From: Prasinococcaceae sp. CCMP 1430
Lineage: Eukaryota; Prasinodermophyta; Palmophyllophyceae; Prasinococcales; Prasinococcaceae
NCBI GenBank assembly: GCA_013416795.1
Contig: RQSC01000908.1
Span: 1 to 64,000 of the forward strand
Direction of reading: 5' to 3'
Length of the DNA: 64,000 nt
The position numbers were made by a program, and so were the translations under genes. Below are positions 1 through 64,000 of the stretch, one piece after another; the stretch's first letter is position 1; each line of letters begins with the position of its first letter. The notes under the pieces were generated by a model. It was not told where the DNA came from. It searched no databases and saw only the letters and a program-made list of their open reading frames with translations.

Positions 1-3000
1 CGGGGGGGGGCCGCGTCGGACGTGGCGCTGGGCCTGCGGGCGCGAACGCTGCTCGCGGCGCTGATGTCGGCGGCGTCCGACGTGCACACGCAGCGCGACG
101 CGCTCGCGGAGCTCAGGACGGTCTGCGCCGAGGCGGGGTCGCCCGCAGTCGGGCTGGTTGCGCTGCTGGGCTCCGCAGGCAACGCAGGCCACGCCGCCGC
201 CGCCGAGGCGGGCCTACTCGACGTGGTCATCGCGAGCTTCGGTGGAGCCCGCAGCGCCGTCGACGGCACTGCAGCCATCAGCAGCGCGTCGATGTCGTAC
301 GGCATCCAGACGGAGGCGCTCGCCCTCGCGCGCGAGCTCGTCGAGCGCTGCTGCGCGGGTGCGAGCGCGAGCGCTCGAGATGCGCGCCGCCGCTCAGAGG
401 ACGCTTTCGTCAAGGCGAAGTCCGAGGTGGTGCAAGCCAGCGCGCTCCAGTGCGCGCTCGCCGCGCTACGCGCCGAGGCAGAGGCCATATCGGGTGGCGC
501 TGGCATCGTGGTAGACGCCGCCGTTACCGCCGCCGCCTCCGCCGCCGCCGCCGCCGCCGCCGCCGCGGACGGTGCTGCCGGGGCGGCAGAGGCCGCGCAC
601 GCCCGCGACGTGACGGCGCTCTCCGAACACGCTACCAAATTCGCGGGGAAGCTCGCCATTCGCTACGCGCGCGCCAAGACTGGCGCGCTGCAGGGCGCCA
701 TCCTCGAGAGCCTCGGCGCGCTGGCCGCGCTCTTCGGCGGCGCGCTCGAGAAGGAGCGCTCAAAGTGGCTGCCGGGGGGAAACCTCGTCGAGGGCCTCGT
801 GTGCAAGTGCGTGAGCGTGGCGCGCGCGCAGCTCGCGCTGCTGCAGCAGCGGGCCTCCGGCGCGGGCAGTGGCGCGGGTGCCCGCCGCGGCGGCACAGAC
901 GCGGGCTCGCGCGGGGCTTCGTCCGGTGACAAGTACGCGCCGCGCGTGATGGCGGGCGCGCTGCGCGCGCTGGACCTCTGCCTGCGGCGGCCCGGCGCGG
1001 CGTCCGCCATCGACGAGCGCGGCGCCTCGGATCTGTGGGAATGCGTTACGCGCACGCTGCAGCTCGGCGACGATGGGGAGAAGACCGGACACGCCACGAC
1101 GCGCGCGGCGGTCGCCCTGCTCGCGCACCACGCCGGCACGGTCCTGTTTGCGCCCATCCTGGCGGATGCCGCCTCGCTGCGCCCCATGTACGCGCTGCTG
1201 CAGGCGCTCGGAAAGCACAACGACCAAGGCGTTCGCGGCCTGTCTGGGCCCGCGCTCGAGGCCTTCCTTCAGACGCTGGCGAGGGGCATGCTGTCCGACG
1301 GCGCGGGCGCGGCCAGCGCCGTCCACGAGGAGCTCTATCGCGAGATGGTGGGCAGCGCGCGCGGAGTGCTCGGTCCCAGCGGCTCCGCCGAGAGCAGGCA
1401 GAGCGTGGCGTCGGCGGTGCGCTGCGTCGGCGCGCTGGCGGCGCCCACCGCGAGGTTTTTTGGGCCAGAGCGGGCGCAGGCAGAGCTGCAAGGCATGCTC
1501 GCCATGCTGCTGCCGCACGCGGCGGCGGCGCAGATCCGAGCCCTCGATTTCGCAGAGGACGCCATCGGCATGTCGTGCGCGCTGCTTCGAGCCTTCGCGC
1601 TGCTTGCGGCGGCCATCGAGACGCTCGACAGCTCCGCTGTCGCGGCGTTCGCAGACGTGCTCTCGGCGACGCTCGTGTATTTGCCCGACATGTATCGCAA
1701 GCAGCGCGCGAGATTCTACGCGGCCGTGGCCGCGTTGCTGCAGGCGCTGTTTGCTGCCGAGGGCGATCGTCACGCCGCCGTTGCGGCCGCCGTCATGAAC
1801 ACGCTCGCGCGGCGGTCCATCGATCTCGCGCTGCTCCCTGCATCCGCAGATTCTGGAAGTGCAGCGCCCATCGCCCTGGTGGATGCGCGCGCTGTGGGCG
1901 AGGGCGAGGAGGACTGGTGGCTCGACGCCGAAAGCGGAAGTCCCGGGGTCGCCCTCGCGGCGTACACGCGCGGAGCGTTGTCGCGGCCGATGCGATCTGA
2001 CTACGCCGGGCTGTGGGTCGCACTCGCGTCCGGGAGCGTACCGCCTCCCGAGGCGGTCGGAACGCGTGACGAGGCGAGGCATGTATATGCGGGCGCCTGC
2101 GCCGCCACCTCCGGCGCATCTGGTCATGACTCGACGAGCGCTGGCCCGGACGGCACAGGGCATTGGCACAGCACCGCCTCCGCTGCCGTCTTGTACTTTT
2201 GCGAGGCCGCGCTCGACGTGATGGAGGCGCTCGACCTTCGCTACACGGAGCGCATAGGCAGCGATGCCCTGCTGCCCAGCGCCGGCGTCGACAAGGACGG
2301 CGCCTCGCACGACCTCGTGTCGGGCGTTGCCCTCGCCGCCTCAAATCCTGGGGACATGGCGCGCTTCCTCGCGCTCACGAGCCTTCTGCGCGAGGTTGTG
2401 GAGCGGCTGCCTTACCACCATGCGGCGGCATGGGTGCCTGAGACCGTCCGGCGCTGCATCGCGCTGGCCGAACAGTACCCCCTGCTTTCGGGCTTTTACA
2501 AGCTGCTTGAGGTCGCGAGCGTTGTGTGTCGGGCTGAAATGAGCAGCGGGGGGGGCCCATGCACAGCGTCCGGCAACGAGATCGGGAGCACGAGCGGCGA
2601 GCGCACAGTGGGCCACTGCATGGACGTTGATGGCGCAGAGGACGGCCTCGGCGAGTCTGTGCGCTCGTCCGACAATGGCCTCGGCGATGCGCGCGTGATG
2701 CTGACGTCGTACCTGCCCCTCGTGGCGTCCCGCGCGCGACGGTACCCAGACCTTGAGCTCAAGACAAGCTGCTTGCGCTGCGCGTTGGTGGGCGTGCCTG
2801 CTATGGTCCATGCGCGTGAGGCGGCCTGCACGCTCATTGAGGGCTTTAGCGTGGTCGCTGAGCATGCCCCGCTGTCTGCGCCTGTGCTCGCAGCGCTCGA
2901 GAGATGGAACCGGGTGCGGCCCTCGACGCTGTTGCCCAACCTGCCGCGAATCGTCAGGGCCATGACGCGCGCTCTTGGCATTGACAAGGCGTACGCCCAC

Positions 3001-6000
3001 AGCGCTGCCCAGGACCGCGCGCTGCGCTTTCTTGGATCCATCGGCGGCCTGGTGCACACCGCCGTCGCCGATGGGGACGGCGCCCTCGGCGCTCCGTGGA
3101 CGTCGCCTGGAAGGGCGGGGTCGCTGGGTTGCGTCGGCGAGGTGCACGGTGGAGCGGGCGCGTCTGAGCTCTTCGATCCGGTCGAGCGGCCCGTGAGTAT
3201 GCCCCTCGGCAGCGTGGACCCTTACAGACATGTCGGTGTACCGCTCGACGCCCTCGCCGGCAATGTTACGCGCCTCTCCCTGCATGCGGTGGATCCCGCA
3301 GTGCGACTGGCCGCCCGCGAGGCGCTGCACGCGTTGGTGTCTTTCGCCGTTGGTGCCGGGGTTGAGCTCATCGGCCGCGGTAGCGTGAGCTCGCGCGGGC
3401 GTGACGGGGGCGGTCACGGAACCGGAGCCGACTTTGAACGTGCTGCCTCCGAGCGCATGGACGGCTTCTACAGACAGGTCATGCCCGCTGTGCTGGAGCT
3501 TGCAGCGAGCGGCGACAGCGCTTCGAGCGTCATGTTCGGCGACCTCTCCTATCAGCTTGTGCACTGGTTTACCTCCAATCGTGACAGAGATAATCCGGAG
3601 AGCATTGCCATCCTCGACGCCATTCTCGATGGGATGTGCCACGAGTCCAGCGTGCCCATACGGGAGCGCAGTACAGCGCTCGTCGAAGAGTTCATGAGGT
3701 GGTACGTCGCATGATTCGCGCTGTTGAGAGCGTGTGCCCGTGCGTGCGTGGTCGCCCCTGCTGCGTGCACACACGCGGCACTTGCATGAGCGCGTGCCTT
3801 CTCCTGGAAGCCGCGCCCTGTAGTCACCCGGTGACCATGCCACTGATCACGCTGCAACCCTTGTGGTGCACTCTGTATCGTCGCCCCCCGCCATTGGCGC
3901 GAACCCCACCTTCGAACGCGCCCACTGCCAGGTCTATCAAACACACGGCGTCCGAGGAGCTCGCGCGGGTTAACGCCGACGAGCTGCTGCGCCGGCTTCA
4001 GCTTCGGCTTTCCGATCCGAGCGTGCTACGTCGCGTTGGGGCCTGCCTTGCGTTGCGTCGCCTGTACGGAGTGTTGCGCTCGCAGCGCGCTCTGCTGGAT
4101 CGATTCTTGCTTGACTTCTTCCCCCACGCGATGACCGCACTTGCGATGGCCGCGGAGAGCAGCACCAGCACTAGCCTGGGCGAGGGCAATTCGGAGCACT
4201 CGCACAGCGCAGTTGAGGAGGCGCAGCAGGCCCTTCATGTCGTGACTGAGCTATGCAAGCACCACCAGAGCGTCTTTCGCGAGTCCAAGGCAGAGCGCGG
4301 TAGGCTTACGTGCACCGCGGACGTTGTTGCGTGGGTATGGACCCACACTTGGAAGACTCAGCGCGTGGTGCGCAAGGCCGCCATGCGCACGTTCTGCGGG
4401 CTGCTGCGGGGACGCGCGCAGTCGAATGGTGAGGACGAGCGCGCGGCGATTTTGAGGTGGGTGGGAAACAACGCGAGTCTTGTGAAGAGCACGATCGATG
4501 CCGTCGCCCTTTCGGCATCGCAGAGTGCTATTGAGGACCTCGACGTGCGCGGACAGTCGGACGCGGACATGCGACGCGTGCTATCGCACGTGCGTGCCAT
4601 ACAGGCCGCCCTCAACTGGCACGAATGGGCGCTCAAGAAGCGCGTCGTTTCCGTGGCAGAGTTGTCACACGGCGAGGCCGGCGCTGGTGGCCAATGCGAC
4701 GGCCCGGGCGCGCGCTGCGTGCGTGCGGCATCGGGTGCGGTGGCGAGACTATGCCTCATCAACGCCAATGATCTGCCCCAGGAGGTCGAGAGCGCCCTCG
4801 CACCGAGGCTGCGCTCGCACGTCGTCTCGAGCTCTCCCTTCAGCCCGCACCTTGCTGAGCTCCTCAGCGAGGGCGTCGACCTTCTCATGGACCTGCAGCG
4901 ATTCCTGCTTGCACTGCCGGACACACGCGACGGAACGCTCGCGCTGGTTGGCGATTGCGCGTCTGCGAGCGTCTGTGCCGCGCTCGCCGCGTGCGTCCTG
5001 TCGCCCAACGACGTCGGCCTCAGCGCGGCGGACACCAAAGGCAGGGACAACGCAAAAGTTCAAACAGTCAGGATCGTGGCGAAGCGCGCCATCTGGGCAC
5101 GCGCAGCGAGGGGCGGTGGTGGTGGTGGCGGCGGCGACGGCATGGGTGGAGATGGCCTGGCACCGGCAGGTCAGTGCGCGCTGCTCGAGGGCATTGGCAA
5201 GGCAATGCGCTGGTACTTGAAACACCCCATCGCGAGCGTCCCGGGGCTTACCGCCGCTATCACCGAGCGTGGCACGGCGAGCAGTCGCGCGCTTGGCGCG
5301 GTTGAGCTGGCCGTGGCCGGCCTGCGCGCGATGGACAAGGCAAATGTGCTTGCGGCACTCTGCGGCGAGGTGTTCTGCGAGACGCTTCCGCCCGAACTGT
5401 TGCGGTGCGCACAGGCTGCGGCAGGGGCCAGCTCGTCGCCGCTCCTGCGCCTCGCTGGGGGTATGTTCGAGCTGGCGCTTGCGCTCGACAGCACCCGCAG
5501 ACATGGCGTTTTCCTCAGCCTTCTCAGCGATAGCGACCCCGCTTCTGCGCGCTTGTACGGCGCATGCAAAAAGTCGGTCGACAAATGGGTGGCGTTTAGC
5601 AGCGAGAGCATCGTCGCGTTGCTCTTCATCAGGGCGCCCGCGAGCACCGTCGCGCGCTCCCTGCTTGTTGAGAGCCTGGCAGAGGCCTGCAGCATGCCAC
5701 GAGCTTCCTTGGACGGGATGACGACGTCGGGTTCGGATGCTGCGCCTTTAGCCCTGTCGCTATCGCAGAAGCTCGGGGTCGGGCAGGCGGCCCAGCTGGC
5801 CGCACGCGCGGCGAAACACGTACGCGAGCTTTCGAAAAATGAAGCGTGGCTCGACGAGCCCGGCATGCTATCACATGTGACGCCTTGGGTGCGGCAGCGC
5901 CGACTCTTTTTGCAGGTGATTGACCCCCTCATCAAGCTCGACGAGCGCTCTACGCTCTCAGAAAGCTCCCCCTCCCATGACTTCATCGTGGGCGAGTTCA

Positions 6001-9000
6001 CCGCGTGCGTGCGTGCGCAGCAGCACAACCGCCTCTGCTGCGCAGGGAATGCGACGCGTCTCGCGGGCGAGTCGGAATCGACGAATGACGGAAACGAGGA
6101 CATCCCCGCGCACGCCCAGGCTGAGCTCATCTCGCTCCAGGCTGATGCCATGGCGCTGCTCCCCGCCTTCGTGCGATCGGCATGGGCAGACCATGGCGGC
6201 GCAGGCAGCCTTTCGAGTCCGGGTGGCCGTGGCAGAGAGGGCGATAGAGACCAACTGATGAAGGCGATCCGCGACGTGCTTACTCTTGACCTACCGTTGG
6301 AGCGCTCAGCGGAACACTGGCGTGAGCGCGAGTGCTCGCCGCAATACATGCGCATGGGCCGCCTCGTTGGCGGGCTGCTAGCGAGCGCGCGCGCAGCCTT
6401 GGAGGTTGGCGCTGACGCCGCTGTCCTCAGAGTGCTTCTGAGATCGCCGCTCCTGCGCGACCCCAAGCATGTGCTCGCGCCCGCAGTGGACGAGGCGATG
6501 GAGGAGTGGGCGCAGGCCGTCGCCGCGACTGCCGCCGGCGTTGGCGGGCTCGCGGGAGCCTCACAAGGGCTCCCTGGCAGCCCGGGCGAGAGTGTCCGCG
6601 GGCCCGTCGCGGATGCGCTGGGGCTCTCCAAACTGCCACGTGCCGTGGCGAGCATCCTGGAGATGTGCCGCTCTCTCTTTCTCGATGACGATGCGGCCCA
6701 CGAGGGCGATCTGCGCTGCGTCAGCGACAGGCTACTCCCTCGCATCATCTCCAAGTGCGATCCTGCGGCGCGCGCAGTGATCCTTCACGCGTTCCTCGAT
6801 CGTTTGCTCGCTGCCATCGATGCCGCTGCAAGGGTCGGCCCGCAAGGACGTACGGACGAGGCTGAGCGTGCGCTGCTCACGGCGGGCGCCTGCGCGTGGG
6901 GCATACTTGGCGAGCTTCTTTTCGGCCTCACAACTGATGCGGTCAAGGAGCACGCGCCCTCCTTCAGCACAAAGGTGGTCGTGCAGAAAGCGGAGAGGGC
7001 GATGAAGCACACGCCGACGCATGACTCGAACGAGGGCGCCGTCGCGGAGTGCTCTGCGAGAGCCTTTGCCGCGCTTGCGCGCGCATTCGTGTGCCTGAAC
7101 ATCGCTAGCACAAGCGTTGATGGATTGGTGACAGAGCGGCTTATCGACAGGCTCAGGCCTTCGGGGGGCGACTTCCAGGCGTTCGCCACTGCTGCGTCTC
7201 AACCGAGCGTTGTTCTCTCGTTGCCTGTCGAGATGGCTGAATCCAACTCCTTGCAGCGCCGAAGGGCGCATCTGCGCGCGTCGTGGGGTGCTACGGCTGT
7301 GGCTGCAGCGGACACGGCCGCAGACGCCCCGCCGCATGCCTGGATGCGCTCGTCAGTCGTGTCACAGGCGCTCGCAGTGTCGCAGCTCAACACGCTCGCG
7401 GCGCTACCGCGCAACGAGGGAGGGCGCGCCGCTGGAGGCGGGCGGCCCAAGGGCAGCACGACAGCGACTATTTCGGCGAGCGTCGGGGCAGCCAGCCCGA
7501 GTGCGCTCACGCTTGAGCTCACGCAGGGCGACGGCGGTATGAATGCAGGTGCGACCGTCTCCGGCAGGGGCATTCCCGCAGCTGTGGCGGCTGCAGGTGT
7601 GCTGGACGAGCGCGATGACGACGACGAGCTCGACGGCCACCCCGTTGCGCGCGCGCTACGTTTGATCGTCGAGCGTATGGCGTCTCGCGACAGCCCCGAG
7701 GCGGGAGGTGGCGAGTCGCCCAGGCCTCGGTGGATTGCGTCGATGACCGAGGTCATGGATGCACCCGCCACGCCCCTGCACACTCGCCTGCTCATGGCGA
7801 AGGCCTTTCTTTGCGCGCCTGGAGTGGTGACGAGGTACAGCCGGTGGGTCTTCGGCCCATGCGCGCGCGCAGTGTTGTCGACGACGTCCGCGGCCGCGGG
7901 CGCGGAGGGCGAGAGCGCCAGTGGTCTGCACCTGAATTATCTTGTGCGCGACTGCCTTGTTGCGGCCGTCGCATGGCTGGAAGCTATTGGAACGGCTAAG
8001 CTGCTGCGCTCCGAGCCCGGCTCGAGCGAGGAAGCCCGCAAACTCGTGATCTTTGCCTGCCGCTCCGCATGGTCCTCCAAATGCAGCACCTATCGCACGC
8101 TGCGTGACACTATCGTGCTCCTGCGGCCTCTCGTGCGTGCGTGGGCTGTGGAGCTCGGTCTGGGGCCCGACCTCGCGCTGGGGCACTTTGGTGCAGCCGC
8201 GGTGGCAGACGAGCGCGCGGCAGCAGAAATCAACCCAAACGGTGCCTCCGGCCACAGCGAGCGTGAGAGTGCTCTGCACCACACGCTTGCTGGCCTCCAT
8301 GTGCTGGGCATGCTTGCCCAGAGCGGGGCGCCGTGTGCTGGGCAAGAGGCTGATTGGGAGGGCGTGTGGCCGCGCCTGCTGGATTTCGTTGGCTCGCGGC
8401 GCAAACGTGTTCGGCAACTCGCCGCTGAGACGCTCGGCGTATGTCTGGCTACGCTGCACTGCCGCGTCCCGCGGAGTGGCGCGTACGCGCGCTTGCTCGA
8501 GCAGACGCGGCAGCGATACGCGCACTTGCTGCTTGACGGCGGGTCGGCCAGCAGGCGTGCGAGTGGGCGTGCCAGCACAGCCGACGCTTTCAGCAGTGGA
8601 TCTGCTGCCCCGACCGCTCTGCCCGAGGGTGAGACGGTACTGGCTATCGATGCGACCGCCGCGCATCACTGTATGGTGATCGACAAGACGCTTGAGCAGG
8701 CGCTGGCCGACCGCGCGCGCAGTGTGCATGGCGAGGCGCGGCTCGCTGCCCTGCGAGCTCTTCGCGCGCGCGCGTCTTTTGGGGTCAAAGGCGGCTGCGC
8801 GACGACCGGACGAGAGCTGTTGCTGGACTCGCTCATGCCGACCCTTCGTCTAGTCTTGGACAAGCACGACCCTCCGGCGCAGCTTCTTGCGGTTCAGCTT
8901 CTCAGCCATCTGCTGCCGTACCTTTTTGACGCCGGCACGAGCGATGCGCAGCGCCAGCGCACGGAGCGCGCGCGCGCCGAGTTGCTCGCGCTCTTGCGCC

Positions 9001-12000
9001 TGCGGTTTGCGTCACACTCGGACGAGGCCTGCCGGAGCGAGTACCACGCCATGCTCATGGCCGCGGCCGCAGGGGAGGGCATCGCGCCCCTCCAAGGCGA
9101 GGTGCGCGTGCATCTGCTCGGTGCCCTGACGGACCCCTCGCATAGGCTGCGCACCGCGGCCGCCAACTGGCTGCACGAGCACCTCCCGCCCGAAGCGCCA
9201 CAACGCCTCGCCTGGCTGCTCGAGGCGGCTGCATGTGCTGAGGTGGCAGCGTCCGCGCCGTGTGTCGCCGCAACGCTCATGGTGCAGCTGGGTCGCGACT
9301 CGCCCACGTGGGACGACACGTCGGCCTATGCTCGCAAGCAACTTGCGAACGCGACGTTCGGCGAGGGCAGGGTATTTCAAGGAGGAACCGACGTTGGAGG
9401 GGCCGCAGAGTCTTTGCCTCTGACGCCCATGTTTTCGTCCCTCCCGAGGTCGATGCTGCCGGAGTCAGCGCACCCAAGCGAGGCAGATGTGGCAGGTATG
9501 TTCAGCGCGGGCGCGAGCAGTGCCTGCATGCACATGGACGCGCATTGGACGAACGTTGCCGGTGTTAACCCGCGGCGCGCCCGCGCTGTGCGCATCCTGT
9601 GTTGCCTCTCGTTGGGCCGCCTGCCGGCACGACGCTCACTCGATGCGACATTGGCGTCGGCGTCGCAGGCTCACAACGGGCGCGACCCGGCTGGGTGCTT
9701 GCCACACAGGCTCGTGGCGGCGCGGGAGGCTTCACGCAGCTGACGTCAGCCTCGCTGGTGCCTATGTCGATGACGCTGAGCCAGATGCCCTCAGCCGAGT
9801 ACGCGGGAGGGCGAAACTCCCTCCTCGCGGAGGTTTCGGGCGCGAGCGGTGTCAGCGCATCGACTTTGGGGTCGCTTGCGGGTGCGACAAAGCGCTCGCG
9901 CCTGGCCATGCGGCGCCCGTTGGCGATGTCGTCCTTCGTGCCGATGCTGGAAGGTGCGCGAGCGTCGTCTCTGCGAAAGCAGAGGCTGAACGCCGAGCGC
10001 CGTGAACAGGACGCGCGGGCCAACGCGGTGCCAATGTTCAGGGAGTACAGGCCCGGTGAGCTGGTCGACATTCAGATCTCCCCCCGTGATCTGTTCGCTC
10101 CGCTCGCGCGCGTTGCTGCGGCGGACGCGGAGGTCGCCATTGTTTTGCTGAAGCCTATACTGGCAGCCACGCGCGATGACGAGGGGGCGCGGGCAGAGTG
10201 GGCGCGCTGCGAGGTAGCGTTTGCAGCAATGTTGGAGTCCTCTGCGGGCTCACCCGCGCCTGTTGCTCTAGTGCATGCCGCCGCGATCGATTGCTGTGAA
10301 GCGCGCCAACCGCTGCGCATTGGGCACGATGCGCTCGCCGCTGCGAGCACTCCTGCGGGCCTGGCCGCCGGTGCCGCACAAATCATCGAGGAGCTGCTCA
10401 TCACGTCTCCAGATACAGCGAAGTCGAACAAAAGGCACCGGAGTGGAGGCGTGCGGAATGCGGAGCGAGGTACGCTCGTAGCTGGTCTGGCGGAGCGCCT
10501 TTCCTTGCTGGCGCTTGCTCATGTTTTGCGACAGCCCCTTGCTGACATTTCATAGGCGCGGATGCCACCGCGAGCGTCACATCCCTGGCCCCCTCGCCCG
10601 AGGCGGCACGCCCGCTGTGGATGTGCCTGAGCCGTTTGTACATGGACCTGTGCGAGGATGAGAGCGCCGCCGGCTGCCTCGTCTCGGGTGGAATAGCCTC
10701 GATGACTGCGACGCTGAGGGCGCTTTGTGCGCGTGCTGCGGGCGATCCCATGGCGGTGCGCAAAGCCGTCGAGGGTTCGCTCAAGACTCAACGCACGTCA
10801 CCAGACAAGTATGATAAGGCCGAGGCCAACGTGTGGTACGACATCGACCTCGAGGCTATGCAGGCGCTCGGCGATTGGGACATGCTACTGGCGAATGTGC
10901 AGGTCGAGATTAGTGACATGATGCAGGAAGATGAGGCGGGACCTGCCGGCGACCAGCTGGCACAGAGGCACGAGGGGGCAGACCGCCACGCGGACCCAGA
11001 GGCAGCCGTTCGTGCGCAGGGGGAGGTGCGCGCTCTCCTGCACCCCGAGCGTGGGCGATTGCTGTCTATGTACGTGATTGCTGCTTCGCACAAAGGCGGC
11101 GCGGAGGCGCGCGCTCTTGTGGACCGTTGGGAGGAGCTCCAAGGAGACGCGCTCAGTCGAGAGGGCAACGAGGCCATCGGAGAGGTGCGTGGGAGAATCG
11201 CTTCTTCGCTTGCGCGCGAGCCACCTTTGTGAGTGCGGTTCGTCTTTCCCCCAGTGCTGACATGGACTGCGCGCTTTCGTACACCCTTGCGCGCCCAGGT
11301 CGAGCGCTTGGAGCTCCACGCAAGCTCTCTGGCAGCAGCCGCTCTGCAGTGCGGGCGCGAGGCGATGGTCCCGCATCTGGCCGAGACAGCACGCGCACGC
11401 GCGTGCCGTCGGCTCGCATCGCTTCACCCTCTCGCCACGCGGGCGCGCCACGCGGCACTGGCTGACCTTGAGGCGCTCAATGCGGTCGAGGCTGCCGCTG
11501 CCGTGGCCGTGCGGGTCCGCGAAAGCCTAGGGGGTGGCGGCACGACCGCCACGCTCGCCGCGGCGGCGGCAATGGAGGCTAGACGGCAAGTGTCTGCGCC
11601 CTGGCCCGACGCCGTGTGGGACGGCCCGCACGAGTGGCACGCGGCAGTGCGTGCCCGCCACGCGGCACTCCAGACAGTTGAGAAGGCCGGTGCCATCACA
11701 GGATCATTGAGTTCCAGCAAGAGCGCCCCGGCCGGTGCCTCCGCAGTCGCTGCGCGGGACATGTCAATGCGTCAAATGATGCGCGATGCCACCCGCGCAG
11801 CGCTTGACGTCGGCGAGCTTCGCACGGCGCAGGCATTCCTCGGCTCGCTGTCGCAACTCGACACAAGGATCGCCAACGCTGCGGCGAACCCTGCCGTCGC
11901 GTCCTCGGCGGAGGACAGGTTGCTGCTGAGCGCGCAATGGCAGGCAATGGAAGCCCGCGGCGCGCCGATGTGGTTCCTCCAGGAGCGCAAGAAGGGGCTC

Positions 12001-14865
12001 GGGTGGCTGGTGCCGAGGCTCGAGCGTATGGCAGAGAAGTGTGAGGCTCTTGCGGCCTCCCGCGGTGCTTGGAACGACGGGTCGCCTTCACGTGGGCGCT
12101 GCGAGGCGCTGCGCGCAGAGGCGGATTGTCGCATGGCGCTTGCGTCGCTTTGCCCAAACCTGACTCAGAAGGCGACGGCTGCCCCCGACACCGAGGTTCG
12201 CCACCTCCAGAAGGCCGTGCGTGCGCTCGCCCAAGCTGCAGGGGCGGGCTCAGCGACTGCGACCGCAGCCGCAAGCGATGAAGATGACAGAGGAAGCGCT
12301 CTCTTTGACCTGATCCGGGCCACAGACCTGCTTCTGTCTGCAATGGATGAGGGGTCGCGCTACACAACTGAGCAAGGGGGCGCGCGGGCTGGACAGGACA
12401 GTGCCAGCACCGCCAGCACCGCCGCTGAGCTCCGCACGCAGCTCGTGCGTGCAGTCCTGCGTGGGACCCGCTACAACGCATCGGCAGCTTCGGAGTGGAT
12501 GCCTCGCGCGCTTGCCGTTCTTGCGCGCTCGTCGCGCGCGCGTGCGGCCTTCGCTGAGGGTGTGAGCGGCGTGCCGCCGGGTGCGCTCGCGCCGTGGGCC
12601 CCGCAGCTGCTAGCGAGCCTCACGAGTGGTACAGAGGACGACGCGCGCGCCGCGAGCGTCGCGCTGGACGTGGTGGCGCGTGCGCTTCCGCAGACTCTCT
12701 TCTGGCCGATGCGTGCCTCGCGCGCTGCGCTCGAAGGCAGCCCCGAGGCCGCGGCCCGCGCTGCGCCGCTCAGGGCGGCCATCGGCGAGGGCGCATGCGC
12801 CGCGCTGGAGCGGCTGGGCGCGGCGCTTGCCGATTGCGGCGCGCCACATATCCGGTGGAAAGGATACATCGAGGCGATTGAGAGCAAGCTGACGACCAAC
12901 ACGCCGCAGGCTCGAACGGAGGCCGCGACGCTCTGGCGCGAGGCCCGTGTGGAGCTCTTTGACTGGCCTTCGCTGACGTCGCGCGGCCACAGACGTGACT
13001 CGCGTGGGAAGGGTGGCACACGCGCGCTGTGGTGGGCGGACAAGCACGCCTCCGAGTTTGCAAGGCTCGACAAAGTATTTGGCAAAGACGGCGCTGGGCT
13101 GAGGTCGAGCGCGGTCGTCCAGAACGCGGCGAAGTTCACAGAGTACGTGAGCAAAGCCAGGCTCAGCGTTGCTCAGCTGAAGCAGACTGACGAGAGAGAT
13201 GGCCGCTCCCTGTACTTCGGCACGGGGCCGTGCAGGCTCGCGGCCTTGTCTCCCGACCTGGCGGCGTACACGCGCACTCAGCTCGAGCAGCGCGGGGGGG
13301 TAGCCCTTGCCGACGCTGGCGGCGCGAACCCAGCACGCAGGACGCGCGCGTTTGGCGACGCGTTTGTGCATGTGCCAGGTCTGCATGGCTCGCCGGGGGA
13401 TGCTGTCGCAGGCTCGGCGCCGGAGGGCGTGGAGATGCTTGGAGCGGCGCCCCACGCGCGTGTCTTCGGCTCGAAGCAGCTGCCTGTCATGGTGCGACTG
13501 CGCGGCTCGGACGAGCTCGAGCACGGGCGCATCGTCAAGTCTGGTGAGGACTTGCGGCTCGACGCGCGCGTGCAGCAGCTTTTGCGCGCGATGAATGTCG
13601 CACTGCGCCGCGCGCCGCGCACCGCACGGAGGAGGCTCGAGGTGCACTGCTACGATGTGACGCCGCTGGGTTCGCAGTGTGGGCTGGTTGAGGTAGTCAA
13701 TGCCATCACCGTTAAGGACGCAGTGGAACGCCGCGCCAAGGCTCCGGCAGCCCCCGCCGGTGGCAGCAAGCGCCGTCGTGAAAGCTCCGCGAGCCCCGCT
13801 GTGCTCACGAGCGCGGGTGTCGTGGATTGGCATGTTGATGCAATTACGACCGCCCACAGGAAGGGCAAGCGCTCTGGCGTCGGCCTCGCGCAATCCATCC
13901 CCGCCTCGACATTGGCTTACTCGTACCTGGCCGTGCACGACACGAAGGTGATGACCGACGAACAGGCCAGGACGGTGCTGCTCGATGCCTCGTCGATGCT
14001 GCCTGCGCACGCGCTGCGGCGCGCACTTGCGGCGCGCTGCCGAGGAGTGTCGGAGGCTTGGGTGGCACTGCGCGGGAGATACGCTTCGAGCCTGGCCGCG
14101 TCGTGCATTGGCGGGTGGATCCTCGGCCTGGGCGACAGGCACATCGAGAACATCATGCTCTCCAGCGACGGGAGCGTGGTGCCCATTGACTTTGGGTACT
14201 GCTTCGGAGCCGGGGCGATGCTGCTGCCGATTCCGGAGCTCGTCCCTTTCCGGCTGACTCCCCAGATGCTTTCGCCGCTGCTTCCGCAGCACGCCGCGCG
14301 TGCCGGCTCCACGCTACACTCGGACTGCGCGGCGGTGCTGCGCGCGCTTTGCGCCGCGCGCAGACAGCTCGCGGGTGTCGCGGAGGTCTTCGTGCGCGAG
14401 CCATTGCTCGATTGGGAGACAGAAGCGCGGAAGAGCGCCCGGACGATGGGCGATGTGGTCGCCGGTCTCGAACAGGCCGGTGCGGCTGCGGGCGACGTGG
14501 CCATGCTCCCGGCTGAGGGCGGCGCGGCTGGCGAGAGCAGAGCCCACAAATACGCGAGCCTGAAGGTGGACTTGTTCAACCGCAAGCTGCAGCTCGCCCA
14601 CCCCACGCACGTGCTCGCCGAGGAATTGCGCCGCAACGCTACCCTGCGCCAGCTGGAGGAGCGCTGCGGCAACGCCGACATCGTTGGCGCGCTGGAGCGC
14701 ACGCTGGACGGCGGGCCGGGCTCCGCCCGCGGCAGCGTGTGGCGCGCGCTGCGAAATGCGGAGCACTGCCGCAGCGAGGAGGAGTGCGCAAAGTGCCTTC
14801 TCGACCTCGCGAGCGATGGCGCGGTGCTCGGGCGCATGTGGTCGGGATGGTCGCCCTTTGTGTGA
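1..14865 (+). CDS. PRKDC: DNA-dependent protein kinase catalytic subunit (DNA-PKcs), 5' partial
   Basis: Giant PIK-related kinase that in other eukaryotes joins Ku at DNA double-strand breaks in the nucleus for end joining. Inferred exons: <1-3701, 3932-9495, 9669-10469, 10556-11184, 11299-14865; every join keeps frame, giving about 4750 aa against about 4130 in vertebrates. Conserved blocks run in family order: HEAT-rich N-terminal part (PLLSGFYKLLE near 2479; VHWFTSN near 3559), the first join restoring EEFMRW-SIK as in animal DNA-PKcs, then LTPMF near 9421, the VDIQISPRDL region near 10070, FAT (about 10556-13080), kinase (about 13470-14400) and FATC. The kinase keeps the lysine in IVKSGEDLRLD, catalytic GDRHIEN and metal-binding IDFGYCFG; the C-terminus SGWSPFV matches the WEGWEPWM type of DNA-PKcs rather than ATM, ATR or TOR. 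The frame is open to base 1 and the first in-frame ATG is at 64, so the true start may lie upstream. Confidence 0.93.
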
Positions 14866-14921
14866 GCGACCGCACGACATTTGTTGTAAAAGGAATACGT
14901 TGCTGTACCATTGCCTTTCGA

Positions 14922-16146
14922 TTACACCATGCCCGGTGAGGGGTGCGTGGGCATCTCAGGGGCGAAGAGAGGGTGCGCCTCCGCTCGTCCTGCCGCCTGG
15001 AGCTGCCACACGACCAGTACCTGCGTCGCCATCCACGCGCCCACGAAGAGTGTGAGAATGCCGTTCGAGCCTCCGGTCACAACGGAGTAGACGCCCAAGG
15101 CGGAGACCGCACACGCGATGGGGGCAGCGACATAGCACGTCCAGCGTGCAGCGCGCTGGGCGGGCAACCCGCGCATGAGCAGAGCGCTCGCGAGCACGCG
15201 CCCGCCGTCGAGTGGGTACGCGGGGAGGAGGTTGAAGCACAGCAGCGACACCTGACATTTCGATCCGCGCCGAGAAAGGCGGCGCGGCCAATCCCGTCAG
15301 CGCTGCGCAGCGGTCGAGGCGCGAGCGCAGGGCAGGCGGGCAACGTGGGCGCCGCTGCTGAAAGTGCGCGTACCTGCATCACGACTCCGCCGGCCAACCA
15401 GTTGCAAAGGAGGTTGTCCCAGCCAGCGACGTCGCGCAGCTGCACGCTCGCGCCACCGCAGGCGAGCTGCAGCAGCAGCAGGAAGCCGGCCATCGGAACG
15501 TGCGTCGCCGGCCCTGCGAGGGCGACTTTGAGCCTCGCAGCGTGGCCCGCGCCGTTCGTGTCGCACTCGGCGAGGCCGCCGAGGGGCCAAAGGGTGATTC
15601 GCCGACAGCTCCCGCCGACGCGGCGCGCCATAGCTGTGCGGCACGGGGGCGCGAGGAGCCGAGCGTGAGCAACCGGACGCAAGCGCAAGCGCGCGCTTGC
15701 ACGGCGCGCGCTCCCAGTGCTGAGCGAGATCGCGTGCACGTACCGGCATGGCCTAGCTCGTGGATGAGCACGGTCGCGAACAGCGTGATGCCGAGAAGCA
15801 GGCCGAGCACAAAGCCCGCCGGGCCACCCGCGATCGCGTACGCCACCGCCTCAAGCGCGACCACGGCTGGCAGCAGGAGATGCACGTAAAGGTCAGCGCC
15901 ACCGACCGCGCCTGCGCGCGCGACCCACCGCTCTGCGCCCGCGGGCAGCGATGCGTCCGACGCGCCCCCGCTGCTGCCCTGCTCGCCGCGCGAAAAGAGG
16001 TTGGTCCCGGCCGTGTGCGCAGACGCGGCACCCTCGCCCATGGCGCAGGCCGCTCCCCCACCAGGCGCGTGGATTGCACCGCAGCGCTCGCAGGGCGCGC
16101 AGTGTGCCGCCCCCAGAAGCCCGCATACCTGATGGTACATCGCCAT
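14922..16146 (-). CDS. M50-family (site-2-protease-like) membrane metalloprotease
   Basis: Intramembrane zinc protease family. Inferred exons on the minus strand: 16146-15744, 15633-15374, 15251-14922, encoding 330 aa; both introns are GT-AG and in frame. Exon 1 carries two hydrophobic segments ending in the zinc motif HELGHA. The first splice gives HELGHA followed by ARRVGGSCRRITLWPLGG, the block expected after HExxH in the SpoIVFB/S2P-like branch. Exon 3 has the second motif, FNLLPAYPLDGGR, which supplies the third ligand (Asp), then two more membrane segments. All catalytic residues appear intact. ATGs at 16146 and 16140 are both possible starts. An N-terminal Cys/His cluster (C-x2-C-x2-C) precedes the membrane region. 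The substrate and membrane, possibly plastid or ER/Golgi, cannot be read from the sequence. It is convergent with DNA-PKcs (56 bp apart) and divergent from the GH27 gene. Confidence 0.85.
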
Positions 16147-16282
16147 GCATGGCCGCGCGCCGCCGGCGCTGCGGGAAAAACGGCGCCAGCTCAGCAGCGA
16201 CGATGCATGCGCATGCGGGTGCCACACCACCGCGCGCTGCGGCGGCGGCAGGAGGGAAGAGGGGGGAGGAGAGGGCCGAGAA
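16147..16282. promoter_or_regulatory. Divergent promoter between M50 protease and GH27
   Basis: Only 136 bp separate the inferred start codons of the M50 gene (minus) and the alpha-galactosidase (plus), so both promoters must lie here or overlap the coding ends. No TATA-like box was recognised. The part nearest the GH27 start is a purine-rich gaggggggagg-type stretch. Confidence 0.5.
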
Positions 16283-18087
16283 ATGGCCCTCCCACGGCGC
16301 GGGGGGCGCGCCGCGCACCGCGGCGCGGCAGCGGCCGCGGCCGCGCTGCTCACAGCGGCGCGTGGGACGCGTGCACTCGACAACGGCTTAGCGCGCACGC
16401 CGCAGATGGGCTACAACACGTGGAACGACTATAGGTGCAAGGACATCAACGCTACCAACATCGCCGCCGTCGCCGACGCGATGGTCAGCAATGGCCTCAG
16501 GGACGCAGGTGCGCGCGGGAGGGATCGTGTCTCTCGGCGAGCGGCGCGTGCGCACGCGGCCGTGCCGGGTGCTGACAGCGCGCGCCAACGCGGGTGACGC
16601 GCGGCCGTGGCCGCAGGCTACCAGTACGTGAACGTCGATGACTGCTGGGCGGTGACGCGCGACCCGCACACGTACGAGCTCGTGCCGGATCCGCAGGCCT
16701 TCCCCGAGGGCATCAAGGCCGTCGCCGACTATGTGCACTCGAAGGGGCTGCGCTTTGGCATCTACACTGATCGCGGGTACAAGACCTGCGCAGGGAGGCC
16801 CGCGTCGTCCGGCTGGGAGGGCGTGGATGCCGCCACGTTCGCCTCGTGGGGCGTCGACTACCTGAAGGAGGTAGGCGCGCCACAGCGTGCGCGAGTGCAC
16901 GGCGGATGAGTTTGCGCACGCCATCTTAAACGTGAGGCTGACGCTCGCGGCGCGCGCCGCCCTCGGCGCAGGACTCGTGCAATGCGGACAGCGTCAACCA
17001 CGAGGTGGCCTTCGCCGACTACGGACGCATGCGCGACGCGCTCAACGCGACGGGTCGCCCCATACTGTTCTCGCTTTGCGGCTGGCACGACTGGTACTCA
17101 CCAGTGGGCGCCGCGCTCGGAAACAGCTGGCGCATCAGCGGCGACGTCAACAAATGGCCAAGTGTCTACGCTTCCGCCATGATCAACGCCGAGCTCAGCG
17201 CCAACGCCGGTCCTGGCGCCTGGAACGACCCTGTGCGTGTGCTGGCGCGCGCGCGCGCGCGGCGCATATGAGGTCTTGCGCGCGCCGGCGCGTCGGTCCG
17301 GGCGCGCGAGCGACAGAAGGGACACAGGCGAGAAGACAGAGAAAAACAGATTCGCTCGCATAGAGGGGCGCGCGGCCTGTGGCGACACGTGGCTCGTCGC
17401 CTCGAACGCTCCTGACCCTGCGCGCCGCGGCACGCGCGCGGGTGCGCGGGCGCTTGGTGCCCACGACAGGACATGCTCGTGGGATCTTCCCCTGCAGCCG
17501 CAATGTACAATACGCAGGAGCAGAGCCGGACGCAGTTTTCGCTCTGGGCGGCGATGGCAGCTCCTCTGCTCATCGGATCGAACGTCATCGGCCTCACGAA
17601 GTACGACCTCGAAACATACACTAATGCAGAGGTCATCGCCGTGAACCAGGACGCGCTCGGGGAGCAGGCGACCATCATCAAGGACAACTGCCCCGAGCGC
17701 ACCTTGGAGCAGCTGCAGGCGTGGCGTGACCCCGCCCGCTCTCTCGACGAGCTCGTAGCGGGCTCCGGTGGGGTTCCCGAGTGCACGCAGGTGTGGGCGA
17801 AGCCGCTGTCGGACGGATCAGCCGCGTTGGTGCTGATTAATTGGAGTGGGCCGTCGACAGTGGTCGAGTGCGACGACGCGTGCGTGCGCGCCGCGGGCGT
17901 CGACGCAGGCACGGTCAGCGCATACGATCTTTGGGAGCACCGGGACCTCGGTGTGATGGACACCGTGAAGGTGCCGGTCGGCGCCGACGGCGCGTCGGCG
18001 ATGGTCCGCGTATCGAGCGCCGCAGGCGTCGCGAGGTTTGCGCAGGGCGCTGTGCCGCGCGGCGCGCTGAGCGCCGCTGTAAGGTGA
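16283..18087 (+). CDS. Alpha-galactosidase, glycoside hydrolase family 27
   Basis: Retaining exo-hydrolase that removes terminal alpha-linked galactose (or N-acetylgalactosamine), usually lysosomal, vacuolar or extracellular. Inferred exons: 16283-16508, 16617-16870, 16972-17232, 17470-18087; 452 aa, all junctions GT-AG and in frame. After an Arg/Ala-rich hydrophobic N-terminus that could be a signal peptide comes [13 protein letters not shown], the classic GH27 beginning. The exon 2/3 join gives DYLKE-DSCN, whose Asp is the expected nucleophile. [11 protein letters not shown] holds the expected acid/base Asp. The exon 3/4 join rebuilds WNDP-DMLVG. A C-terminal beta-sandwich follows (about residues 330-452). 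The length is normal for plant and fungal members. The choice between alpha-galactosidase and alpha-N-acetylgalactosaminidase specificity is not settled by these motifs. Confidence 0.93.
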
Positions 18088-18355
18088 GCGCCGCGTGTGC
18101 GCAGCTTATTGATTTCCCGCGAGAGCGCGCGCACGGCGTCGACGCCCCTCGCTCGGAGAGTCCGCGCGGCGCGACCTGCGTGCCTGCTGCGCCGTTTGGC
18201 GGACCCCGTTTGGCGCCGCGTCTGTAATTATTGCACACGGCCCGCTGCGCACTTGGTGCGTCCTTATGGGGGCATGTTTGTGTGTACCCGTTTGCGGGCC
18301 AGCAAAGGGGGGCGGGGGCTAGTGCTACGTAGGGGGTGCTGCTCTGCTGCCCGAA
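18088..18355. other. Convergent intergenic spacer
   Basis: 268 bp between the stop codons of the GH27 gene and the GRL-like gene. Nothing beyond possible 3' UTR sequence was recognised. Confidence 0.6.
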
Positions 18356-20656
18356 CTACCACGTCGCTAGCAAGAAGAAATACGTAGCTAGCGCTAAGAC
18401 CACTTGGCCAACGAACTCTCGGTCAAGTCTCACGACGCCAGCGATCACGACGCAGGGCGGGGATCGCAGAGCTGCTCCGCGCAAATCCGCAAGCTGCGCG
18501 TGCGCTTCCAGCGAAGCAAAACGAGCGCTCGCGAGGCTGGCAGCTTGGCGCGTCGTTGGCGGTGCGATCACCGCGCCGCGCGCGCTTCCGTCCGAGCGCA
18601 TCGTCGAGCCTGCCAAGGCAAGAGCAGGTACCTTTTGTCCCCTGGAGAATACTGAAGGCGAGTGCGAGGACGAGCGCGCGCTCCCGGACTCAGGGTGTTG
18701 TTGTGAATCACAATGATTGGTCGCCTCTCTTGCCCCTGACCCGGAACTTCCTGCGGAATATGGCGCCAAACGCGCTGGCGACAGCGGCGCCGGCGAGCGC
18801 GCCGTCGGTGACACCCCCCCGCCGCCGCCAGAGTTTTCGCTCCATCCGTTCGAGCGCGTGCTTCCGTGCTCAGGCGCACCGGGCCGGGTGATCGCAGTGT
18901 AACGCTGGATCACCATCGGCTGGTCTAGACACGATGCAAGCTCACCAGCGGCGTCGCTCACCTCCACGCCGGCCCTCAGCAGTGCGGAGAGAGCCACCAA
19001 ATCAATGACGCCCCAGCCGCTGACCACGAACAATTGCGACGGCGACATACCCACGAAAAGAACAGAGTAGAGCCCGAAGATGGCGAGAGCGACTGCGCCG
19101 AACACGAAGATGGTCAGGAAAGGGGAGGTGAGCTCCGATATCTGCTGGCACGCGGTCGTGGCGGTATGGAGCCACTCATGCGCTCGCGGCAGCGCGATGC
19201 TGCCTCCTTCGAGAGCCATGCGGAGCTCATGTTGCTGCGCGGAGAGGGCGCGGCAGGCGCCCCCGAACTTGGCCAGTGGCACCATCCACGCGTACGAGCG
19301 CGCAATGTGAAGCACAAACGGCACGCCCTCAGAGAGTATGTTGGACCAGCACCCGTCCTCGCGCGAGATGAAAGGCTCGAGGCTCCACGCCATGTGGTGC
19401 ACGAAGGCGGTCACGCGTGCGCCTCGGTCGAGCCAGCCGTACTCGTACGCAGCCGCGTGCAGGATGTACCCCCCCGCGCCCAACACGGCAAGGCAGAGGA
19501 GGTGCCGCCGGGCCAGCGCCAGCGTGCGCTGCCGGGCTTGCTCAGCCGCGCACAGTCGCGCGCCGGTGCGATTGAAGCCGTCGCCGATGATCTTGTGTGG
19601 TGCGCCCGCCCTGGCCGCCCTCAAGTTGCGATCGCGTGACGAGCTGGCGGTCCCGGCATCCTGCTGCAGCCCTGCTCGCTGGCGGCGCTCGCACCAACCC
19701 ATGGCGAGCTCTCCGATCTGGCGCATGTCGTGTCTCAGTGGCGCGAGGAGCATGAAGCACAACGCCGCGGTCGAGACAATGAACCAAAGAGTGCACATGG
19801 CGATGAACGTCAGATCTTGGCGCGAGAGGTCGAGATCCTCAAAGGGCCGATCGTGCCCGTCATTTGCGTCCTCGGATTGTCGACTACTGCCGCGCGGCAG
19901 CAACGGCGCTGGCGGCAGGAACATCGCCTTGCGCGCCGCGACACGTTCGATGCGCCGGGCGGTGGCAGCAGTGCACTCTTCTCGCAAGACGACAGCTTCG
20001 CGCTCGAGCTCCAGCTCTGCAACCGATTTCACGAGCCACAGTTTCCTGGTGGCCTCGATCTCGGCGGCGACCGCTTCCTCTGTCTCGAGTGCCCGCGCGC
20101 ACACGTGCCTCTCCCAGGCGGCCGTGGCCGCGCGCTTGAGCGCTGAAGTATCGTTCACGTATGCGGACAGCGCCGCGCGCACGCCTCCAAATTCCAGCAG
20201 CAGGTCGGCAGCGGACGGCAACTCCGACACGTGGCGATTCTCCGTAATTATGCTCAGCCGTGCGAAGTGTGGGGGCAGCTGTACGCCGAAGAAGTGCACG
20301 CTGCGCGCAGTGGCGACCGCGGCACCCCGGCTGGTCGGGGCGCACGCGTCGTTGACAGTGTCGTCCGTGTCGAGTAGAAAGTCATGCACAACGGGCGCGA
20401 GCCTCTCCGCGCCCGCGCCCAAGGGGGCGCTGGCACGACCCTCGCCGCCAGCCTGGTCCCAGGCGCTGGGGCACTCGTCAATCACAGCCTCGCGCAGAAT
20501 GCCATCCACGAGGAGGAGCACGCGCCCCAGGTCGAGCAGGGCGAGCAGCGCCAAGAACATGGCAGCGCATCGCCGGCGCGCCGACGCGACGGGCGTTGCG
20601 TCCAGAGCGCTCACCAGCCCCCACTCATCCCCCGCCTGCTGTGCGGGCGACGCCAT
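18356..20656 (-). CDS. Multi-pass membrane protein, candidate gustatory-receptor-like (GRL) 7TM channel family
   Basis: Intronless, 766 aa from the ATG at about 20656. Hydrophobic segments lie near residues 32-55, 282-306, 385-405, 442-465, 508-536, 540-563 and 740-766: seven in all, the last at the extreme C-terminus. The final segment reads VVRLDREFVGQVV then LALATYFFLLATW, the layout of insect gustatory/odorant receptor TM7 (LD-x-x-L...TYhhhhhQF), with the Gln-Phe replaced by Thr-Trp. A stretch before TM5 (HEWLHTATTACQQISELTSP) also resembles the receptor IL2/TM5 region. Long insertions lie between TM1 and TM2 (about 225 aa, helical) and before TM7 (about 175 aa, Ser/Gly-rich). Insect relatives are ligand-gated cation channels; function here is unknown. 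Homology is judged by eye from topology and the TM7 motif, so the family call is tentative, while the membrane protein itself is secure. Confidence 0.6.
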   Translation of the reverse strand: MASPAQQAGDEWGLVSALDATPVASARRRCAAMFLALLALLDLGRVLLLVDGILREAVIDECPSAWDQAGGEGRASAPLGAGAERLAPVVHDFLLDTDDTVNDACAPTSRGAAVATARSVHFFGVQLPPHFARLSIITENRHVSELPSAADLLLEFGGVRAALSAYVNDTSALKRAATAAWERHVCARALETEEAVAAEIEATRKLWLVKSVAELELEREAVVLREECTAATARRIERVAARKAMFLPPAPLLPRGSSRQSEDANDGHDRPFEDLDLSRQDLTFIAMCTLWFIVSTAALCFMLLAPLRHDMRQIGELAMGWCERRQRAGLQQDAGTASSSRDRNLRAARAGAPHKIIGDGFNRTGARLCAAEQARQRTLALARRHLLCLAVLGAGGYILHAAAYEYGWLDRGARVTAFVHHMAWSLEPFISREDGCWSNILSEGVPFVLHIARSYAWMVPLAKFGGACRALSAQQHELRMALEGGSIALPRAHEWLHTATTACQQISELTSPFLTIFVFGAVALAIFGLYSVLFVGMSPSQLFVVSGWGVIDLVALSALLRAGVEVSDAAGELASCLDQPMVIQRYTAITRPGAPEHGSTRSNGWSENSGGGGGVSPTARSPAPLSPARLAPYSAGSSGSGAREATNHCDSQQHPESGSARSSSHSPSVFSRGQKVPALALAGSTMRSDGSARGAVIAPPTTRQAASLASARFASLEAHAQLADLRGAALRSPPCVVIAGVVRLDREFVGQVVLALATYFFLLATW

Positions 20657-21031
20657 CTTCCAGCGCCGGGTGGCGCCGCACGCGCGAGCGGCGAGCGGCG
20701 AGCCCCCCACTTGCTCGCTCGCGCGCGCTGTGCCGCAAGTGCCGCGGACTTTCCCGCGCGCGCCGAAAATGCCCCCGCCGCATTATTATTGCCGGTGAAA
20801 GACGAACCTTCATCAATTTGAAGGCGCGAGTGTTAGAGTGCGCTTGCGGAGCATGGCATGGTACAGTACAAAAAATTGGACTAGGACTACAGGAGAGCAG
20901 GGTGACGGGTGCTAATGGGCGCAGCGCCGCAAGTGCTCTGTGCTGCACTGCCGAGGTGCGCCCGAGCGCCGTCCGAGCCACCTCCGGAGCGCCGCGCGGC
21001 GCCCTCGCAGGATCTCGGCGGGCGCACCGCG
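20657..21031. promoter_or_regulatory. Upstream region of the GRL-like gene
   Basis: 375 bp between the GRL-like start and the end of the next minus-strand gene. It includes an AT-richer island (about 20770-20920, with attattattg and acaaaaaattgg), a likely promoter because similar islands sit upstream of other genes here. No gene is recognised. Confidence 0.4.
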
Positions 21032-21605
21032 TCAGATCCACTGCCCCTCTTCGCTCTGCTCTCCACCCCCACCAGCGCGGGACGCAGCCCCATCCCCTGC
21101 GGGGTCGGCGCCGGCCGCGTCCGCGCCAGCGGCAGCGCCCCGCTCGGCGTCCGCGGCGCCGAGCACCTCGAGAACGACCTTGCCGCCGGCCTTTCCGATG
21201 GCTGCGTTGAGCTCGGCCACGGTTTTGACGTACTTGGCGATCACCTGCGCTGGCGCGAGCGGACGGGGTCAGTGCACGCCCTCGCGCCCTTTCGCGGGCG
21301 CAGGCATGTGACGGCAGGCACGCGACGGCGGGCAGGCTCGTGCGCAGCACAAGGCCGGCGCGCACGCGCAATCCTCGCCCGTCCCGCGAGGGTGGGCAGG
21401 CTCGGCGGGGCCGGCGGTCGCGCAATCCCGCGCGTGCATCCCTCCGCACCTGCTCGTTTTCGCTGATGGCGTCTTTGAAGTCGGCGTCGTCCGGCGCGTC
21501 TCGCAGGGCTTCGGCGAGCTCACGCTGCGAGCGCCGCAGGTGGCGCAGCGCCGTCAGGAGGCGATCGCGCTCCGCCTCGAGCGGCGCAGACGCAGGCTCG
21601 GCCAT
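21032..21605 (-). CDS. Small alpha-helical/coiled-coil protein of unknown function
   Basis: Two inferred exons, 21605-21450 and 21244-21032 (205-bp intron, donor CAG|GTGCGG, acceptor GCGCAG|GTG, phase 0), give 122 aa. The first 75 residues are charged and helical (ERDRLLTALRHLRRSQRELA ..., then DDADFKDAISENEQVIAKYV across the splice), like a short two-helix hairpin; the C-terminal 45 residues are Ala/Gly-rich and probably disordered. The helical pattern, with ENEQVI running through the splice, looks conserved and supports the gene, but I cannot name a family. It lies upstream of the GRL-like gene on the same strand. No signal peptide or membrane segment. Confidence 0.65.
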
Positions 21606-22286
21606 GCTCGCCCGCCCTCTGCCCTCCTCTGCCTCCTTTTGCCGCCCACGGCTCGGCTTCTCGCGCCTTCACGCGCCCCTCACTCACAGCGGCCTGCGAT
21701 CGCCAGCGCCCGCGCCGGCGCCTGCGACGGGCCTGGTGCGCGCCGCCCCCTCAACGCAGCTCGGGCGGCAGCTCAAAGCGACAAGGGCACCACCGGGACG
21801 GGGCGTGGGGTGCGGTGGAGCGAGGCGGTGCTGCGGCGGGCTGTGGCACACGTCGCGCCGCGAGCGAACAGCGCGCGCCCGGAGCGCAGCACACGCTCGC
21901 GGATCTGATACCAGGGTGCTCGCGGCGAAAGCGGGCGCGAGCCCGGAGAGCCACGGGGCTGGAAGTGGCGTGAATGCGCGGGCGAGACCGGGGAGAGAGG
22001 GAGAGGGCCGGCTGCTGCGCAGCGGCGGACGCGCAGCGGCTGACATACACGCGCTCGGGGCTGCGGCCGGGCTGTCGAGGTTGTCCTTTCCTCCCCGCAC
22101 CCCCTGGTCGGCCTCTGAGGGACCCGCGCAACCTCCGCAATCTCGCCCCCATCGGATGCGCCCTGCGCGCGCAGCGCGCGAGGCCAGCGGCGCGATCACC
22201 AATGCCGCACATTACCCAACACGCCGCAGCGCCGTGCGCGCGGGCCGCTCGCCTCGCAGCACCCGCGCTTGCCACGGGCATCCGCC
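21606..22286. other. Intergenic region, no gene seen
   Basis: 681 GC-rich bp between the small helical gene and the 3' end of ClpR4. Both strands carry long open frames, but all are compositionally biased Arg/Ala/Pro translations without recognisable motifs. I looked here for the missing 5' exons of the cytochrome-b5-reductase-like gene and found none. Confidence 0.5.
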
Positions 22287-22910
22287 TCACTGCCACTCCG
22301 GCACCTTGCTCATGATGTTCTCGTCCTCCTCCCTGAGCACGTTGTCGATGAGGCCGTAGTCGACGGCCTCGTCGGGCGTGAGGTACAGCGAGCGCGACAT
22401 GTCCTTGTCCAGCACCTCGGCGGTCTTGCCGCAGTTCTTGCCCATAATGTCGCAGTACTCGTCCTTGATCTTGCGCAGCTCCAGACGCTTGATCTGGATG
22501 TCGGTCGCCTGCAGGTTTGTGAACTGCTGGATGGGCTGCTTGAGCATGATGGAGCTCGACGGCAGCGCCGAGCGGCAGCCCTTCTTGCCGCTCGACAGCA
22601 GCAGCGCCGCCTCACCCCAGGCGTTGCCCACGCACAGCGTGTGGACGGGCGGCTTCACGTACTGAATGGTGTCGTAGATGGCGAACGCCTCCGCCTCGTA
22701 GCCGAGCTTCTCGCCCTTCTTGGTCGTGCCGGTCGAGTTGATGTACAGGTAGATGGGCTTGTTGGGGTCGTCGTACTGGAGGTACAGCAGCTCCGCGAGG
22801 ATGAGCTCGGTGACCGAGGGCACGAGCGTCATGCCAATGTACACGATGCGCTCCTTGAATAGGAACGACGGCAGGTCGGGCGGCGCCTGCTCGTTGGCCG
22901 CGCCCGAGAG
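22287..22910 (-). CDS. CLPR4: Plastid Clp protease non-catalytic subunit ClpR4-like, 5' partial
   Basis: ClpR subunits sit in the plastid ClpPR ring without catalytic residues. The readable part (about 207 aa) runs from PDLPSFLFKERIVYIG to the stop at 22287. It contains LYINSTGTTKKGEKLGYEAE and TLCVGNAWGEAALLL, close to land-plant ClpR4. Where ClpP has its catalytic Ser (GxASM) this protein has NAWGE, and the catalytic His position reads MLKQP, so it is inactive as expected for ClpR. No transit peptide can be found: coding similarity starts at 22910 after a possible acceptor (CTGCCGCAG), and the upstream minus-strand frame is the antisense of the neighbouring plus-strand gene. The 5' end is therefore missing or misassembled. 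Confidence 0.9.
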   Translation of the reverse strand, partial: LSGAANEQAPPDLPSFLFKERIVYIGMTLVPSVTELILAELLYLQYDDPNKPIYLYINSTGTTKKGEKLGYEAEAFAIYDTIQYVKPPVHTLCVGNAWGEAALLLSSGKKGCRSALPSSSIMLKQPIQQFTNLQATDIQIKRLELRKIKDEYCDIMGKNCGKTAEVLDKDMSRSLYLTPDEAVDYGLIDNVLREEDENIMSKVPEWQ

Positions 22911-22919
22911 CTGCGGCAG

Positions 22920-23911
22920 CACGGCGGCGGCGACGCGGTGCGGCCGTACACGCCCGTGGCGGAGACGCCGGCGGAGGAGGGGGAGGGGGAGGACGGCGGC
23001 GGCGGCGACCGCGCGGGCAGCTTCACGCTGCTCGTGAAGCGGTACGCGGCGTGGGGCGACCCGCGGCACGCGCACTCCTACCGCCCGGCCGGCGCGGTGT
23101 CCAACCACGTCTTCGGCCTCGTGCCGGGCGTCGACAGCCTCGAGTTCAAGCACGTGCCCGGAAACGTGAAGCTGCCGTACGCGCACCCGTGCGGCGCGAG
23201 GGGCTTCCGCACGGCGGCGGGCGAGCGCGTGCGCACGATCACGATGGTGGCCGTCGGCGTGGGGGTCGCGCCCATGGCGCAGGCGCTGCGCGAGATGCTC
23301 GACGACGGCGCCGACGACGACACGCGCGTCGTGCTGCTCTACGGCAACCGCAGCGTGCGCGACATCCTGCTGCGCGACACGCTCGACGAGTGGGAAGAGC
23401 GCCACCCGGAGCGCTTCAAAGTGGTGCACCACATCGGCTCCAGATTCGGTGCGCACTCGCGCGCCGCCAAGTCGCGCCCCGCTCTCGCCCCCTCCCTCCC
23501 TCCTTCCTCGCGCGTGGGCATGCCCTCTGACCGCTCCGACCTCCCACCCACCAACACACGCCCCGTGCACACGCGCACATCCTCGCGCGCCGCGGCCGCC
23601 GCCCGGCAGGCTACAACGTCCACATGCACTTCGACGACTGCCCGAAGGACTGCGGCAAGCCGTGCAAGAGGCGCCGCGTGCCGGTCCCAGAGGGCTTCGA
23701 CACGCTGCGCGAGGACAGGCGCGAATTCAGCTGGGTAAACGAGGACACAATACGGAGGCACGCGTTCCCACCGGCGTGCGACACCAAGGTCTTCGTGTGC
23801 GGCCTCCCGTCGGTGTACGACAAGCTCTGCGGCCCGCGCGGCGCGCCGCTCGCGCAGGGCTCTGCGCTAGCCAACCTGGGCTACACGGACGACATGATCC
23901 TCAAGTTCTAG
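22920..23911 (+). CDS. NADH-cytochrome b5 reductase-like flavoprotein, 5' partial
   Basis: Two-exon remainder: about 22920-23448 and 23610-23911 (161-bp intron, phase 1). It begins around the FAD-binding motif RPYTPV, continues through a second flavin/NADH region (TITMVAVGVGVAPMAQ, a GxGxxP-like nucleotide site) and VVLLYGNRSVRDILLRDTLD, and ends with VFVCGLPSVYDKLCGPR and LGYTDDMILKF, the family C-terminal layout. About 100 residues normally upstream of RPYTPV are absent: they should lie to the left, which is occupied by ClpR4 on the other strand. The natural partner is cytochrome b5 or another heme protein; a nitrate-reductase flavin domain is an alternative but less likely because of the CGLPSVY and GYTDDMI forms. 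Convergent with POLR1C (180 bp). Confidence 0.82.
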
Positions 23912-24091
23912 TCGCGTACACGGCCCTTCTCGACCGCTAACAAGCCTCTCAGGCACGTAATAATTGACGGGCGCACGCACGCACGCGCAGGCATGCGCAC
24001 GCGGGCGCGCGGGGCCACGGGCGGCGCCGGCGCGTGCGACAACGGCACAGCAACAACGACAATATACATGGGCGGCGGTCGCCGTCGGGCC

Positions 24092-25961
24092 CTATTGGGC
24101 GAGCGCCTCGCGCACGCCCTTGGCCTTCTCCTTGAGAATGTCGAGCGCCTGCGACACGAGCTCGGCGGGCGTGAGCGCTCCGGTGCTCTCCACGGAGAAT
24201 ATGAAATGGTCGCGGCGCTGGCCCATGCGCACGTGCGACGCCCCGGGCTCCTCGCGCAGGCAGTTGCGGGACATCGTGCACTTGCGCGCGTCGAGCACCA
24301 CCGCACGGCGGTGGCCTTTGCCGCAGGGCTCCGTCCCGAAGAGGCCCGGATCGCCGTCCTTCACGAGCTTGTCCGCGTCCTGGCGTACGGCGCGGGCGCC
24401 GAGTCAGCACTCGCCGAAGAACGCACGCGGCCACGCGCTCGCCCAAAATCGCGCTCGCGCGCGCATGCCTCAGGGAGTGACATGGCATCCTTGCCAGCAC
24501 CGGCCATAGCGTCGGCGGGTTCATCGCTTTCGCGTCGCCGACGGCGGGAGAGGCTCATCTGAGGCCTTGTCGCTTCATCACAGGCAGCGCACCCGCACTC
24601 ATCACCAACCACACACGCGTGCACACACTCACGCCCCACCACCCTCACCGCATGTGCTCACCTCGTCTAGCACCTCCCCGACTATTTCCACTTCGGGTAG
24701 CAGCCGATAGAACGCCGTCGCCACCGGCGAGAACTTGGCGTGGTCCTTGCCCACGCCCTTGACTGCGAGCGCCTCGAGCTCGATCCCCTGCCCGGGGCGC
24801 AACTTGGCCAGCAGGATGCCATCGCTCACCGGGCCAGGCGGCCGTCCGTCAGACTCGGGGTTCTGCATGCGTCCAGCGCGGCCGTGCGCATGTGCGCGGA
24901 TTGGGGGGTGGGGCGTGCGCGCGTGTCAGCCACGCGCACGTCGCAAAGCATTTGAGGCGGCCCGTTCGGGCTTGTCGCGGACGCCGCCGACGCGGAGAGT
25001 CCGCGCACGCACCTGTATGGCACTAAATTGCGTGAAGCGCTTCAATGCAGCGACCGGCTCTCCGTTTTCGTCAAGTGGCCACATGGATCCCTCGTTCCGC
25101 CACTCGAAGTCCCCGCTGGTGACCTTCTTCGTCACGGTCGCGCCCGTCGCTTCGCCGCGAGCGGGGCGAGGGACAGACACGTCTAGCTTGAACATGATCG
25201 AGTTGTTCTCGTCGTACTTTCCCTGCGCGCACGAGACAGAGGGCGCCAGCGAGCGAGCGGAGGAGCCGAGGAAAGCGTGGCGTGTCAGCACCTGTGGTGC
25301 GGAGCCGAGCGCACAACCTCGCGCTCGCCCAAAATCGCGCTCGCGCGCGCATGCCTCAGGGAGTGACATGGCATCCTTGCCAGCACCGGCCATAGCGTCG
25401 GCGGGTTCATCGCTTTCGCGTCGCCGACGGCGGGAGAGGCTCATCTGAGGCCTTGTCGCTTCATCACAGGCAGCACGCGCGCTGGCATGCAGGCGCGGCA
25501 GCGCGCACCTTGGTTTCCACGAACTCGTAGTTGCGCGGGTCGGCGCGCAGCGGCACGAGGCCCAGCCTGTGGCTGAGGACTTCGTCGGGGATGACGCTGG
25601 TGTTGTCCTTGATGAACACGTACTCGATGGCCATGGTAGGCACCTCGGCGATGAGCACGCGGCGGAGCGCGTTCGCGAAGGACGCGTCCACGCCCACCAA
25701 GTCGAACTCCATCTCGTCTCCCTCGGCGCGCACCACGCGCACGTCCAAGTCGCGCTCGAATGCCTTCAGGTCGAGCGCATTGTCGACGCCTACTGACGCG
25801 AGCGAGCCGGCCGAGGTGAGCGGGTGGCAGCCCGTCTGGATGTCCGCGCCAACGCTCGTGGAGGTGCGCAGCCTCTCGAGGTGCGCGGGCAGCTCGTCCG
25901 CGGCCGCAGCGTCCTTGGCGGCCTTCGTGGCCGTCTTGTCGGCCTTCTTGGCACGCGCCAT
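24092..25961 (-). CDS. POLR1C: RNA polymerase I/III shared subunit RPAC1 (AC40)
   Basis: Alpha-like subunit shared by nuclear RNA polymerases I and III. Inferred exons: 25961-25509, 25222-25013, 24862-24662, 24379-24092; 383 aa, all phase 0 and GT-AG. Exon 1 carries [20 protein letters not shown] and the [12 protein letters not shown] segment, the alpha-motif of this family; exon 3 has [20 protein letters not shown] and [18 protein letters not shown]; exon 4 ends with [19 protein letters not shown]. These match POLR1C rather than POLR2C (RPB3). Introns 1 and 3 each contain the same 155-bp sequence. The gene is divergent from POLR1A, encoding its partner in Pol I, across a 505-bp spacer that holds an assembly gap. 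Confidence 0.94.
24434..24588. repeat. 155-bp perfect direct repeat, copy A (POLR1C intron 3)
   Basis: Base-for-base identical to 25320-25474 and in the same orientation. It lies wholly within intron 3 (24661-24380) of POLR1C, 73 bp from the donor and 54 bp from the acceptor. The flanking intron sequence is unrelated to that of copy B. Confidence 0.95.
25320..25474. repeat. 155-bp perfect direct repeat, copy B (POLR1C intron 1)
   Basis: Identical to 24434-24588. It lies wholly within intron 1 (25508-25223), 34 bp from the donor and 97 bp from the acceptor. Both copies lack obvious terminal inverted repeats or an ORF with recognisable similarity. Both hosting introns have a GTGCTGAC branch-like motif outside the repeat, on the acceptor side. 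Confidence 0.95.
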
Positions 25962-26466
25962 CGCCGCGCCGTGCGCGCTCTGTAACCCCCTTCCGCCCAC
26001 TACTGCCACCCTCTTCCCACCCCACCCGACCCCAGACCTACCGGCCCGGCCCGGCCGCGCTCGCGCGCCCGCCCGCCCGCGCGNNNNNNNNNNNNNNNNN
26101 NNNNNNNNNNNNNNNNNNNNNNNNNNNNNNNNNNNNNNNNNNNNNNNNNNNNNNNNNNNNNNNNNNNNNNNNNNNNNNNNNNNNNNNNNNNNNNNNNNNN
26201 NNNNNNNNNNNNNNNNNNNNNNNNNNNNNNNNNNNNNNNNNNNNNNNNNNNNNNNNNNNNNNNNNNNNNNNNNNNNNNNNNNNNNNNNNNNNNNNNNNNN
26301 NNNNNNNNNNNNNNNNNNNNNNNNNNNNNNNNNNNNNNNNNNNNNNNNNNNNNNNNNNNNNNNNNNNNNNNNNNNNNNNNNNNNNNNNNNNNNNNNNNGG
26401 GCGGCGCGCGAGCGGCGCGCGGGGCCGCCTCCGACCCCCCCCCCCACACAGCCGCGGCCGCGCGAG
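25962..26466. promoter_or_regulatory. Divergent POLR1C / POLR1A promoter region containing an assembly gap
   Basis: The ATGs of the two Pol I subunit genes face away from each other across 505 bp, of which 26084-26398 are N. The sequenced edges are C-rich on both sides (cccaccctcttcccacccc-like near 26010; ccgacccccccccccac near 26431). The gap probably interrupts extreme GC or repeat sequence in the shared promoter. Confidence 0.7.
26084..26398. other. Assembly gap (315 N)
   Basis: Run of 315 undetermined bases. It lies entirely upstream of both adjacent start codons, so neither coding sequence is affected. Confidence 0.99.
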
Positions 26467-29400
26467 ATGGCGTCCTCGGTGGACGCCACGCCGTGCGAGC
26501 TCTCGTCGGTGTCCTTCGGGATGTACTCGCCGGAGGAGGTGCGCGCCATCTCCGTGACGGAGGTGGACTCGCCCATCATGTTCGACAACCTCAACAACCC
26601 GCTGCCCGGCGGCCTCTACGACCCGGCGATGGGGCCCATCGACCAGATGGGCCGCTGCGTGACGTGCGGCAACCCCCAGCGCACCTGCCCGGGCCACTTC
26701 GGCCACATCGAGCTGCCCGTGCCCGTGTACAACCCGCTGCAGTTCGACGGCCTCACCAAGCTGATGCAGGCCACGTGCGAGCACTGCCACCACTTCCGCC
26801 TCCAGCCCGCGCAGACGGCGCGCTTCGTGAGGCGCTTCGAGGCGCTCGCGCGCGGCGACGTCGTCGGCTCCCTCGACACCGTGGAGGCGGCCGCCGCGGG
26901 CGACGTCGGCTCCGACGCCGCGGGTGACGGAGACGACGACGAGAGCATGAGCGAGGGCGACTGCGACGGTGGGAGCGACGAAGCGCAGGGCAAGAAGAGG
27001 TCCGCGCACGCCCCGCGCTCAAAGCTGGTCCACGACCAGTACCTCGCGCTCGTGGGCTCCTTCCTGCGGCTGTGTGCGAGCGGCCAGAAGTGCGGCTACT
27101 GCGGCCGCTTCAACGCCAAGGTGAAGCGCGAGGGCGCGAACAAGCTCTTCGTGAAGCCGGTCTCCGAGAAACAGGCGCGCGCGAACGCCATGCTGTCAGC
27201 GAAGGGCGACACCGCCGCCCCCGCTGAGCCCGCCGAGCCCGTGAGCAAACCTGCCGACGGCTCCGAGACCCCAGACTCGGACGCCGACGGCTCGGACTCG
27301 GACGTGGATGTGCTCGTCGAGGTCGGGGCGAACTCGGACAAGCAGGACGCCGAGGAGGCTGCAACCGCCGAGGCGAAGGCGGCCGAGGCGACGAAGGTGG
27401 TCGCCGACAGCGGCACGAAGTTCCTCACCGCCGACGTGGTGAGGGACCATGTGGCCAAGGTGTGGCGCTACGACAACCGCGCGGCGCGGCACGTGTGGGG
27501 CGGCGGCGGTGGCGGGGTCAGCGGGGCCACGGGAAGCGGCGCGCACGCGTACTTCGTGGAGGCGCTGCTCGTTGCGCCTAACCGCTTCCGCCCGCCGTCG
27601 CAGATGGGCGATCTCATGTTCGAGCACCCCATGAACACGGCCCTGAAGGCCTGCCTGGAGGCCTGCCTGCGCGTGCGCGACGTCGGGCGCGCGCTGGCCG
27701 GCCAAAATGAAGGCGGCGGAGAGGATGCGAACGACGACGAGGATGGCGCTGAGGGCGCCGAGCGGCGCCCGAAACCAACCAATCAGATGTGGATTGGGTG
27801 CTGGCAGCAGCTGCAGGTCGCAGTGAGCGCCGTGCTGGACAGCGACGGCGCGGAGAGCGCGGGCGTGCGGCAGGTGCTCGAGAAGAAGGAGGGCCTCTTC
27901 CGCAAAAACATGATGGGCAAGCGCGTCAACTTTGCCGCGCGCTCGGTCATTTCGCCCGATCCCCTGATTGCGCCCAACGAGATCGGCGTGCCCGTGTACG
28001 TCGCGGAGGGCCTCACGTACCCAGAGCGGGTCGGCGCGCATAACGCAGAGTACCTGCGCGCTGCTGTCATCAATGGTCCGCGCCACTACCCTGGTGCAAC
28101 GGTCGTTGAGGACGCCAAGGGCCACACGGTCGACCTCTCGCGCCTCAGTCGCGAGCGCCGCACGAACCTCGCCAAGACACTGCTCACGGTCACGCAGGAG
28201 CGGCGAGGTGGAAGTGTCTCGACGCCGTTCGCCAAGGTGGTGCATCGCCATCTGCGCGACGGCGACATGATGCTTGTGAATAGGCAGCCGACCCTGCATC
28301 GACCCTCGCTGATGGCGCACCGTGCACGCGTGCTGCGAGGGCAGCGCACCATTCGCATGCACTACTCCAACTGCTCGTCCTACAACGCCGACTTCGACGG
28401 CGACGAGATCAACCTGCACTTGCCGCAGGACGAGCTCGCGCGTGCCGAGGCGTCGGAGGTTGTCAATGCCGACGAGCAGTACATCGTTCCGACGTCTGGC
28501 GGGCCCATCCGCGGCCTCATCCAGGACCACGTCGTCATGTCGGTCGCCCTCACACGCCGTGACACCATCCTGGACGCCGAGCGCTTCCAGATGCTGCTGT
28601 ACTACGCTTGTGGCAGCGCGCCGCCTACAGACTATGGCGATGACAGGGGAAAGGTTCGCGAAACGGAGGAAGAGCAACTTCAGATACCAGAGCCTGCTTT
28701 CCTCAAGCCGCGGCGGCTCTGGACAGGAAAGCAGCTGTTGTCCTCGGTGCTGGCACACTGCGCACGGGGGCGCGCGCCCATGAATGTTGAGGCGGGAGCC
28801 AAGCTGAGCGGCGCTCTTTGGGGGGACGCGCACGAGGGGCGCGTCGTCGTGCGCAACGGACAATTGGTTACAGGCGTGTGCGACAAGGCCATATACGGAC
28901 GTGGCGGTATTGTGCACGCCTTCCAGGAGCTGTACGGCTGTGCGGCAGCTGGGAGGCTGCTGCATGCCTTCTCTAAGCTCTTCACGAACATGCTGATGTG
29001 GAAGGGCTTCAGTTGCGGCATGGAGGATCTTAGCCTCACGCCCGAGCACGAGGATGCGCGCTCGCGCGAGCTCTTGACCAGCGTGAGCGCCGGCGAGGGT
29101 GTCGCTCGCGACATGCTTGACAAGGCTGGCAAGGCGCACATGCTCCCTCGCGTGGATCGCACCGAGGCGGGCAAGCTCAACGCACCGCTGGCGCACGCGC
29201 TCGGGGCGCACGTGCGCTCAGTCGCGTCCGCCGAGGTCGCGCTTGACATGCACATGACCGGTGCGCTCGCGCCCGTGAGCAGCGCGGCCATCAAGGCCTG
29301 CCTGCCGCACGGTGCGTCGCGGCCCTTTCCCGACAATCAGATGGCCATGATGACGTCGTCTGGCGCGAAGGGGTCAATGGTGAACTCGTCGCAGATCTCT

Positions 29401-31692
29401 GTACTGCTAGGGCAGCAGGAGCTGGAGGGGAGGCGTCCGCCGCGCATGGCGAGTGGCAAGACGCTGCCGTGCTTCGCGCGCTTCGACCCTGGCGCACGAG
29501 CGGGCGGATTCGTCGGGGACCGCTTCCTGTCTGGCCTGCGCCCCCCCGAGTACGTCTTTCACGCAATGGCCGGGCGCGAGGGTCTCGTCGACACGACCGT
29601 CAAGACGTCGCGCTCCGGCTACCTGCAGAGGTGTCTCATCAAGTGCCTCGAGGGTCTGCGTGTCTCGTACGATTATTCCGTGCGCGATCAGGACGGCAGC
29701 CTGGTCCAGTTCCGCTACGGCGAGGACGGCGTGGATCCGACCGCTTGCGCGTACCTCTCTGCGAAGCACCTTAGCTTTGTGGCGCAGAACGCGGAGGCCT
29801 ACGCGGAGGCGATCGGCCCCGATGCCACGCCGCCGAGTGCCGCTGCGGATGCGGAGGCACGCAGCAAGGTGCGCGCGGAGCGCGCGGCGGCGCGCGACAG
29901 CGCGCGCGCACCGCTGCTGGGGGAGCGGTCTCCCGCCGAGGCGCTTGGCATTACCTCGGAGGCATTTTCGTCAGGCTTGGACGACTACGTCGCGAGCAAT
30001 CCGGACGGGCTGCTCGAGGCGGAGGCGATCACCAGCAAGAAGAAGAAGAAGAAGGGCGCCAAGACCGCGGAGAGGGCGACGAGGAAGGCGCTTTCGCGCG
30101 AGGCGATGCTGGCAATCGCCGAGGCCAAGTACATGCGAAGCCTCGCACCGCCAGGAGAGGCGGTCGGCGTCATCGCGTCGCAGTCCATAGGCGAGCCATC
30201 GACGCAGATGACGCTCAACACATTCCATTTCGCCGGCCGCGGCGAGGCGAATGTCACGATGGGCATCCCGCGCCTGCGCGAGATCTTCATGAGTGCGAGC
30301 GCGTCCATCGGCCTGCCGGTGATGACCATCCCGATGCGCTCGGACGTGTCCGAGGCGGAGGCGAAGCGGGTCGCAGCGCGCCTCAGCAGGCTCGCGCTCG
30401 CGAGCGTGTGCGATGGCGTGGACGTGAGCGAGTCTTTCGAGTCGGAGGGCTTCGGCGCCTCGGTCTCGCGCATGCGGCGTTGCTCGGTGACGCTGCGGCT
30501 GCGGCCGCGGCGGCGCTGGCCGCGCGAGGCAGCGCTCTCGTGGGAGCTGATCGAGCGCGCGGTTCGTGGCGACTTTGTGCGACAGCTGCTGATGCTGGTC
30601 AAGAAGGAGCTCAAGGCGGCCGACGGCAGCGCTCGCATCGTGGCCTCGGCACGCGCTGACGCCGACGCGATGGGGACTGCAGCTGCCAACGCGGGGGGCG
30701 ACGACGCGCGAAGAAAGGAACGCGCGGCAGCGGCGAAGCGCGCGCGCAAACGCGAGCGCGACGGCGACGACGGCGATCTCGACGACGTTGACGAGGACGA
30801 GCTCGATGCGACCGAGGCCCGCGCTCGTGGTCGCGGCCGCGAGACGGCTGCGTACGACGGCCGCGACGCTGAGGACGCCGCCGCTGAGCGCGAAGCGGAG
30901 GCTGCCGCGCGCTCCCGAGCGGGCGCAGGCGGCGGCAGCAGCGATACCGAAAGCGTCGAGGAGGATGGCAACGCCCCCGAGGGTGCCAAGCGGCGTGGCA
31001 CTGGCGAGGCGGAGCTTGAGCGCCAGGCCACCGTCACTCTCGATGGGAGCGATGGTCCCTCGCCGACAGCGACTGTCACCTTTACCATTCCAGCGGAGGC
31101 CTCGCGCATCCTGTTGCTGCCGCTCGCTCAGCAGGCAGCGGTTGGCGCGGCTGTGCGCGCCACGCCGGGCATCTCGCGCGCTTTCGCGGTGGTGGGAAAG
31201 GGCGCCGACGCAGGCAGCATCAAGCTGCAGACGGACGGCGTCAACTTCTCCGCAGCTTGGCATCTGGCAGCCGTGGGCGCCGAAGTGGACGCCGTGACCT
31301 CGAACGACATCGCGGCGATGCTCCGCGTGTACGGCGTGGAAGCCGCCCGCGCGACGCTCGTGAACGAGGTCAGCGGCGTGTTCGGTGCCTACGGCATTGG
31401 CGTCGATCCGCGCCACCTGGGGCTCGTCGCGGACTACATGACGTTTGAGGGCGACTACCGCGCGTGCTCCCGCTTGGGCATCCGCTCGTGTACCTCGCCA
31501 ATGACGAAGATGTCCTTCGAGACGGCCATGACCTTCGTGCGCGATGCCGCCCTGCGCGGCGAAGAGGACACGCTTAAGTCGCCCTCCTCGCGCATTATCG
31601 TGGGCCGCCCCGTGGGCACGGGCACGGGCATGTGCTCGCTGAGGTATGACGTGGAGGCCGCTTGCGCCATGGCCACCGCTGAGGCCCGTTGA
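26467..31692 (+). CDS. POLR1A: RNA polymerase I largest subunit (RPA190/A190)
   Basis: Catalytic subunit of nucleolar RNA polymerase I, which transcribes the large rRNA precursor. Single exon, 1741 aa, a normal family length. The N-terminus PGGLYDPAMGP then CVTCGNPQRTCPGHFGHIEL forms the clamp zinc site, followed by a second Cys pair (KCGYCGRFN). KRVNFAARSVISPDP precedes the active-site loop NADFDGDEINLHLPQ, which holds all three Mg-binding Asp. SQSIGEPSTQMTLNTFHFAG is the conserved block of the C-terminal half. Near residues 1400-1515 there is a long acidic/basic low-complexity insertion, typical of Pol I largest subunits. The C-terminus (MTKMSFETAMTF, then RIIVGRPVGTGTG) is the Pol I form and there is no CTD heptad repeat, ruling out RPB1. 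The upstream open frame through the N gap is not coding. Confidence 0.97.
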   Translation: MASSVDATPCELSSVSFGMYSPEEVRAISVTEVDSPIMFDNLNNPLPGGLYDPAMGPIDQMGRCVTCGNPQRTCPGHFGHIELPVPVYNPLQFDGLTKLMQATCEHCHHFRLQPAQTARFVRRFEALARGDVVGSLDTVEAAAAGDVGSDAAGDGDDDESMSEGDCDGGSDEAQGKKRSAHAPRSKLVHDQYLALVGSFLRLCASGQKCGYCGRFNAKVKREGANKLFVKPVSEKQARANAMLSAKGDTAAPAEPAEPVSKPADGSETPDSDADGSDSDVDVLVEVGANSDKQDAEEAATAEAKAAEATKVVADSGTKFLTADVVRDHVAKVWRYDNRAARHVWGGGGGGVSGATGSGAHAYFVEALLVAPNRFRPPSQMGDLMFEHPMNTALKACLEACLRVRDVGRALAGQNEGGGEDANDDEDGAEGAERRPKPTNQMWIGCWQQLQVAVSAVLDSDGAESAGVRQVLEKKEGLFRKNMMGKRVNFAARSVISPDPLIAPNEIGVPVYVAEGLTYPERVGAHNAEYLRAAVINGPRHYPGATVVEDAKGHTVDLSRLSRERRTNLAKTLLTVTQERRGGSVSTPFAKVVHRHLRDGDMMLVNRQPTLHRPSLMAHRARVLRGQRTIRMHYSNCSSYNADFDGDEINLHLPQDELARAEASEVVNADEQYIVPTSGGPIRGLIQDHVVMSVALTRRDTILDAERFQMLLYYACGSAPPTDYGDDRGKVRETEEEQLQIPEPAFLKPRRLWTGKQLLSSVLAHCARGRAPMNVEAGAKLSGALWGDAHEGRVVVRNGQLVTGVCDKAIYGRGGIVHAFQELYGCAAAGRLLHAFSKLFTNMLMWKGFSCGMEDLSLTPEHEDARSRELLTSVSAGEGVARDMLDKAGKAHMLPRVDRTEAGKLNAPLAHALGAHVRSVASAEVALDMHMTGALAPVSSAAIKACLPHGASRPFPDNQMAMMTSSGAKGSMVNSSQISVLLGQQELEGRRPPRMASGKTLPCFARFDPGARAGGFVGDRFLSGLRPPEYVFHAMAGREGLVDTTVKTSRSGYLQRCLIKCLEGLRVSYDYSVRDQDGSLVQFRYGEDGVDPTACAYLSAKHLSFVAQNAEAYAEAIGPDATPPSAAADAEARSKVRAERAAARDSARAPLLGERSPAEALGITSEAFSSGLDDYVASNPDGLLEAEAITSKKKKKKGAKTAERATRKALSREAMLAIAEAKYMRSLAPPGEAVGVIASQSIGEPSTQMTLNTFHFAGRGEANVTMGIPRLREIFMSASASIGLPVMTIPMRSDVSEAEAKRVAARLSRLALASVCDGVDVSESFESEGFGASVSRMRRCSVTLRLRPRRRWPREAALSWELIERAVRGDFVRQLLMLVKKELKAADGSARIVASARADADAMGTAAANAGGDDARRKERAAAAKRARKRERDGDDGDLDDVDEDELDATEARARGRGRETAAYDGRDAEDAAAEREAEAAARSRAGAGGGSSDTESVEEDGNAPEGAKRRGTGEAELERQATVTLDGSDGPSPTATVTFTIPAEASRILLLPLAQQAAVGAAVRATPGISRAFAVVGKGADAGSIKLQTDGVNFSAAWHLAAVGAEVDAVTSNDIAAMLRVYGVEAARATLVNEVSGVFGAYGIGVDPRHLGLVADYMTFEGDYRACSRLGIRSCTSPMTKMSFETAMTFVRDAALRGEEDTLKSPSSRIIVGRPVGTGTGMCSLRYDVEAACAMATAEAR

Positions 31693-31992
31693 GGAGCAGT
31701 GCCTCGCGACCTCGCCACCATCGCGCCTCCTTTGAGCCGCGAGTGCGTGGCGGCGTTTGTAAACATAATTATCATTCGACCAGGCACGTGTGGTTGCTAC
31801 TGCGTGGCACATGCGGCGACGGAGCTTGCGTGTCGCTCGTCGATCGACGCGTGATTGCGTGTATTCGCACGGACTCTACATGACACCAGCAGCGCGCGCG
31901 AGTGTGCCTGACGGTGCCGCGGGCATGCACCGTCAAACGCGCGGTGCGGCGCCCAGCCCTTATGCAGAGAGTACATCGGCAACTTTCGCGCC
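31693..31992. other. Convergent intergenic spacer
   Basis: 300 bp between the stops of POLR1A and the cytochrome b561 gene; presumably both 3' UTRs. Nothing else is recognised. Confidence 0.6.
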
Positions 31993-32802
31993 TCAAGCAA
32001 TCAGGCGCGAGCGCTCGTCGAGCTCGGTTCTCTTTGCCTCGGCGTCCGCGCCGAGGCGTGCGGCGACGGCCGCACCGAGCACCAGGATGAAAAGCGACAA
32101 CATGCCGAGAATGGTCTTGTTTGTACAGCGCGCCCCACCATCTGGGCACGCAGTGAAGCCCTGTTTCTCCTGCACGCCCATTGCCATCGCCAGGAGGCCG
32201 CCGAAGTACGCAAAGAGCGCCACGGCGCGGTGAAAAGGCACCGCACGGGCCTTCGCCTCGGCAGTGAACCCCAGCGCGTCGCCGACGACGAACGCACCGA
32301 TGCCGTACACAGCCGCCCCGAGCGTCGCCGCCGCCGCGGCGATGCCCACCCAGCTGTGAGCAGAGTACAAGGGCGGGTGGGCCGAGGGTTCCCAGCCTGG
32401 TGCGTGTGCGCCGTGGTTGCGGAAGATGCCGATGAGGCCAACGACCGCGAACACGACCGCCAACGAGTTGAACAGCGCGTGCGCTCTCTTCGCTTTGGCG
32501 TGCGTGTACCCAGCGCCGCGTTCCCACGTCGCCCACGCCAGCACGCCCTCACTCATGGCCACAGCGTACGCGAACACCATGAAGATCAGGTGCACATTGA
32601 ACGGCGGCACCTTGACCCCCCCGTGCTCCTCGGCCAGCCCGCCCGTGCGCACGGCGAGCGCTAGCGCGCAGCCGGCCGCGCCGGCGGAGCACACGCGCGC
32701 GACGAGCGCCGCGNCAATGCAGCTGTGCCTCGACGTGCAGATCCCCGTAGCCTTCGGCGGGGTCGGCGGCGGGCGCTGTGGCCCCGCACAAGCAGCCCGC
32801 AC
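31993..32802 (-). CDS. Cytochrome b561 family transmembrane ferrireductase
   Basis: Ascorbate-dependent trans-membrane electron carrier family. About 265 aa with six hydrophobic segments. Four heme-ligand His lie where expected: NVHLIF (TM2), RAHALF (TM3), SAHSW (TM4) and PFHRAV (TM5); GIFRNH, YSAHSWVG and AMGVQEKQ are hallmark family motifs. The start is uncertain: the open frame begins at a GTG and has no ATG before TM2, while an ATG at 32815 is in another frame. An undetermined base at 32714 lies within TM1 coding, so a single-base assembly error may hide the true N-terminus. It lies about 100 bp upstream of the GRWD1 3' end on the same strand. Confidence 0.88.
   Translation of the reverse strand: MRAACAGPQRPPPTPPKATGICTSRHSCIXAALVARVCSAGAAGCALALAVRTGGLAEEHGGVKVPPFNVHLIFMVFAYAVAMSEGVLAWATWERGAGYTHAKAKRAHALFNSLAVVFAVVGLIGIFRNHGAHAPGWEPSAHPPLYSAHSWVGIAAAAATLGAAVYGIGAFVVGDALGFTAEAKARAVPFHRAVALFAYFGGLLAMAMGVQEKQGFTACPDGGARCTNKTILGMLSLFILVLGAAVAARLGADAEAKRTELDERSRLIA
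32714..32714. other. Single undetermined base inside cytochrome b561
   Basis: One N in gncaatg on the plus strand, within the TM1 coding region. It coincides with the place where the reading frame would need to change to reach the nearest upstream ATG (32815). Confidence 0.9.
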
Positions 32803-32905
32803 ACGGGTCGCGCATTATTTGGGGGCGCGGGAGCTGCGGGCGCGGCGGGCGCGCGCTCAGGCGCGGGCGCACTCTGCCTTGGCTACGTCTTCCCTTCCTC
32901 TCTAG

Positions 32906-34363
32906 CTAGCAGGTGATTGGCTTGAAGGCGTTGATGCCGTCGGCCGCCGTCGAGAGCATGAGCCCCACGCACTGCGGGTGCCAGCGCACTTCCTTAATGT
33001 TGGTCTGCCCCTGGTGCACGAACAGCAGCTGCGGGGGAAGGTCATCAGGCGCGTCCGCCTGCTCCGTGCTGGCGGCCATGGCAGCCTCGGCCTCGGTGTC
33101 GCGCTCCAGCGAGAGGTCCCAGACGGTGAGCGTGTTGTCAGCGGCGGCGGCCGACAGCATCGCTGCCTCCCAGGGCGACCATCCCACGCTCGTGATGGGC
33201 GCCCGGTGGTGCGCAAAGTTGGCCACGAAGGCGCCGTCGGAGAACGAGCGCAGGTCCCACACGCGCAAGCGCCCATCGTCGCCGCCCGACGCGAGCATGG
33301 GCGTCGCCAGTGGCGACCAGCTGATTACGTTGACGTCGTCGTCGTGCGCTGCCACCGACAGAGCGGGCTTGGCACGCTGCCGCACGTCCCATATCTTAAT
33401 GCTTCTGTCGGCGGAGCAGGACGCGAACACGCCGTTCTCACACGGCGACCACTGCAGGTCCTCTACCGACGCCTGGTGACCCACGAAGCCGCTGCCGCCA
33501 CTCGCGGCGTCGTTAGCCTCCATCGCCCACCCTCCTCCCTCGCGCGGCTCCCACAGGTGCAGGCCGCCGTTGCAATCGCCCGTGAGCAGCCTGCCCACCA
33601 CAGTGGGCGCCCAGTCCATGGCGTAGCCCTCGACGCCGTGGCCCTTGTACACAGCCAGCGGCGGCAGCGCAATGGTCTTCGCCTTGTGGCCCTCGAGGCC
33701 ACCCTCACGCGTGGTGGGCTCGCCGGCGTCGGCCTCGACAGCTTCGACGGCAGGCGTGACGTCGAAGACCTGCACGTAGCCCGTATCTCCCCATGCGGCC
33801 ACGATGCCCGACATCTGTGGCATGGCGCGCACGCGGTTCACGCCGCCCGCGTGCGGCACCGCGCGAGCTGAGAGCCGCGGCGCCTTCCCGTTGCCCCTGC
33901 CGCCGCCCGCGCCCGACGCCTCCGCCATCTCATCGTCAGTGTCGTCGTCGGAGCTCTCCTCCTCGCTGTCGTCCTCGTCGGCGTCTCCCTCCGCGCGGCG
34001 CCGCGTCGACGCCACGTTGGAGAGCTTGAACACCGTCAGCCGGTTGTTCGCGGCCACGTCCGCCTGCGACCCGGCGACGGCGACGAGGTCGTGCGGCAGC
34101 GCCGCACGGCGCTCACCCCTCGCGTCGCGCAGCGGGTCGACGGAGAGGCACGGCCACTCGAGCTGCAGCGCATGCAGGCAGTCGTACGTCGACGGGTCGT
34201 ACTGCAGCTCCTCGTCCGCCTCCATGCCGTCGACGCCCGGCATCCACACACGCGGCGCAGCATCGCCGCCGCCGTCCGCGCCGCCGCCAGCCGCGTGCGA
34301 AGGCCCCGCCGCGCCCTTGGCCTTGGCCTTGCCTTTGCCCTTCTTGCCCGGGCGCTGCGGCAT
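32906..34363 (-). CDS. GRWD1: Glutamate-rich WD-repeat ribosome assembly protein (GRWD1/Rrb1)
   Basis: Nuclear/nucleolar WD40 protein; yeast Rrb1 chaperones ribosomal protein uL3 (Rpl3) for 60S assembly. Intronless, 485 aa from the ATG at 34363. A Lys-rich N-terminus (KKGKGKAKAKG) is followed by the family signature VWMPGVDGM and ELQYDPSTYDCLHALQLEWP, an acidic stretch (EDDSEEESSDDDTDDE), then WD repeats: GRLLTGDCNGGLHLWEP, FASCSADRSIKIWDVRQ, LASGGDDGRLRVWDLR and MLSAAAADNTLTVWDLS. It ends QTNIKEVRWHPQCVG..., as in GRWD1. Histone-binding RBBP4/Msi1 relatives are the nearest alternative, but the N-terminal signature favours GRWD1. It lies in the same 10 kb as two Pol I subunit genes. Confidence 0.93.
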   Translation of the reverse strand: MPQRPGKKGKGKAKAKGAAGPSHAAGGGADGGGDAAPRVWMPGVDGMEADEELQYDPSTYDCLHALQLEWPCLSVDPLRDARGERRAALPHDLVAVAGSQADVAANNRLTVFKLSNVASTRRRAEGDADEDDSEEESSDDDTDDEMAEASGAGGGRGNGKAPRLSARAVPHAGGVNRVRAMPQMSGIVAAWGDTGYVQVFDVTPAVEAVEADAGEPTTREGGLEGHKAKTIALPPLAVYKGHGVEGYAMDWAPTVVGRLLTGDCNGGLHLWEPREGGGWAMEANDAASGGSGFVGHQASVEDLQWSPCENGVFASCSADRSIKIWDVRQRAKPALSVAAHDDDVNVISWSPLATPMLASGGDDGRLRVWDLRSFSDGAFVANFAHHRAPITSVGWSPWEAAMLSAAAADNTLTVWDLSLERDTEAEAAMAASTEQADAPDDLPPQLLFVHQGQTNIKEVRWHPQCVGLMLSTAADGINAFKPITC

Positions 34364-35522
34364 GGCCGCTGCCCGCGGGGCCGCCCGCACCCCCGCGCGC
34401 TCCGCACGCCCCGCCGCCGCGCGCCGCCACGCAAGCGCCGGGCCGGCCCACAGCCCTAGCCTCCAACCGCCCGAAGCCCCGCGGACCGCCGCTCCTCCCC
34501 GCGCCGAGCACGCGCTCTGGCAACCCCCACGCCACGCCTCCCCGCCTCCTGCCTCTCCACACACACACTCCACCCACCCACCCACAGCCGCCAGCCGTCG
34601 CAGCGGCCGCCGGCGGCTGGCCGCCGACAAAAAAAAAAAACAGAAAAAAGAATGGGAAGTGATGGTGGTGCAGAGCACTGCTGGGCGTCCAAAATTGGCC
34701 CAAAAATGGGGTGAAAAAAAAGCGTGTCCGTCGCCAGGCGGATGTACGCCGGGGTGCACGCAGCTCCGGCGCGGGGCGCTTTTTGCGAGGGGGGTGCGCT
34801 CTCGCCCTGCAACTCATCCAGAAACGCCCTCGCCTCCGCCAGCCAGTGCCAGCCAGCGTCGACGCGCCGTCCAACGACAGCGCTGGGCGGAGGGAAGGAG
34901 GGAGGGGGCAAAACTCGGCCATGTTTGGGTTGGGGGACTTTTTCAACGTAATTTGATGTACTGTACGTACCGTCATGATGGCATCATGCGCTACTGTACT
35001 GTACAGCATGTACTTTTCCATCAGCCCCCCCACCCACTGTGTAGTTTAGGGTTTTTCAAACAGGTTTTGCACCTGCTCGTAACATGTTCATCCCCCGACG
35101 CCCGACGGGGCCGCGCGACGCGCCCCGCTTCTCCGCAGGTTTGTCATTGTTCCTCCGTCGTTTGACGCGATTTTTTTGTTTTACGGACGAAATTTCGGAA
35201 CGCGGAAACGCGCCCCCCCTCGCCTGTTTTTTCCAAAAACAATTAAAATAAATAATGCGGCGAAAATGCGCGAATAAAAATGCCAAATGAACACGGCGGC
35301 GGCTTACCGATGTGTGCCACAGCGCGGGGGTGGCGGGGGCGTGCCCCCTCCCTCCCTCCCTGCCTCCCTCCCTCCCTCCCGTCGCTTTCCCCCCGGGCGC
35401 CGGGCCGTTGGCATCGGGGGGTGGTTGCGGAGGGGGGAGGGGCGGATGGCGCCGGGCGGCGGCGCGGGGCTGGCCGCGGCGGCGATCGCGGCGGGGGCGC
35501 GGCCGCGGGGGCGCGGGCGCCG
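34364..35522. promoter_or_regulatory. Divergent intergenic region GRWD1 / PP2A-B55
   Basis: 1159 bp between two divergent start codons. It holds CCACCC-rich sequence near 34560, an AT-richer island at about 34930-35285, a near-palindromic stretch with ATGATGGCATCAT and repeated TACTGTAC near 34955-35015, a telo-box-like TAGGGTTT (35047-35054), and the motif TTTTACGGACGAAATTTCGG (35179-35198), related to motifs upstream of other genes. CT-rich runs (ccctccctccctgcctccc) lie near 35345. No gene is seen. Confidence 0.5.
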
Positions 35523-35651
35523 ATGTGGGGCTTCTCGCAGGTGTTCGGCGAGCGGGAGGACCCCGATGAGGAGGTGCATGACGGTGCGTCCGCGCCCGTG
35601 GGGCGTGCCGCGCCGGCGATGGCGCGCGCGCGCGGTGGCAGCGCCGATCCG

Positions 35652-35692
<41 letters not shown>

Positions 35693-37303
35693 ATATCCAC
35701 GCACACCTTTCCACGCGGCGCCCTTTTCGCGGTGCGCCCCCAGCTGGCGTGAGGCCGCTGCGCTCATAGGGTCTGACACGCGCGCGCCCTGCTCCCCCGC
35801 CGCGCCTCCTCACGGCGATGCGCAGCGGATATAATCTCGACGGTGGAGTTCGACCCGACCGGCGAGCACCTGGCCTCCGGAGACCAAGGCGGGCGCGTCG
35901 TGCTCTTCTCGCGCGCAAAGGCGGGCGAGGACAACGGATGCCGGCCCAGGCACCCGTACGTCTACAAGTACCAGGCCGAGTTCCAGTCGCACGAGCCCGA
36001 GTTCGACTACCTCAAGTCACTGGACATCGAGGAGAAGATCAACAAGATCCGATGGGTGACCAGCAGCAACGGCTCCAAGCTCATCCTCTCCACGAATGAC
36101 AAAACCATCAAGCTGTGGAAGGTGTACGAGCACCGCGCGTGGCATGTGGCGACCGCGCGGCCGCTCAATGGGGGCTCGCCCGCGGGCCAGCGGGCGGCGG
36201 GCGCCGCTGGCGCGGGCACGCCAGGCGGGACTAATAGCGCACTCGATGGCGGTCTGGCGGCCGCGGGGGCGAACGGGGGGGGGCAGCCGGCGAGCCAGGG
36301 CGTGCTCACGTCGGCGTCGCAGCTCAAGCTGCCCAAGGTGCTGCGCGGGGAGCCTAAGCTCACCGCGCGATGTCGGCGCGTGTACTCGGACGCGCACGCG
36401 TACCACATCAACAGCGTGTCGACCAATTCGGACGGCCAGACGTACCTCAGCGCCGACGACCTGCGCATCAACGTGTGGTCGCTCGACGTGGCGGCCGAGT
36501 CGTTCAACATCGTGGACCTGAAGCCGAACAACATGGAGGACCTCACGGAGGTGATCACCGCCGCGGAGTTCCACCCGACACACTGCAACATGTTCGCCTA
36601 CTCCACGTCCAAGGGAAGCATCAAGCTGGGCGACATGCGCACGGCCGCCACGCTGGAGCGCGCGAGCAAGACATTTGAGGAGCAGGAGGCGCCCGGCAGC
36701 CGCAGCTTCTTCAGCGAGATAGTGGCGTCGGTAAGCGACCTCCACTTCGCCGGCGACGCCGGGAGCGGGCGCTACCTTGTGAGCCGCGATTACATGAGCG
36801 TCAAGGTATGGGACGTGAACATGGAGAAAAGCCCGGTCGCGACCTTCAAGGTGCACGAGCACTTCCGCACGAAGCTGTGCGACCTGTACGAGAACGATGC
36901 CATCTTCGACAAGTTCGGGTGCGCCGTCAGCGGTTGCGGCAACAAGGTGGCGACGGGGTCGTACGGCTCCCTCTTTCGCGTCTTCGACCTCCAGAAGCAG
37001 CAGGAGCTCATGCTCGAGGCCTCGCGCCAGCCGCTCGCGCTGTACCAGAAAAGTCCGAAGCAGGCCAAGTCGCCCAGTCGCGGCTCGCTGCGCGGACGGC
37101 ACTCGCCGGGCAAGGGCGCGGGCGGGCCGCCCGACCTCGCGAGCCTGAACGGCCAGGTGGCCATCGACGCCGCGAAGTGCGACGTCGGTAGCAAGATGCT
37201 GCACCTGGCGTGGCACCCCACGCAGGACGTCATCGCGTGTGCCAACGCCAACGCGCTATACATGTACGCGAACATGCCACCCCGGACGGACGATCGCCCG
37301 TGA
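35523..37303 (+). CDS. PPP2R2: Protein phosphatase 2A regulatory subunit B (B55/PR55)
   Basis: Seven-bladed WD40 regulatory subunit that directs PP2A to substrates such as mitotic CDK targets. Inferred exons: 35523-35583 and 35826-37303, 512 aa; the splice (phase 1) makes ADIISTVEFDPTGEHLASGD, the universal B55 block. Also seen are QSHEPEFDYLKSLDIEEKIN, STNDKTIKLWKV, AHAYHINSVSTNSDGQTYLS, FNIVDLKPNNMEDLTEVIT, FFSEIVASVSDL and VKVWDVNMEKSP. Algal insertions: a Gly/Ala-rich loop of about 50 aa after the first blades, and a Ser/Lys-rich loop (SPKQAKSPSRGS) near the C-terminus. The 242-bp intron contains an uninterrupted run of 40 C. Confidence 0.96.
35653..35692 (+). repeat. Poly-C tract (C40) in PP2A-B55 intron 1
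   Basis: Forty consecutive C between cgatccga and atatccac, inside the only intron of the B55 gene. The length in the assembly may not be exact. Confidence 0.9.
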
Positions 37304-37733
37304 CCGCGTCGCTCGCTGGCGCGCCTGCATGCCGGGGTGGGGGCGCAGCTCGGCCGGGCGTGGGTTGGAGGCGGCACCTCCGGCGCCCACCGAAGCGATT
37401 GTACACATACACAGGGCCGCCGCGGGCTATACCCCGCGCGACCACAAACCCAACAGCAGCGAGCGCACCCGATGGGGTGGCGCGCGCGCACCACTGAGAA
37501 TACTACACACAGCGGAGCAGACGCCGCAAGTAACATATTGATTGCGGAGCGCACACTTCGGAACTCCGCCCCCGCCGGTCGAGCCGCCGCGCTGCGGCCG
37601 CGCGGCCGCCATGAGCGGAAACATCATGATGGTACCGCCCGGGGCGTGCCCGCTTGCGACCCACCGCCGGCCACCCGGCCGCCGGCGGGGCCGAGCTGCG
37701 TTCCCCAAGCTGGCACCTGGGCGCCCTTTACAG

Positions 37734-37770
37734 TGTTTTCTTTTTCTTTTTCTTTTTCTTTTTCTTTTTT
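37734..37770 (+). repeat. (TTTTTC)n microsatellite
   Basis: About six tandem TTTTTC units. Confidence 0.9.
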
Positions 37771-37810
37771 CGATGCTGGGGGAGTGCATCCTGATAGACT
37801 CCGCCGGGCC

Positions 37811-37824
37811 TTTAAAAAAAAAAA

Positions 37825-37876
<52 letters not shown>
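37811..37876. repeat. Adjacent homopolymers T3-A11-T18-A34
   Basis: T 37811-37813, A 37814-37824, T 37825-37842, A 37843-37876. In a window this GC-rich such a block is exceptional. It could be a poly(A)-tailed retrocopy remnant or an assembly artefact. Confidence 0.9.
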
Positions 37877-37877
<1 letters not shown>

Positions 37878-37989
37878 GCAGCCGCGCGCACCGAGAAAAT
37901 GATCCAAACTCGCTCAATCAATGATGGACGGTGCGCGACGGCCGGACGCGAACGGAGGGCGACGGCGATGGGCTTGGGACGAGCAGGCC

Positions 37990-38395
37990 GGATGAGAGCC
38001 AGGGTGACTCTCCCATGACACCGGCGAGTCTTCGCCTGAGCATTGCGTGACCCCGATGAGTTTCGGGATGAGCCTTTCATTCATGGCGCCCCTTCGACTG
38101 ACTGGCTGACTGACTGACTGGCTGATCATTGATCGAGGAGTGGGTGAGTGAGTGAGCTTTTTGTTCACGAGCTTTGCGCGATCCCAATGAGTTTCCGCAT
38201 GAGTTTTTCCATGAACCCACCATGAGTCTTCGCATGAGCTTCGCGCGACAAGGATGAATTTCCGCATGAGTGTGACGTGAATCCCGCGTGAGTTTTTTTC
38301 GCGTCCAGCGTCTTGATGAGCCTCGGTTGGGTGACCCGGATGAGTCCTTGCAAGACCCGCGTGAGCTTTGGATGACTCGCATGAGAGCCCCAATC
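37990..38395. repeat. Degenerate ATGAG(T/C)-rich repeat array
   Basis: ATGAG followed by T, C or A recurs irregularly about every 10-30 bp (for example 38055, 38188, 38198, 38222, 38233, 38267, 38339), often as cgcatgag. It is preceded by a (CTGA)n/(GAGT)n-like stretch at about 38098-38157. On the minus strand it appears as CTCATGCGGAAA-like units. No protein family matches the translations. Confidence 0.65.
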
Positions 38396-38643
38396 ATTGC
38401 CGTGCGTGCCCCGAATCAGAACTCGCACGTACCCGGGGTACGCCGTTACACGCAGCGCGCGTGCGAACTGATGGCGGACGGATCGGGAACGGGGGAACAG
38501 GCGTTGTGCCGCGCGCGCGCGCGCGGGCCTGCCGCGGCCCGCCACACCCGCGCCCGCACACCGCGGCGGCCGGAACAGGCGCGGGAGGGGAGGGCGTGCG
38601 GCTGCCGCGGTTGCCGCCCGCGGCGGCGGCGGAGGTGACGCCG

Positions 38644-41600
38644 ATGCCGCCGCCGCCGATGCCTGTCGGCGCGCCCGGAGACACGACAGGGGCGGGGCCC
38701 TCAGCCGCCGCGTCGGATAGTGGCCGCACCGCGCGCGAGAGGCAGCAGCAGAAGGCGCACACGCACCAGGCGCTGGCAGCAGCGCCAACGCAGTTCTCGT
38801 TCGCCGCCGAGCCCACGATGGTGCACACAGCCGAGGCGGAGAGCGCCTTCGCTGAGAGCTGGCTGGACGAAGTGCTCGCGTATTCCGTGCGCGCACACGC
38901 GGAGGCCGCGCAGGCAGACGGGCGGGCGGGGCGCGGCGCTGGCAACAGCCTCGCTGCGCTGCTCGCCAAGGTGCTGCCGAGCTCGTCGGGCGGGCTGACC
39001 GGTCAGCAGCGAGAGGTCCGACCTGACCTTGAGGCCGCGCGCGAGTCGGGCCAGCAGGTAATGGCAACGCCTGGCCTCGGCGGCGATCCGTACGCGTCGC
39101 TCAGCCAAGGACGCGGAGGCGGGCTGCGCGTGTTCGGCCTTGACCGCGCGGGCCTCGAGGCCGCGGGCATCGATGTCCGCTCGACGAGGCGACTGTACCG
39201 CGGGCTGTACGTGCACGGCCTTGCACTGCATCGCCTGGTGAGCGGCGAGGCGTCGGGTGTGGTCAACGGCGGCGCGCTCGTATTGCGCCTCATGGTTGGC
39301 TACCGCGCGCTGCTTTCAGCGCTCGACGCCGACGGCGGTGGCGGCGGCAGCGGCGAGCTTGCGCCGCGAGGCAATGCGGCAGTGTTGGGGCGCACAGACA
39401 CAGAGGCGGAGGTCAATCCGGGCGATCTGCTGGCGGCGATGGAGTACGCCGCCGGCGAGCAGGAGCGCGCGCTCGCTGATCGCGGCGCGTGGGACCTGCG
39501 GATGCAGCTGATGCAGAAGGCCGTGCAGGCCGAGCGCACCAAGCTCAAGAAGGCAAACAGCGAGCATGGCGAGACCCGCGCGGTGGTGCGGGACCTTGAG
39601 GCCGAACTCGAATCCTCGCGAGTGGACGTCGCACATGAGCGCGCCATTAGTAGGCGGCTGCGCGAGGAGGCTGAGCGCGTCAAGCAAAGATACACCGACT
39701 CGCTCGACGAGTGGAAAGGGAGGTTTGAGAGCGAGAAGCTGGCGCATCACGGGCGCCAGCAGCAGCTGCAGGCGAACCTCGAGGCGCACGGCAAGCTCGA
39801 GCGTCGACACCACCAGCTCGAATCCCTCCTCGCGGCCAAGAAAGCTGAGGCGGCCCAGCTGGAGGATGCCAACAATGCACTCGAGAAAGAGGTCAAGTTG
39901 CGCGACGTACGCCTCGAGGAGCAGCGCAAGGCGTACGCGCGCGACATGCAGAGCCTCAGCCAGATGAAGAGCTCATTCTCCGCGGTGGAGGAGCAACGCG
40001 ATGCTGCGCGAGAGCTCTTCGACGAGGAGACCACCAAGACCGCCGCCCTCAACGCGTCGCTCGAAGATATGATCAATCTCTCGCAGCGACAAGCCGAGGA
40101 GATTACGCAGCTCAAGGCAACCGTGAGCGCCAACGACAGGCGCATCGATGCGTGCACCGAGACCAACAGAGCGCAGCTCAAGCGCATCGAGGGACTTGAG
40201 GCGGATCTGCACGCGAAGGAACAACTCCAGGAGCGCCTGCAGTATGCGATGGACATGAACTCCTCCATGCGCAAGCGGCTCGAGCAGGCGACAATGTCAC
40301 TGAATGAGGTGGAGAGTGAGGCATGCGTGCGCGTACTCGCGCTTAGGAAAGCGATGGAGGACCTCCGCGGGAACAAGGGTGAGCTCGAAGACACCCTCGT
40401 GCGGGCGCAGAAGAAGATGGACGACGGACGCGACGCCAACGAGAAGCTCATGGACGACCTTGCTTCTAAGAGCGAGCATATTGCAGATCTGCACAGACAG
40501 CTGGAGCTCGCGTCTAACGCGATGGCCAAGGCGGAGGCGGCGGCAGACGACTTCAACGGCAAGCTCCTATTCGAGAGGAAGAGGGTGGAGAAGCTCGAGT
40601 CCGAGCTGGAGACAACTACCACTGAGCTGAACGAAACGCGTCGTGCCAACAACGCCCTGGTCGAGAACGAAGAGGCCACGGCCAAGGCAAACGAGGAGTC
40701 TGCCAAAGAGAAGGAGGTTCTCATCCAGGAGCTCAACGACAAACTCGAGCAAGCAAACAACCAAAACCGAAGGGACGAAGAAGAGCTGCTCGATCTGCGG
40801 CCAAGGTGCAAAGAGCTGCGGCGGCTGGTGGGTTCGCACCGCGAGCTCAAGGAGAAACAGGCGGCTACCGTGAATGAGCTGGAGGAGATGCGAGAGCGTG
40901 CTGTCGACGCCGACAAGCGCATCGAACAGCGCCGCATAGAGCACGACGCGGACCTCGTGAAGATAGGTGAGCTCGAGACGCGTGCTGCACACCTCGATGC
41001 CGCGCTTGAGGACGAGCAATTACACCGCGGGAATGAGCGCAACCGCGCCGAAGAACTCAAGGACCGCCTCGAGGCGCTCACCGCAGCGCACGAGAAGCTT
41101 AGCGAGGAACATCAGGATCTCATTTCGCAGCATGACCAGACGACGGCCGACCACGCCTACGAGGAGGAGCGCGGCAGCAACCTGACTGGAAAGGTGGAGC
41201 GCCTCGAAGAGGAACTGGAACGAACCCGACTGCAATGCCAGGAACTGGCCACGCAGCGTGAGGCGTGTGAGGGCGAGCTCAATGCACGCGCCAAGGCCAA
41301 TCAGGAAATCAACGCGCTGCTGCAGCGCAACCTCGAAGACCTACGCACAGAGCGCGAGGAGCACGCTGCCTGCAATGCGCGGCTCGTCGAGCGGCTCGAC
41401 CACCTCTGGCAGCAAGTGGGCGAGGATCTGAAGGACAAGGCGTCCTTTGCCCAGCAATACGCCGAGCTCAACTCCATGGTTGCCGACATGAAGAGCAACA
41501 TTGAGTTCGGGTCCAAAAAGCAGGCGGCCACCGCGGAGCTTCTGGATGTAGGGATTAGCCGTCTACAGCAGGAGCTCGACAACAACAGAAAGGCGGTCGC

Positions 41601-43611
41601 GGAGGCCAACGAGGCGCGCATGAAGGCGGCTGAGAGAGAGGCACAGCGTGCGACGAAGCGTATTGCCAGGCGCAGGGCCGCCAGCTTGCCGGGGCGTCCA
41701 CCTGAACGTAGCAGGAGGTTCGCAACTGCGGGCGAAGCGCGCATGCATCGCCTTGAGGCGCAGCTCGAGAACGAGATCGAGCGGCGCGAGGAGGCGGAGG
41801 AGCGTGCGGACGGCTCGGAAGAGAACCTTGCACGCGTGCGCAAGGAACTGGCAGCGGTGCGCGCCTCCTTGGAGAATGGCGCCAATGACTTGAAGGGCCT
41901 ACAGGCGGACCTGCAGATATCGCGCGCGGCGCACGAGGACGAAGTCGCGGGCCTGCACAAGCGCATTGAGGCAGAGGTCGCCGCGCGCAAGTGGCGCGAG
42001 AAGTACGCCGCAGACGTCTCTGACAAGCTTGCCGACACGAAGCGTGCTCTGCAATCGTTGGGCGCACGAAGGACCGTCTCGACGCGCACCACGCAGACTC
42101 AGTACGCCGACATCTGGAAGGGTAACGCGATGGACAATAATGTCGGCGCGGGCCGTATGCAGGAGTTCCGCGCACGCTGGTTGCAGCGCGTTGCCGACGT
42201 GCAGGAAGGCGCGCAGCGCGTGATGCCTGCGCAGACCCTGATGAGCACCATCACCGAGCTGTACGCGGAGAAGGTACGCCACGATGCAGCCTCGCAGCGC
42301 CAGGGCAAAGACCCAACGGAGCTGCCCGAGCTCACACACAACTTCTTCTTCAAGCGGTACGGCCTGCCCGAGCCCACTGAGGCGCATCTGTCCGAGTTCG
42401 TGGCGTCCATCCTCGCGCACCAGGACATCGACGAGGTCAAGGCATTCGGGCTCGCGTGTGGCGTGCTGTCGGAGGGTGGGGTCACGGGCGACCCTCTCGA
42501 GCAGCCCGGAGCGTCCAAGGTGCTGTCCACGCGCGGCAGCGGTGCCACTAGTAATCGCTCGCCCGCAGAGGAGGACGAGGACGGTGATGGCGATGACGCG
42601 CAGGGCGCCGCCGTGGTCAGGTCGCAGCTGCGGCATGCGTCGATCGTGCGTGACACACGGCTGCTCGGACTCAACGCGGGCGATCTAGCACACCCGCTCG
42701 CGTGCAATCTGGTGGAGCGCGTGTCGAAGGTCATGCCCTCGAGCCTCACTCTCGAGGAGCTCCAGCACCCGCTGGTTGACGAGGCCAACATCGCATTGCT
42801 CGCGACCGCCGGTGTGGACGGTCTTCTGCGGCGGATTGCAGCGGACAATGCGGGCGCTTTTCGAGAGCGCGAGCTGCCATCCGTCGACCTCGGCGTCATG
42901 GTGCAGGAGGAGCAGCTACCCCAACTGCACGTGCTGCTGCGGGAGGCCGCGGAACTCCTACACCTGCCGGCCGCGCAGGTGCCACAGCTTCACATCAAGG
43001 AGAGCCCGAGACCCAGGGCGTTCCTTTGGGATGTCGTGGGGCGACCGCCCAGCATCGTGCTCACGAGTTCGTTGGTGGACCTTCTCTCCCCCGCCCAGAT
43101 TCAGGCGGTGGTCGCCTCGCAGATGGCGCTGCTCGGCAATGCGCGGCTGCGGCCGTATGCCATGGCGAAGGCCGTGGCGAACTGGCGACCGCGCCTGAGC
43201 TGCCTGGATGCGTCAACCGCGCCGGCAGTGCGGCACGCGCTGGAGCGCTGGGGGCGCTTCGCACAGCTCACGGGCGATCGCGGCGCCCTGGTGGTCGCGC
43301 AAGACGTCGAAACCGTGGTGGGCGCCGCCGTGAAGGTTGCGGCGGGCGCGCACACGCTCTGCAACGAGCTCAACGTGGGCGTGCTACTCGAACAGGCTCG
43401 CCAGATGGACCGCGCGGCGACTTTGCGCGGCGACCGGCTCGACAAGCTCCTGAGCGAGGGCGGCACCAGCGCGGGCGCGTTCGCGCGCTCGGTGGTCGTT
43501 CTGCGCGCACGCGAGCTCGCGCGATGGTCGCAGAGCGAGCAGCTGCGCGAGCTCTTCGGCTCGGGCGAGCAGTACGCGCGCTCGGAGAGGTTCGTCTCCA
43601 GCTGGACGTGA
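38644..43611 (+). CDS. Long coiled-coil protein with C-terminal degenerate M48 peptidase domain
   Basis: Intronless, 1655 aa from the first in-frame ATG (38644). Residues about 1-280 are Pro/Ala/Gly-rich with a short globular patch; about 280-1140 are a near-continuous coiled coil (Leu/Glu/Lys/Arg heptads); about 1160-1290 form a helical module (TQTQYADIWKG; LTHNFFFKRYGLPEPTEAHL) of the kind seen in protist cytoskeletal or flagellar proteins. Residues about 1419-1649 align by eye with plant-type M48 peptidases: LHIKESP, SIVLTSSLVDLLSPAQIQAV, WGRFAQLTGDRGALVVAQD and LNVGVLLEQARQMD. The zinc site is destroyed: where HELGH is expected the protein reads SQMAL, and the third ligand Glu in WxRxAELTCDR is Gln. 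It is therefore probably a structural or adaptor protein, not a protease. Cellular role unknown. Confidence 0.8.
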   Translation: MPPPPMPVGAPGDTTGAGPSAAASDSGRTARERQQQKAHTHQALAAAPTQFSFAAEPTMVHTAEAESAFAESWLDEVLAYSVRAHAEAAQADGRAGRGAGNSLAALLAKVLPSSSGGLTGQQREVRPDLEAARESGQQVMATPGLGGDPYASLSQGRGGGLRVFGLDRAGLEAAGIDVRSTRRLYRGLYVHGLALHRLVSGEASGVVNGGALVLRLMVGYRALLSALDADGGGGGSGELAPRGNAAVLGRTDTEAEVNPGDLLAAMEYAAGEQERALADRGAWDLRMQLMQKAVQAERTKLKKANSEHGETRAVVRDLEAELESSRVDVAHERAISRRLREEAERVKQRYTDSLDEWKGRFESEKLAHHGRQQQLQANLEAHGKLERRHHQLESLLAAKKAEAAQLEDANNALEKEVKLRDVRLEEQRKAYARDMQSLSQMKSSFSAVEEQRDAARELFDEETTKTAALNASLEDMINLSQRQAEEITQLKATVSANDRRIDACTETNRAQLKRIEGLEADLHAKEQLQERLQYAMDMNSSMRKRLEQATMSLNEVESEACVRVLALRKAMEDLRGNKGELEDTLVRAQKKMDDGRDANEKLMDDLASKSEHIADLHRQLELASNAMAKAEAAADDFNGKLLFERKRVEKLESELETTTTELNETRRANNALVENEEATAKANEESAKEKEVLIQELNDKLEQANNQNRRDEEELLDLRPRCKELRRLVGSHRELKEKQAATVNELEEMRERAVDADKRIEQRRIEHDADLVKIGELETRAAHLDAALEDEQLHRGNERNRAEELKDRLEALTAAHEKLSEEHQDLISQHDQTTADHAYEEERGSNLTGKVERLEEELERTRLQCQELATQREACEGELNARAKANQEINALLQRNLEDLRTEREEHAACNARLVERLDHLWQQVGEDLKDKASFAQQYAELNSMVADMKSNIEFGSKKQAATAELLDVGISRLQQELDNNRKAVAEANEARMKAAEREAQRATKRIARRRAASLPGRPPERSRRFATAGEARMHRLEAQLENEIERREEAEERADGSEENLARVRKELAAVRASLENGANDLKGLQADLQISRAAHEDEVAGLHKRIEAEVAARKWREKYAADVSDKLADTKRALQSLGARRTVSTRTTQTQYADIWKGNAMDNNVGAGRMQEFRARWLQRVADVQEGAQRVMPAQTLMSTITELYAEKVRHDAASQRQGKDPTELPELTHNFFFKRYGLPEPTEAHLSEFVASILAHQDIDEVKAFGLACGVLSEGGVTGDPLEQPGASKVLSTRGSGATSNRSPAEEDEDGDGDDAQGAAVVRSQLRHASIVRDTRLLGLNAGDLAHPLACNLVERVSKVMPSSLTLEELQHPLVDEANIALLATAGVDGLLRRIAADNAGAFRERELPSVDLGVMVQEEQLPQLHVLLREAAELLHLPAAQVPQLHIKESPRPRAFLWDVVGRPPSIVLTSSLVDLLSPAQIQAVVASQMALLGNARLRPYAMAKAVANWRPRLSCLDASTAPAVRHALERWGRFAQLTGDRGALVVAQDVETVVGAAVKVAAGAHTLCNELNVGVLLEQARQMDRAATLRGDRLDKLLSEGGTSAGAFARSVVVLRARELARWSQSEQLRELFGSGEQYARSERFVSSWT

Positions 43612-44246
43612 TTGCAATCGATTGGCGCGCATCACAAACCCTATTTTCCACACTTTCGTACCCTTTCACCCAAAACCTAAACCACCCTCCGTCGACGTGG
43701 CCGCCTGTGGTGGTGCCCATCCCAATTCACGGATATTCGCATCCAAATTTAATTACATCCGTCGTATCTCTACGAGGAATGGCGTGTGCATCGATGCGCC
43801 GTGCGCAATCGAATTCTCTCCGCGCTTCCTTTGCCGTTATCCGATGCACTCTCGGCGCCCAGCGGCATTTTCCGCCGAAAATCGGAGGCTCAAAAAAGGC
43901 GTCGATCCCACATCGAAACGAACTCAATCTGGTCGGCGCCGAGCGAATTATCGAGCGAAATTACCCCTAAAATCAAAATAAATTCTTTTAGACTACTGCA
44001 GGCCTTGCGACACCCGCCGATGCACTCGGACATATCAGAATGCATATCTGCGTCGCAGATTTGCCTGGTTTGCGGAAGCGCAGCGCGCGCGCCGAGGCGG
44101 GTGTTGGTGCAGGCGCGTGCGCGTGGGGTGTTGCTGGCGCGCCACACTGCGCGCGGGGAGCGTGGACGCCGTGGTCGGGAGCGGCTCGAGCGGGGTCGCA
44201 CCTCCGCGGGTTCTTCCTTCCTCACCTCCCTCGGTCGGCGTCGGCG
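43612..44246. promoter_or_regulatory. Intergenic AT-rich island upstream of the EF-hand membrane protein gene
   Basis: 635 bp. It includes a telo-box-like AAACCCTA (43636-43643), AT-richer sequence at 43720-44000 with the motif ATTTTCCGCCGAAAATCGG (43867-43885), then GC-rich leader sequence up to the ATG at 44247. No gene is seen. Confidence 0.5.
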
Positions 44247-45314
44247 ATGGCGCTGCTGGCGGGCGCGCGCGCGCCGCCGCGCGCGAACATCGACCACGCG
44301 CACATCGCAAAGGCAAATCTCCACCTGGACGCGTGCCGCGCGCAGCAGGGGGGCGGGGGCGGCAAGGGCGGCGGCGAGGGCGAGGGCGACAAAAGCGGTG
44401 GCAAGCTGAGCGACGAGGACAAGGTGAAGCGGATGGCGAACTACATGGGCCTGGAGGACATGGACGCCAGGAACAGCAAGGAGCTGCTCAAGAAACTCGA
44501 CGACCAGGGCATCTCGACGCCCGAGGAGCTGAAGGCGCTCTTCAACCAGACCAGCCTGAGGCTGATCTCGTCGCAGGTGTTCTCGCTGGTCCTCGACGCG
44601 GGCGCCATCGCGGGCTGCGCGAGCCTGCACACCTTCGCGACCACGCTCCCGCAGCCGCTGCGCTTCGGGCTCGACGCCGTGTCGTTCGGCCTCGGCGCGA
44701 CCTTCGCCTTCAACTTCCTCGGCGGAGTCGTGGCGCTCGGCGCCAGCGCGACCGCCGCGGTGCTTTTCGGGGCCAACGCTGAGGCCTTCCTCGAGGCCGT
44801 CAAGGCGCGCAGCGAGGCGGGCGGCGGCGTGGAGCCGCTCGCCAAGGTCCGTGACGCCTCGAAGGCGCTCGAAATATACAACACACTGCGCGAGCTCAGC
44901 GACACACTGCAAGAGTCGTCCACGACGACCGCCTCCGGGGTCGCTGCCGGCACGTACTCGAATCTGGCCGCGTTCTTGCTCGTGGAGGACGCAATGAAGA
45001 CTTGGGATCCGTCTGAGTTCGGCTTGACAGAGGCGGACGCCGTGCGCGTCGCGCGCGCCTTCGCCGAGTACGATACCGACCGCTCGGGCGTGCTCGAGGC
45101 CAAGGAGCTCGAGGCCATCCTGGAAAAGCTGGGCATGAAGCTCGATGGCGAGGAAGACCTCGAGTACGCGCTGGAGGCGCTCGACACAAACAAGGACGGC
45201 GTGATCCAGTTCAAGGAGTTCGTCGCGTGGTGGGCTGGGTGTCCGGGCAACCTCTGCACCGCTGAGTACGACACTCCTGCATCCCAGACAGCGGCGGCGG
45301 AGCCGTCGAGTTAG
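44247..45314 (+). CDS. EF-hand calcium-binding protein with hydrophobic central region
   Basis: Intronless, 355 aa. After a Gly/Glu-rich N-terminal linker (residues 34-52) comes a helical segment, then two hydrophobic stretches (about 104-130 and 139-176) that could span or insert into a membrane. The C-terminal third holds two canonical EF-hand loops, DTDRSGVLEAKE (276-287) and DTNKDGVIQFKE (313-324), both with acidic residues at positions 1 and 12 and Gly at 6, so a functional calcium-binding pair is expected. No family name is recognised. A plastid- or organelle-membrane Ca sensor is one possibility, but no targeting peptide is clear. Convergent with the next EF-hand/coiled-coil gene, 124 bp apart. 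Confidence 0.82.
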   Translation: MALLAGARAPPRANIDHAHIAKANLHLDACRAQQGGGGGKGGGEGEGDKSGGKLSDEDKVKRMANYMGLEDMDARNSKELLKKLDDQGISTPEELKALFNQTSLRLISSQVFSLVLDAGAIAGCASLHTFATTLPQPLRFGLDAVSFGLGATFAFNFLGGVVALGASATAAVLFGANAEAFLEAVKARSEAGGGVEPLAKVRDASKALEIYNTLRELSDTLQESSTTTASGVAAGTYSNLAAFLLVEDAMKTWDPSEFGLTEADAVRVARAFAEYDTDRSGVLEAKELEAILEKLGMKLDGEEDLEYALEALDTNKDGVIQFKEFVAWWAGCPGNLCTAEYDTPASQTAAAEPSS

Positions 45315-45438
45315 GCGAGGCGACCGCTGCGCTCATGGTGACCGCTGGTCCGCGCGTGCGTGCTACCCGCCGCGGAAATAAAATTTTGTTCGATTTTCTA
45401 CTATTCACAAAGCGACGCCGCCTGCTGCCAAAGGCGTC

Positions 45439-46632
45439 TCACACGACCACCGTCGCACACCCTGCCGGGCGCGGCGACCCCGCGGTGCCCCTCGCGTACT
45501 CCCTCTTGCCCGCGAGCGTCTGCTTGGAGAGGAAGGCATTCAAGTGCACCGTCTCCATCTTCTGTACTCGATCGAGCTCAGCGAGCACGTTCTTGTAGCG
45601 CTTGTCGCGCCGCTGCGTGTCGCCCTCGCGCGCCTTGCGCAGCTCCTCGCGACCGCGCGACACGCGCTGCAGCAGTGCCTGCGCCTCTTGCTGCTGCTGT
45701 GCTTGCAAACGCGCCAGCCGCAGCTCAGCCTCGGCCTTGTACGCCGCCAAAGTCGACGCGAGCTCAACCTTTTCGATGGCATCCGCTGCCGTCTTGATGC
45801 GCTGCGCCTCGATGTATTTCCCCTGCCTGGCGAGAGTCGCCTCGAGGTTGCGCTGGATGAGCAACTCCTTTGAGTACTGCGGGCGCGTGGGCGCGCGTGA
45901 CTCGACACCGTCTTTGAAGGCGATCAGTTTTTCGAGATGTACGCCCTTGAGGCGCTCCACCTGCTCCTTGACGCTCGCCTCGTACTCCCCCTCCTTGGCC
46001 TCCCACATACTCGCGTGCGACGAGGACTCGGCAGCGTACGCGCGCTCAGCCTTGAGACGCTCGCTCATCTGACGCGCGCGAATTTCCTCGCGCTTGCGCG
46101 ACTCCTCGTGCACCTTCAAGTCGTTTATGCGCATGGCCGCCGTCCGTGCCTCGAGGTACTTCCCCTCGCGCTCGCACACTCGCCGGTGCTCCTCGAGGGC
46201 GCGCAGGAACTCCAGCACGGCTTCATCCTCGGTGAGCTGACCGTTCTCCCGGTAGCTTCGCCGCGCGCTCAGCGTCGTCTTAGGGCTGTGGGGGCTCGAC
46301 GAGAGACCCGCCTCGCCCTGCTCTCCAGCATGCGCATCGCTGTCGGCCAGCGCGCGGTAGACACTCACGAAGGCACGGAAGCCAACGCGCCCGGTGCCGT
46401 CGGGATCCACCGAGCGCGTCACCAGCGCCAGCTCGCCGGGCGGCACGCTCACCGCGCCGGCCGACGACAGCGCCGCGGCAATCGACGACACTTCCATCAT
46501 TCCCGCCTTTTCTGGGTCTTGCTCAGCGAACGCGTCGTGCAGTGCCTCGAGCTGGGCAGGCGTCATGCCGACCTCCGAGTTGGTCACGCCGAGGAAGGTC
46601 ACGCCCGCGAGCTCAAGAGACGACACGGGCAT
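45439..46632 (-). CDS. Coiled-coil protein with degenerate EF-hands, axonemal-type family
   Basis: Intronless, 397 aa, ATG at 46632. The N-terminal 110 residues hold two EF-hand-like helices-loops (EQDPEKAGMMEVSS, poor; DPDGTGRVGFRA, partly canonical). Residues about 130-370 are a charged helical region with the repeated theme E-x-x-GKYLEARTAAMRIN and ARQGKYIEAQRIKTAADAIE, each preceding long coiled-coil runs. This two-fold K-Y-x-EA pattern occurs in proteins conserved among flagellated protists, so an axoneme or basal-body role is a fair inference, but no named orthologue is asserted. Not seen: signal peptide, membrane segment. Confidence 0.72.
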   Translation of the reverse strand: MPVSSLELAGVTFLGVTNSEVGMTPAQLEALHDAFAEQDPEKAGMMEVSSIAAALSSAGAVSVPPGELALVTRSVDPDGTGRVGFRAFVSVYRALADSDAHAGEQGEAGLSSSPHSPKTTLSARRSYRENGQLTEDEAVLEFLRALEEHRRVCEREGKYLEARTAAMRINDLKVHEESRKREEIRARQMSERLKAERAYAAESSSHASMWEAKEGEYEASVKEQVERLKGVHLEKLIAFKDGVESRAPTRPQYSKELLIQRNLEATLARQGKYIEAQRIKTAADAIEKVELASTLAAYKAEAELRLARLQAQQQQEAQALLQRVSRGREELRKAREGDTQRRDKRYKNVLAELDRVQKMETVHLNAFLSKQTLAGKREYARGTAGSPRPAGCATVVV

Positions 46633-47534
46633 CGATCCCGCGGGGTTCGGAGCCGCAGCAGTGCGCGCGGGATCCTACGCGCACACACGCGCAGCCGCCA
46701 GTCGATAGAGCGCGAGCGGCGTCAGCACGGCGAAGTGCGATTGTCGCTGTGGCACGGCATGGCCAATCGCGAGGAACGAACAGCGCGATGCACCCACGAG
46801 CATCGTTCCCCCCCCCTAGCTCCAGCGCCATTGCCGCGACGAGCACCTGCCGTGTATGCGCAGGCCCGCCCGTCCACGCCGACGCCCGTGCGCGCAGAGC
46901 ACAGGCGCATGCGCCCGAGCGCATGCAAGCTCGGGGGCGCACGAACGCGCCGGCACACCGGGCGCGGGGCGAGCGGGTTGGCGCTCTGTCCCCCCAAAAA
47001 AGTAACGCATTGGCTCTCTCGCGCGCGAGCGCTGCCCCCCCGCGCCAGCGGCGCTCCCCTCCCGCCATCGAGCCGAGCGGCCCCCGAAGCAATGCGACCG
47101 ATGCGAACCACATACGACGAGCGGTAAGGGAGAGACGAGGGGGAGGTGCAGCGCGCGGAAGGGATGTGGGGAGGGAGGGAGGGAGGGAGCGCGCGCGCGC
47201 GCGAGCGCTCTCCCAAGGCGGAAACGAGGGAGACGAAAACAACACGACAGCGAGCGAGGCCGCCGCACTTCGCGCCGCCGCCGCCGCCGCCGCCGCGGCG
47301 CGGCACGGCGCGGCGCGCAGTGGCGCGCGCGCCGCGGCGCATCCGATTGCGGCCCGCGCGGAAGCGCATGCAAAACCATATCACATTTGAACCCTTTTCC
47401 ATCCATACCCATACCCTTATTCGCACTGTGAGCCGTTCAGGTTTCGTGCCATGCGAGCGCGCCCGGCCGTGGCATGGTATCAGCGGTCGAGGACGAGTCG
47501 ATTAAATGAGGGCCCGCGGCCGCGCGCCGCGGGC
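46633..47534. other. Intergenic region, low-complexity rich
   Basis: 902 bp between the start of the coiled-coil EF gene and the 3' end of the BSL phosphatase. It contains (GGGA)n near 47168-47188, (GC)n runs, (CCG)n near 47275-47300, and AT-richer sequence at 47375-47420. No gene is recognised. Confidence 0.55.
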
Positions 47535-50150
47535 TCAGAAGAACGCCAGGCTGCCCGCCCCGGCCACGCGCGCCGAGTTGCCGCCGCCGCGCTGCCTGGG
47601 TGGTGTGGGCGGCCGCTCCTCGTTGATGCGGCTCATCCACATGTCGTCCAGGAGGCCGCCCTCGTCGCCGGGGCTCTCAGCCCCGGGCTTGATGGTGGGC
47701 GGCAACGGGTGAATGAGCTTGGGCACAACCAGCAGGTCGCGACCAACGACCAAGATAGCCCCCGCGTTGTTGGCCGTGCCACAGTAGTTGGTCGCCGAGA
47801 AGACGGTGATGAGGTGGCCCTGCGCAAAGCGCTCGAAGCCGTCCATGACGCACTCGTGCGCGCGAACGAGCATCGAGAGGTTATTGTTGGAACAGAAGTC
47901 GCGGACGCGGTCGGGGCCGAAGGTGACAAGCCCTGGGCCGCGCGCGTTGGGCTGCAGGCCCTCGATGCCGTCGTTGTCGGTGGGATCCGACCACAGCAAG
48001 TCCATCAGTAGCTGGCCGCCCCCTTCCATGGTGACCGGCCGAACCACCGCCTCGATCTGCTCCACCTTGCTGATGCAGCGCCCAATGCCGCCGTGCATGC
48101 ACAGGATCTTGCCCTCGATGCTCGCCGCGAGCGGCAGCCAATTAAACACTTGGTTGAAGCGCTGCCACACCCAGATGCCCTGCTCCTCGCCAAGGCGCTC
48201 CACGCACTCCGTGCGGAAGCCAAAGAGCGCGTTGATATCGCTCGCCTCGTGGTTGCCACGGATGAGGTGCACGTTGTTCGGGTGCTCGATCTTGAGCGCC
48301 AGCAGCAGGCAAAGCGTCTCGAGCGAGTGGTTGCCGCGGTCCACGTAGTCGCCGAGAAAGAGGTAGTCAATGTAGTTGATGTCGCCGGCCGTGCTTGGCG
48401 AGCCGTACTCTGCGAAGAGCCGCATCAAGTCCACAAACTGCCCGTGGAGGTCACCGAAGATTTTCACCGGAGCGCGCACTTGCAGCACGCTTTTCTCGTC
48501 CTGGAAGATCGCCTCGGCCTTGTCGCAGAGGTCCGAGATGCTCTCGGCACTCAGGATGAACGAGCGATCCGAGGGTGGCTCCCACCCGCGCGGCTTCAGC
48601 AGGTGCTGCAGCACGGCCTTGTGCACGCCTCCCATCGACCGCACGCGCTGCATGATCGGCGTACTGCCGGACGCGCTCGCGGGCGAAGACAGCTGGGCGC
48701 TGTGCTGCGCGCTCGGCGTGCCCATGCTCACACGCCGCGCTTCGTTCTCGAACTGGTCAATGCTCAGCTGCCGCACCAAGCCACCGAAGTGGTCGCCGCT
48801 GTCTGCCGCCGCCGCGACCACCACTGCGCGATTGTGCAGGCGCACCTCCGTGCCCGGGGTCGACGTGTGCGAGCCAGGTCGTGGCGGGGGTCGCCCGCCC
48901 GACTTGACCCCTGCGTTGACGGCAGGGTCGTCAGGCGTGCTGGGCGAGCCCTCGCCCTTGCCGTATGCGTTCATGCCCGCGCCGATGTCCATTTGCTCGG
49001 GCGGGAGCTCCCCGCCGCGTGCCAGCTGCCAAGCGCGCCACGCTGGCGACGACGCTTTGCCGACAATGCCCAGCGTGCCCGCCTCGTTGGTCTCCGCCTT
49101 CGCATCCGTCCCCGCCAACAAGTCGTCGAGCAGCACCCCGCCCCGCAAGCCGCCGTACACGAACATGCACCCCTTGCACACCGCCATCGCATGCCTACAG
49201 CGCGCCGTCACAGACGCGTCGCCTTGCCTGCCGCCATCGTCCCCCTCGCCGCCGTCGCCTGAGACGGCCCATGTGCCCGCGTTGGTGCACAGCGTGGCCA
49301 GCTCAGCGTCCTTATCGACCAAGCGACCCCCCCCGAGCGCGCCGCCGACCACGTGCAGCCGGCAGTCGACGAACGCAGCCGTGTGCTGGTACCGCGCGGA
49401 CGGAGCCGTCCCGGGCGCTGGCGCCCACTCCCACCGCCCGTCGCGGTGGCGCGCCAGCCCGTACGTGTCCGCGAGCGGCTGAGACGACGCGTCGCGCCCG
49501 CCCGACAGCAGCAGCAGCCCGTCGGAGCGCGCCGCTGCGGCGGCGTACATGCGCGCGGCGGGCAACGGTCCCTGCGCCCGCACGCGCAGCCAGGCGTACG
49601 GCTTCGTCGCGGTGTCAAGAGCCCAGATATCGTCCAGCGTGTTCCTGCCGTCATTGCCGCCGATCACAATGAGGAAGCGCTGCCCGAGCAGCGCCAGCAC
49701 GTGCGCGTACCTGGCGGCCGGCCCCGGGCCTGGCACGACGACCCTGTGCCAGCGCGGCGTTGCCGGGCTGAGGTCGAGCACGTGCAGATCCCCAGTCGCC
49801 AACCCTGCCGGCCCAATGCCGCCCTGCACAACCACCATGTTGCCCACCGCCGCCGCGGCGTGCGCTGCACGCGGGCTCGGCGGCTCGCCCAACGGCTCGA
49901 GCTTGTTCCACACGCCCGACGCCACGTCAAACATGTGGCAGTCGGACGTGGCGCCCGCCAGTCGCACGCCGCCGCCGGCAGCGGGCGCCGGCGTGCCGCC
50001 CGGCCCGCTGCCCTCGAGGGCGGTCGCCCCGCCGAACAGGAGCAGCTTCCCCGTGCCGTGCTCTGGGCCCTCGAGCGCCGTGAGCGTGTGGCTAGAACTG
50101 ACCCTCGTTCGCCGGCTGGGCCCCCGCTCTTCGTTGCAGGTACTTCTCAT
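47535..50150 (-). CDS. BSL: Kelch-domain Ser/Thr protein phosphatase, BSL/PPKL type
   Basis: Plants use BSU1/BSL phosphatases in brassinosteroid signalling; PPKL relatives occur in green algae and alveolates. About 871 aa from the ATG at 50150. The N-terminal half holds kelch repeats nearly as in plant BSLs (LLLFGGATALEG, GEPPSPRAAHAAAAVG, VVVQGGIGPAGLATGDLHVL, GGNDGRNTLDDIWALDTATK, MFVYGGLRGGVLLDDLLAG). The C-terminal half is a PP1-like phosphatase with all metal-site motifs: GDLHGQ, GDYVDRG, GNHE, and HGGIG plus RAHECVMDGFERFA. The true N-terminus may be different: plant proteins read GHTLTA where this frame has SHTLTA, and a TTCTAG acceptor falls exactly inside that Ser codon, so an upstream exon could supply the Gly. 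No upstream exon was identified. Confidence 0.94.
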   Translation of the reverse strand: MRSTCNEERGPSRRTRVSSSHTLTALEGPEHGTGKLLLFGGATALEGSGPGGTPAPAAGGGVRLAGATSDCHMFDVASGVWNKLEPLGEPPSPRAAHAAAAVGNMVVVQGGIGPAGLATGDLHVLDLSPATPRWHRVVVPGPGPAARYAHVLALLGQRFLIVIGGNDGRNTLDDIWALDTATKPYAWLRVRAQGPLPAARMYAAAAARSDGLLLLSGGRDASSQPLADTYGLARHRDGRWEWAPAPGTAPSARYQHTAAFVDCRLHVVGGALGGGRLVDKDAELATLCTNAGTWAVSGDGGEGDDGGRQGDASVTARCRHAMAVCKGCMFVYGGLRGGVLLDDLLAGTDAKAETNEAGTLGIVGKASSPAWRAWQLARGGELPPEQMDIGAGMNAYGKGEGSPSTPDDPAVNAGVKSGGRPPPRPGSHTSTPGTEVRLHNRAVVVAAAADSGDHFGGLVRQLSIDQFENEARRVSMGTPSAQHSAQLSSPASASGSTPIMQRVRSMGGVHKAVLQHLLKPRGWEPPSDRSFILSAESISDLCDKAEAIFQDEKSVLQVRAPVKIFGDLHGQFVDLMRLFAEYGSPSTAGDINYIDYLFLGDYVDRGNHSLETLCLLLALKIEHPNNVHLIRGNHEASDINALFGFRTECVERLGEEQGIWVWQRFNQVFNWLPLAASIEGKILCMHGGIGRCISKVEQIEAVVRPVTMEGGGQLLMDLLWSDPTDNDGIEGLQPNARGPGLVTFGPDRVRDFCSNNNLSMLVRAHECVMDGFERFAQGHLITVFSATNYCGTANNAGAILVVGRDLLVVPKLIHPLPPTIKPGAESPGDEGGLLDDMWMSRINEERPPTPPRQRGGGNSARVAGAGSLAFF

Positions 50151-50960
50151 TCATGATTTTCCTGACATTAGTGGAGCTTAACTTAATAGTTGCGATTCTC
50201 GTGGGCGCTTTCGACGCGGCCAGGGAGCACGCCGCATCGAAACATGTACCGGAGAGGACAATCGGCGCGACTGTCACCGAGTATCGACTCTTGCGCCGGG
50301 CCACGCGCCTGCAGGCAGACGGGGTGCGTTCGCGCTCNGGCACCGCGGCGCCGCGGCGCCGTGTGGCGTGCGCGCGCGCGCGAATCGCCCGGTTTGCGCG
50401 CAACGCAAACACCTCCTTCCCCGCGCGCCATCAAAACGCACCCGCGCCGCGAAAAACGGAAAAAGCGGCGCGCGCGCGCGAGACGCGCGAGCGCGCGGCC
50501 CGCCGAAGTCGCCATCAAATCGCACGCGGCCGGGGGGGCGAGCCCCCCCCCTGGCGCCGCTCCGACCAATGTTTTCCGGCCTTAAATGAGATAAAAATTA
50601 GGGCCGTTGCTTACTAGCTGGAAAAAAGTTTGGATGTTTTCTGCGGGTACATGAGATAAAAATGAAGGCCGCTGCGTAAGAGCCGGAACAAATTTTTGGC
50701 ATAAATTCAGGCGTCGGGAGAGAATTTGTGCCAAAAGTTGTTCAGAGGGGGGCTTGCTTCATAGCTGGAATGAGAATAATTTTTTGCATGCATTTTTGAT
50801 GGAAAACACCAAACCGAGGTACCGGGTGGTCCCCCGATGCGCGCAACCGCAACATATTATGGGTGTAAATAATAGGGTTTGATGAGGTCCTCTCGAATGC
50901 GAGCCCGCCGATCGGCGCGCGGCCACAGGGCGCGGCGCCGGCGGCGCGCCTCCCCCCCAG
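50151..50960. promoter_or_regulatory. Divergent intergenic region BSL / glucosidase II beta
   Basis: 810 bp. One undetermined base lies at 50339. A GC-rich half (50330-50570) is followed by an AT-rich half (50570-50885) with an imperfect 65-bp tandem repeat and a telo-box-like TAGGGTTT (50873-50880). Start exons of one or both flanking genes may lie here, since glucosidase II beta lacks an ATG in its first visible exon. Confidence 0.5.
50586..50698 (+). repeat. Imperfect tandem repeat, 65-bp period
   Basis: Two copies begin ATGAGATAAAAAT (50586 and 50651) and continue with related sequence GGGCCGTTGCTTACTAGCTG and AGGCCGCTGCGTAAGAGCCG. A third, more diverged copy may start near 50750 (ttgcttcatagctggaatga). 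Confidence 0.75.
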
Positions 50961-52473
50961 GCGCGCGCGGGCGCGTACGCCGCGGAGCCGTTCGCGTGCC
51001 TGGACGGGCGGGGCGCGGGCGTGGTGAACGATGACTTCTGCGACTGCGCCGACGGCAGCGACGAGCCCGGGACGGCCGCGTGCGCGGGCTCCGGCGGCGC
51101 GTTCCGCTGCGAGAACGCCGGCTACGAGGCCGCGCTCGTGAGCGCCGCGCGCGTCGGCGACGGCGTCTGCGACTGCTGCGACGGCACGGACGAGCCCAAG
51201 GGGATGTGCGGCAACACCTGCGACAAGGAGCTCGCCGAGCGCGTCGCCGCGGCCACTGCGGAGCTCGCCGTGTACGCTGACGGTCTCGCTGCGCGTAAGG
51301 GTATCATCGCCGCGTCGGCAGCCAAGGTTGCCGATTGGAAGGCCACCGCCGCAGGTGAGTCGGCGCGCGCGCCCGTGCGGGCGCGCCGGTTCCGGTGCGC
51401 GGCGGCGCTGACGCACAATCCTTCCGCGCGCCCGACCCTGTCGGCGCTGCGATCGGCCGCGCTCGCAATCTCTGCCCGCCCGCTCTGCTTCGCCCGCGTG
51501 CATGCGCGCGCCTGGCTCTTTCCCCGCCACAGGCTCGCAGGAGGCTGTGGGTGCCGCCGAGGCGTGGAAGGCAGAGGCTGAGCGCAGATATGAGCTGGTC
51601 GAGCAGCGCGAGGAGAGCGGCGATGTCGGCGAGCCCGAGGGGCCCGAGGCGGAAGAGGCGCCAGATGAGTGCGCCGAGGACGATGCGGATGAGCCGACCG
51701 AGGAGACGGAGGTCGAGCGCGCGAAGCGCATCGCGATGCAATGGGGCGCGAAAACCGGCGACGATGATGAGGACGGCGCTGCCGCCGATTGCGCGGGCGC
51801 ATGCAGCAGTGGGGCCATTGGCGCGGACGATTGGGACGACGAGGCAGTGGCGGCCCTCGCGCCGCTCGTGCGCAATGCGAGCGCAGCCAAGCCAGAGGAG
51901 TGGTCCGACGAGGATGACGGACCGTGGGAGCAGCCGACGGTGGAGAACCCGCGCTTTGCAGAACTCAAGAGACGCACAGCCGCCGACTGTGCCGCCGCTG
52001 AGGAAAAGCTGAAGGCGCTGAAGGCTGAGCGCAAAAGTGCGCAGGATCTGCTGGTGAGGCACTTCAAGGGCGAGTACGGCGCAGACAGTGAACTGGCAGC
52101 GCTCGCGGGCGAGTGCTTGAAGGGCACCGTCGATGCGTACGAGTATGAGTTGTGTCCTTTCGACAAGGCTGTGCAGGTTGAGAGGGACCACCACAGTAGG
52201 CGCACCAACCTCGGCAAGTGGGCCGGCTACGAGACCGACGCCAACGGTATCGTGAGCGCCATGCACTTCGACGGCGGCGTGCCTTGCCCGAACGGCGTCG
52301 CCCGCAAAGTGGATGCCACGCTCGTGTGCGGCGCCACCCAGGCCGTGTTGTCGGTGGAAGAGCCCAACATGTGCGAGTACGTCGCGCGTGTATCGACGCC
52401 GCTGGCGTGCAGCGAGGGGGGACGCGCCGAGCTCGAGGCATTTCTCGCCGAGCACGCGGCCGACGCGTCGTAG
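50961..52473 (+). CDS. PRKCSH: Glucosidase II beta subunit (PRKCSH)
   Basis: ER-lumen regulatory subunit of glucosidase II, which trims glucose from N-glycans for calnexin-cycle folding. Inferred exons: 50961-51354 and 51533-52473 (178-bp intron, GTGAGT donor, phase 1); 444 aa visible. The N-terminal LDLa-like pair is clear: [19 protein letters not shown] and [17 protein letters not shown]. An acidic, helical middle ([20 protein letters not shown]) precedes the MRH lectin domain ([54 protein letters not shown]). No in-frame ATG precedes the first visible exon, which follows a good acceptor (cgcctcccccccag), so a signal-peptide exon probably lies upstream but was not found. The C-terminus HAADAS lacks the HDEL seen in animal orthologues. 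Confidence 0.92.
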
Positions 52474-52704
52474 TCCCGCATGGCGCGCGCGCGCGCCGTA
52501 AATTCTGGGCATTGGGCGGGCGACGCACATGGTGCGCGTCGATGTATTATTCAATCCTACCTGGGCTGAGCAGGGCCACCCTGTGAGCTCGCTTGCTTGT
52601 GCCACAGCGGCGCGTGTGGAACGAGCGTGCCGCCTGGCCTGGGTGACCGCCGCCTCTCTTGCCCGGCTACTGTCCCACGGTACCTCGAGAGGCCGTGGCT
52701 CGCG
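52474..52704. other. Convergent spacer
   Basis: 231 bp between glucosidase II beta and Nse1. All minus-strand frames were read for a RING domain (paired Cys/His) downstream of Nse1; none is present. Confidence 0.6.
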
Positions 52705-53628
52705 TCAGTTGGGCATGACGAGGTCCTCGAGCTCCAGGAATGTGCGCACGCCGAGCTTGATCATGCCGTCGTCGTTCCTGATCCAGCCTTCGCTCTCGAT
52801 TTTGTCGAGTGCCGCTTCTTTATCGCTTGTGCGCATACCCGCGACCTGCTGCGTGTCGAGGTACTGCGTCTGAGCGACGGCGTCGTCCTCGTCCGGCGCC
52901 TCCCCCTCGGGTACGCGCACGTTGATGGCCTGCAGTGGCGCGGGTCAGAGCACGATGCGAGGGCGGCCTGACGCAGCGGGCGCGCTCCTGCGACGATGTT
53001 CTGACAGCGGGCGAGCACGCGCGTACCTGCATCATGGGCAGCTCGCCGTCCGGGCAATTGTTGGTGATCTCCTCGACAATCAGGCGGAACAGCGAGAGCT
53101 CTCCTGGCGTCAGCCGCGTGCCCGACGTCTTGGATGGGCTGTCGGCGACCTTGTTGACAATGCCGATGTACAGCTTGTTGTCTTCGTGCTTGTACGCGGT
53201 GCGGCGCAGGCCCATGCCGATGAAGTTGAGAGCTTCATTGATCGCCGCCCAGTATTCTGTGTATCCGCTGTCGTCCTCCTCGCCGGCGGCCTGAGCGCCG
53301 CATAGGAAGAGCGTACCCGCATGGGGCGGCATGGTGGTGGTGGCGGCGGCGATGAGGGCGACGGGTGGTCAGATTCTTGCTCGCGCGCCCGTGCGGCACT
53401 CCTCACGCGTGTCGATGGGCGAATCGCTCGGCGCGCGCTCACCTCCCTGTAGATCTCACGCGCCTCCTTGTCGAGCATGTACTTCCGCGCGAGGAGCGCC
53501 TGCACGAGCACGTGGTGGTGCGGCTCGAGGGCGGCGCGCGCGCCGACGTGCCGCCTGCCGCCCACCGCCTTCGACTTGGTCTTCTTGCTGCTCGGCCCGG
53601 CCGCCGCCGAGCCGAAGCGCTTGGGCAT
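52705..53628 (-). CDS. NSE1: SMC5/6 complex subunit Nse1 (NSMCE1) lacking a RING domain
   Basis: Nse1, with Nse3 and Nse4, forms the kite-protein module of the SMC5/6 DNA-repair complex. Inferred exons: 53628-53443, 53290-53027, 52929-52705; 224 aa, all phase 0, GT-AG. A Lys/Arg-rich N-terminus is followed by HHHVLVQALLARKYMLDKEA, INEALNFIGMGLR, LYIGIVNKVAD, TRLTPGELSLFRLIVEEI and the winged-helix end GMIKLGVRTFLELEDLV, the Nse1 order. Most orthologues continue with a C-terminal variant RING carrying ubiquitin-ligase activity; here a TGA follows MPN directly and no RING-like Cys/His pairs appear downstream in any frame. Divergent from the Cys-repeat gene (213 bp). Confidence 0.82.
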
Positions 53629-53841
53629 CGCGGCCGGCGGAGCCTCGCGCCGCGCGCGAGTGCGGGGCGGGCGCGTCGTGCGCGCGCAGTGTGGCGGGCA
53701 CCCGCTCTTTCGGTACCTACTTTTTGAACCACTTTTTGTTTTTTGTTCCCGCCGCTCACAGGACGCGGCGCGAGTGCACACAGCAAGCGCCCCCGCGCCA
53801 CACGGCGCGCGGGGGACGCGCCCGGGCGCGCGAGGCCACCC

Positions 53842-54363
53842 ATGATGTCAAGTAGCACGACCGGACCGCCGCCGAGCCTGCCGCCGAGCCCGCCGCCGAG
53901 CCCGCCGCCGAGCCCACCGCCGAGCCCGCCGCCACAATCGCTCGAGGAACTCTGCAGGACATTTGGCAAGAAAAAGAAGTGCAATGCGGAGAGCGCGTGC
54001 GAATGGAGCGACTCCACGTCCACGTGCAAGACAGACTGTTCGACCCTGAGCAAGAAGAGCACGTGCAATGCGGAGAGCGCCTGCAAGTGGAGCTCCAAGT
54101 CATGCAAGGACAAGGAGGACGACGAAGTGGAGGAGGAGGCAGTGGACTGCTCGACCTTCAGCAAGAAGAGCACGTGCAATGCGGAGAGCGCCTGCAAGTG
54201 GAACTCTTCCAAGGAGAAGTGCAAGGACAAGGAGGACGACGAAGTTGAGGAGGAGGCAGTGGACTGCTCGACCTTCAGCAAGAAGAGCACGTGCAATGCG
54301 GAGAGCGCTTGCAAGTGGAACTCTGCCAAGGAGAAGTGCAAAGCTCAAGAGGCGGGGGCGTAG
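53842..54363 (+). CDS. Proline-rich, cysteine-repeat protein
   Basis: Intronless, 173 aa; ATGs at 53842 and 53845. The N-terminus has a pherophorin-like SPPP tract (PPSPPPSPPPSPPPSPPPQS). Four tandem copies of a Cys/Trp module follow, with spacing C-x9-C-x5-C-x-W-x(5-8)-C: FGKKKKCNAESACEWS, LSKKSTCNAESACKWS and two near-identical FSKKSTCNAESACKWNS. Modules 2-4 are separated by acidic linkers (DKEDDEVEEEAVD). Four Cys per module suggest two disulfides, so an extracellular or cell-wall role is inferred, but no signal peptide is visible, and an upstream exon may be missing. Repeats 3 and 4 are almost identical in DNA (117-bp unit), indicating recent expansion. Family not recognised. Confidence 0.75.
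   Translation: MMSSSTTGPPPSLPPSPPPSPPPSPPPSPPPQSLEELCRTFGKKKKCNAESACEWSDSTSTCKTDCSTLSKKSTCNAESACKWSSKSCKDKEDDEVEEEAVDCSTFSKKSTCNAESACKWNSSKEKCKDKEDDEVEEEAVDCSTFSKKSTCNAESACKWNSAKEKCKAQEAGA
54033..54348 (+). repeat. Coding tandem repeat, units of about 111-117 bp
   Basis: Three successive copies of a unit containing agcaagaagagcacgtgcaa followed by tgcggagagcgc, encoding the Cys/Trp module. The last two units differ at only a few bases. Confidence 0.9.
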
Positions 54364-55015
54364 GTCCTGTACTAAGGTGTATTAAAATGTTTGCTCACGT
54401 ACACAAGCGAACCACGCGCTGCGAGCGTGCCTCTTACCTGGTCTATCACAACTCCAGCGCCAGCCCACAGCATGAGCACCATGCACGCACGCAAGCCTTG
54501 TCATCGCGCAGACCTTGACTCCGAGCGCACTCTGGCGCTCTCGCGGCAACATGGCACGGCACGCGCCACGTCCACGCCCGTGCTCAGCGACGCCCGCCGT
54601 GATACCCACGAGCGTGCTCACGCGACCACGAGCGCCTCAGCACCCACTTGCTTGGCCGAGCGTGCCTGAACTATGCGGCCGCGGCCGCGGCGACGGCCAA
54701 CAACAAACCCTATCTGAGAAATACTAAACCTCAATTATGCCCAACCCTAACCCAAAACCCTCACATGCGAGCGTCGGGGTTGGTGGGTGGGGGTGGGAGG
54801 GGACGTGGCGTGGCAGACACACGGCAGGGCGCGGGGCGCGCAGGGGGTGGGGCTGCCACCCCACCTCACCTGCGCCTTTTCTCGCGCCCCCCGGCCTGCC
54901 GGGCGCGAGGGCACCAAGACTCGACTCGGAGGGTGTTGGCGAGCGCTTCCACCCTCTCTCCCACCTCCTCTCCCATTCTGTGACTGGGCCTGTCTGGCCA
55001 CGCTCGCCTCTGCCC
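54364..55015. promoter_or_regulatory. Upstream region of VPS52
   Basis: 652 bp. Contains AAACCCTA (54705-54712) and AACCCTAACCC (54743-54753), telo-box/telomere-like motifs 260-310 bp upstream of the VPS52 start, followed by a CT-rich leader (ctctctcccacctcctctccc). No gene is seen. Confidence 0.5.
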
Positions 55016-57268
55016 ATGGCCCCGAACGCGGCGCTCGGCGAGGACATCACCTCGGAGGAGGTGAGCCTCGAGGGGCTCGCCGAGGAGCTCGAACTGTATT
55101 CCTCTCACGAGGTGGTCGCGAGCGTGCTCGAGTGCGGGGGTGCCGCCGGCGGCGATGCGGGCGCCAAGGTGCGCGAGCTGGAGGCCGCGCTCTCCGGCGC
55201 AGAGCTGCGCTCGATCGAGTCGTACTCGGCCGAGGGCGACAACCTGGTGGGGCTGCTGGCGCAGATCCAGGGGTGCGACAGCGTGCTCGCGGGTATGGAG
55301 GACGCACTCGGTGGCTTCCAGTCCTCGCTCGGCGCGATCTCGAGCGAGATCCGTTCGCTGCAGGAGCAGAGCATATCGCTCTCGGTGAAGCTTCGCAACA
55401 GGCGCGCGGCGGAGGCCAAGCTGGGCGAGCTCGTTGAGGAGATCGCGCTGCCGCCTGAGCTCATCGATGCCATCCTGGACGCTGAGGTCGACGAGGTTTA
55501 CGTCGATGGACTGCACACGCTCGCGCGCAAGCTCGACTTCGTGCGCGGCGGCGGTGGCGCGGCGGGCGCGGCCGAACGGCTCCGCGGCGCGGCGGCAATG
55601 GCGGACGTGGCGCCCGAGCTCGAACGGCTGCGCAGGGGCGCCGTCGCGCGCGTGCGCGAGTTTCTCCTGTCCAAGTTCGCGCAGCTGCGCAGGCCGAAGA
55701 CGAACATACAGATCCTGCAGCAGAGCGTGCTGCTCAAGTTCAAGTACTTCGGCACTTTCCTGCGCAAGTACGGGCCCGAGGTGTACGACGAGGTGGTGAG
55801 CCTCTACGTGGCTACCATCAGCGGCGTGCTGGCGGGGCACTTCAAGACGTACGTGTCCGCGCTCGCAAACCTGCGCGGCGATCGCGTGGCCAAGGGCGAG
55901 CTGCTGGGTGAGACCGAACGCGAGGCGCGGCGACACGCGCCGGGCGGTGGTGGCGGCGGCTCGGCGGCGGGGTTTTTGAAGAAGGTCGGCGGCGCGCTCG
56001 GCGGAGCGTCGTCGGCGCAGCTCGTGGGGGGGCACGGGGGCACGGCGAGCGCTTTCGCGCTGGGGGACCGCGCGACCATGCTGCGCGACGTCGAGAGCCA
56101 GGCGGTGATCCCACACGTCGCCGAGTCGGCCGGGCAGCGGGTGCTGCACGAGGAGGCCTACAGGTCCACACACAAGCTGCTCATGGATACGACGACCTCT
56201 GAGTACCTCTTCTGCCACGACTTTTTCGGCGACCCGACCGTCTTCGGCAGGCTTTTCGTTGCGCCGCTGGCCGCGGTCGAGGAGGGCCTCACCGACGTGC
56301 TCCCGCTGCTGCACGACCCCGTGGGCCTGCTGCTGATGATCCGATTGACGTACGAGCAGCAGCTGGTGATGTCGCGCCGGCGCATACCCTGCCTGGACGC
56401 GTATTTCGACAAGGCGACCATGTCGATCTACCCAAAGTTCACCGCCGCTTTCGACGTGCAGGCGGGCTCGCTCGCGCAGGCGGCGGACCGAGCGGCCGCG
56501 CTCGCGGAGGGAGGGCGCGGGCGGCAGGGCGCGGTGGTGCCCCAGCATGCGCACTTCGTGGTGCGGCGGTACGCCGCGTTCTTGGCGTCCATGGCGGCTC
56601 TGAGCGCGGGCTACGCGGACTCGTCGCTCGACGCGCGCTGCGGCCGCCTGCGCGTCGTCGGGGACAGATTCATCGACAGGCTGGCGCATGCAGGCGGCGC
56701 GCCCCCGCGCGTGCAGGCGGCGTGCGCGCTCGCGAACTACGACGAGGTGCTCCGCCAGCTGGCGGCAGCGCTGCGCTCCCCGCCGAACCCCCTGGCTGCC
56801 CAGGAGCCAGAGGTGCAGCCGGGCAGCGGTGCGGCGGGGATGCGGAGTATGGGCCCGCGGGCGCTGCTCTCGCACTACGAGGAGCGCGTGGCCGCCGCGC
56901 AGGCGGCGTACGTGGATGCTGAGCTCACGCACGAGCTGGGGGGGCTCTTGAACTTCGTGCGCGCGGCCGAGGGCGCGCTGGCGTCCGGCTCGCCCGTGGA
57001 CGCCACAAAGTGCGGGCAGGCGCTCAACGACTTCAGCTCGCGCTGGCGCCGATCCATCGGCGCCATGCAGAAGGCCGCCACGGTGGCCTTCCCCGACGCC
57101 GAGCGCGCGGCGGATGCGCTGAAGGCGTGCCTCGCGCAGATGCTGCTCTACTACACGCGCGCGCTCGACGCGGCCAAGAAGGGCGGCGCCGAGGTGGGCT
57201 CGGACGCGCCCACGCTGCCGCTCATCATGCACGAGATCAAGCAGGTGGCGCCGGACGCGGCCAAGTGA
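55016..57268 (+). CDS. VPS52: Vacuolar protein sorting-associated protein 52 (GARP/EARP tethering subunit)
   Basis: Subunit of the GARP complex that tethers endosome-derived vesicles at the trans-Golgi. Intronless, 750 aa, normal family length. The N-terminal coiled coil (SSEIRSLQEQSISLSVKLRN) is the VPS52 signature, followed by a Pro-Pro-Glu-Leu-Ile-Asp-Ala-Ile segment, RRPKTNIQILQQSVLLKFKY, FLRKYGPEVYDEVVSLYV, VIPHVAESAGQRVLHEEAY, then SEYLFCHDFF and RRRIPCLDAYFDKATMSIYP in the order of the Vps52/Sac2 family. The C-terminal helical bundle runs to HEIKQVAPDAAK. VPS53 was considered but does not share RKPxTNxQI. An alternative upstream frame extension before 55016 has no ATG. Confidence 0.93.
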   Translation: MAPNAALGEDITSEEVSLEGLAEELELYSSHEVVASVLECGGAAGGDAGAKVRELEAALSGAELRSIESYSAEGDNLVGLLAQIQGCDSVLAGMEDALGGFQSSLGAISSEIRSLQEQSISLSVKLRNRRAAEAKLGELVEEIALPPELIDAILDAEVDEVYVDGLHTLARKLDFVRGGGGAAGAAERLRGAAAMADVAPELERLRRGAVARVREFLLSKFAQLRRPKTNIQILQQSVLLKFKYFGTFLRKYGPEVYDEVVSLYVATISGVLAGHFKTYVSALANLRGDRVAKGELLGETEREARRHAPGGGGGGSAAGFLKKVGGALGGASSAQLVGGHGGTASAFALGDRATMLRDVESQAVIPHVAESAGQRVLHEEAYRSTHKLLMDTTTSEYLFCHDFFGDPTVFGRLFVAPLAAVEEGLTDVLPLLHDPVGLLLMIRLTYEQQLVMSRRRIPCLDAYFDKATMSIYPKFTAAFDVQAGSLAQAADRAAALAEGGRGRQGAVVPQHAHFVVRRYAAFLASMAALSAGYADSSLDARCGRLRVVGDRFIDRLAHAGGAPPRVQAACALANYDEVLRQLAAALRSPPNPLAAQEPEVQPGSGAAGMRSMGPRALLSHYEERVAAAQAAYVDAELTHELGGLLNFVRAAEGALASGSPVDATKCGQALNDFSSRWRRSIGAMQKAATVAFPDAERAADALKACLAQMLLYYTRALDAAKKGGAEVGSDAPTLPLIMHEIKQVAPDAAK

Positions 57269-57383
57269 ACGAGGACAAAGCGCGCGGGCGGCGCGCGGGC
57301 GCGTGCGAGCCAGCGGCCCTTGGCCACGCCCCTCCTTTTTCCTCCTCCGCGCGCGCATGCGGCGAACACTATCCCTGTAATAA

Positions 57384-57608
57384 TTACGCGGCGGCGTTGG
57401 CAGCCTCGATGGCGGCGCGCAGCTCGGCGCGCGGCGTGTACGAGGCGTACTTCTTCGCCCTACGGCTGTCGGGGTTGATCACCTTCTCCACGGTGGGGTA
57501 CACCGACACCACGGACCTGCCCTTCTTCGTCTCGAACTTGACGGTGCCCTCGATCTTCGAGAAGAGCGTGTAGTCGTTGCCCGTGCCGACGTTCTTGCCC
57601 GCAATCAC
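57384..57608 (-). CDS. Ribosomal protein bL27 (organellar type), C-terminal exon only
   Basis: Large-subunit ribosomal protein of bacterial type, in a eukaryote plastid- or mitochondrion-targeted. The visible exon starts after an acceptor (ccccaccgcag) at 57608 and encodes [36 protein letters not shown] and an extension to the stop at 57384. This matches the second half of bL27 (GxNVGxGxDHTLFxLxDGxVKFE). The expected first half (NGRDSxSKRLGVK and RQRGT) was looked for on the minus strand up to about 58700 and is not there. It is therefore a fragment, or the 5' exons lie beyond the next gene or were lost in assembly. Confidence 0.78.
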
Positions 57609-58796
57609 CTGCGGTGGGGCGGGTGGACGTGGTCAGGGCATTGCAGGCGCGGGCGCGGAGCGGGCGAGCACACGAAGGGGAAGGGGGGGGGGGGGCGGGC
57701 ACTTGTTCTGCGGCCCCGCGCGACCCTCCGATCTCCCATAGAACACACGCACGAGCGCGCGCATACGCATACATGCACGCGAGCACGCGCGCGCGCGGGC
57801 GCGCGCGCGCCGCGCACGGGCGCAGCAGCACTCGAGACGAGCGCGCACGACGCCTCGTGCCCGCACCGCGCGGCCGCGTGCGAGCGGCAGCGCGGCGGGG
57901 GCGCGGAGCGCCGAGGCGGAGCCCACGCAGCCGGCCGCCTGCATCCTGTCGGAGCGGGGGGTGGGGTGCGCAAGGGGGCGCGCTGTGTGGCACAAGACGG
58001 TGCTGCCGCAAACACGACGCACAACGCGCGCACACGGAACCCACGCAAAGCCACATTGGATTCCATAAAACAAGCAGCTATTCACATATAATATTTAGTG
58101 CATATGGATTCCATTTATCGTTCGATGCCGCGGAACCTCGCGCGCGCGCCGCCGCCGCCGCCGCCGCGCGCCGCCATCCACATTTCCGTGCGTTGTCGCC
58201 CCGCGATTTCATCGCCGTCATTCGTGCGGTGCTCGTCACAAACACTGTAATTAACTCTTCAAATAATGCACACCGTGTTTCATTTCAATTTGAGTACAAT
58301 GCAAATGATAATACCGCGGAGTTATAATTTTTTTATAGAAACACACGCTTGTTACTATTTAGTGCGTCAATCCGCGGTTTTTGAGGTCGGCTGTCGTGGC
58401 AGGGCGAGCGGCCGGCGCCGGCCCCTTTTTTCCCGCGGGGCTTTCTTTGGGTATTTTCCGTCGAAATTCGGCGCGAAAGCCGATAGGAAAAAAATGCGGG
58501 GCCGCGCCGCGCCCGTCGTACGATGGTCCGAAAAGACGTGATACTACCCCACGGGCGACTTTGATGTGGGGGGTGCGTTGGCGTGCTTTTTGATATGCGT
58601 GAGCGGGTGGCGCGCGGGCGCCCTGCTGCTGCGGCGTGGCATAGCGCGCGCGCGGGGCGGGGCGGGCGGGTGAACTGCGAGCCGAAAGTGCCCAGCAGAA
58701 GCGCGAATGGCTCACCAGGCTCGGCGCGGCAGGCGTGGACCTGCCCCGCGAGAGGAGTCAGGCGCGGGGCAGGGGAAAGTGGGGGGGGGGGAGATC
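57609..58796. other. Intergenic region with AT-rich island
   Basis: 1188 bp. Near bL27 it is GC/CA-rich low complexity (alternating purine-pyrimidine cgcgcg runs at 57780-57820). 58075-58380 is strongly AT-rich, with the repeated 10-mer TGGATTCCAT (58058 and 58106) and TATTTAGTGC-like words; the motif ATTTTCCGTCGAAATTCGG lies at 58453-58471. It probably includes the promoter of the GT77-like gene. No gene is recognised. Confidence 0.5.
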
Positions 58797-59157
58797 ATGG
58801 CGGGCCGGGCGGGCCGGGCAGTCGGGAGCAAGAGGTGGTTGCTGTCGGCGGCCGTCGGTCTGGCCGTTGCCGTCGCCGCGCTCTTCGGCACGGGCGCGCT
58901 CACGTTTGGCGTCACGCGGCACGTCGCGACGCGCGGCGGCACAGCGACCGCGAAGAGCTGGGTGCGCCATGGCCTCGCGCTGCCGCGGCTCATCGCGACA
59001 TCGTCGTCGGGCGTCACCAAACCGCTGCGTAGGGCGGAGCTCAGGGAGACAGTGCGGCCGAAACTTCCAGTAGGCGTCATAGGGGGCGGAGAAGAGCGGC
59101 AGGGGCAACAGCAGCAAGAGCAGCAGCAGCAGCAACAACAACAACAAAAACAGCAAG

Positions 59158-59206
<49 letters not shown>

Positions 59207-61202
59207 GGGCACGACAACAGCGACCGGCAGCGCTGATGGCAACGGCGGGGGCACCGGCGCGGGTGGGGGGGTGCAGCAGCTGGCCATGATGAAGGACGTC
59301 AAGAGAGACACGCGCGTGCAGGTGACGGGCGGTCAGCAGAAGGTGGGTGACAAGACGCTCGCCACCAAGTGGTACTTCCCGCCGGCGACGAAAAAGACGC
59401 CGTCCCCGCCGCCGCCGGTGGCTGAGTACAAGGGCGACCTCACCAAGGCGCACGGCCACATGCCAGCGCTTGAGCGCGAGCTGGAGATGCTTCCGCGCGC
59501 GAGAGAGACGTTCGTGTCGATCGGCTTCGCCACCGAGGCGCACGCGGATTTCGCGCGCAACTGGGCGGCCACGCAGTCCGCAGTCGGCCTGAGCCCCTTG
59601 CTCTTCGCGATGGACAAGGGGATGGACGAGTACTGCAAGAAGCACGCCATGCGCTGCTTCCCCGAGCATTCGATGGACAACTCCATTCGCACAATGGACG
59701 ACTTCGAGGGCGTGGTCACGGGCGGCGTGGGACTCGGCGGCGAGAAGCGGCATGACTTCAGCAAGCACTCCGGGCTGGCGTTCCAGACGATGGGCGCGCG
59801 CAAAGCCTACCTGCTACTCGCGGTGGTGGAACTGGGTTACAGAGTGCTGGTGTCGGACGCAGACACTGCGTGGATGCGCGATCCGACCGAGTTCTTCATG
59901 TCGCCCGAGGCTGACAGGGCGGACTACTGGACGGCGACCGATTGCTTGAGCGCCGAGCGCGAGCGTCACAGGGGCGGCTGCATCGCGCTCGCGGAGAACC
60001 TCAACACCGGCATCATGTTCGTGCGCCCGACGGCGATCTCGAAAAAGATGCTCGCGCAGTGGCTGCATGAGACCGTCGTGGTCGAGGACGCCAACCTACA
60101 CGACCAGCACATCTTCAACTTCATCGTCAAGCGCGGGCTGCGCGGCTTCGAGCACTGGGAGCCGCGAGACGCCACCGACGAAGCCGCGGGCACGCGCGTG
60201 TACCGCGCGGCGGAGGGCTACGGCGCCATGGGCGTGCTGGACCTCCTGCGCTTCGTGAGCGGCAACGTGTACTTCGTGCAGCACCTGCCGCGCGAGCACG
60301 ACTCGAAGCCGTACGCCGTGCACACGACGTACCAGTTCAACGGCGTGCAGGGCAAGCGCCACCGACTGCGCGAGGAGGGGCTGTGGGTGATCGACGACGA
60401 CGCGTACTACGGCGCGGACGGCGCCAATTTCCTCTCGCTGCGCCTGTGGGACGAGGCCGGCGGCGTCACGCCGGAGGCCGTCGCGGACGCGGACTGCCTG
60501 CGCTTCGCGAGGAGCGCTGCGCAGCTGGACGATCCGGAGGCGGACCTCTCCCGGGTGACGGCGTGCGCGCAGATCGACCGGCACCTCGCGATCGCCGCGT
60601 ACCAGCGCGAAGCCGTGCGCAATGCGGAGGTGATTGCAGAGCAGCTCGGGCGCGTGCTCATCATGCCGGCGCTCACGTGCTACTGCGAGCGCTACATGGG
60701 GCGCACGCTGCCCTCGTGCATCATCGAGGGGCAGGACCTCACGCCGGGGAGGCCCGTGATGGAGCCCTGCCCCATGGACTACATGTTCTTCATACCCAAC
60801 TGGTACAGCAGCAAGGCGCCCTTTCGCGAGCACTCGATGCTCACCAACCCGCGCGTGCCAGCCGAGGTGCTCGCGTCGCGCAGGGCCGTGTACGTGGGCG
60901 ACGCCGGCGGCGGGGAGCGCGAGGCCGGCGCGGCGGTGCTGCCGCCAGCGCCCACCGGCGCCGACGTCGAGGCCGTGCTGGGCGGGCTGGGGGAGGTGCG
61001 CGTGCTCGAGCTGCGGCAGCCCTTGCAGTCGTTGTGCACGGTGGACGACGCAGCTGCTGTGGACGCGCGCATGAAGACCGTCATCCACTCGGAGGTGCGC
61101 TGGTGCGACGCGCTCAAGGACGGGGTTATGCCGTGCCGGTGGGGGTACGACCCGCCGACGGCGTTGGAGGGGCGGGGGCGCGAGGAGTGCATTGCCGAGT
61201 GA
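58797..61202 (+). CDS. Golgi-type nucleotide-diphospho-sugar transferase (GT77-like) with polyglutamine stem
   Basis: Type II membrane glycosyltransferase. Intronless, 801 aa. An N-terminal signal anchor (WLLSAAVGLAVAVAALFGTG, residues about 14-33) is followed by a low-complexity stem with a polyglutamine tract (residues 104-137), then the catalytic domain. The domain has FVSIGFATEAHADFARNWAA, AFQTMGARKAYLLLAVVELG, the DxD metal site in VLVSDADTAWMRDPTEFF, LNTGIMFVRPT and LHDQHIFNFIV, the pattern of PF03407 transferases such as plant XEG113/RRA arabinosyltransferases. A C-terminal region of about 300 aa includes Cys-rich patches (ALTCYCERYMGRTLPSC). The acceptor, perhaps cell-wall or glycoprotein glycans, is not determinable. 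Convergent with the LamG/P-domain gene (85 bp). Confidence 0.85.
59106..59207 (+). repeat. CAG/CAA repeat encoding interrupted polyglutamine
   Basis: 34 codons, nearly all CAG or CAA with three GAG (Glu) and one AAA (Lys) interruptions, in the stem of the GT77-like protein. Mixed codons suggest selection or age rather than a single recent slippage. Confidence 0.95.
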
Positions 61203-61287
61203 AGTGCATCTCGTAAAAATCTCGCTGTTTACCACTCGAGTAGTACTACTAATACATAGGTCGTGCATCCACCCTTCCTTCGCTCAA

Positions 61288-64000
61288 TTACGACTCGCAG
61301 AGTCGCAGTTGCCAGGCCTGGATCGATCCGGTCGAGTGGTCGCCCGCCTTGGCTGTGAGGCGCCATGTCCCACCAGACTGCGCCCCCTGAAAATGGTTGT
61401 CGATGCCACTCGCGATAAGCGATGGCGCGTCCTCCTCGGGTGTGCCTTGCTGGCTCTTCGCCGCAGCCGCCAGATTGAGCGGGGCGCGCGCGCCGCTGCT
61501 GGGGCTCTCCAGGGTGAAGTCGACCGTCGATGGGTGCACGGAGTCGAGGTCGACCCTGACTTCGGCAGTGCCGACCTGGAAGTCCACCGGCACGTGCAAC
61601 GCAGAGCGCGCCTTGACGAAGGGCGCGAGCGGGACGCTGTTCTTGTTGTTGATGGTGACGCATCGCTGGCTCTCTGCATTGAGCGCAGCGGAGCCGTCGG
61701 GATACGCGACGATGGCGTCGAGGTCGAGACCGATGAGCGCGTCTTGGTTGTTGGTCAAGGCGAGCGAGGTGTAGTAGCCAGTGGAGGGTATCTCGAGTGC
61801 CACCTGCGACCAGGCGCCGAACGCCAGCTCGTCGCCCATGACTTCGTCGGCGAGCGCAACGCGAATGGGATCGATGCCCTCCACGGGCGACTCCAAACTC
61901 ACGAACACATTGGAAGGCAACCCAGCGCTCTCTCCACCGACGGCCTTGGGGCGCACGTACACGTACAATACGCCCGCGGGGAACGCTTTGCCGTCCTGGC
62001 TGGCGACCTTGAACCCGCCGAAGGGCTGGAGTACCACCTCGATGCCGGTGTCACCCTCGCGAGCGGCCGCCACCGACGCGAAGTCGATCTCTGCGCGCCA
62101 GCTCGCATCCGCGAAGCCTTCGTTGAGCGCATCGTTGCCGTAGATGTGGAGGGGGGGCGGCGCCGCGATCTCGCTGGGGGTGGCAGCCACGCATCCATGC
62201 GGGGCGTCGTCTTCCACGGGCGGGCACGCCACCAGCGCCTCGCTGTCGAGCAGCGCGACGCCACCCAGAGAGAAGCGCGCGGTCGTCGCGCCGTCCTTGT
62301 TGTACACGGCGATGTCGTCGCCGCCGCCGCCGATGCTTTTGAGCGGCACCACCACGGTCGTCCAGACGCCTGGCGCGATTGAGGCGATGGAGGTGAGCTT
62401 TACCGCTCCGACTCCGACGGCCGCGCCGTTGGACATTTCGCCTGCATACACGTACATGCTCTCGACGGTCGCCTCGTCTGCGGCCAGAATGCTGATCGAC
62501 ACCAGGTCGCTCGTGTTGACGTCACCCGACGCAATACGGTGCAGGCGCATGGCACCCCAAGGCATGAGCTCCACGTCCATAGAGCGCGTGGTGTTCGATC
62601 CGGGCGACGCGGCGCTCGAGGGCATGGGCACGCCACTGTCGCCGTAGTAGTTGTTCGTGTTGGACCACGACCTATCCTCGAACACACCCTCGACCGGCGC
62701 GCCGTCCGCGAGCGCGACCTCGCGGACGCGGTAGAATGCATCCGTTGAGAGCGCCGCGGCGGGCTCGCCGAGGGTGACGTTCACCCCAAGGGTGTCGCCC
62801 CTGACGCAGAAGAGCGACTCGGCCATGCGGGTGATCTCGGTTGCAGGCACGACGCGATCGAAGATGTTCACCTCCGAGACAGCGCCGGTGAAGTACACGG
62901 TGTCCTCCGGCGCGTCTCCGACGCCAACGGGCACAGCACCAATAGTGACGGCCCCGGGTGTGGTTCGCAGCGCGGACGCGTCCTCGGCGGAGAGCGTGCG
63001 CGTCTCGATGGTGGCTTTCGCCGGCGATTGTTCGATCTGATCGTTCGGCCCTGAACGCAGCGCCATCACGGTCACCGCGCCGCCACGATCCGCGTGCGAT
63101 GCGTCCACCGTCGCGAAGAGCAAGACCCACTCTCCCACGACGCCCTCGACGCCGCTCAGGAGCGTGTAGGCCCCCTCGAGGCCGCCGGTCATTGACACCT
63201 TGACGCCCCACTCACAGCCGCCGTAAGGCCCGGCCTGGAAGCACCCAACCACAACGCCCGTGTCGCTCTCGCCGTCGGCGGTAGGGGCGTACGTGCTAAC
63301 GACGGGGGCGACCTCCCCGTTGATGGCGTCGAGGCGCGCCCACACCAACACCGACATCGCCTTGGTGTCCAAAAGCTCCTGGGGGATGGCGTCGGCGACG
63401 ATGGCGCCACCACTTGTAGGGTTACCAATCGCCTTGGCGCTGGCCGCCTCCACGGTTGGGTTGAATACCATGGGCCCGGGCGGCGACACGCCCGGCGCAC
63501 CGGCGGCGCACGCGCTGCCATCGGAGGCCGCGTCACACACAACGAGCGCGCCGGCGTCGACCCCGGTGGCCACGCCGCTGAGCTGGGTCGCGGAGCTGCC
63601 AGCGTTCTGGACGGCGCCGTCCACGCTGAGGGTGTTGTAGGGTCCGCACTCGTCCAGCGCGAAGCGCAGCACGGGCTGGGGATCAAAAGAGAGGAGCGCC
63701 TCGCTCTGCTCGGTGGGCACGAAGACCACGGCGGTGGTAGAGGAAGACGATTCCGCGGAAAGCGCGGGAACGCACGACGCGGCTGGCGCCGTCGCGCACT
63801 CCGAGAGCTGCTCCTCCGACACGCTCGGGAGCGGGACGAACGGCGCGGGCTCCACGTACAGGCGCACCGTGAATGCGTCGGCCGCGGTCTGCGCCGCGGT
63901 CGCCTGCACGGCGATGGCGGGCACCTCGTACAAGGCAGCCGCGCACGTCTGGGCGACGGTGGAGATGCACGTGAGCTGCGAGTCGTCCAGGGACAGGTCC
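61288..64000 (-). CDS. Large extracellular-type protein with LamG-like and P-domain-like regions, 5' partial
   Basis: The minus-strand frame is open from the window edge to the stop at 61288, over 900 aa, so the N-terminus lies beyond 64000. Domain reading, N to C: a Thr/Ser-rich stretch; a LamG/concanavalin-like sandwich (about 63690-62830; MSVLVWARLDAINGEV, EWVLLFATVDASHA, VYFTGAVSEVNIFDR); one or two further beta-rich modules (about 62750-61680; VWTTVVVPLKSIGGG, WSQVALEIPSTGYYTSLALT); and a C-terminal module like the proprotein-convertase P-domain (about 61640-61290; VRVDLDSVHPSTVDFTLESP, GGTWRLTAKAGDHSTGSIQA). Cys are spaced as in secreted proteins. Adhesion or cell-surface function is plausible. 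No catalytic domain is visible in this part, though a protease could precede it outside the window. Confidence 0.7.
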   Translation of the reverse strand, partial: DLSLDDSQLTCISTVAQTCAAALYEVPAIAVQATAAQTAADAFTVRLYVEPAPFVPLPSVSEEQLSECATAPAASCVPALSAESSSSTTAVVFVPTEQSEALLSFDPQPVLRFALDECGPYNTLSVDGAVQNAGSSATQLSGVATGVDAGALVVCDAASDGSACAAGAPGVSPPGPMVFNPTVEAASAKAIGNPTSGGAIVADAIPQELLDTKAMSVLVWARLDAINGEVAPVVSTYAPTADGESDTGVVVGCFQAGPYGGCEWGVKVSMTGGLEGAYTLLSGVEGVVGEWVLLFATVDASHADRGGAVTVMALRSGPNDQIEQSPAKATIETRTLSAEDASALRTTPGAVTIGAVPVGVGDAPEDTVYFTGAVSEVNIFDRVVPATEITRMAESLFCVRGDTLGVNVTLGEPAAALSTDAFYRVREVALADGAPVEGVFEDRSWSNTNNYYGDSGVPMPSSAASPGSNTTRSMDVELMPWGAMRLHRIASGDVNTSDLVSISILAADEATVESMYVYAGEMSNGAAVGVGAVKLTSIASIAPGVWTTVVVPLKSIGGGGDDIAVYNKDGATTARFSLGGVALLDSEALVACPPVEDDAPHGCVAATPSEIAAPPPLHIYGNDALNEGFADASWRAEIDFASVAAAREGDTGIEVVLQPFGGFKVASQDGKAFPAGVLYVYVRPKAVGGESAGLPSNVFVSLESPVEGIDPIRVALADEVMGDELAFGAWSQVALEIPSTGYYTSLALTNNQDALIGLDLDAIVAYPDGSAALNAESQRCVTINNKNSVPLAPFVKARSALHVPVDFQVGTAEVRVDLDSVHPSTVDFTLESPSSGARAPLNLAAAAKSQQGTPEEDAPSLIASGIDNHFQGAQSGGTWRLTAKAGDHSTGSIQAWQLRLCES

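Follow-up and report, generated by a model that had tools for sequence, protein, structure and literature searches.

Locus and reading frame

We analyzed a window of 64,000 nucleotides, the whole stretch taken from contig RQSC01000908.1 of Prasinococcaceae sp. CCMP 1430, in which a minus-strand open reading frame (ORF) of 766 residues runs from ATG to stop with no internal stop codon (Table 1). Several neighboring genes are recognizable. In this green-antenna alga, the plus strand carries a DNA-PKcs-like gene at 22-14865, lying in pieces on successive open frames (DNA-PKcs_N, CC1-2, CC3, which is below its cut-off, CC5 and a PI3/PI4-kinase domain), the largest subunit of RNA polymerase at 25531-31692 (five RNA_pol_Rpb1 domains in one frame of 2,053 aa) and an EF-hand calcium-binding protein at 44040-45314. 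On the minus strand, Kelch repeats are fused to a calcineurin-like phosphoesterase (47535-50150), an architecture seen in the BSU1/PPKL phosphatases of plants and algae. An alpha-galactosidase exon (17473-18087; Melibiase_2 and Melibiase_C) follows a plus-strand, intron-like stretch recognized by eye (17233-17469; GTGCGTG...CACGACAG), the donor of which is similar to GTGCGC, a candidate donor within the 18356-20656 gene.

The GC content of the window, measured in 2-kb steps, is 0.60-0.74. At the local value of 66%, a stop-free run has a chance probability of about 1e-6 for 577 codons and about 1e-8 for all 766. For codon use, we trained a model on 2,827 codons, all drawn from parts of eight other ORFs in the window that match Pfam; the training genes themselves scored 0.21-0.81 bits per codon and a held-out exon, that of the alpha-galactosidase, 0.26. 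The ORF frame ranked first of six in residues 1-60 (0.42 bits per codon), 61-280 (0.10) and 281-577 (0.26), and the part from TM1 to TM6 (residues 1-577) looks coding by these statistics. With finer blocks of 60 residues, the exception was 181-240, which scored 0.04 in the ORF frame versus 0.24 on the opposite strand. The score was -0.34 in residues 578-690 and -0.08 in residues 691-766, yet in the latter the ORF frame was still the best of six; codon use supports the TM7 stretch weakly.

Residues 578-690, just before TM7, are probably an intron or a disordered inside loop. Several frame-keeping GT..AG pairs lie in or near them, and the splice models (n = 7) give proteins of 608-701 aa rather than 766 aa. 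The original prediction had described two large insertions, of about 225 residues after TM1 and about 175 before TM7, and the borders used here give 229 and 184 residues; because residues 578-690 have no codon signature, however, the second insertion may be protein only in part. The same scores bear on another possibility, namely that TM1 to TM6 are real and TM7 is not joined to them, with residues 578-766 being an intron or 3' non-coding sequence that is open by chance. Such a case would fit the drop in codon score relative to the three upstream blocks and the 7% chance of a stop-free run of 113 codons, but it sits poorly with the leading rank of the ORF frame in residues 691-766 and with the receptor-like end described below, which falls precisely in that block. 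We regard it as very improbable.

Table 1 Features of the candidate gene (residue borders of segments were set in this analysis)
Feature	Position in window	Strand	Basis
Candidate 7TMIC/GRL ORF, 766 aa	18356..20656	-	ATG at 20656, stop 18358-18356
TM1, residues 31-52, Arg-Arg-Arg just before	20501..20566	-	Hydropathy; borders set in this analysis
Loop after TM1, 229 residues, outside in N-in model	19814..20500	-	Residues 53-281
TM2, residues 282-304	19745..19813	-	Hydropathy
TM3, residues 384-405	19442..19507	-	Hydropathy
TM4, residues 442-463	19268..19333	-	Weak hydropathy, partly assigned from family layout
7tm_7 match of uncut protein, residues 502-577 (TM5 and TM6), profile 228-306	18926..19153	-	12.1 bits, E 0.12
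Residues 578-690, probable intron or disordered inside loop	18587..18925	-	No codon signature
Residues 691-766, putative TM7a and TM7b	18359..18586	-	7tm_7 alignment in 9 of 15 shortened versions
Thr758-Tyr759, TY of TM7 motif, then FFLLATW and stop	18380..18385	-	Translation

Membrane segments and topology

Hydropathy gave six strong peaks, at residues 32-50, 285-303, 386-404, 516-534, 542-560 and 748-766 (19-residue Kyte-Doolittle means of 1.69-2.46), and the final hydrophobic segment, LDREFVGQVVLALATYFFLLATW, runs to the stop codon. Seven such segments had been proposed, the last at the C-terminus. Six are clear and the last lies where it was placed, but the peak of TM4 (444-462) is weak (Kyte-Doolittle 1.08; rough insertion score 8.94) and is no better on either scale than an uncounted stretch at 149-167 (1.11 and 9.16); the count of seven therefore leans on the layout of the family. 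Further uncounted stretches lie at 727-745 (1.03), 120-138 (0.83) and 206-224 (0.81).

Charge flanks and the arginine triplet that precedes TM1 lean towards an intracellular N-terminus. Within 15 residues of the segments, lysine and arginine number 11 on the inside versus 6 on the outside, a count to be read with the caveat that the first outside loop (EL1) contains 26 of these residues (plus 37 Asp/Glu) and the second inside loop (IL2) just 3. If the weak TM4 is counted, the C-terminus leans towards the outside, matching insect receptors. The topology check suggested with the original prediction, made here by hydropathy and charge, thus favors an N-in, C-out arrangement that depends on TM4. 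In this model the outside loops measure 229 (EL1), 36 (EL2) and 5 (EL3) residues and the inside loops 79 (IL1), 49 (IL2) and 184 (IL3, shorter if spliced). EL1 contains cysteines at positions 62, 105, 186 and 228 and a sequon at Asn168. Scanned as a fragment, it matches DUF5617 weakly (E 0.0079; 16.8 bits versus a cut-off of 26.3).

The candidate departs from the family in two typical features. Its length of 766 aa, or 608-701 aa if spliced, exceeds the usual ~350-500 aa, and EL1, at 229 residues, breaks the rule that inside loops are longer than outside loops in GRL (gustatory-receptor-like) proteins. Benton et al. (2020; PMC7746228) set five criteria and accepted sequences that met 'most or all' of them, which makes the loop-length rule a typical rather than an absolute one.

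Similarity to the gustatory receptor profile

Pfam was scanned with HMMER, the filters of which discard most weak matches. The profile of insect gustatory receptors, 7tm_7 (length 370; curated cut-off 26.6 bits), was found in all three uncut versions that contain TM5-TM7 (12.1, 14.1 and 14.1 bits) and, once the loop before TM7 was shortened, in 13 of 15 versions (12.7-25.3 bits). The 15 comprised the four joined versions of the first scan (c4 included), five cut variants and six splice models; six of seven cut variants and six of seven splice models entered the Pfam scans. In 9 of the 15 the alignment took in TM7 as well and ended at profile position 360-361 of 370. The top score, the best of 15, came from version c4 (25.3 bits, E 1.2e-5), and the six splice models reached at most 21.1 bits, with two lacking 7tm_7 altogether. 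The score therefore depends on the cut, from no match up to 25.3 bits, and no version, uncut or shortened, reached the cut-off. For the GRL reading, then, the profile check turned out mixed: shortening the loop before TM7 brings out collinear similarity, always below the cut-off. The scans of the protein listed none of the other families proposed for the check (7tm_6, DUF3537 and Trehalose_recp), nor PHTF, although weak matches to any of them may have been filtered out. Genome searches with the DUF3537, 7tm_6 and PHTF profiles gave no hit, and neither did their controls, so that they say nothing against the presence of these families.

Controls indicated that both parts of the sequence are required. 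7tm_7 disappeared on shuffling either TM4-TM6 or TM7 (one shuffle each) and on reversal of the whole; TM4-TM6 alone (420-590) matched HisKA_4TM instead, and TM7 alone matched nothing. None of 10 shuffles in which hydrophobic, small and charged residues kept their pattern gave 7tm_7. One of these scored 22 bits in an unrelated family, which means that E-values of hydrophobic sequence are optimistic here. No match was found when phmmer was run against solved structures.

Below the cut-off 7tm_7 was the leading match, but several other families competed at similar strength. DUF5617 outranked 7tm_7 in the whole uncut protein (E 0.052 versus 0.12), and the NCBIfam model CelA scored 15.1 bits (E 0.0044) over the TM5-TM6 stretch versus 12.1 bits for 7tm_7. 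We discarded HisKA_4TM (E 0.006-0.023), CelA, DUF5617 (outside loop; E 0.008-0.05), Epiglycanin_C and TIGR02466 as sub-threshold, a judgement call given that 7tm_7 is sub-threshold as well. When 7tm_7 was searched across the 24.5-Mb genome, the candidate gene itself was unlisted and the single listing (15.8 bits) was another, probably unrelated protein (L002, G000:C79) with ephrin-receptor-like Cys-rich repeats followed by several hydrophobic segments. This is probably a chance match, and we kept it as a natural yardstick (15.8-16.8 bits).

In one alternative the candidate is a polytopic membrane protein unrelated to the receptors, perhaps restricted to this algal lineage, and its last helix resembles a gustatory receptor TM7 by convergence or chance. 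It would explain why 7tm_7 stays below the cut-off in every version, why HisKA_4TM and CelA match TM5-TM6 about as weakly, and why the large outside domain and weak TM4 are atypical of the family; the Cys-rich polytopic protein, too, attains its score elsewhere in the profile, presumably by chance. What it accounts for less readily is that two separate parts hit one profile in the correct order, both being required, and that the TM7 end lines up with solved receptors, keeping register as far as the stop codon. We consider this alternative unlikely, if still a serious contender.

The TM7 end compared with solved receptors

The translation contains the quoted text LDREFVGQVV...TYFFLL exactly as first reported. 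Ungapped, the last 34 residues share 9 of 34 identities with BmGr9, 8 of 34 with Gr43a and 7 of 31 with Orco. The match is better than chance: shuffles that kept the residue pattern reached the summed score for the three receptors in 361 of 100,000 cases and the single-receptor scores in 771 (BmGr9), 2,422 (Gr43a) and 2,438 (Orco) of 100,000. A small profile built from four gustatory receptors and Orco gave 9.9 bits, a low score, but one that only 6 of 5,000 shuffles equaled or exceeded.

Relative to the motif (T/S)Yhhhhh(Q/K/E)(F/L/M), the candidate keeps T and Y and has five hydrophobic residues followed by T-W, so that two of four fixed positions are retained. Among members accepted in PMC7746228, the motif is described as largely unrecognisable in green algae, as retaining one of four positions in fungi and as retaining up to three in Thecamonas. 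The terminal Gln-Phe is indeed missing, as had been stated; its 'loss' amounts to a change to Thr-Trp, so that the two positions before the stop still hold a polar residue and then an aromatic one. In BmGr9, hydroxyl rings are formed by T436 and T429 and a hydrophobic gate by I440 and F444, and Q443 moves upon opening (PMC11100771). The alignment pairs these residues with Thr758 (T436), Gln751 (T429), Leu762 (I440), Trp766 (F444) and Thr765 (Q443).

Relatives and host context

The full protein matched itself alone in its own genome, with no second copy found. A shortened TM5-TM7 query recovered its own two halves and one weak match elsewhere (L008; 48% over query residues 64-111, E 0.09), near which the locus is partly masked. 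One stretch among viral contigs and 84 among prokaryote genomes matched the search pattern, none of them confirmed as a relative by a scan that detects close relatives only.

The host genome has 19 matches to light-harvesting genes. For the one protein examined, the best matches were the LHCI chains of 9vfj and then chlorophyll a/b-binding proteins (among the best 60 of 282). The genome also contains one radial spoke gene, as two adjacent stretches, and 10 matches to AAA_lid_11, a dynein heavy chain domain. Together, these matches indicate an alga equipped for cilia, and the ciliary genes make a sensory role of the candidate plausible.

The antenna proteins are relevant to a further alternative, that the candidate belongs to the same superfamily on the plant DUF3537 or PHTF branch instead of the gustatory receptor side. 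A host with chlorophyll a/b-type antennae would suit this placement, as would the tree in PMC7746228, which puts plant and algal proteins in a clade apart from the animal ones. Yet the Pfam scans of the candidate listed neither family, and it retains the T-Y of a motif that the same source describes as largely unrecognisable in plants and green algae. We think this placement improbable.

Proposed function and significance

On balance, we favor the reading that the protein belongs to the 7TMIC/GRLs as a divergent member. It would probably be a cation channel, and the domain that it carries outside, between TM1 and TM2, would be unusual. This reading is unproven because the 7tm_7 score is below the cut-off and depends on the cut and because two typical features fail. 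A more specific version, which we offer as a doubtful though conceivable extension, is that a 7TMIC channel of a ciliated, green-antenna alga has gained a large Cys-containing extracellular sensor domain between TM1 and TM2, yielding an insect-type channel with its own ligand-binding head.

We infer the ligand and function of the candidate channel by analogy. If it works as BmGr9 does, four subunits would meet around TM7, with Thr758 and Gln751 at the hydroxyl-ring sites, Leu762 and Trp766 at the hydrophobic gate layers and Thr765 at the site of the gating Gln443. A ligand bound among TM1-TM6, or a signal received on the large TM1-TM2 outside domain, would then shift TM5 and open the cation pore; that a depolarising or calcium signal would travel towards the cilia is a guess.

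According to one proposal, the last common ancestor of eukaryotes already had the family from which the smell and taste channels of insects descend (PMC7746228). Few members have been published outside animals and plants, and none has a function reported in the portions of PMC7746228 and PMC9998090 drawn on here. If the favored reading is right, the candidate would add a new member of odd build to a superfamily that is already known. The earlier suggestion that the family would gain by an algal member is correct in kind, but PMC7746228 has already reported members from green algae, namely Chloropicon primus and Micromonas pusilla. With its ciliary genes and a single detected copy in which the T-Y of the pore helix is kept, the alga would provide a simple test system, which could address what 7TMIC channels sensed before there were animals. 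If the large outside domain is real, it would represent a new way to build such a channel. None of the members described in the portions of PMC7746228 and PMC9998090 drawn on here has a large TM1-TM2 loop, and a search limited to titles and abstract openings found no other papers on algal GRLs.

Comparison with known families

The candidate is most readily compared with insect gustatory receptors (7tm_7; BmGr9 and DmGr43a), with which it shares a putative set of seven TMs that leans to an N-in, C-out arrangement, collinear similarity over TM5-TM7 and a C-terminal LDR...TYhhh that stops in nearly the same register. It differs from them in its sub-threshold score, in the Thr-Trp that replaces Gln-Phe, in the 229-residue outside loop after TM1 and in its longer inside loops. 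Like the GRLs of C. primus and M. pusilla (PMC7746228), it is a single protein of a unicellular green alga and would be a distant 7TMIC with enlarged loops; compared by description, those proteins differ in that the TM7 motif is largely unrecognisable and the inside loops are long (IL2 of C. primus has ~200 residues).

Plant DUF3537 proteins (PF12056), proposed to belong to the same superfamily, resemble the candidate in their long IL3. Unlike them, the candidate keeps the T-Y of the TM7 motif and lacks PF12056 in its Pfam scans. Finally, PHTF and trypanosome GRLs would share with it a 7TMIC-like fold bearing large added parts. As described by Benton and Himmel (2023; PMC9998090), their extra parts are on the inside, at the N-terminus or in IL1, whereas the largest addition in the candidate lies between TM1 and TM2 and, in the N-in model, would be outside.
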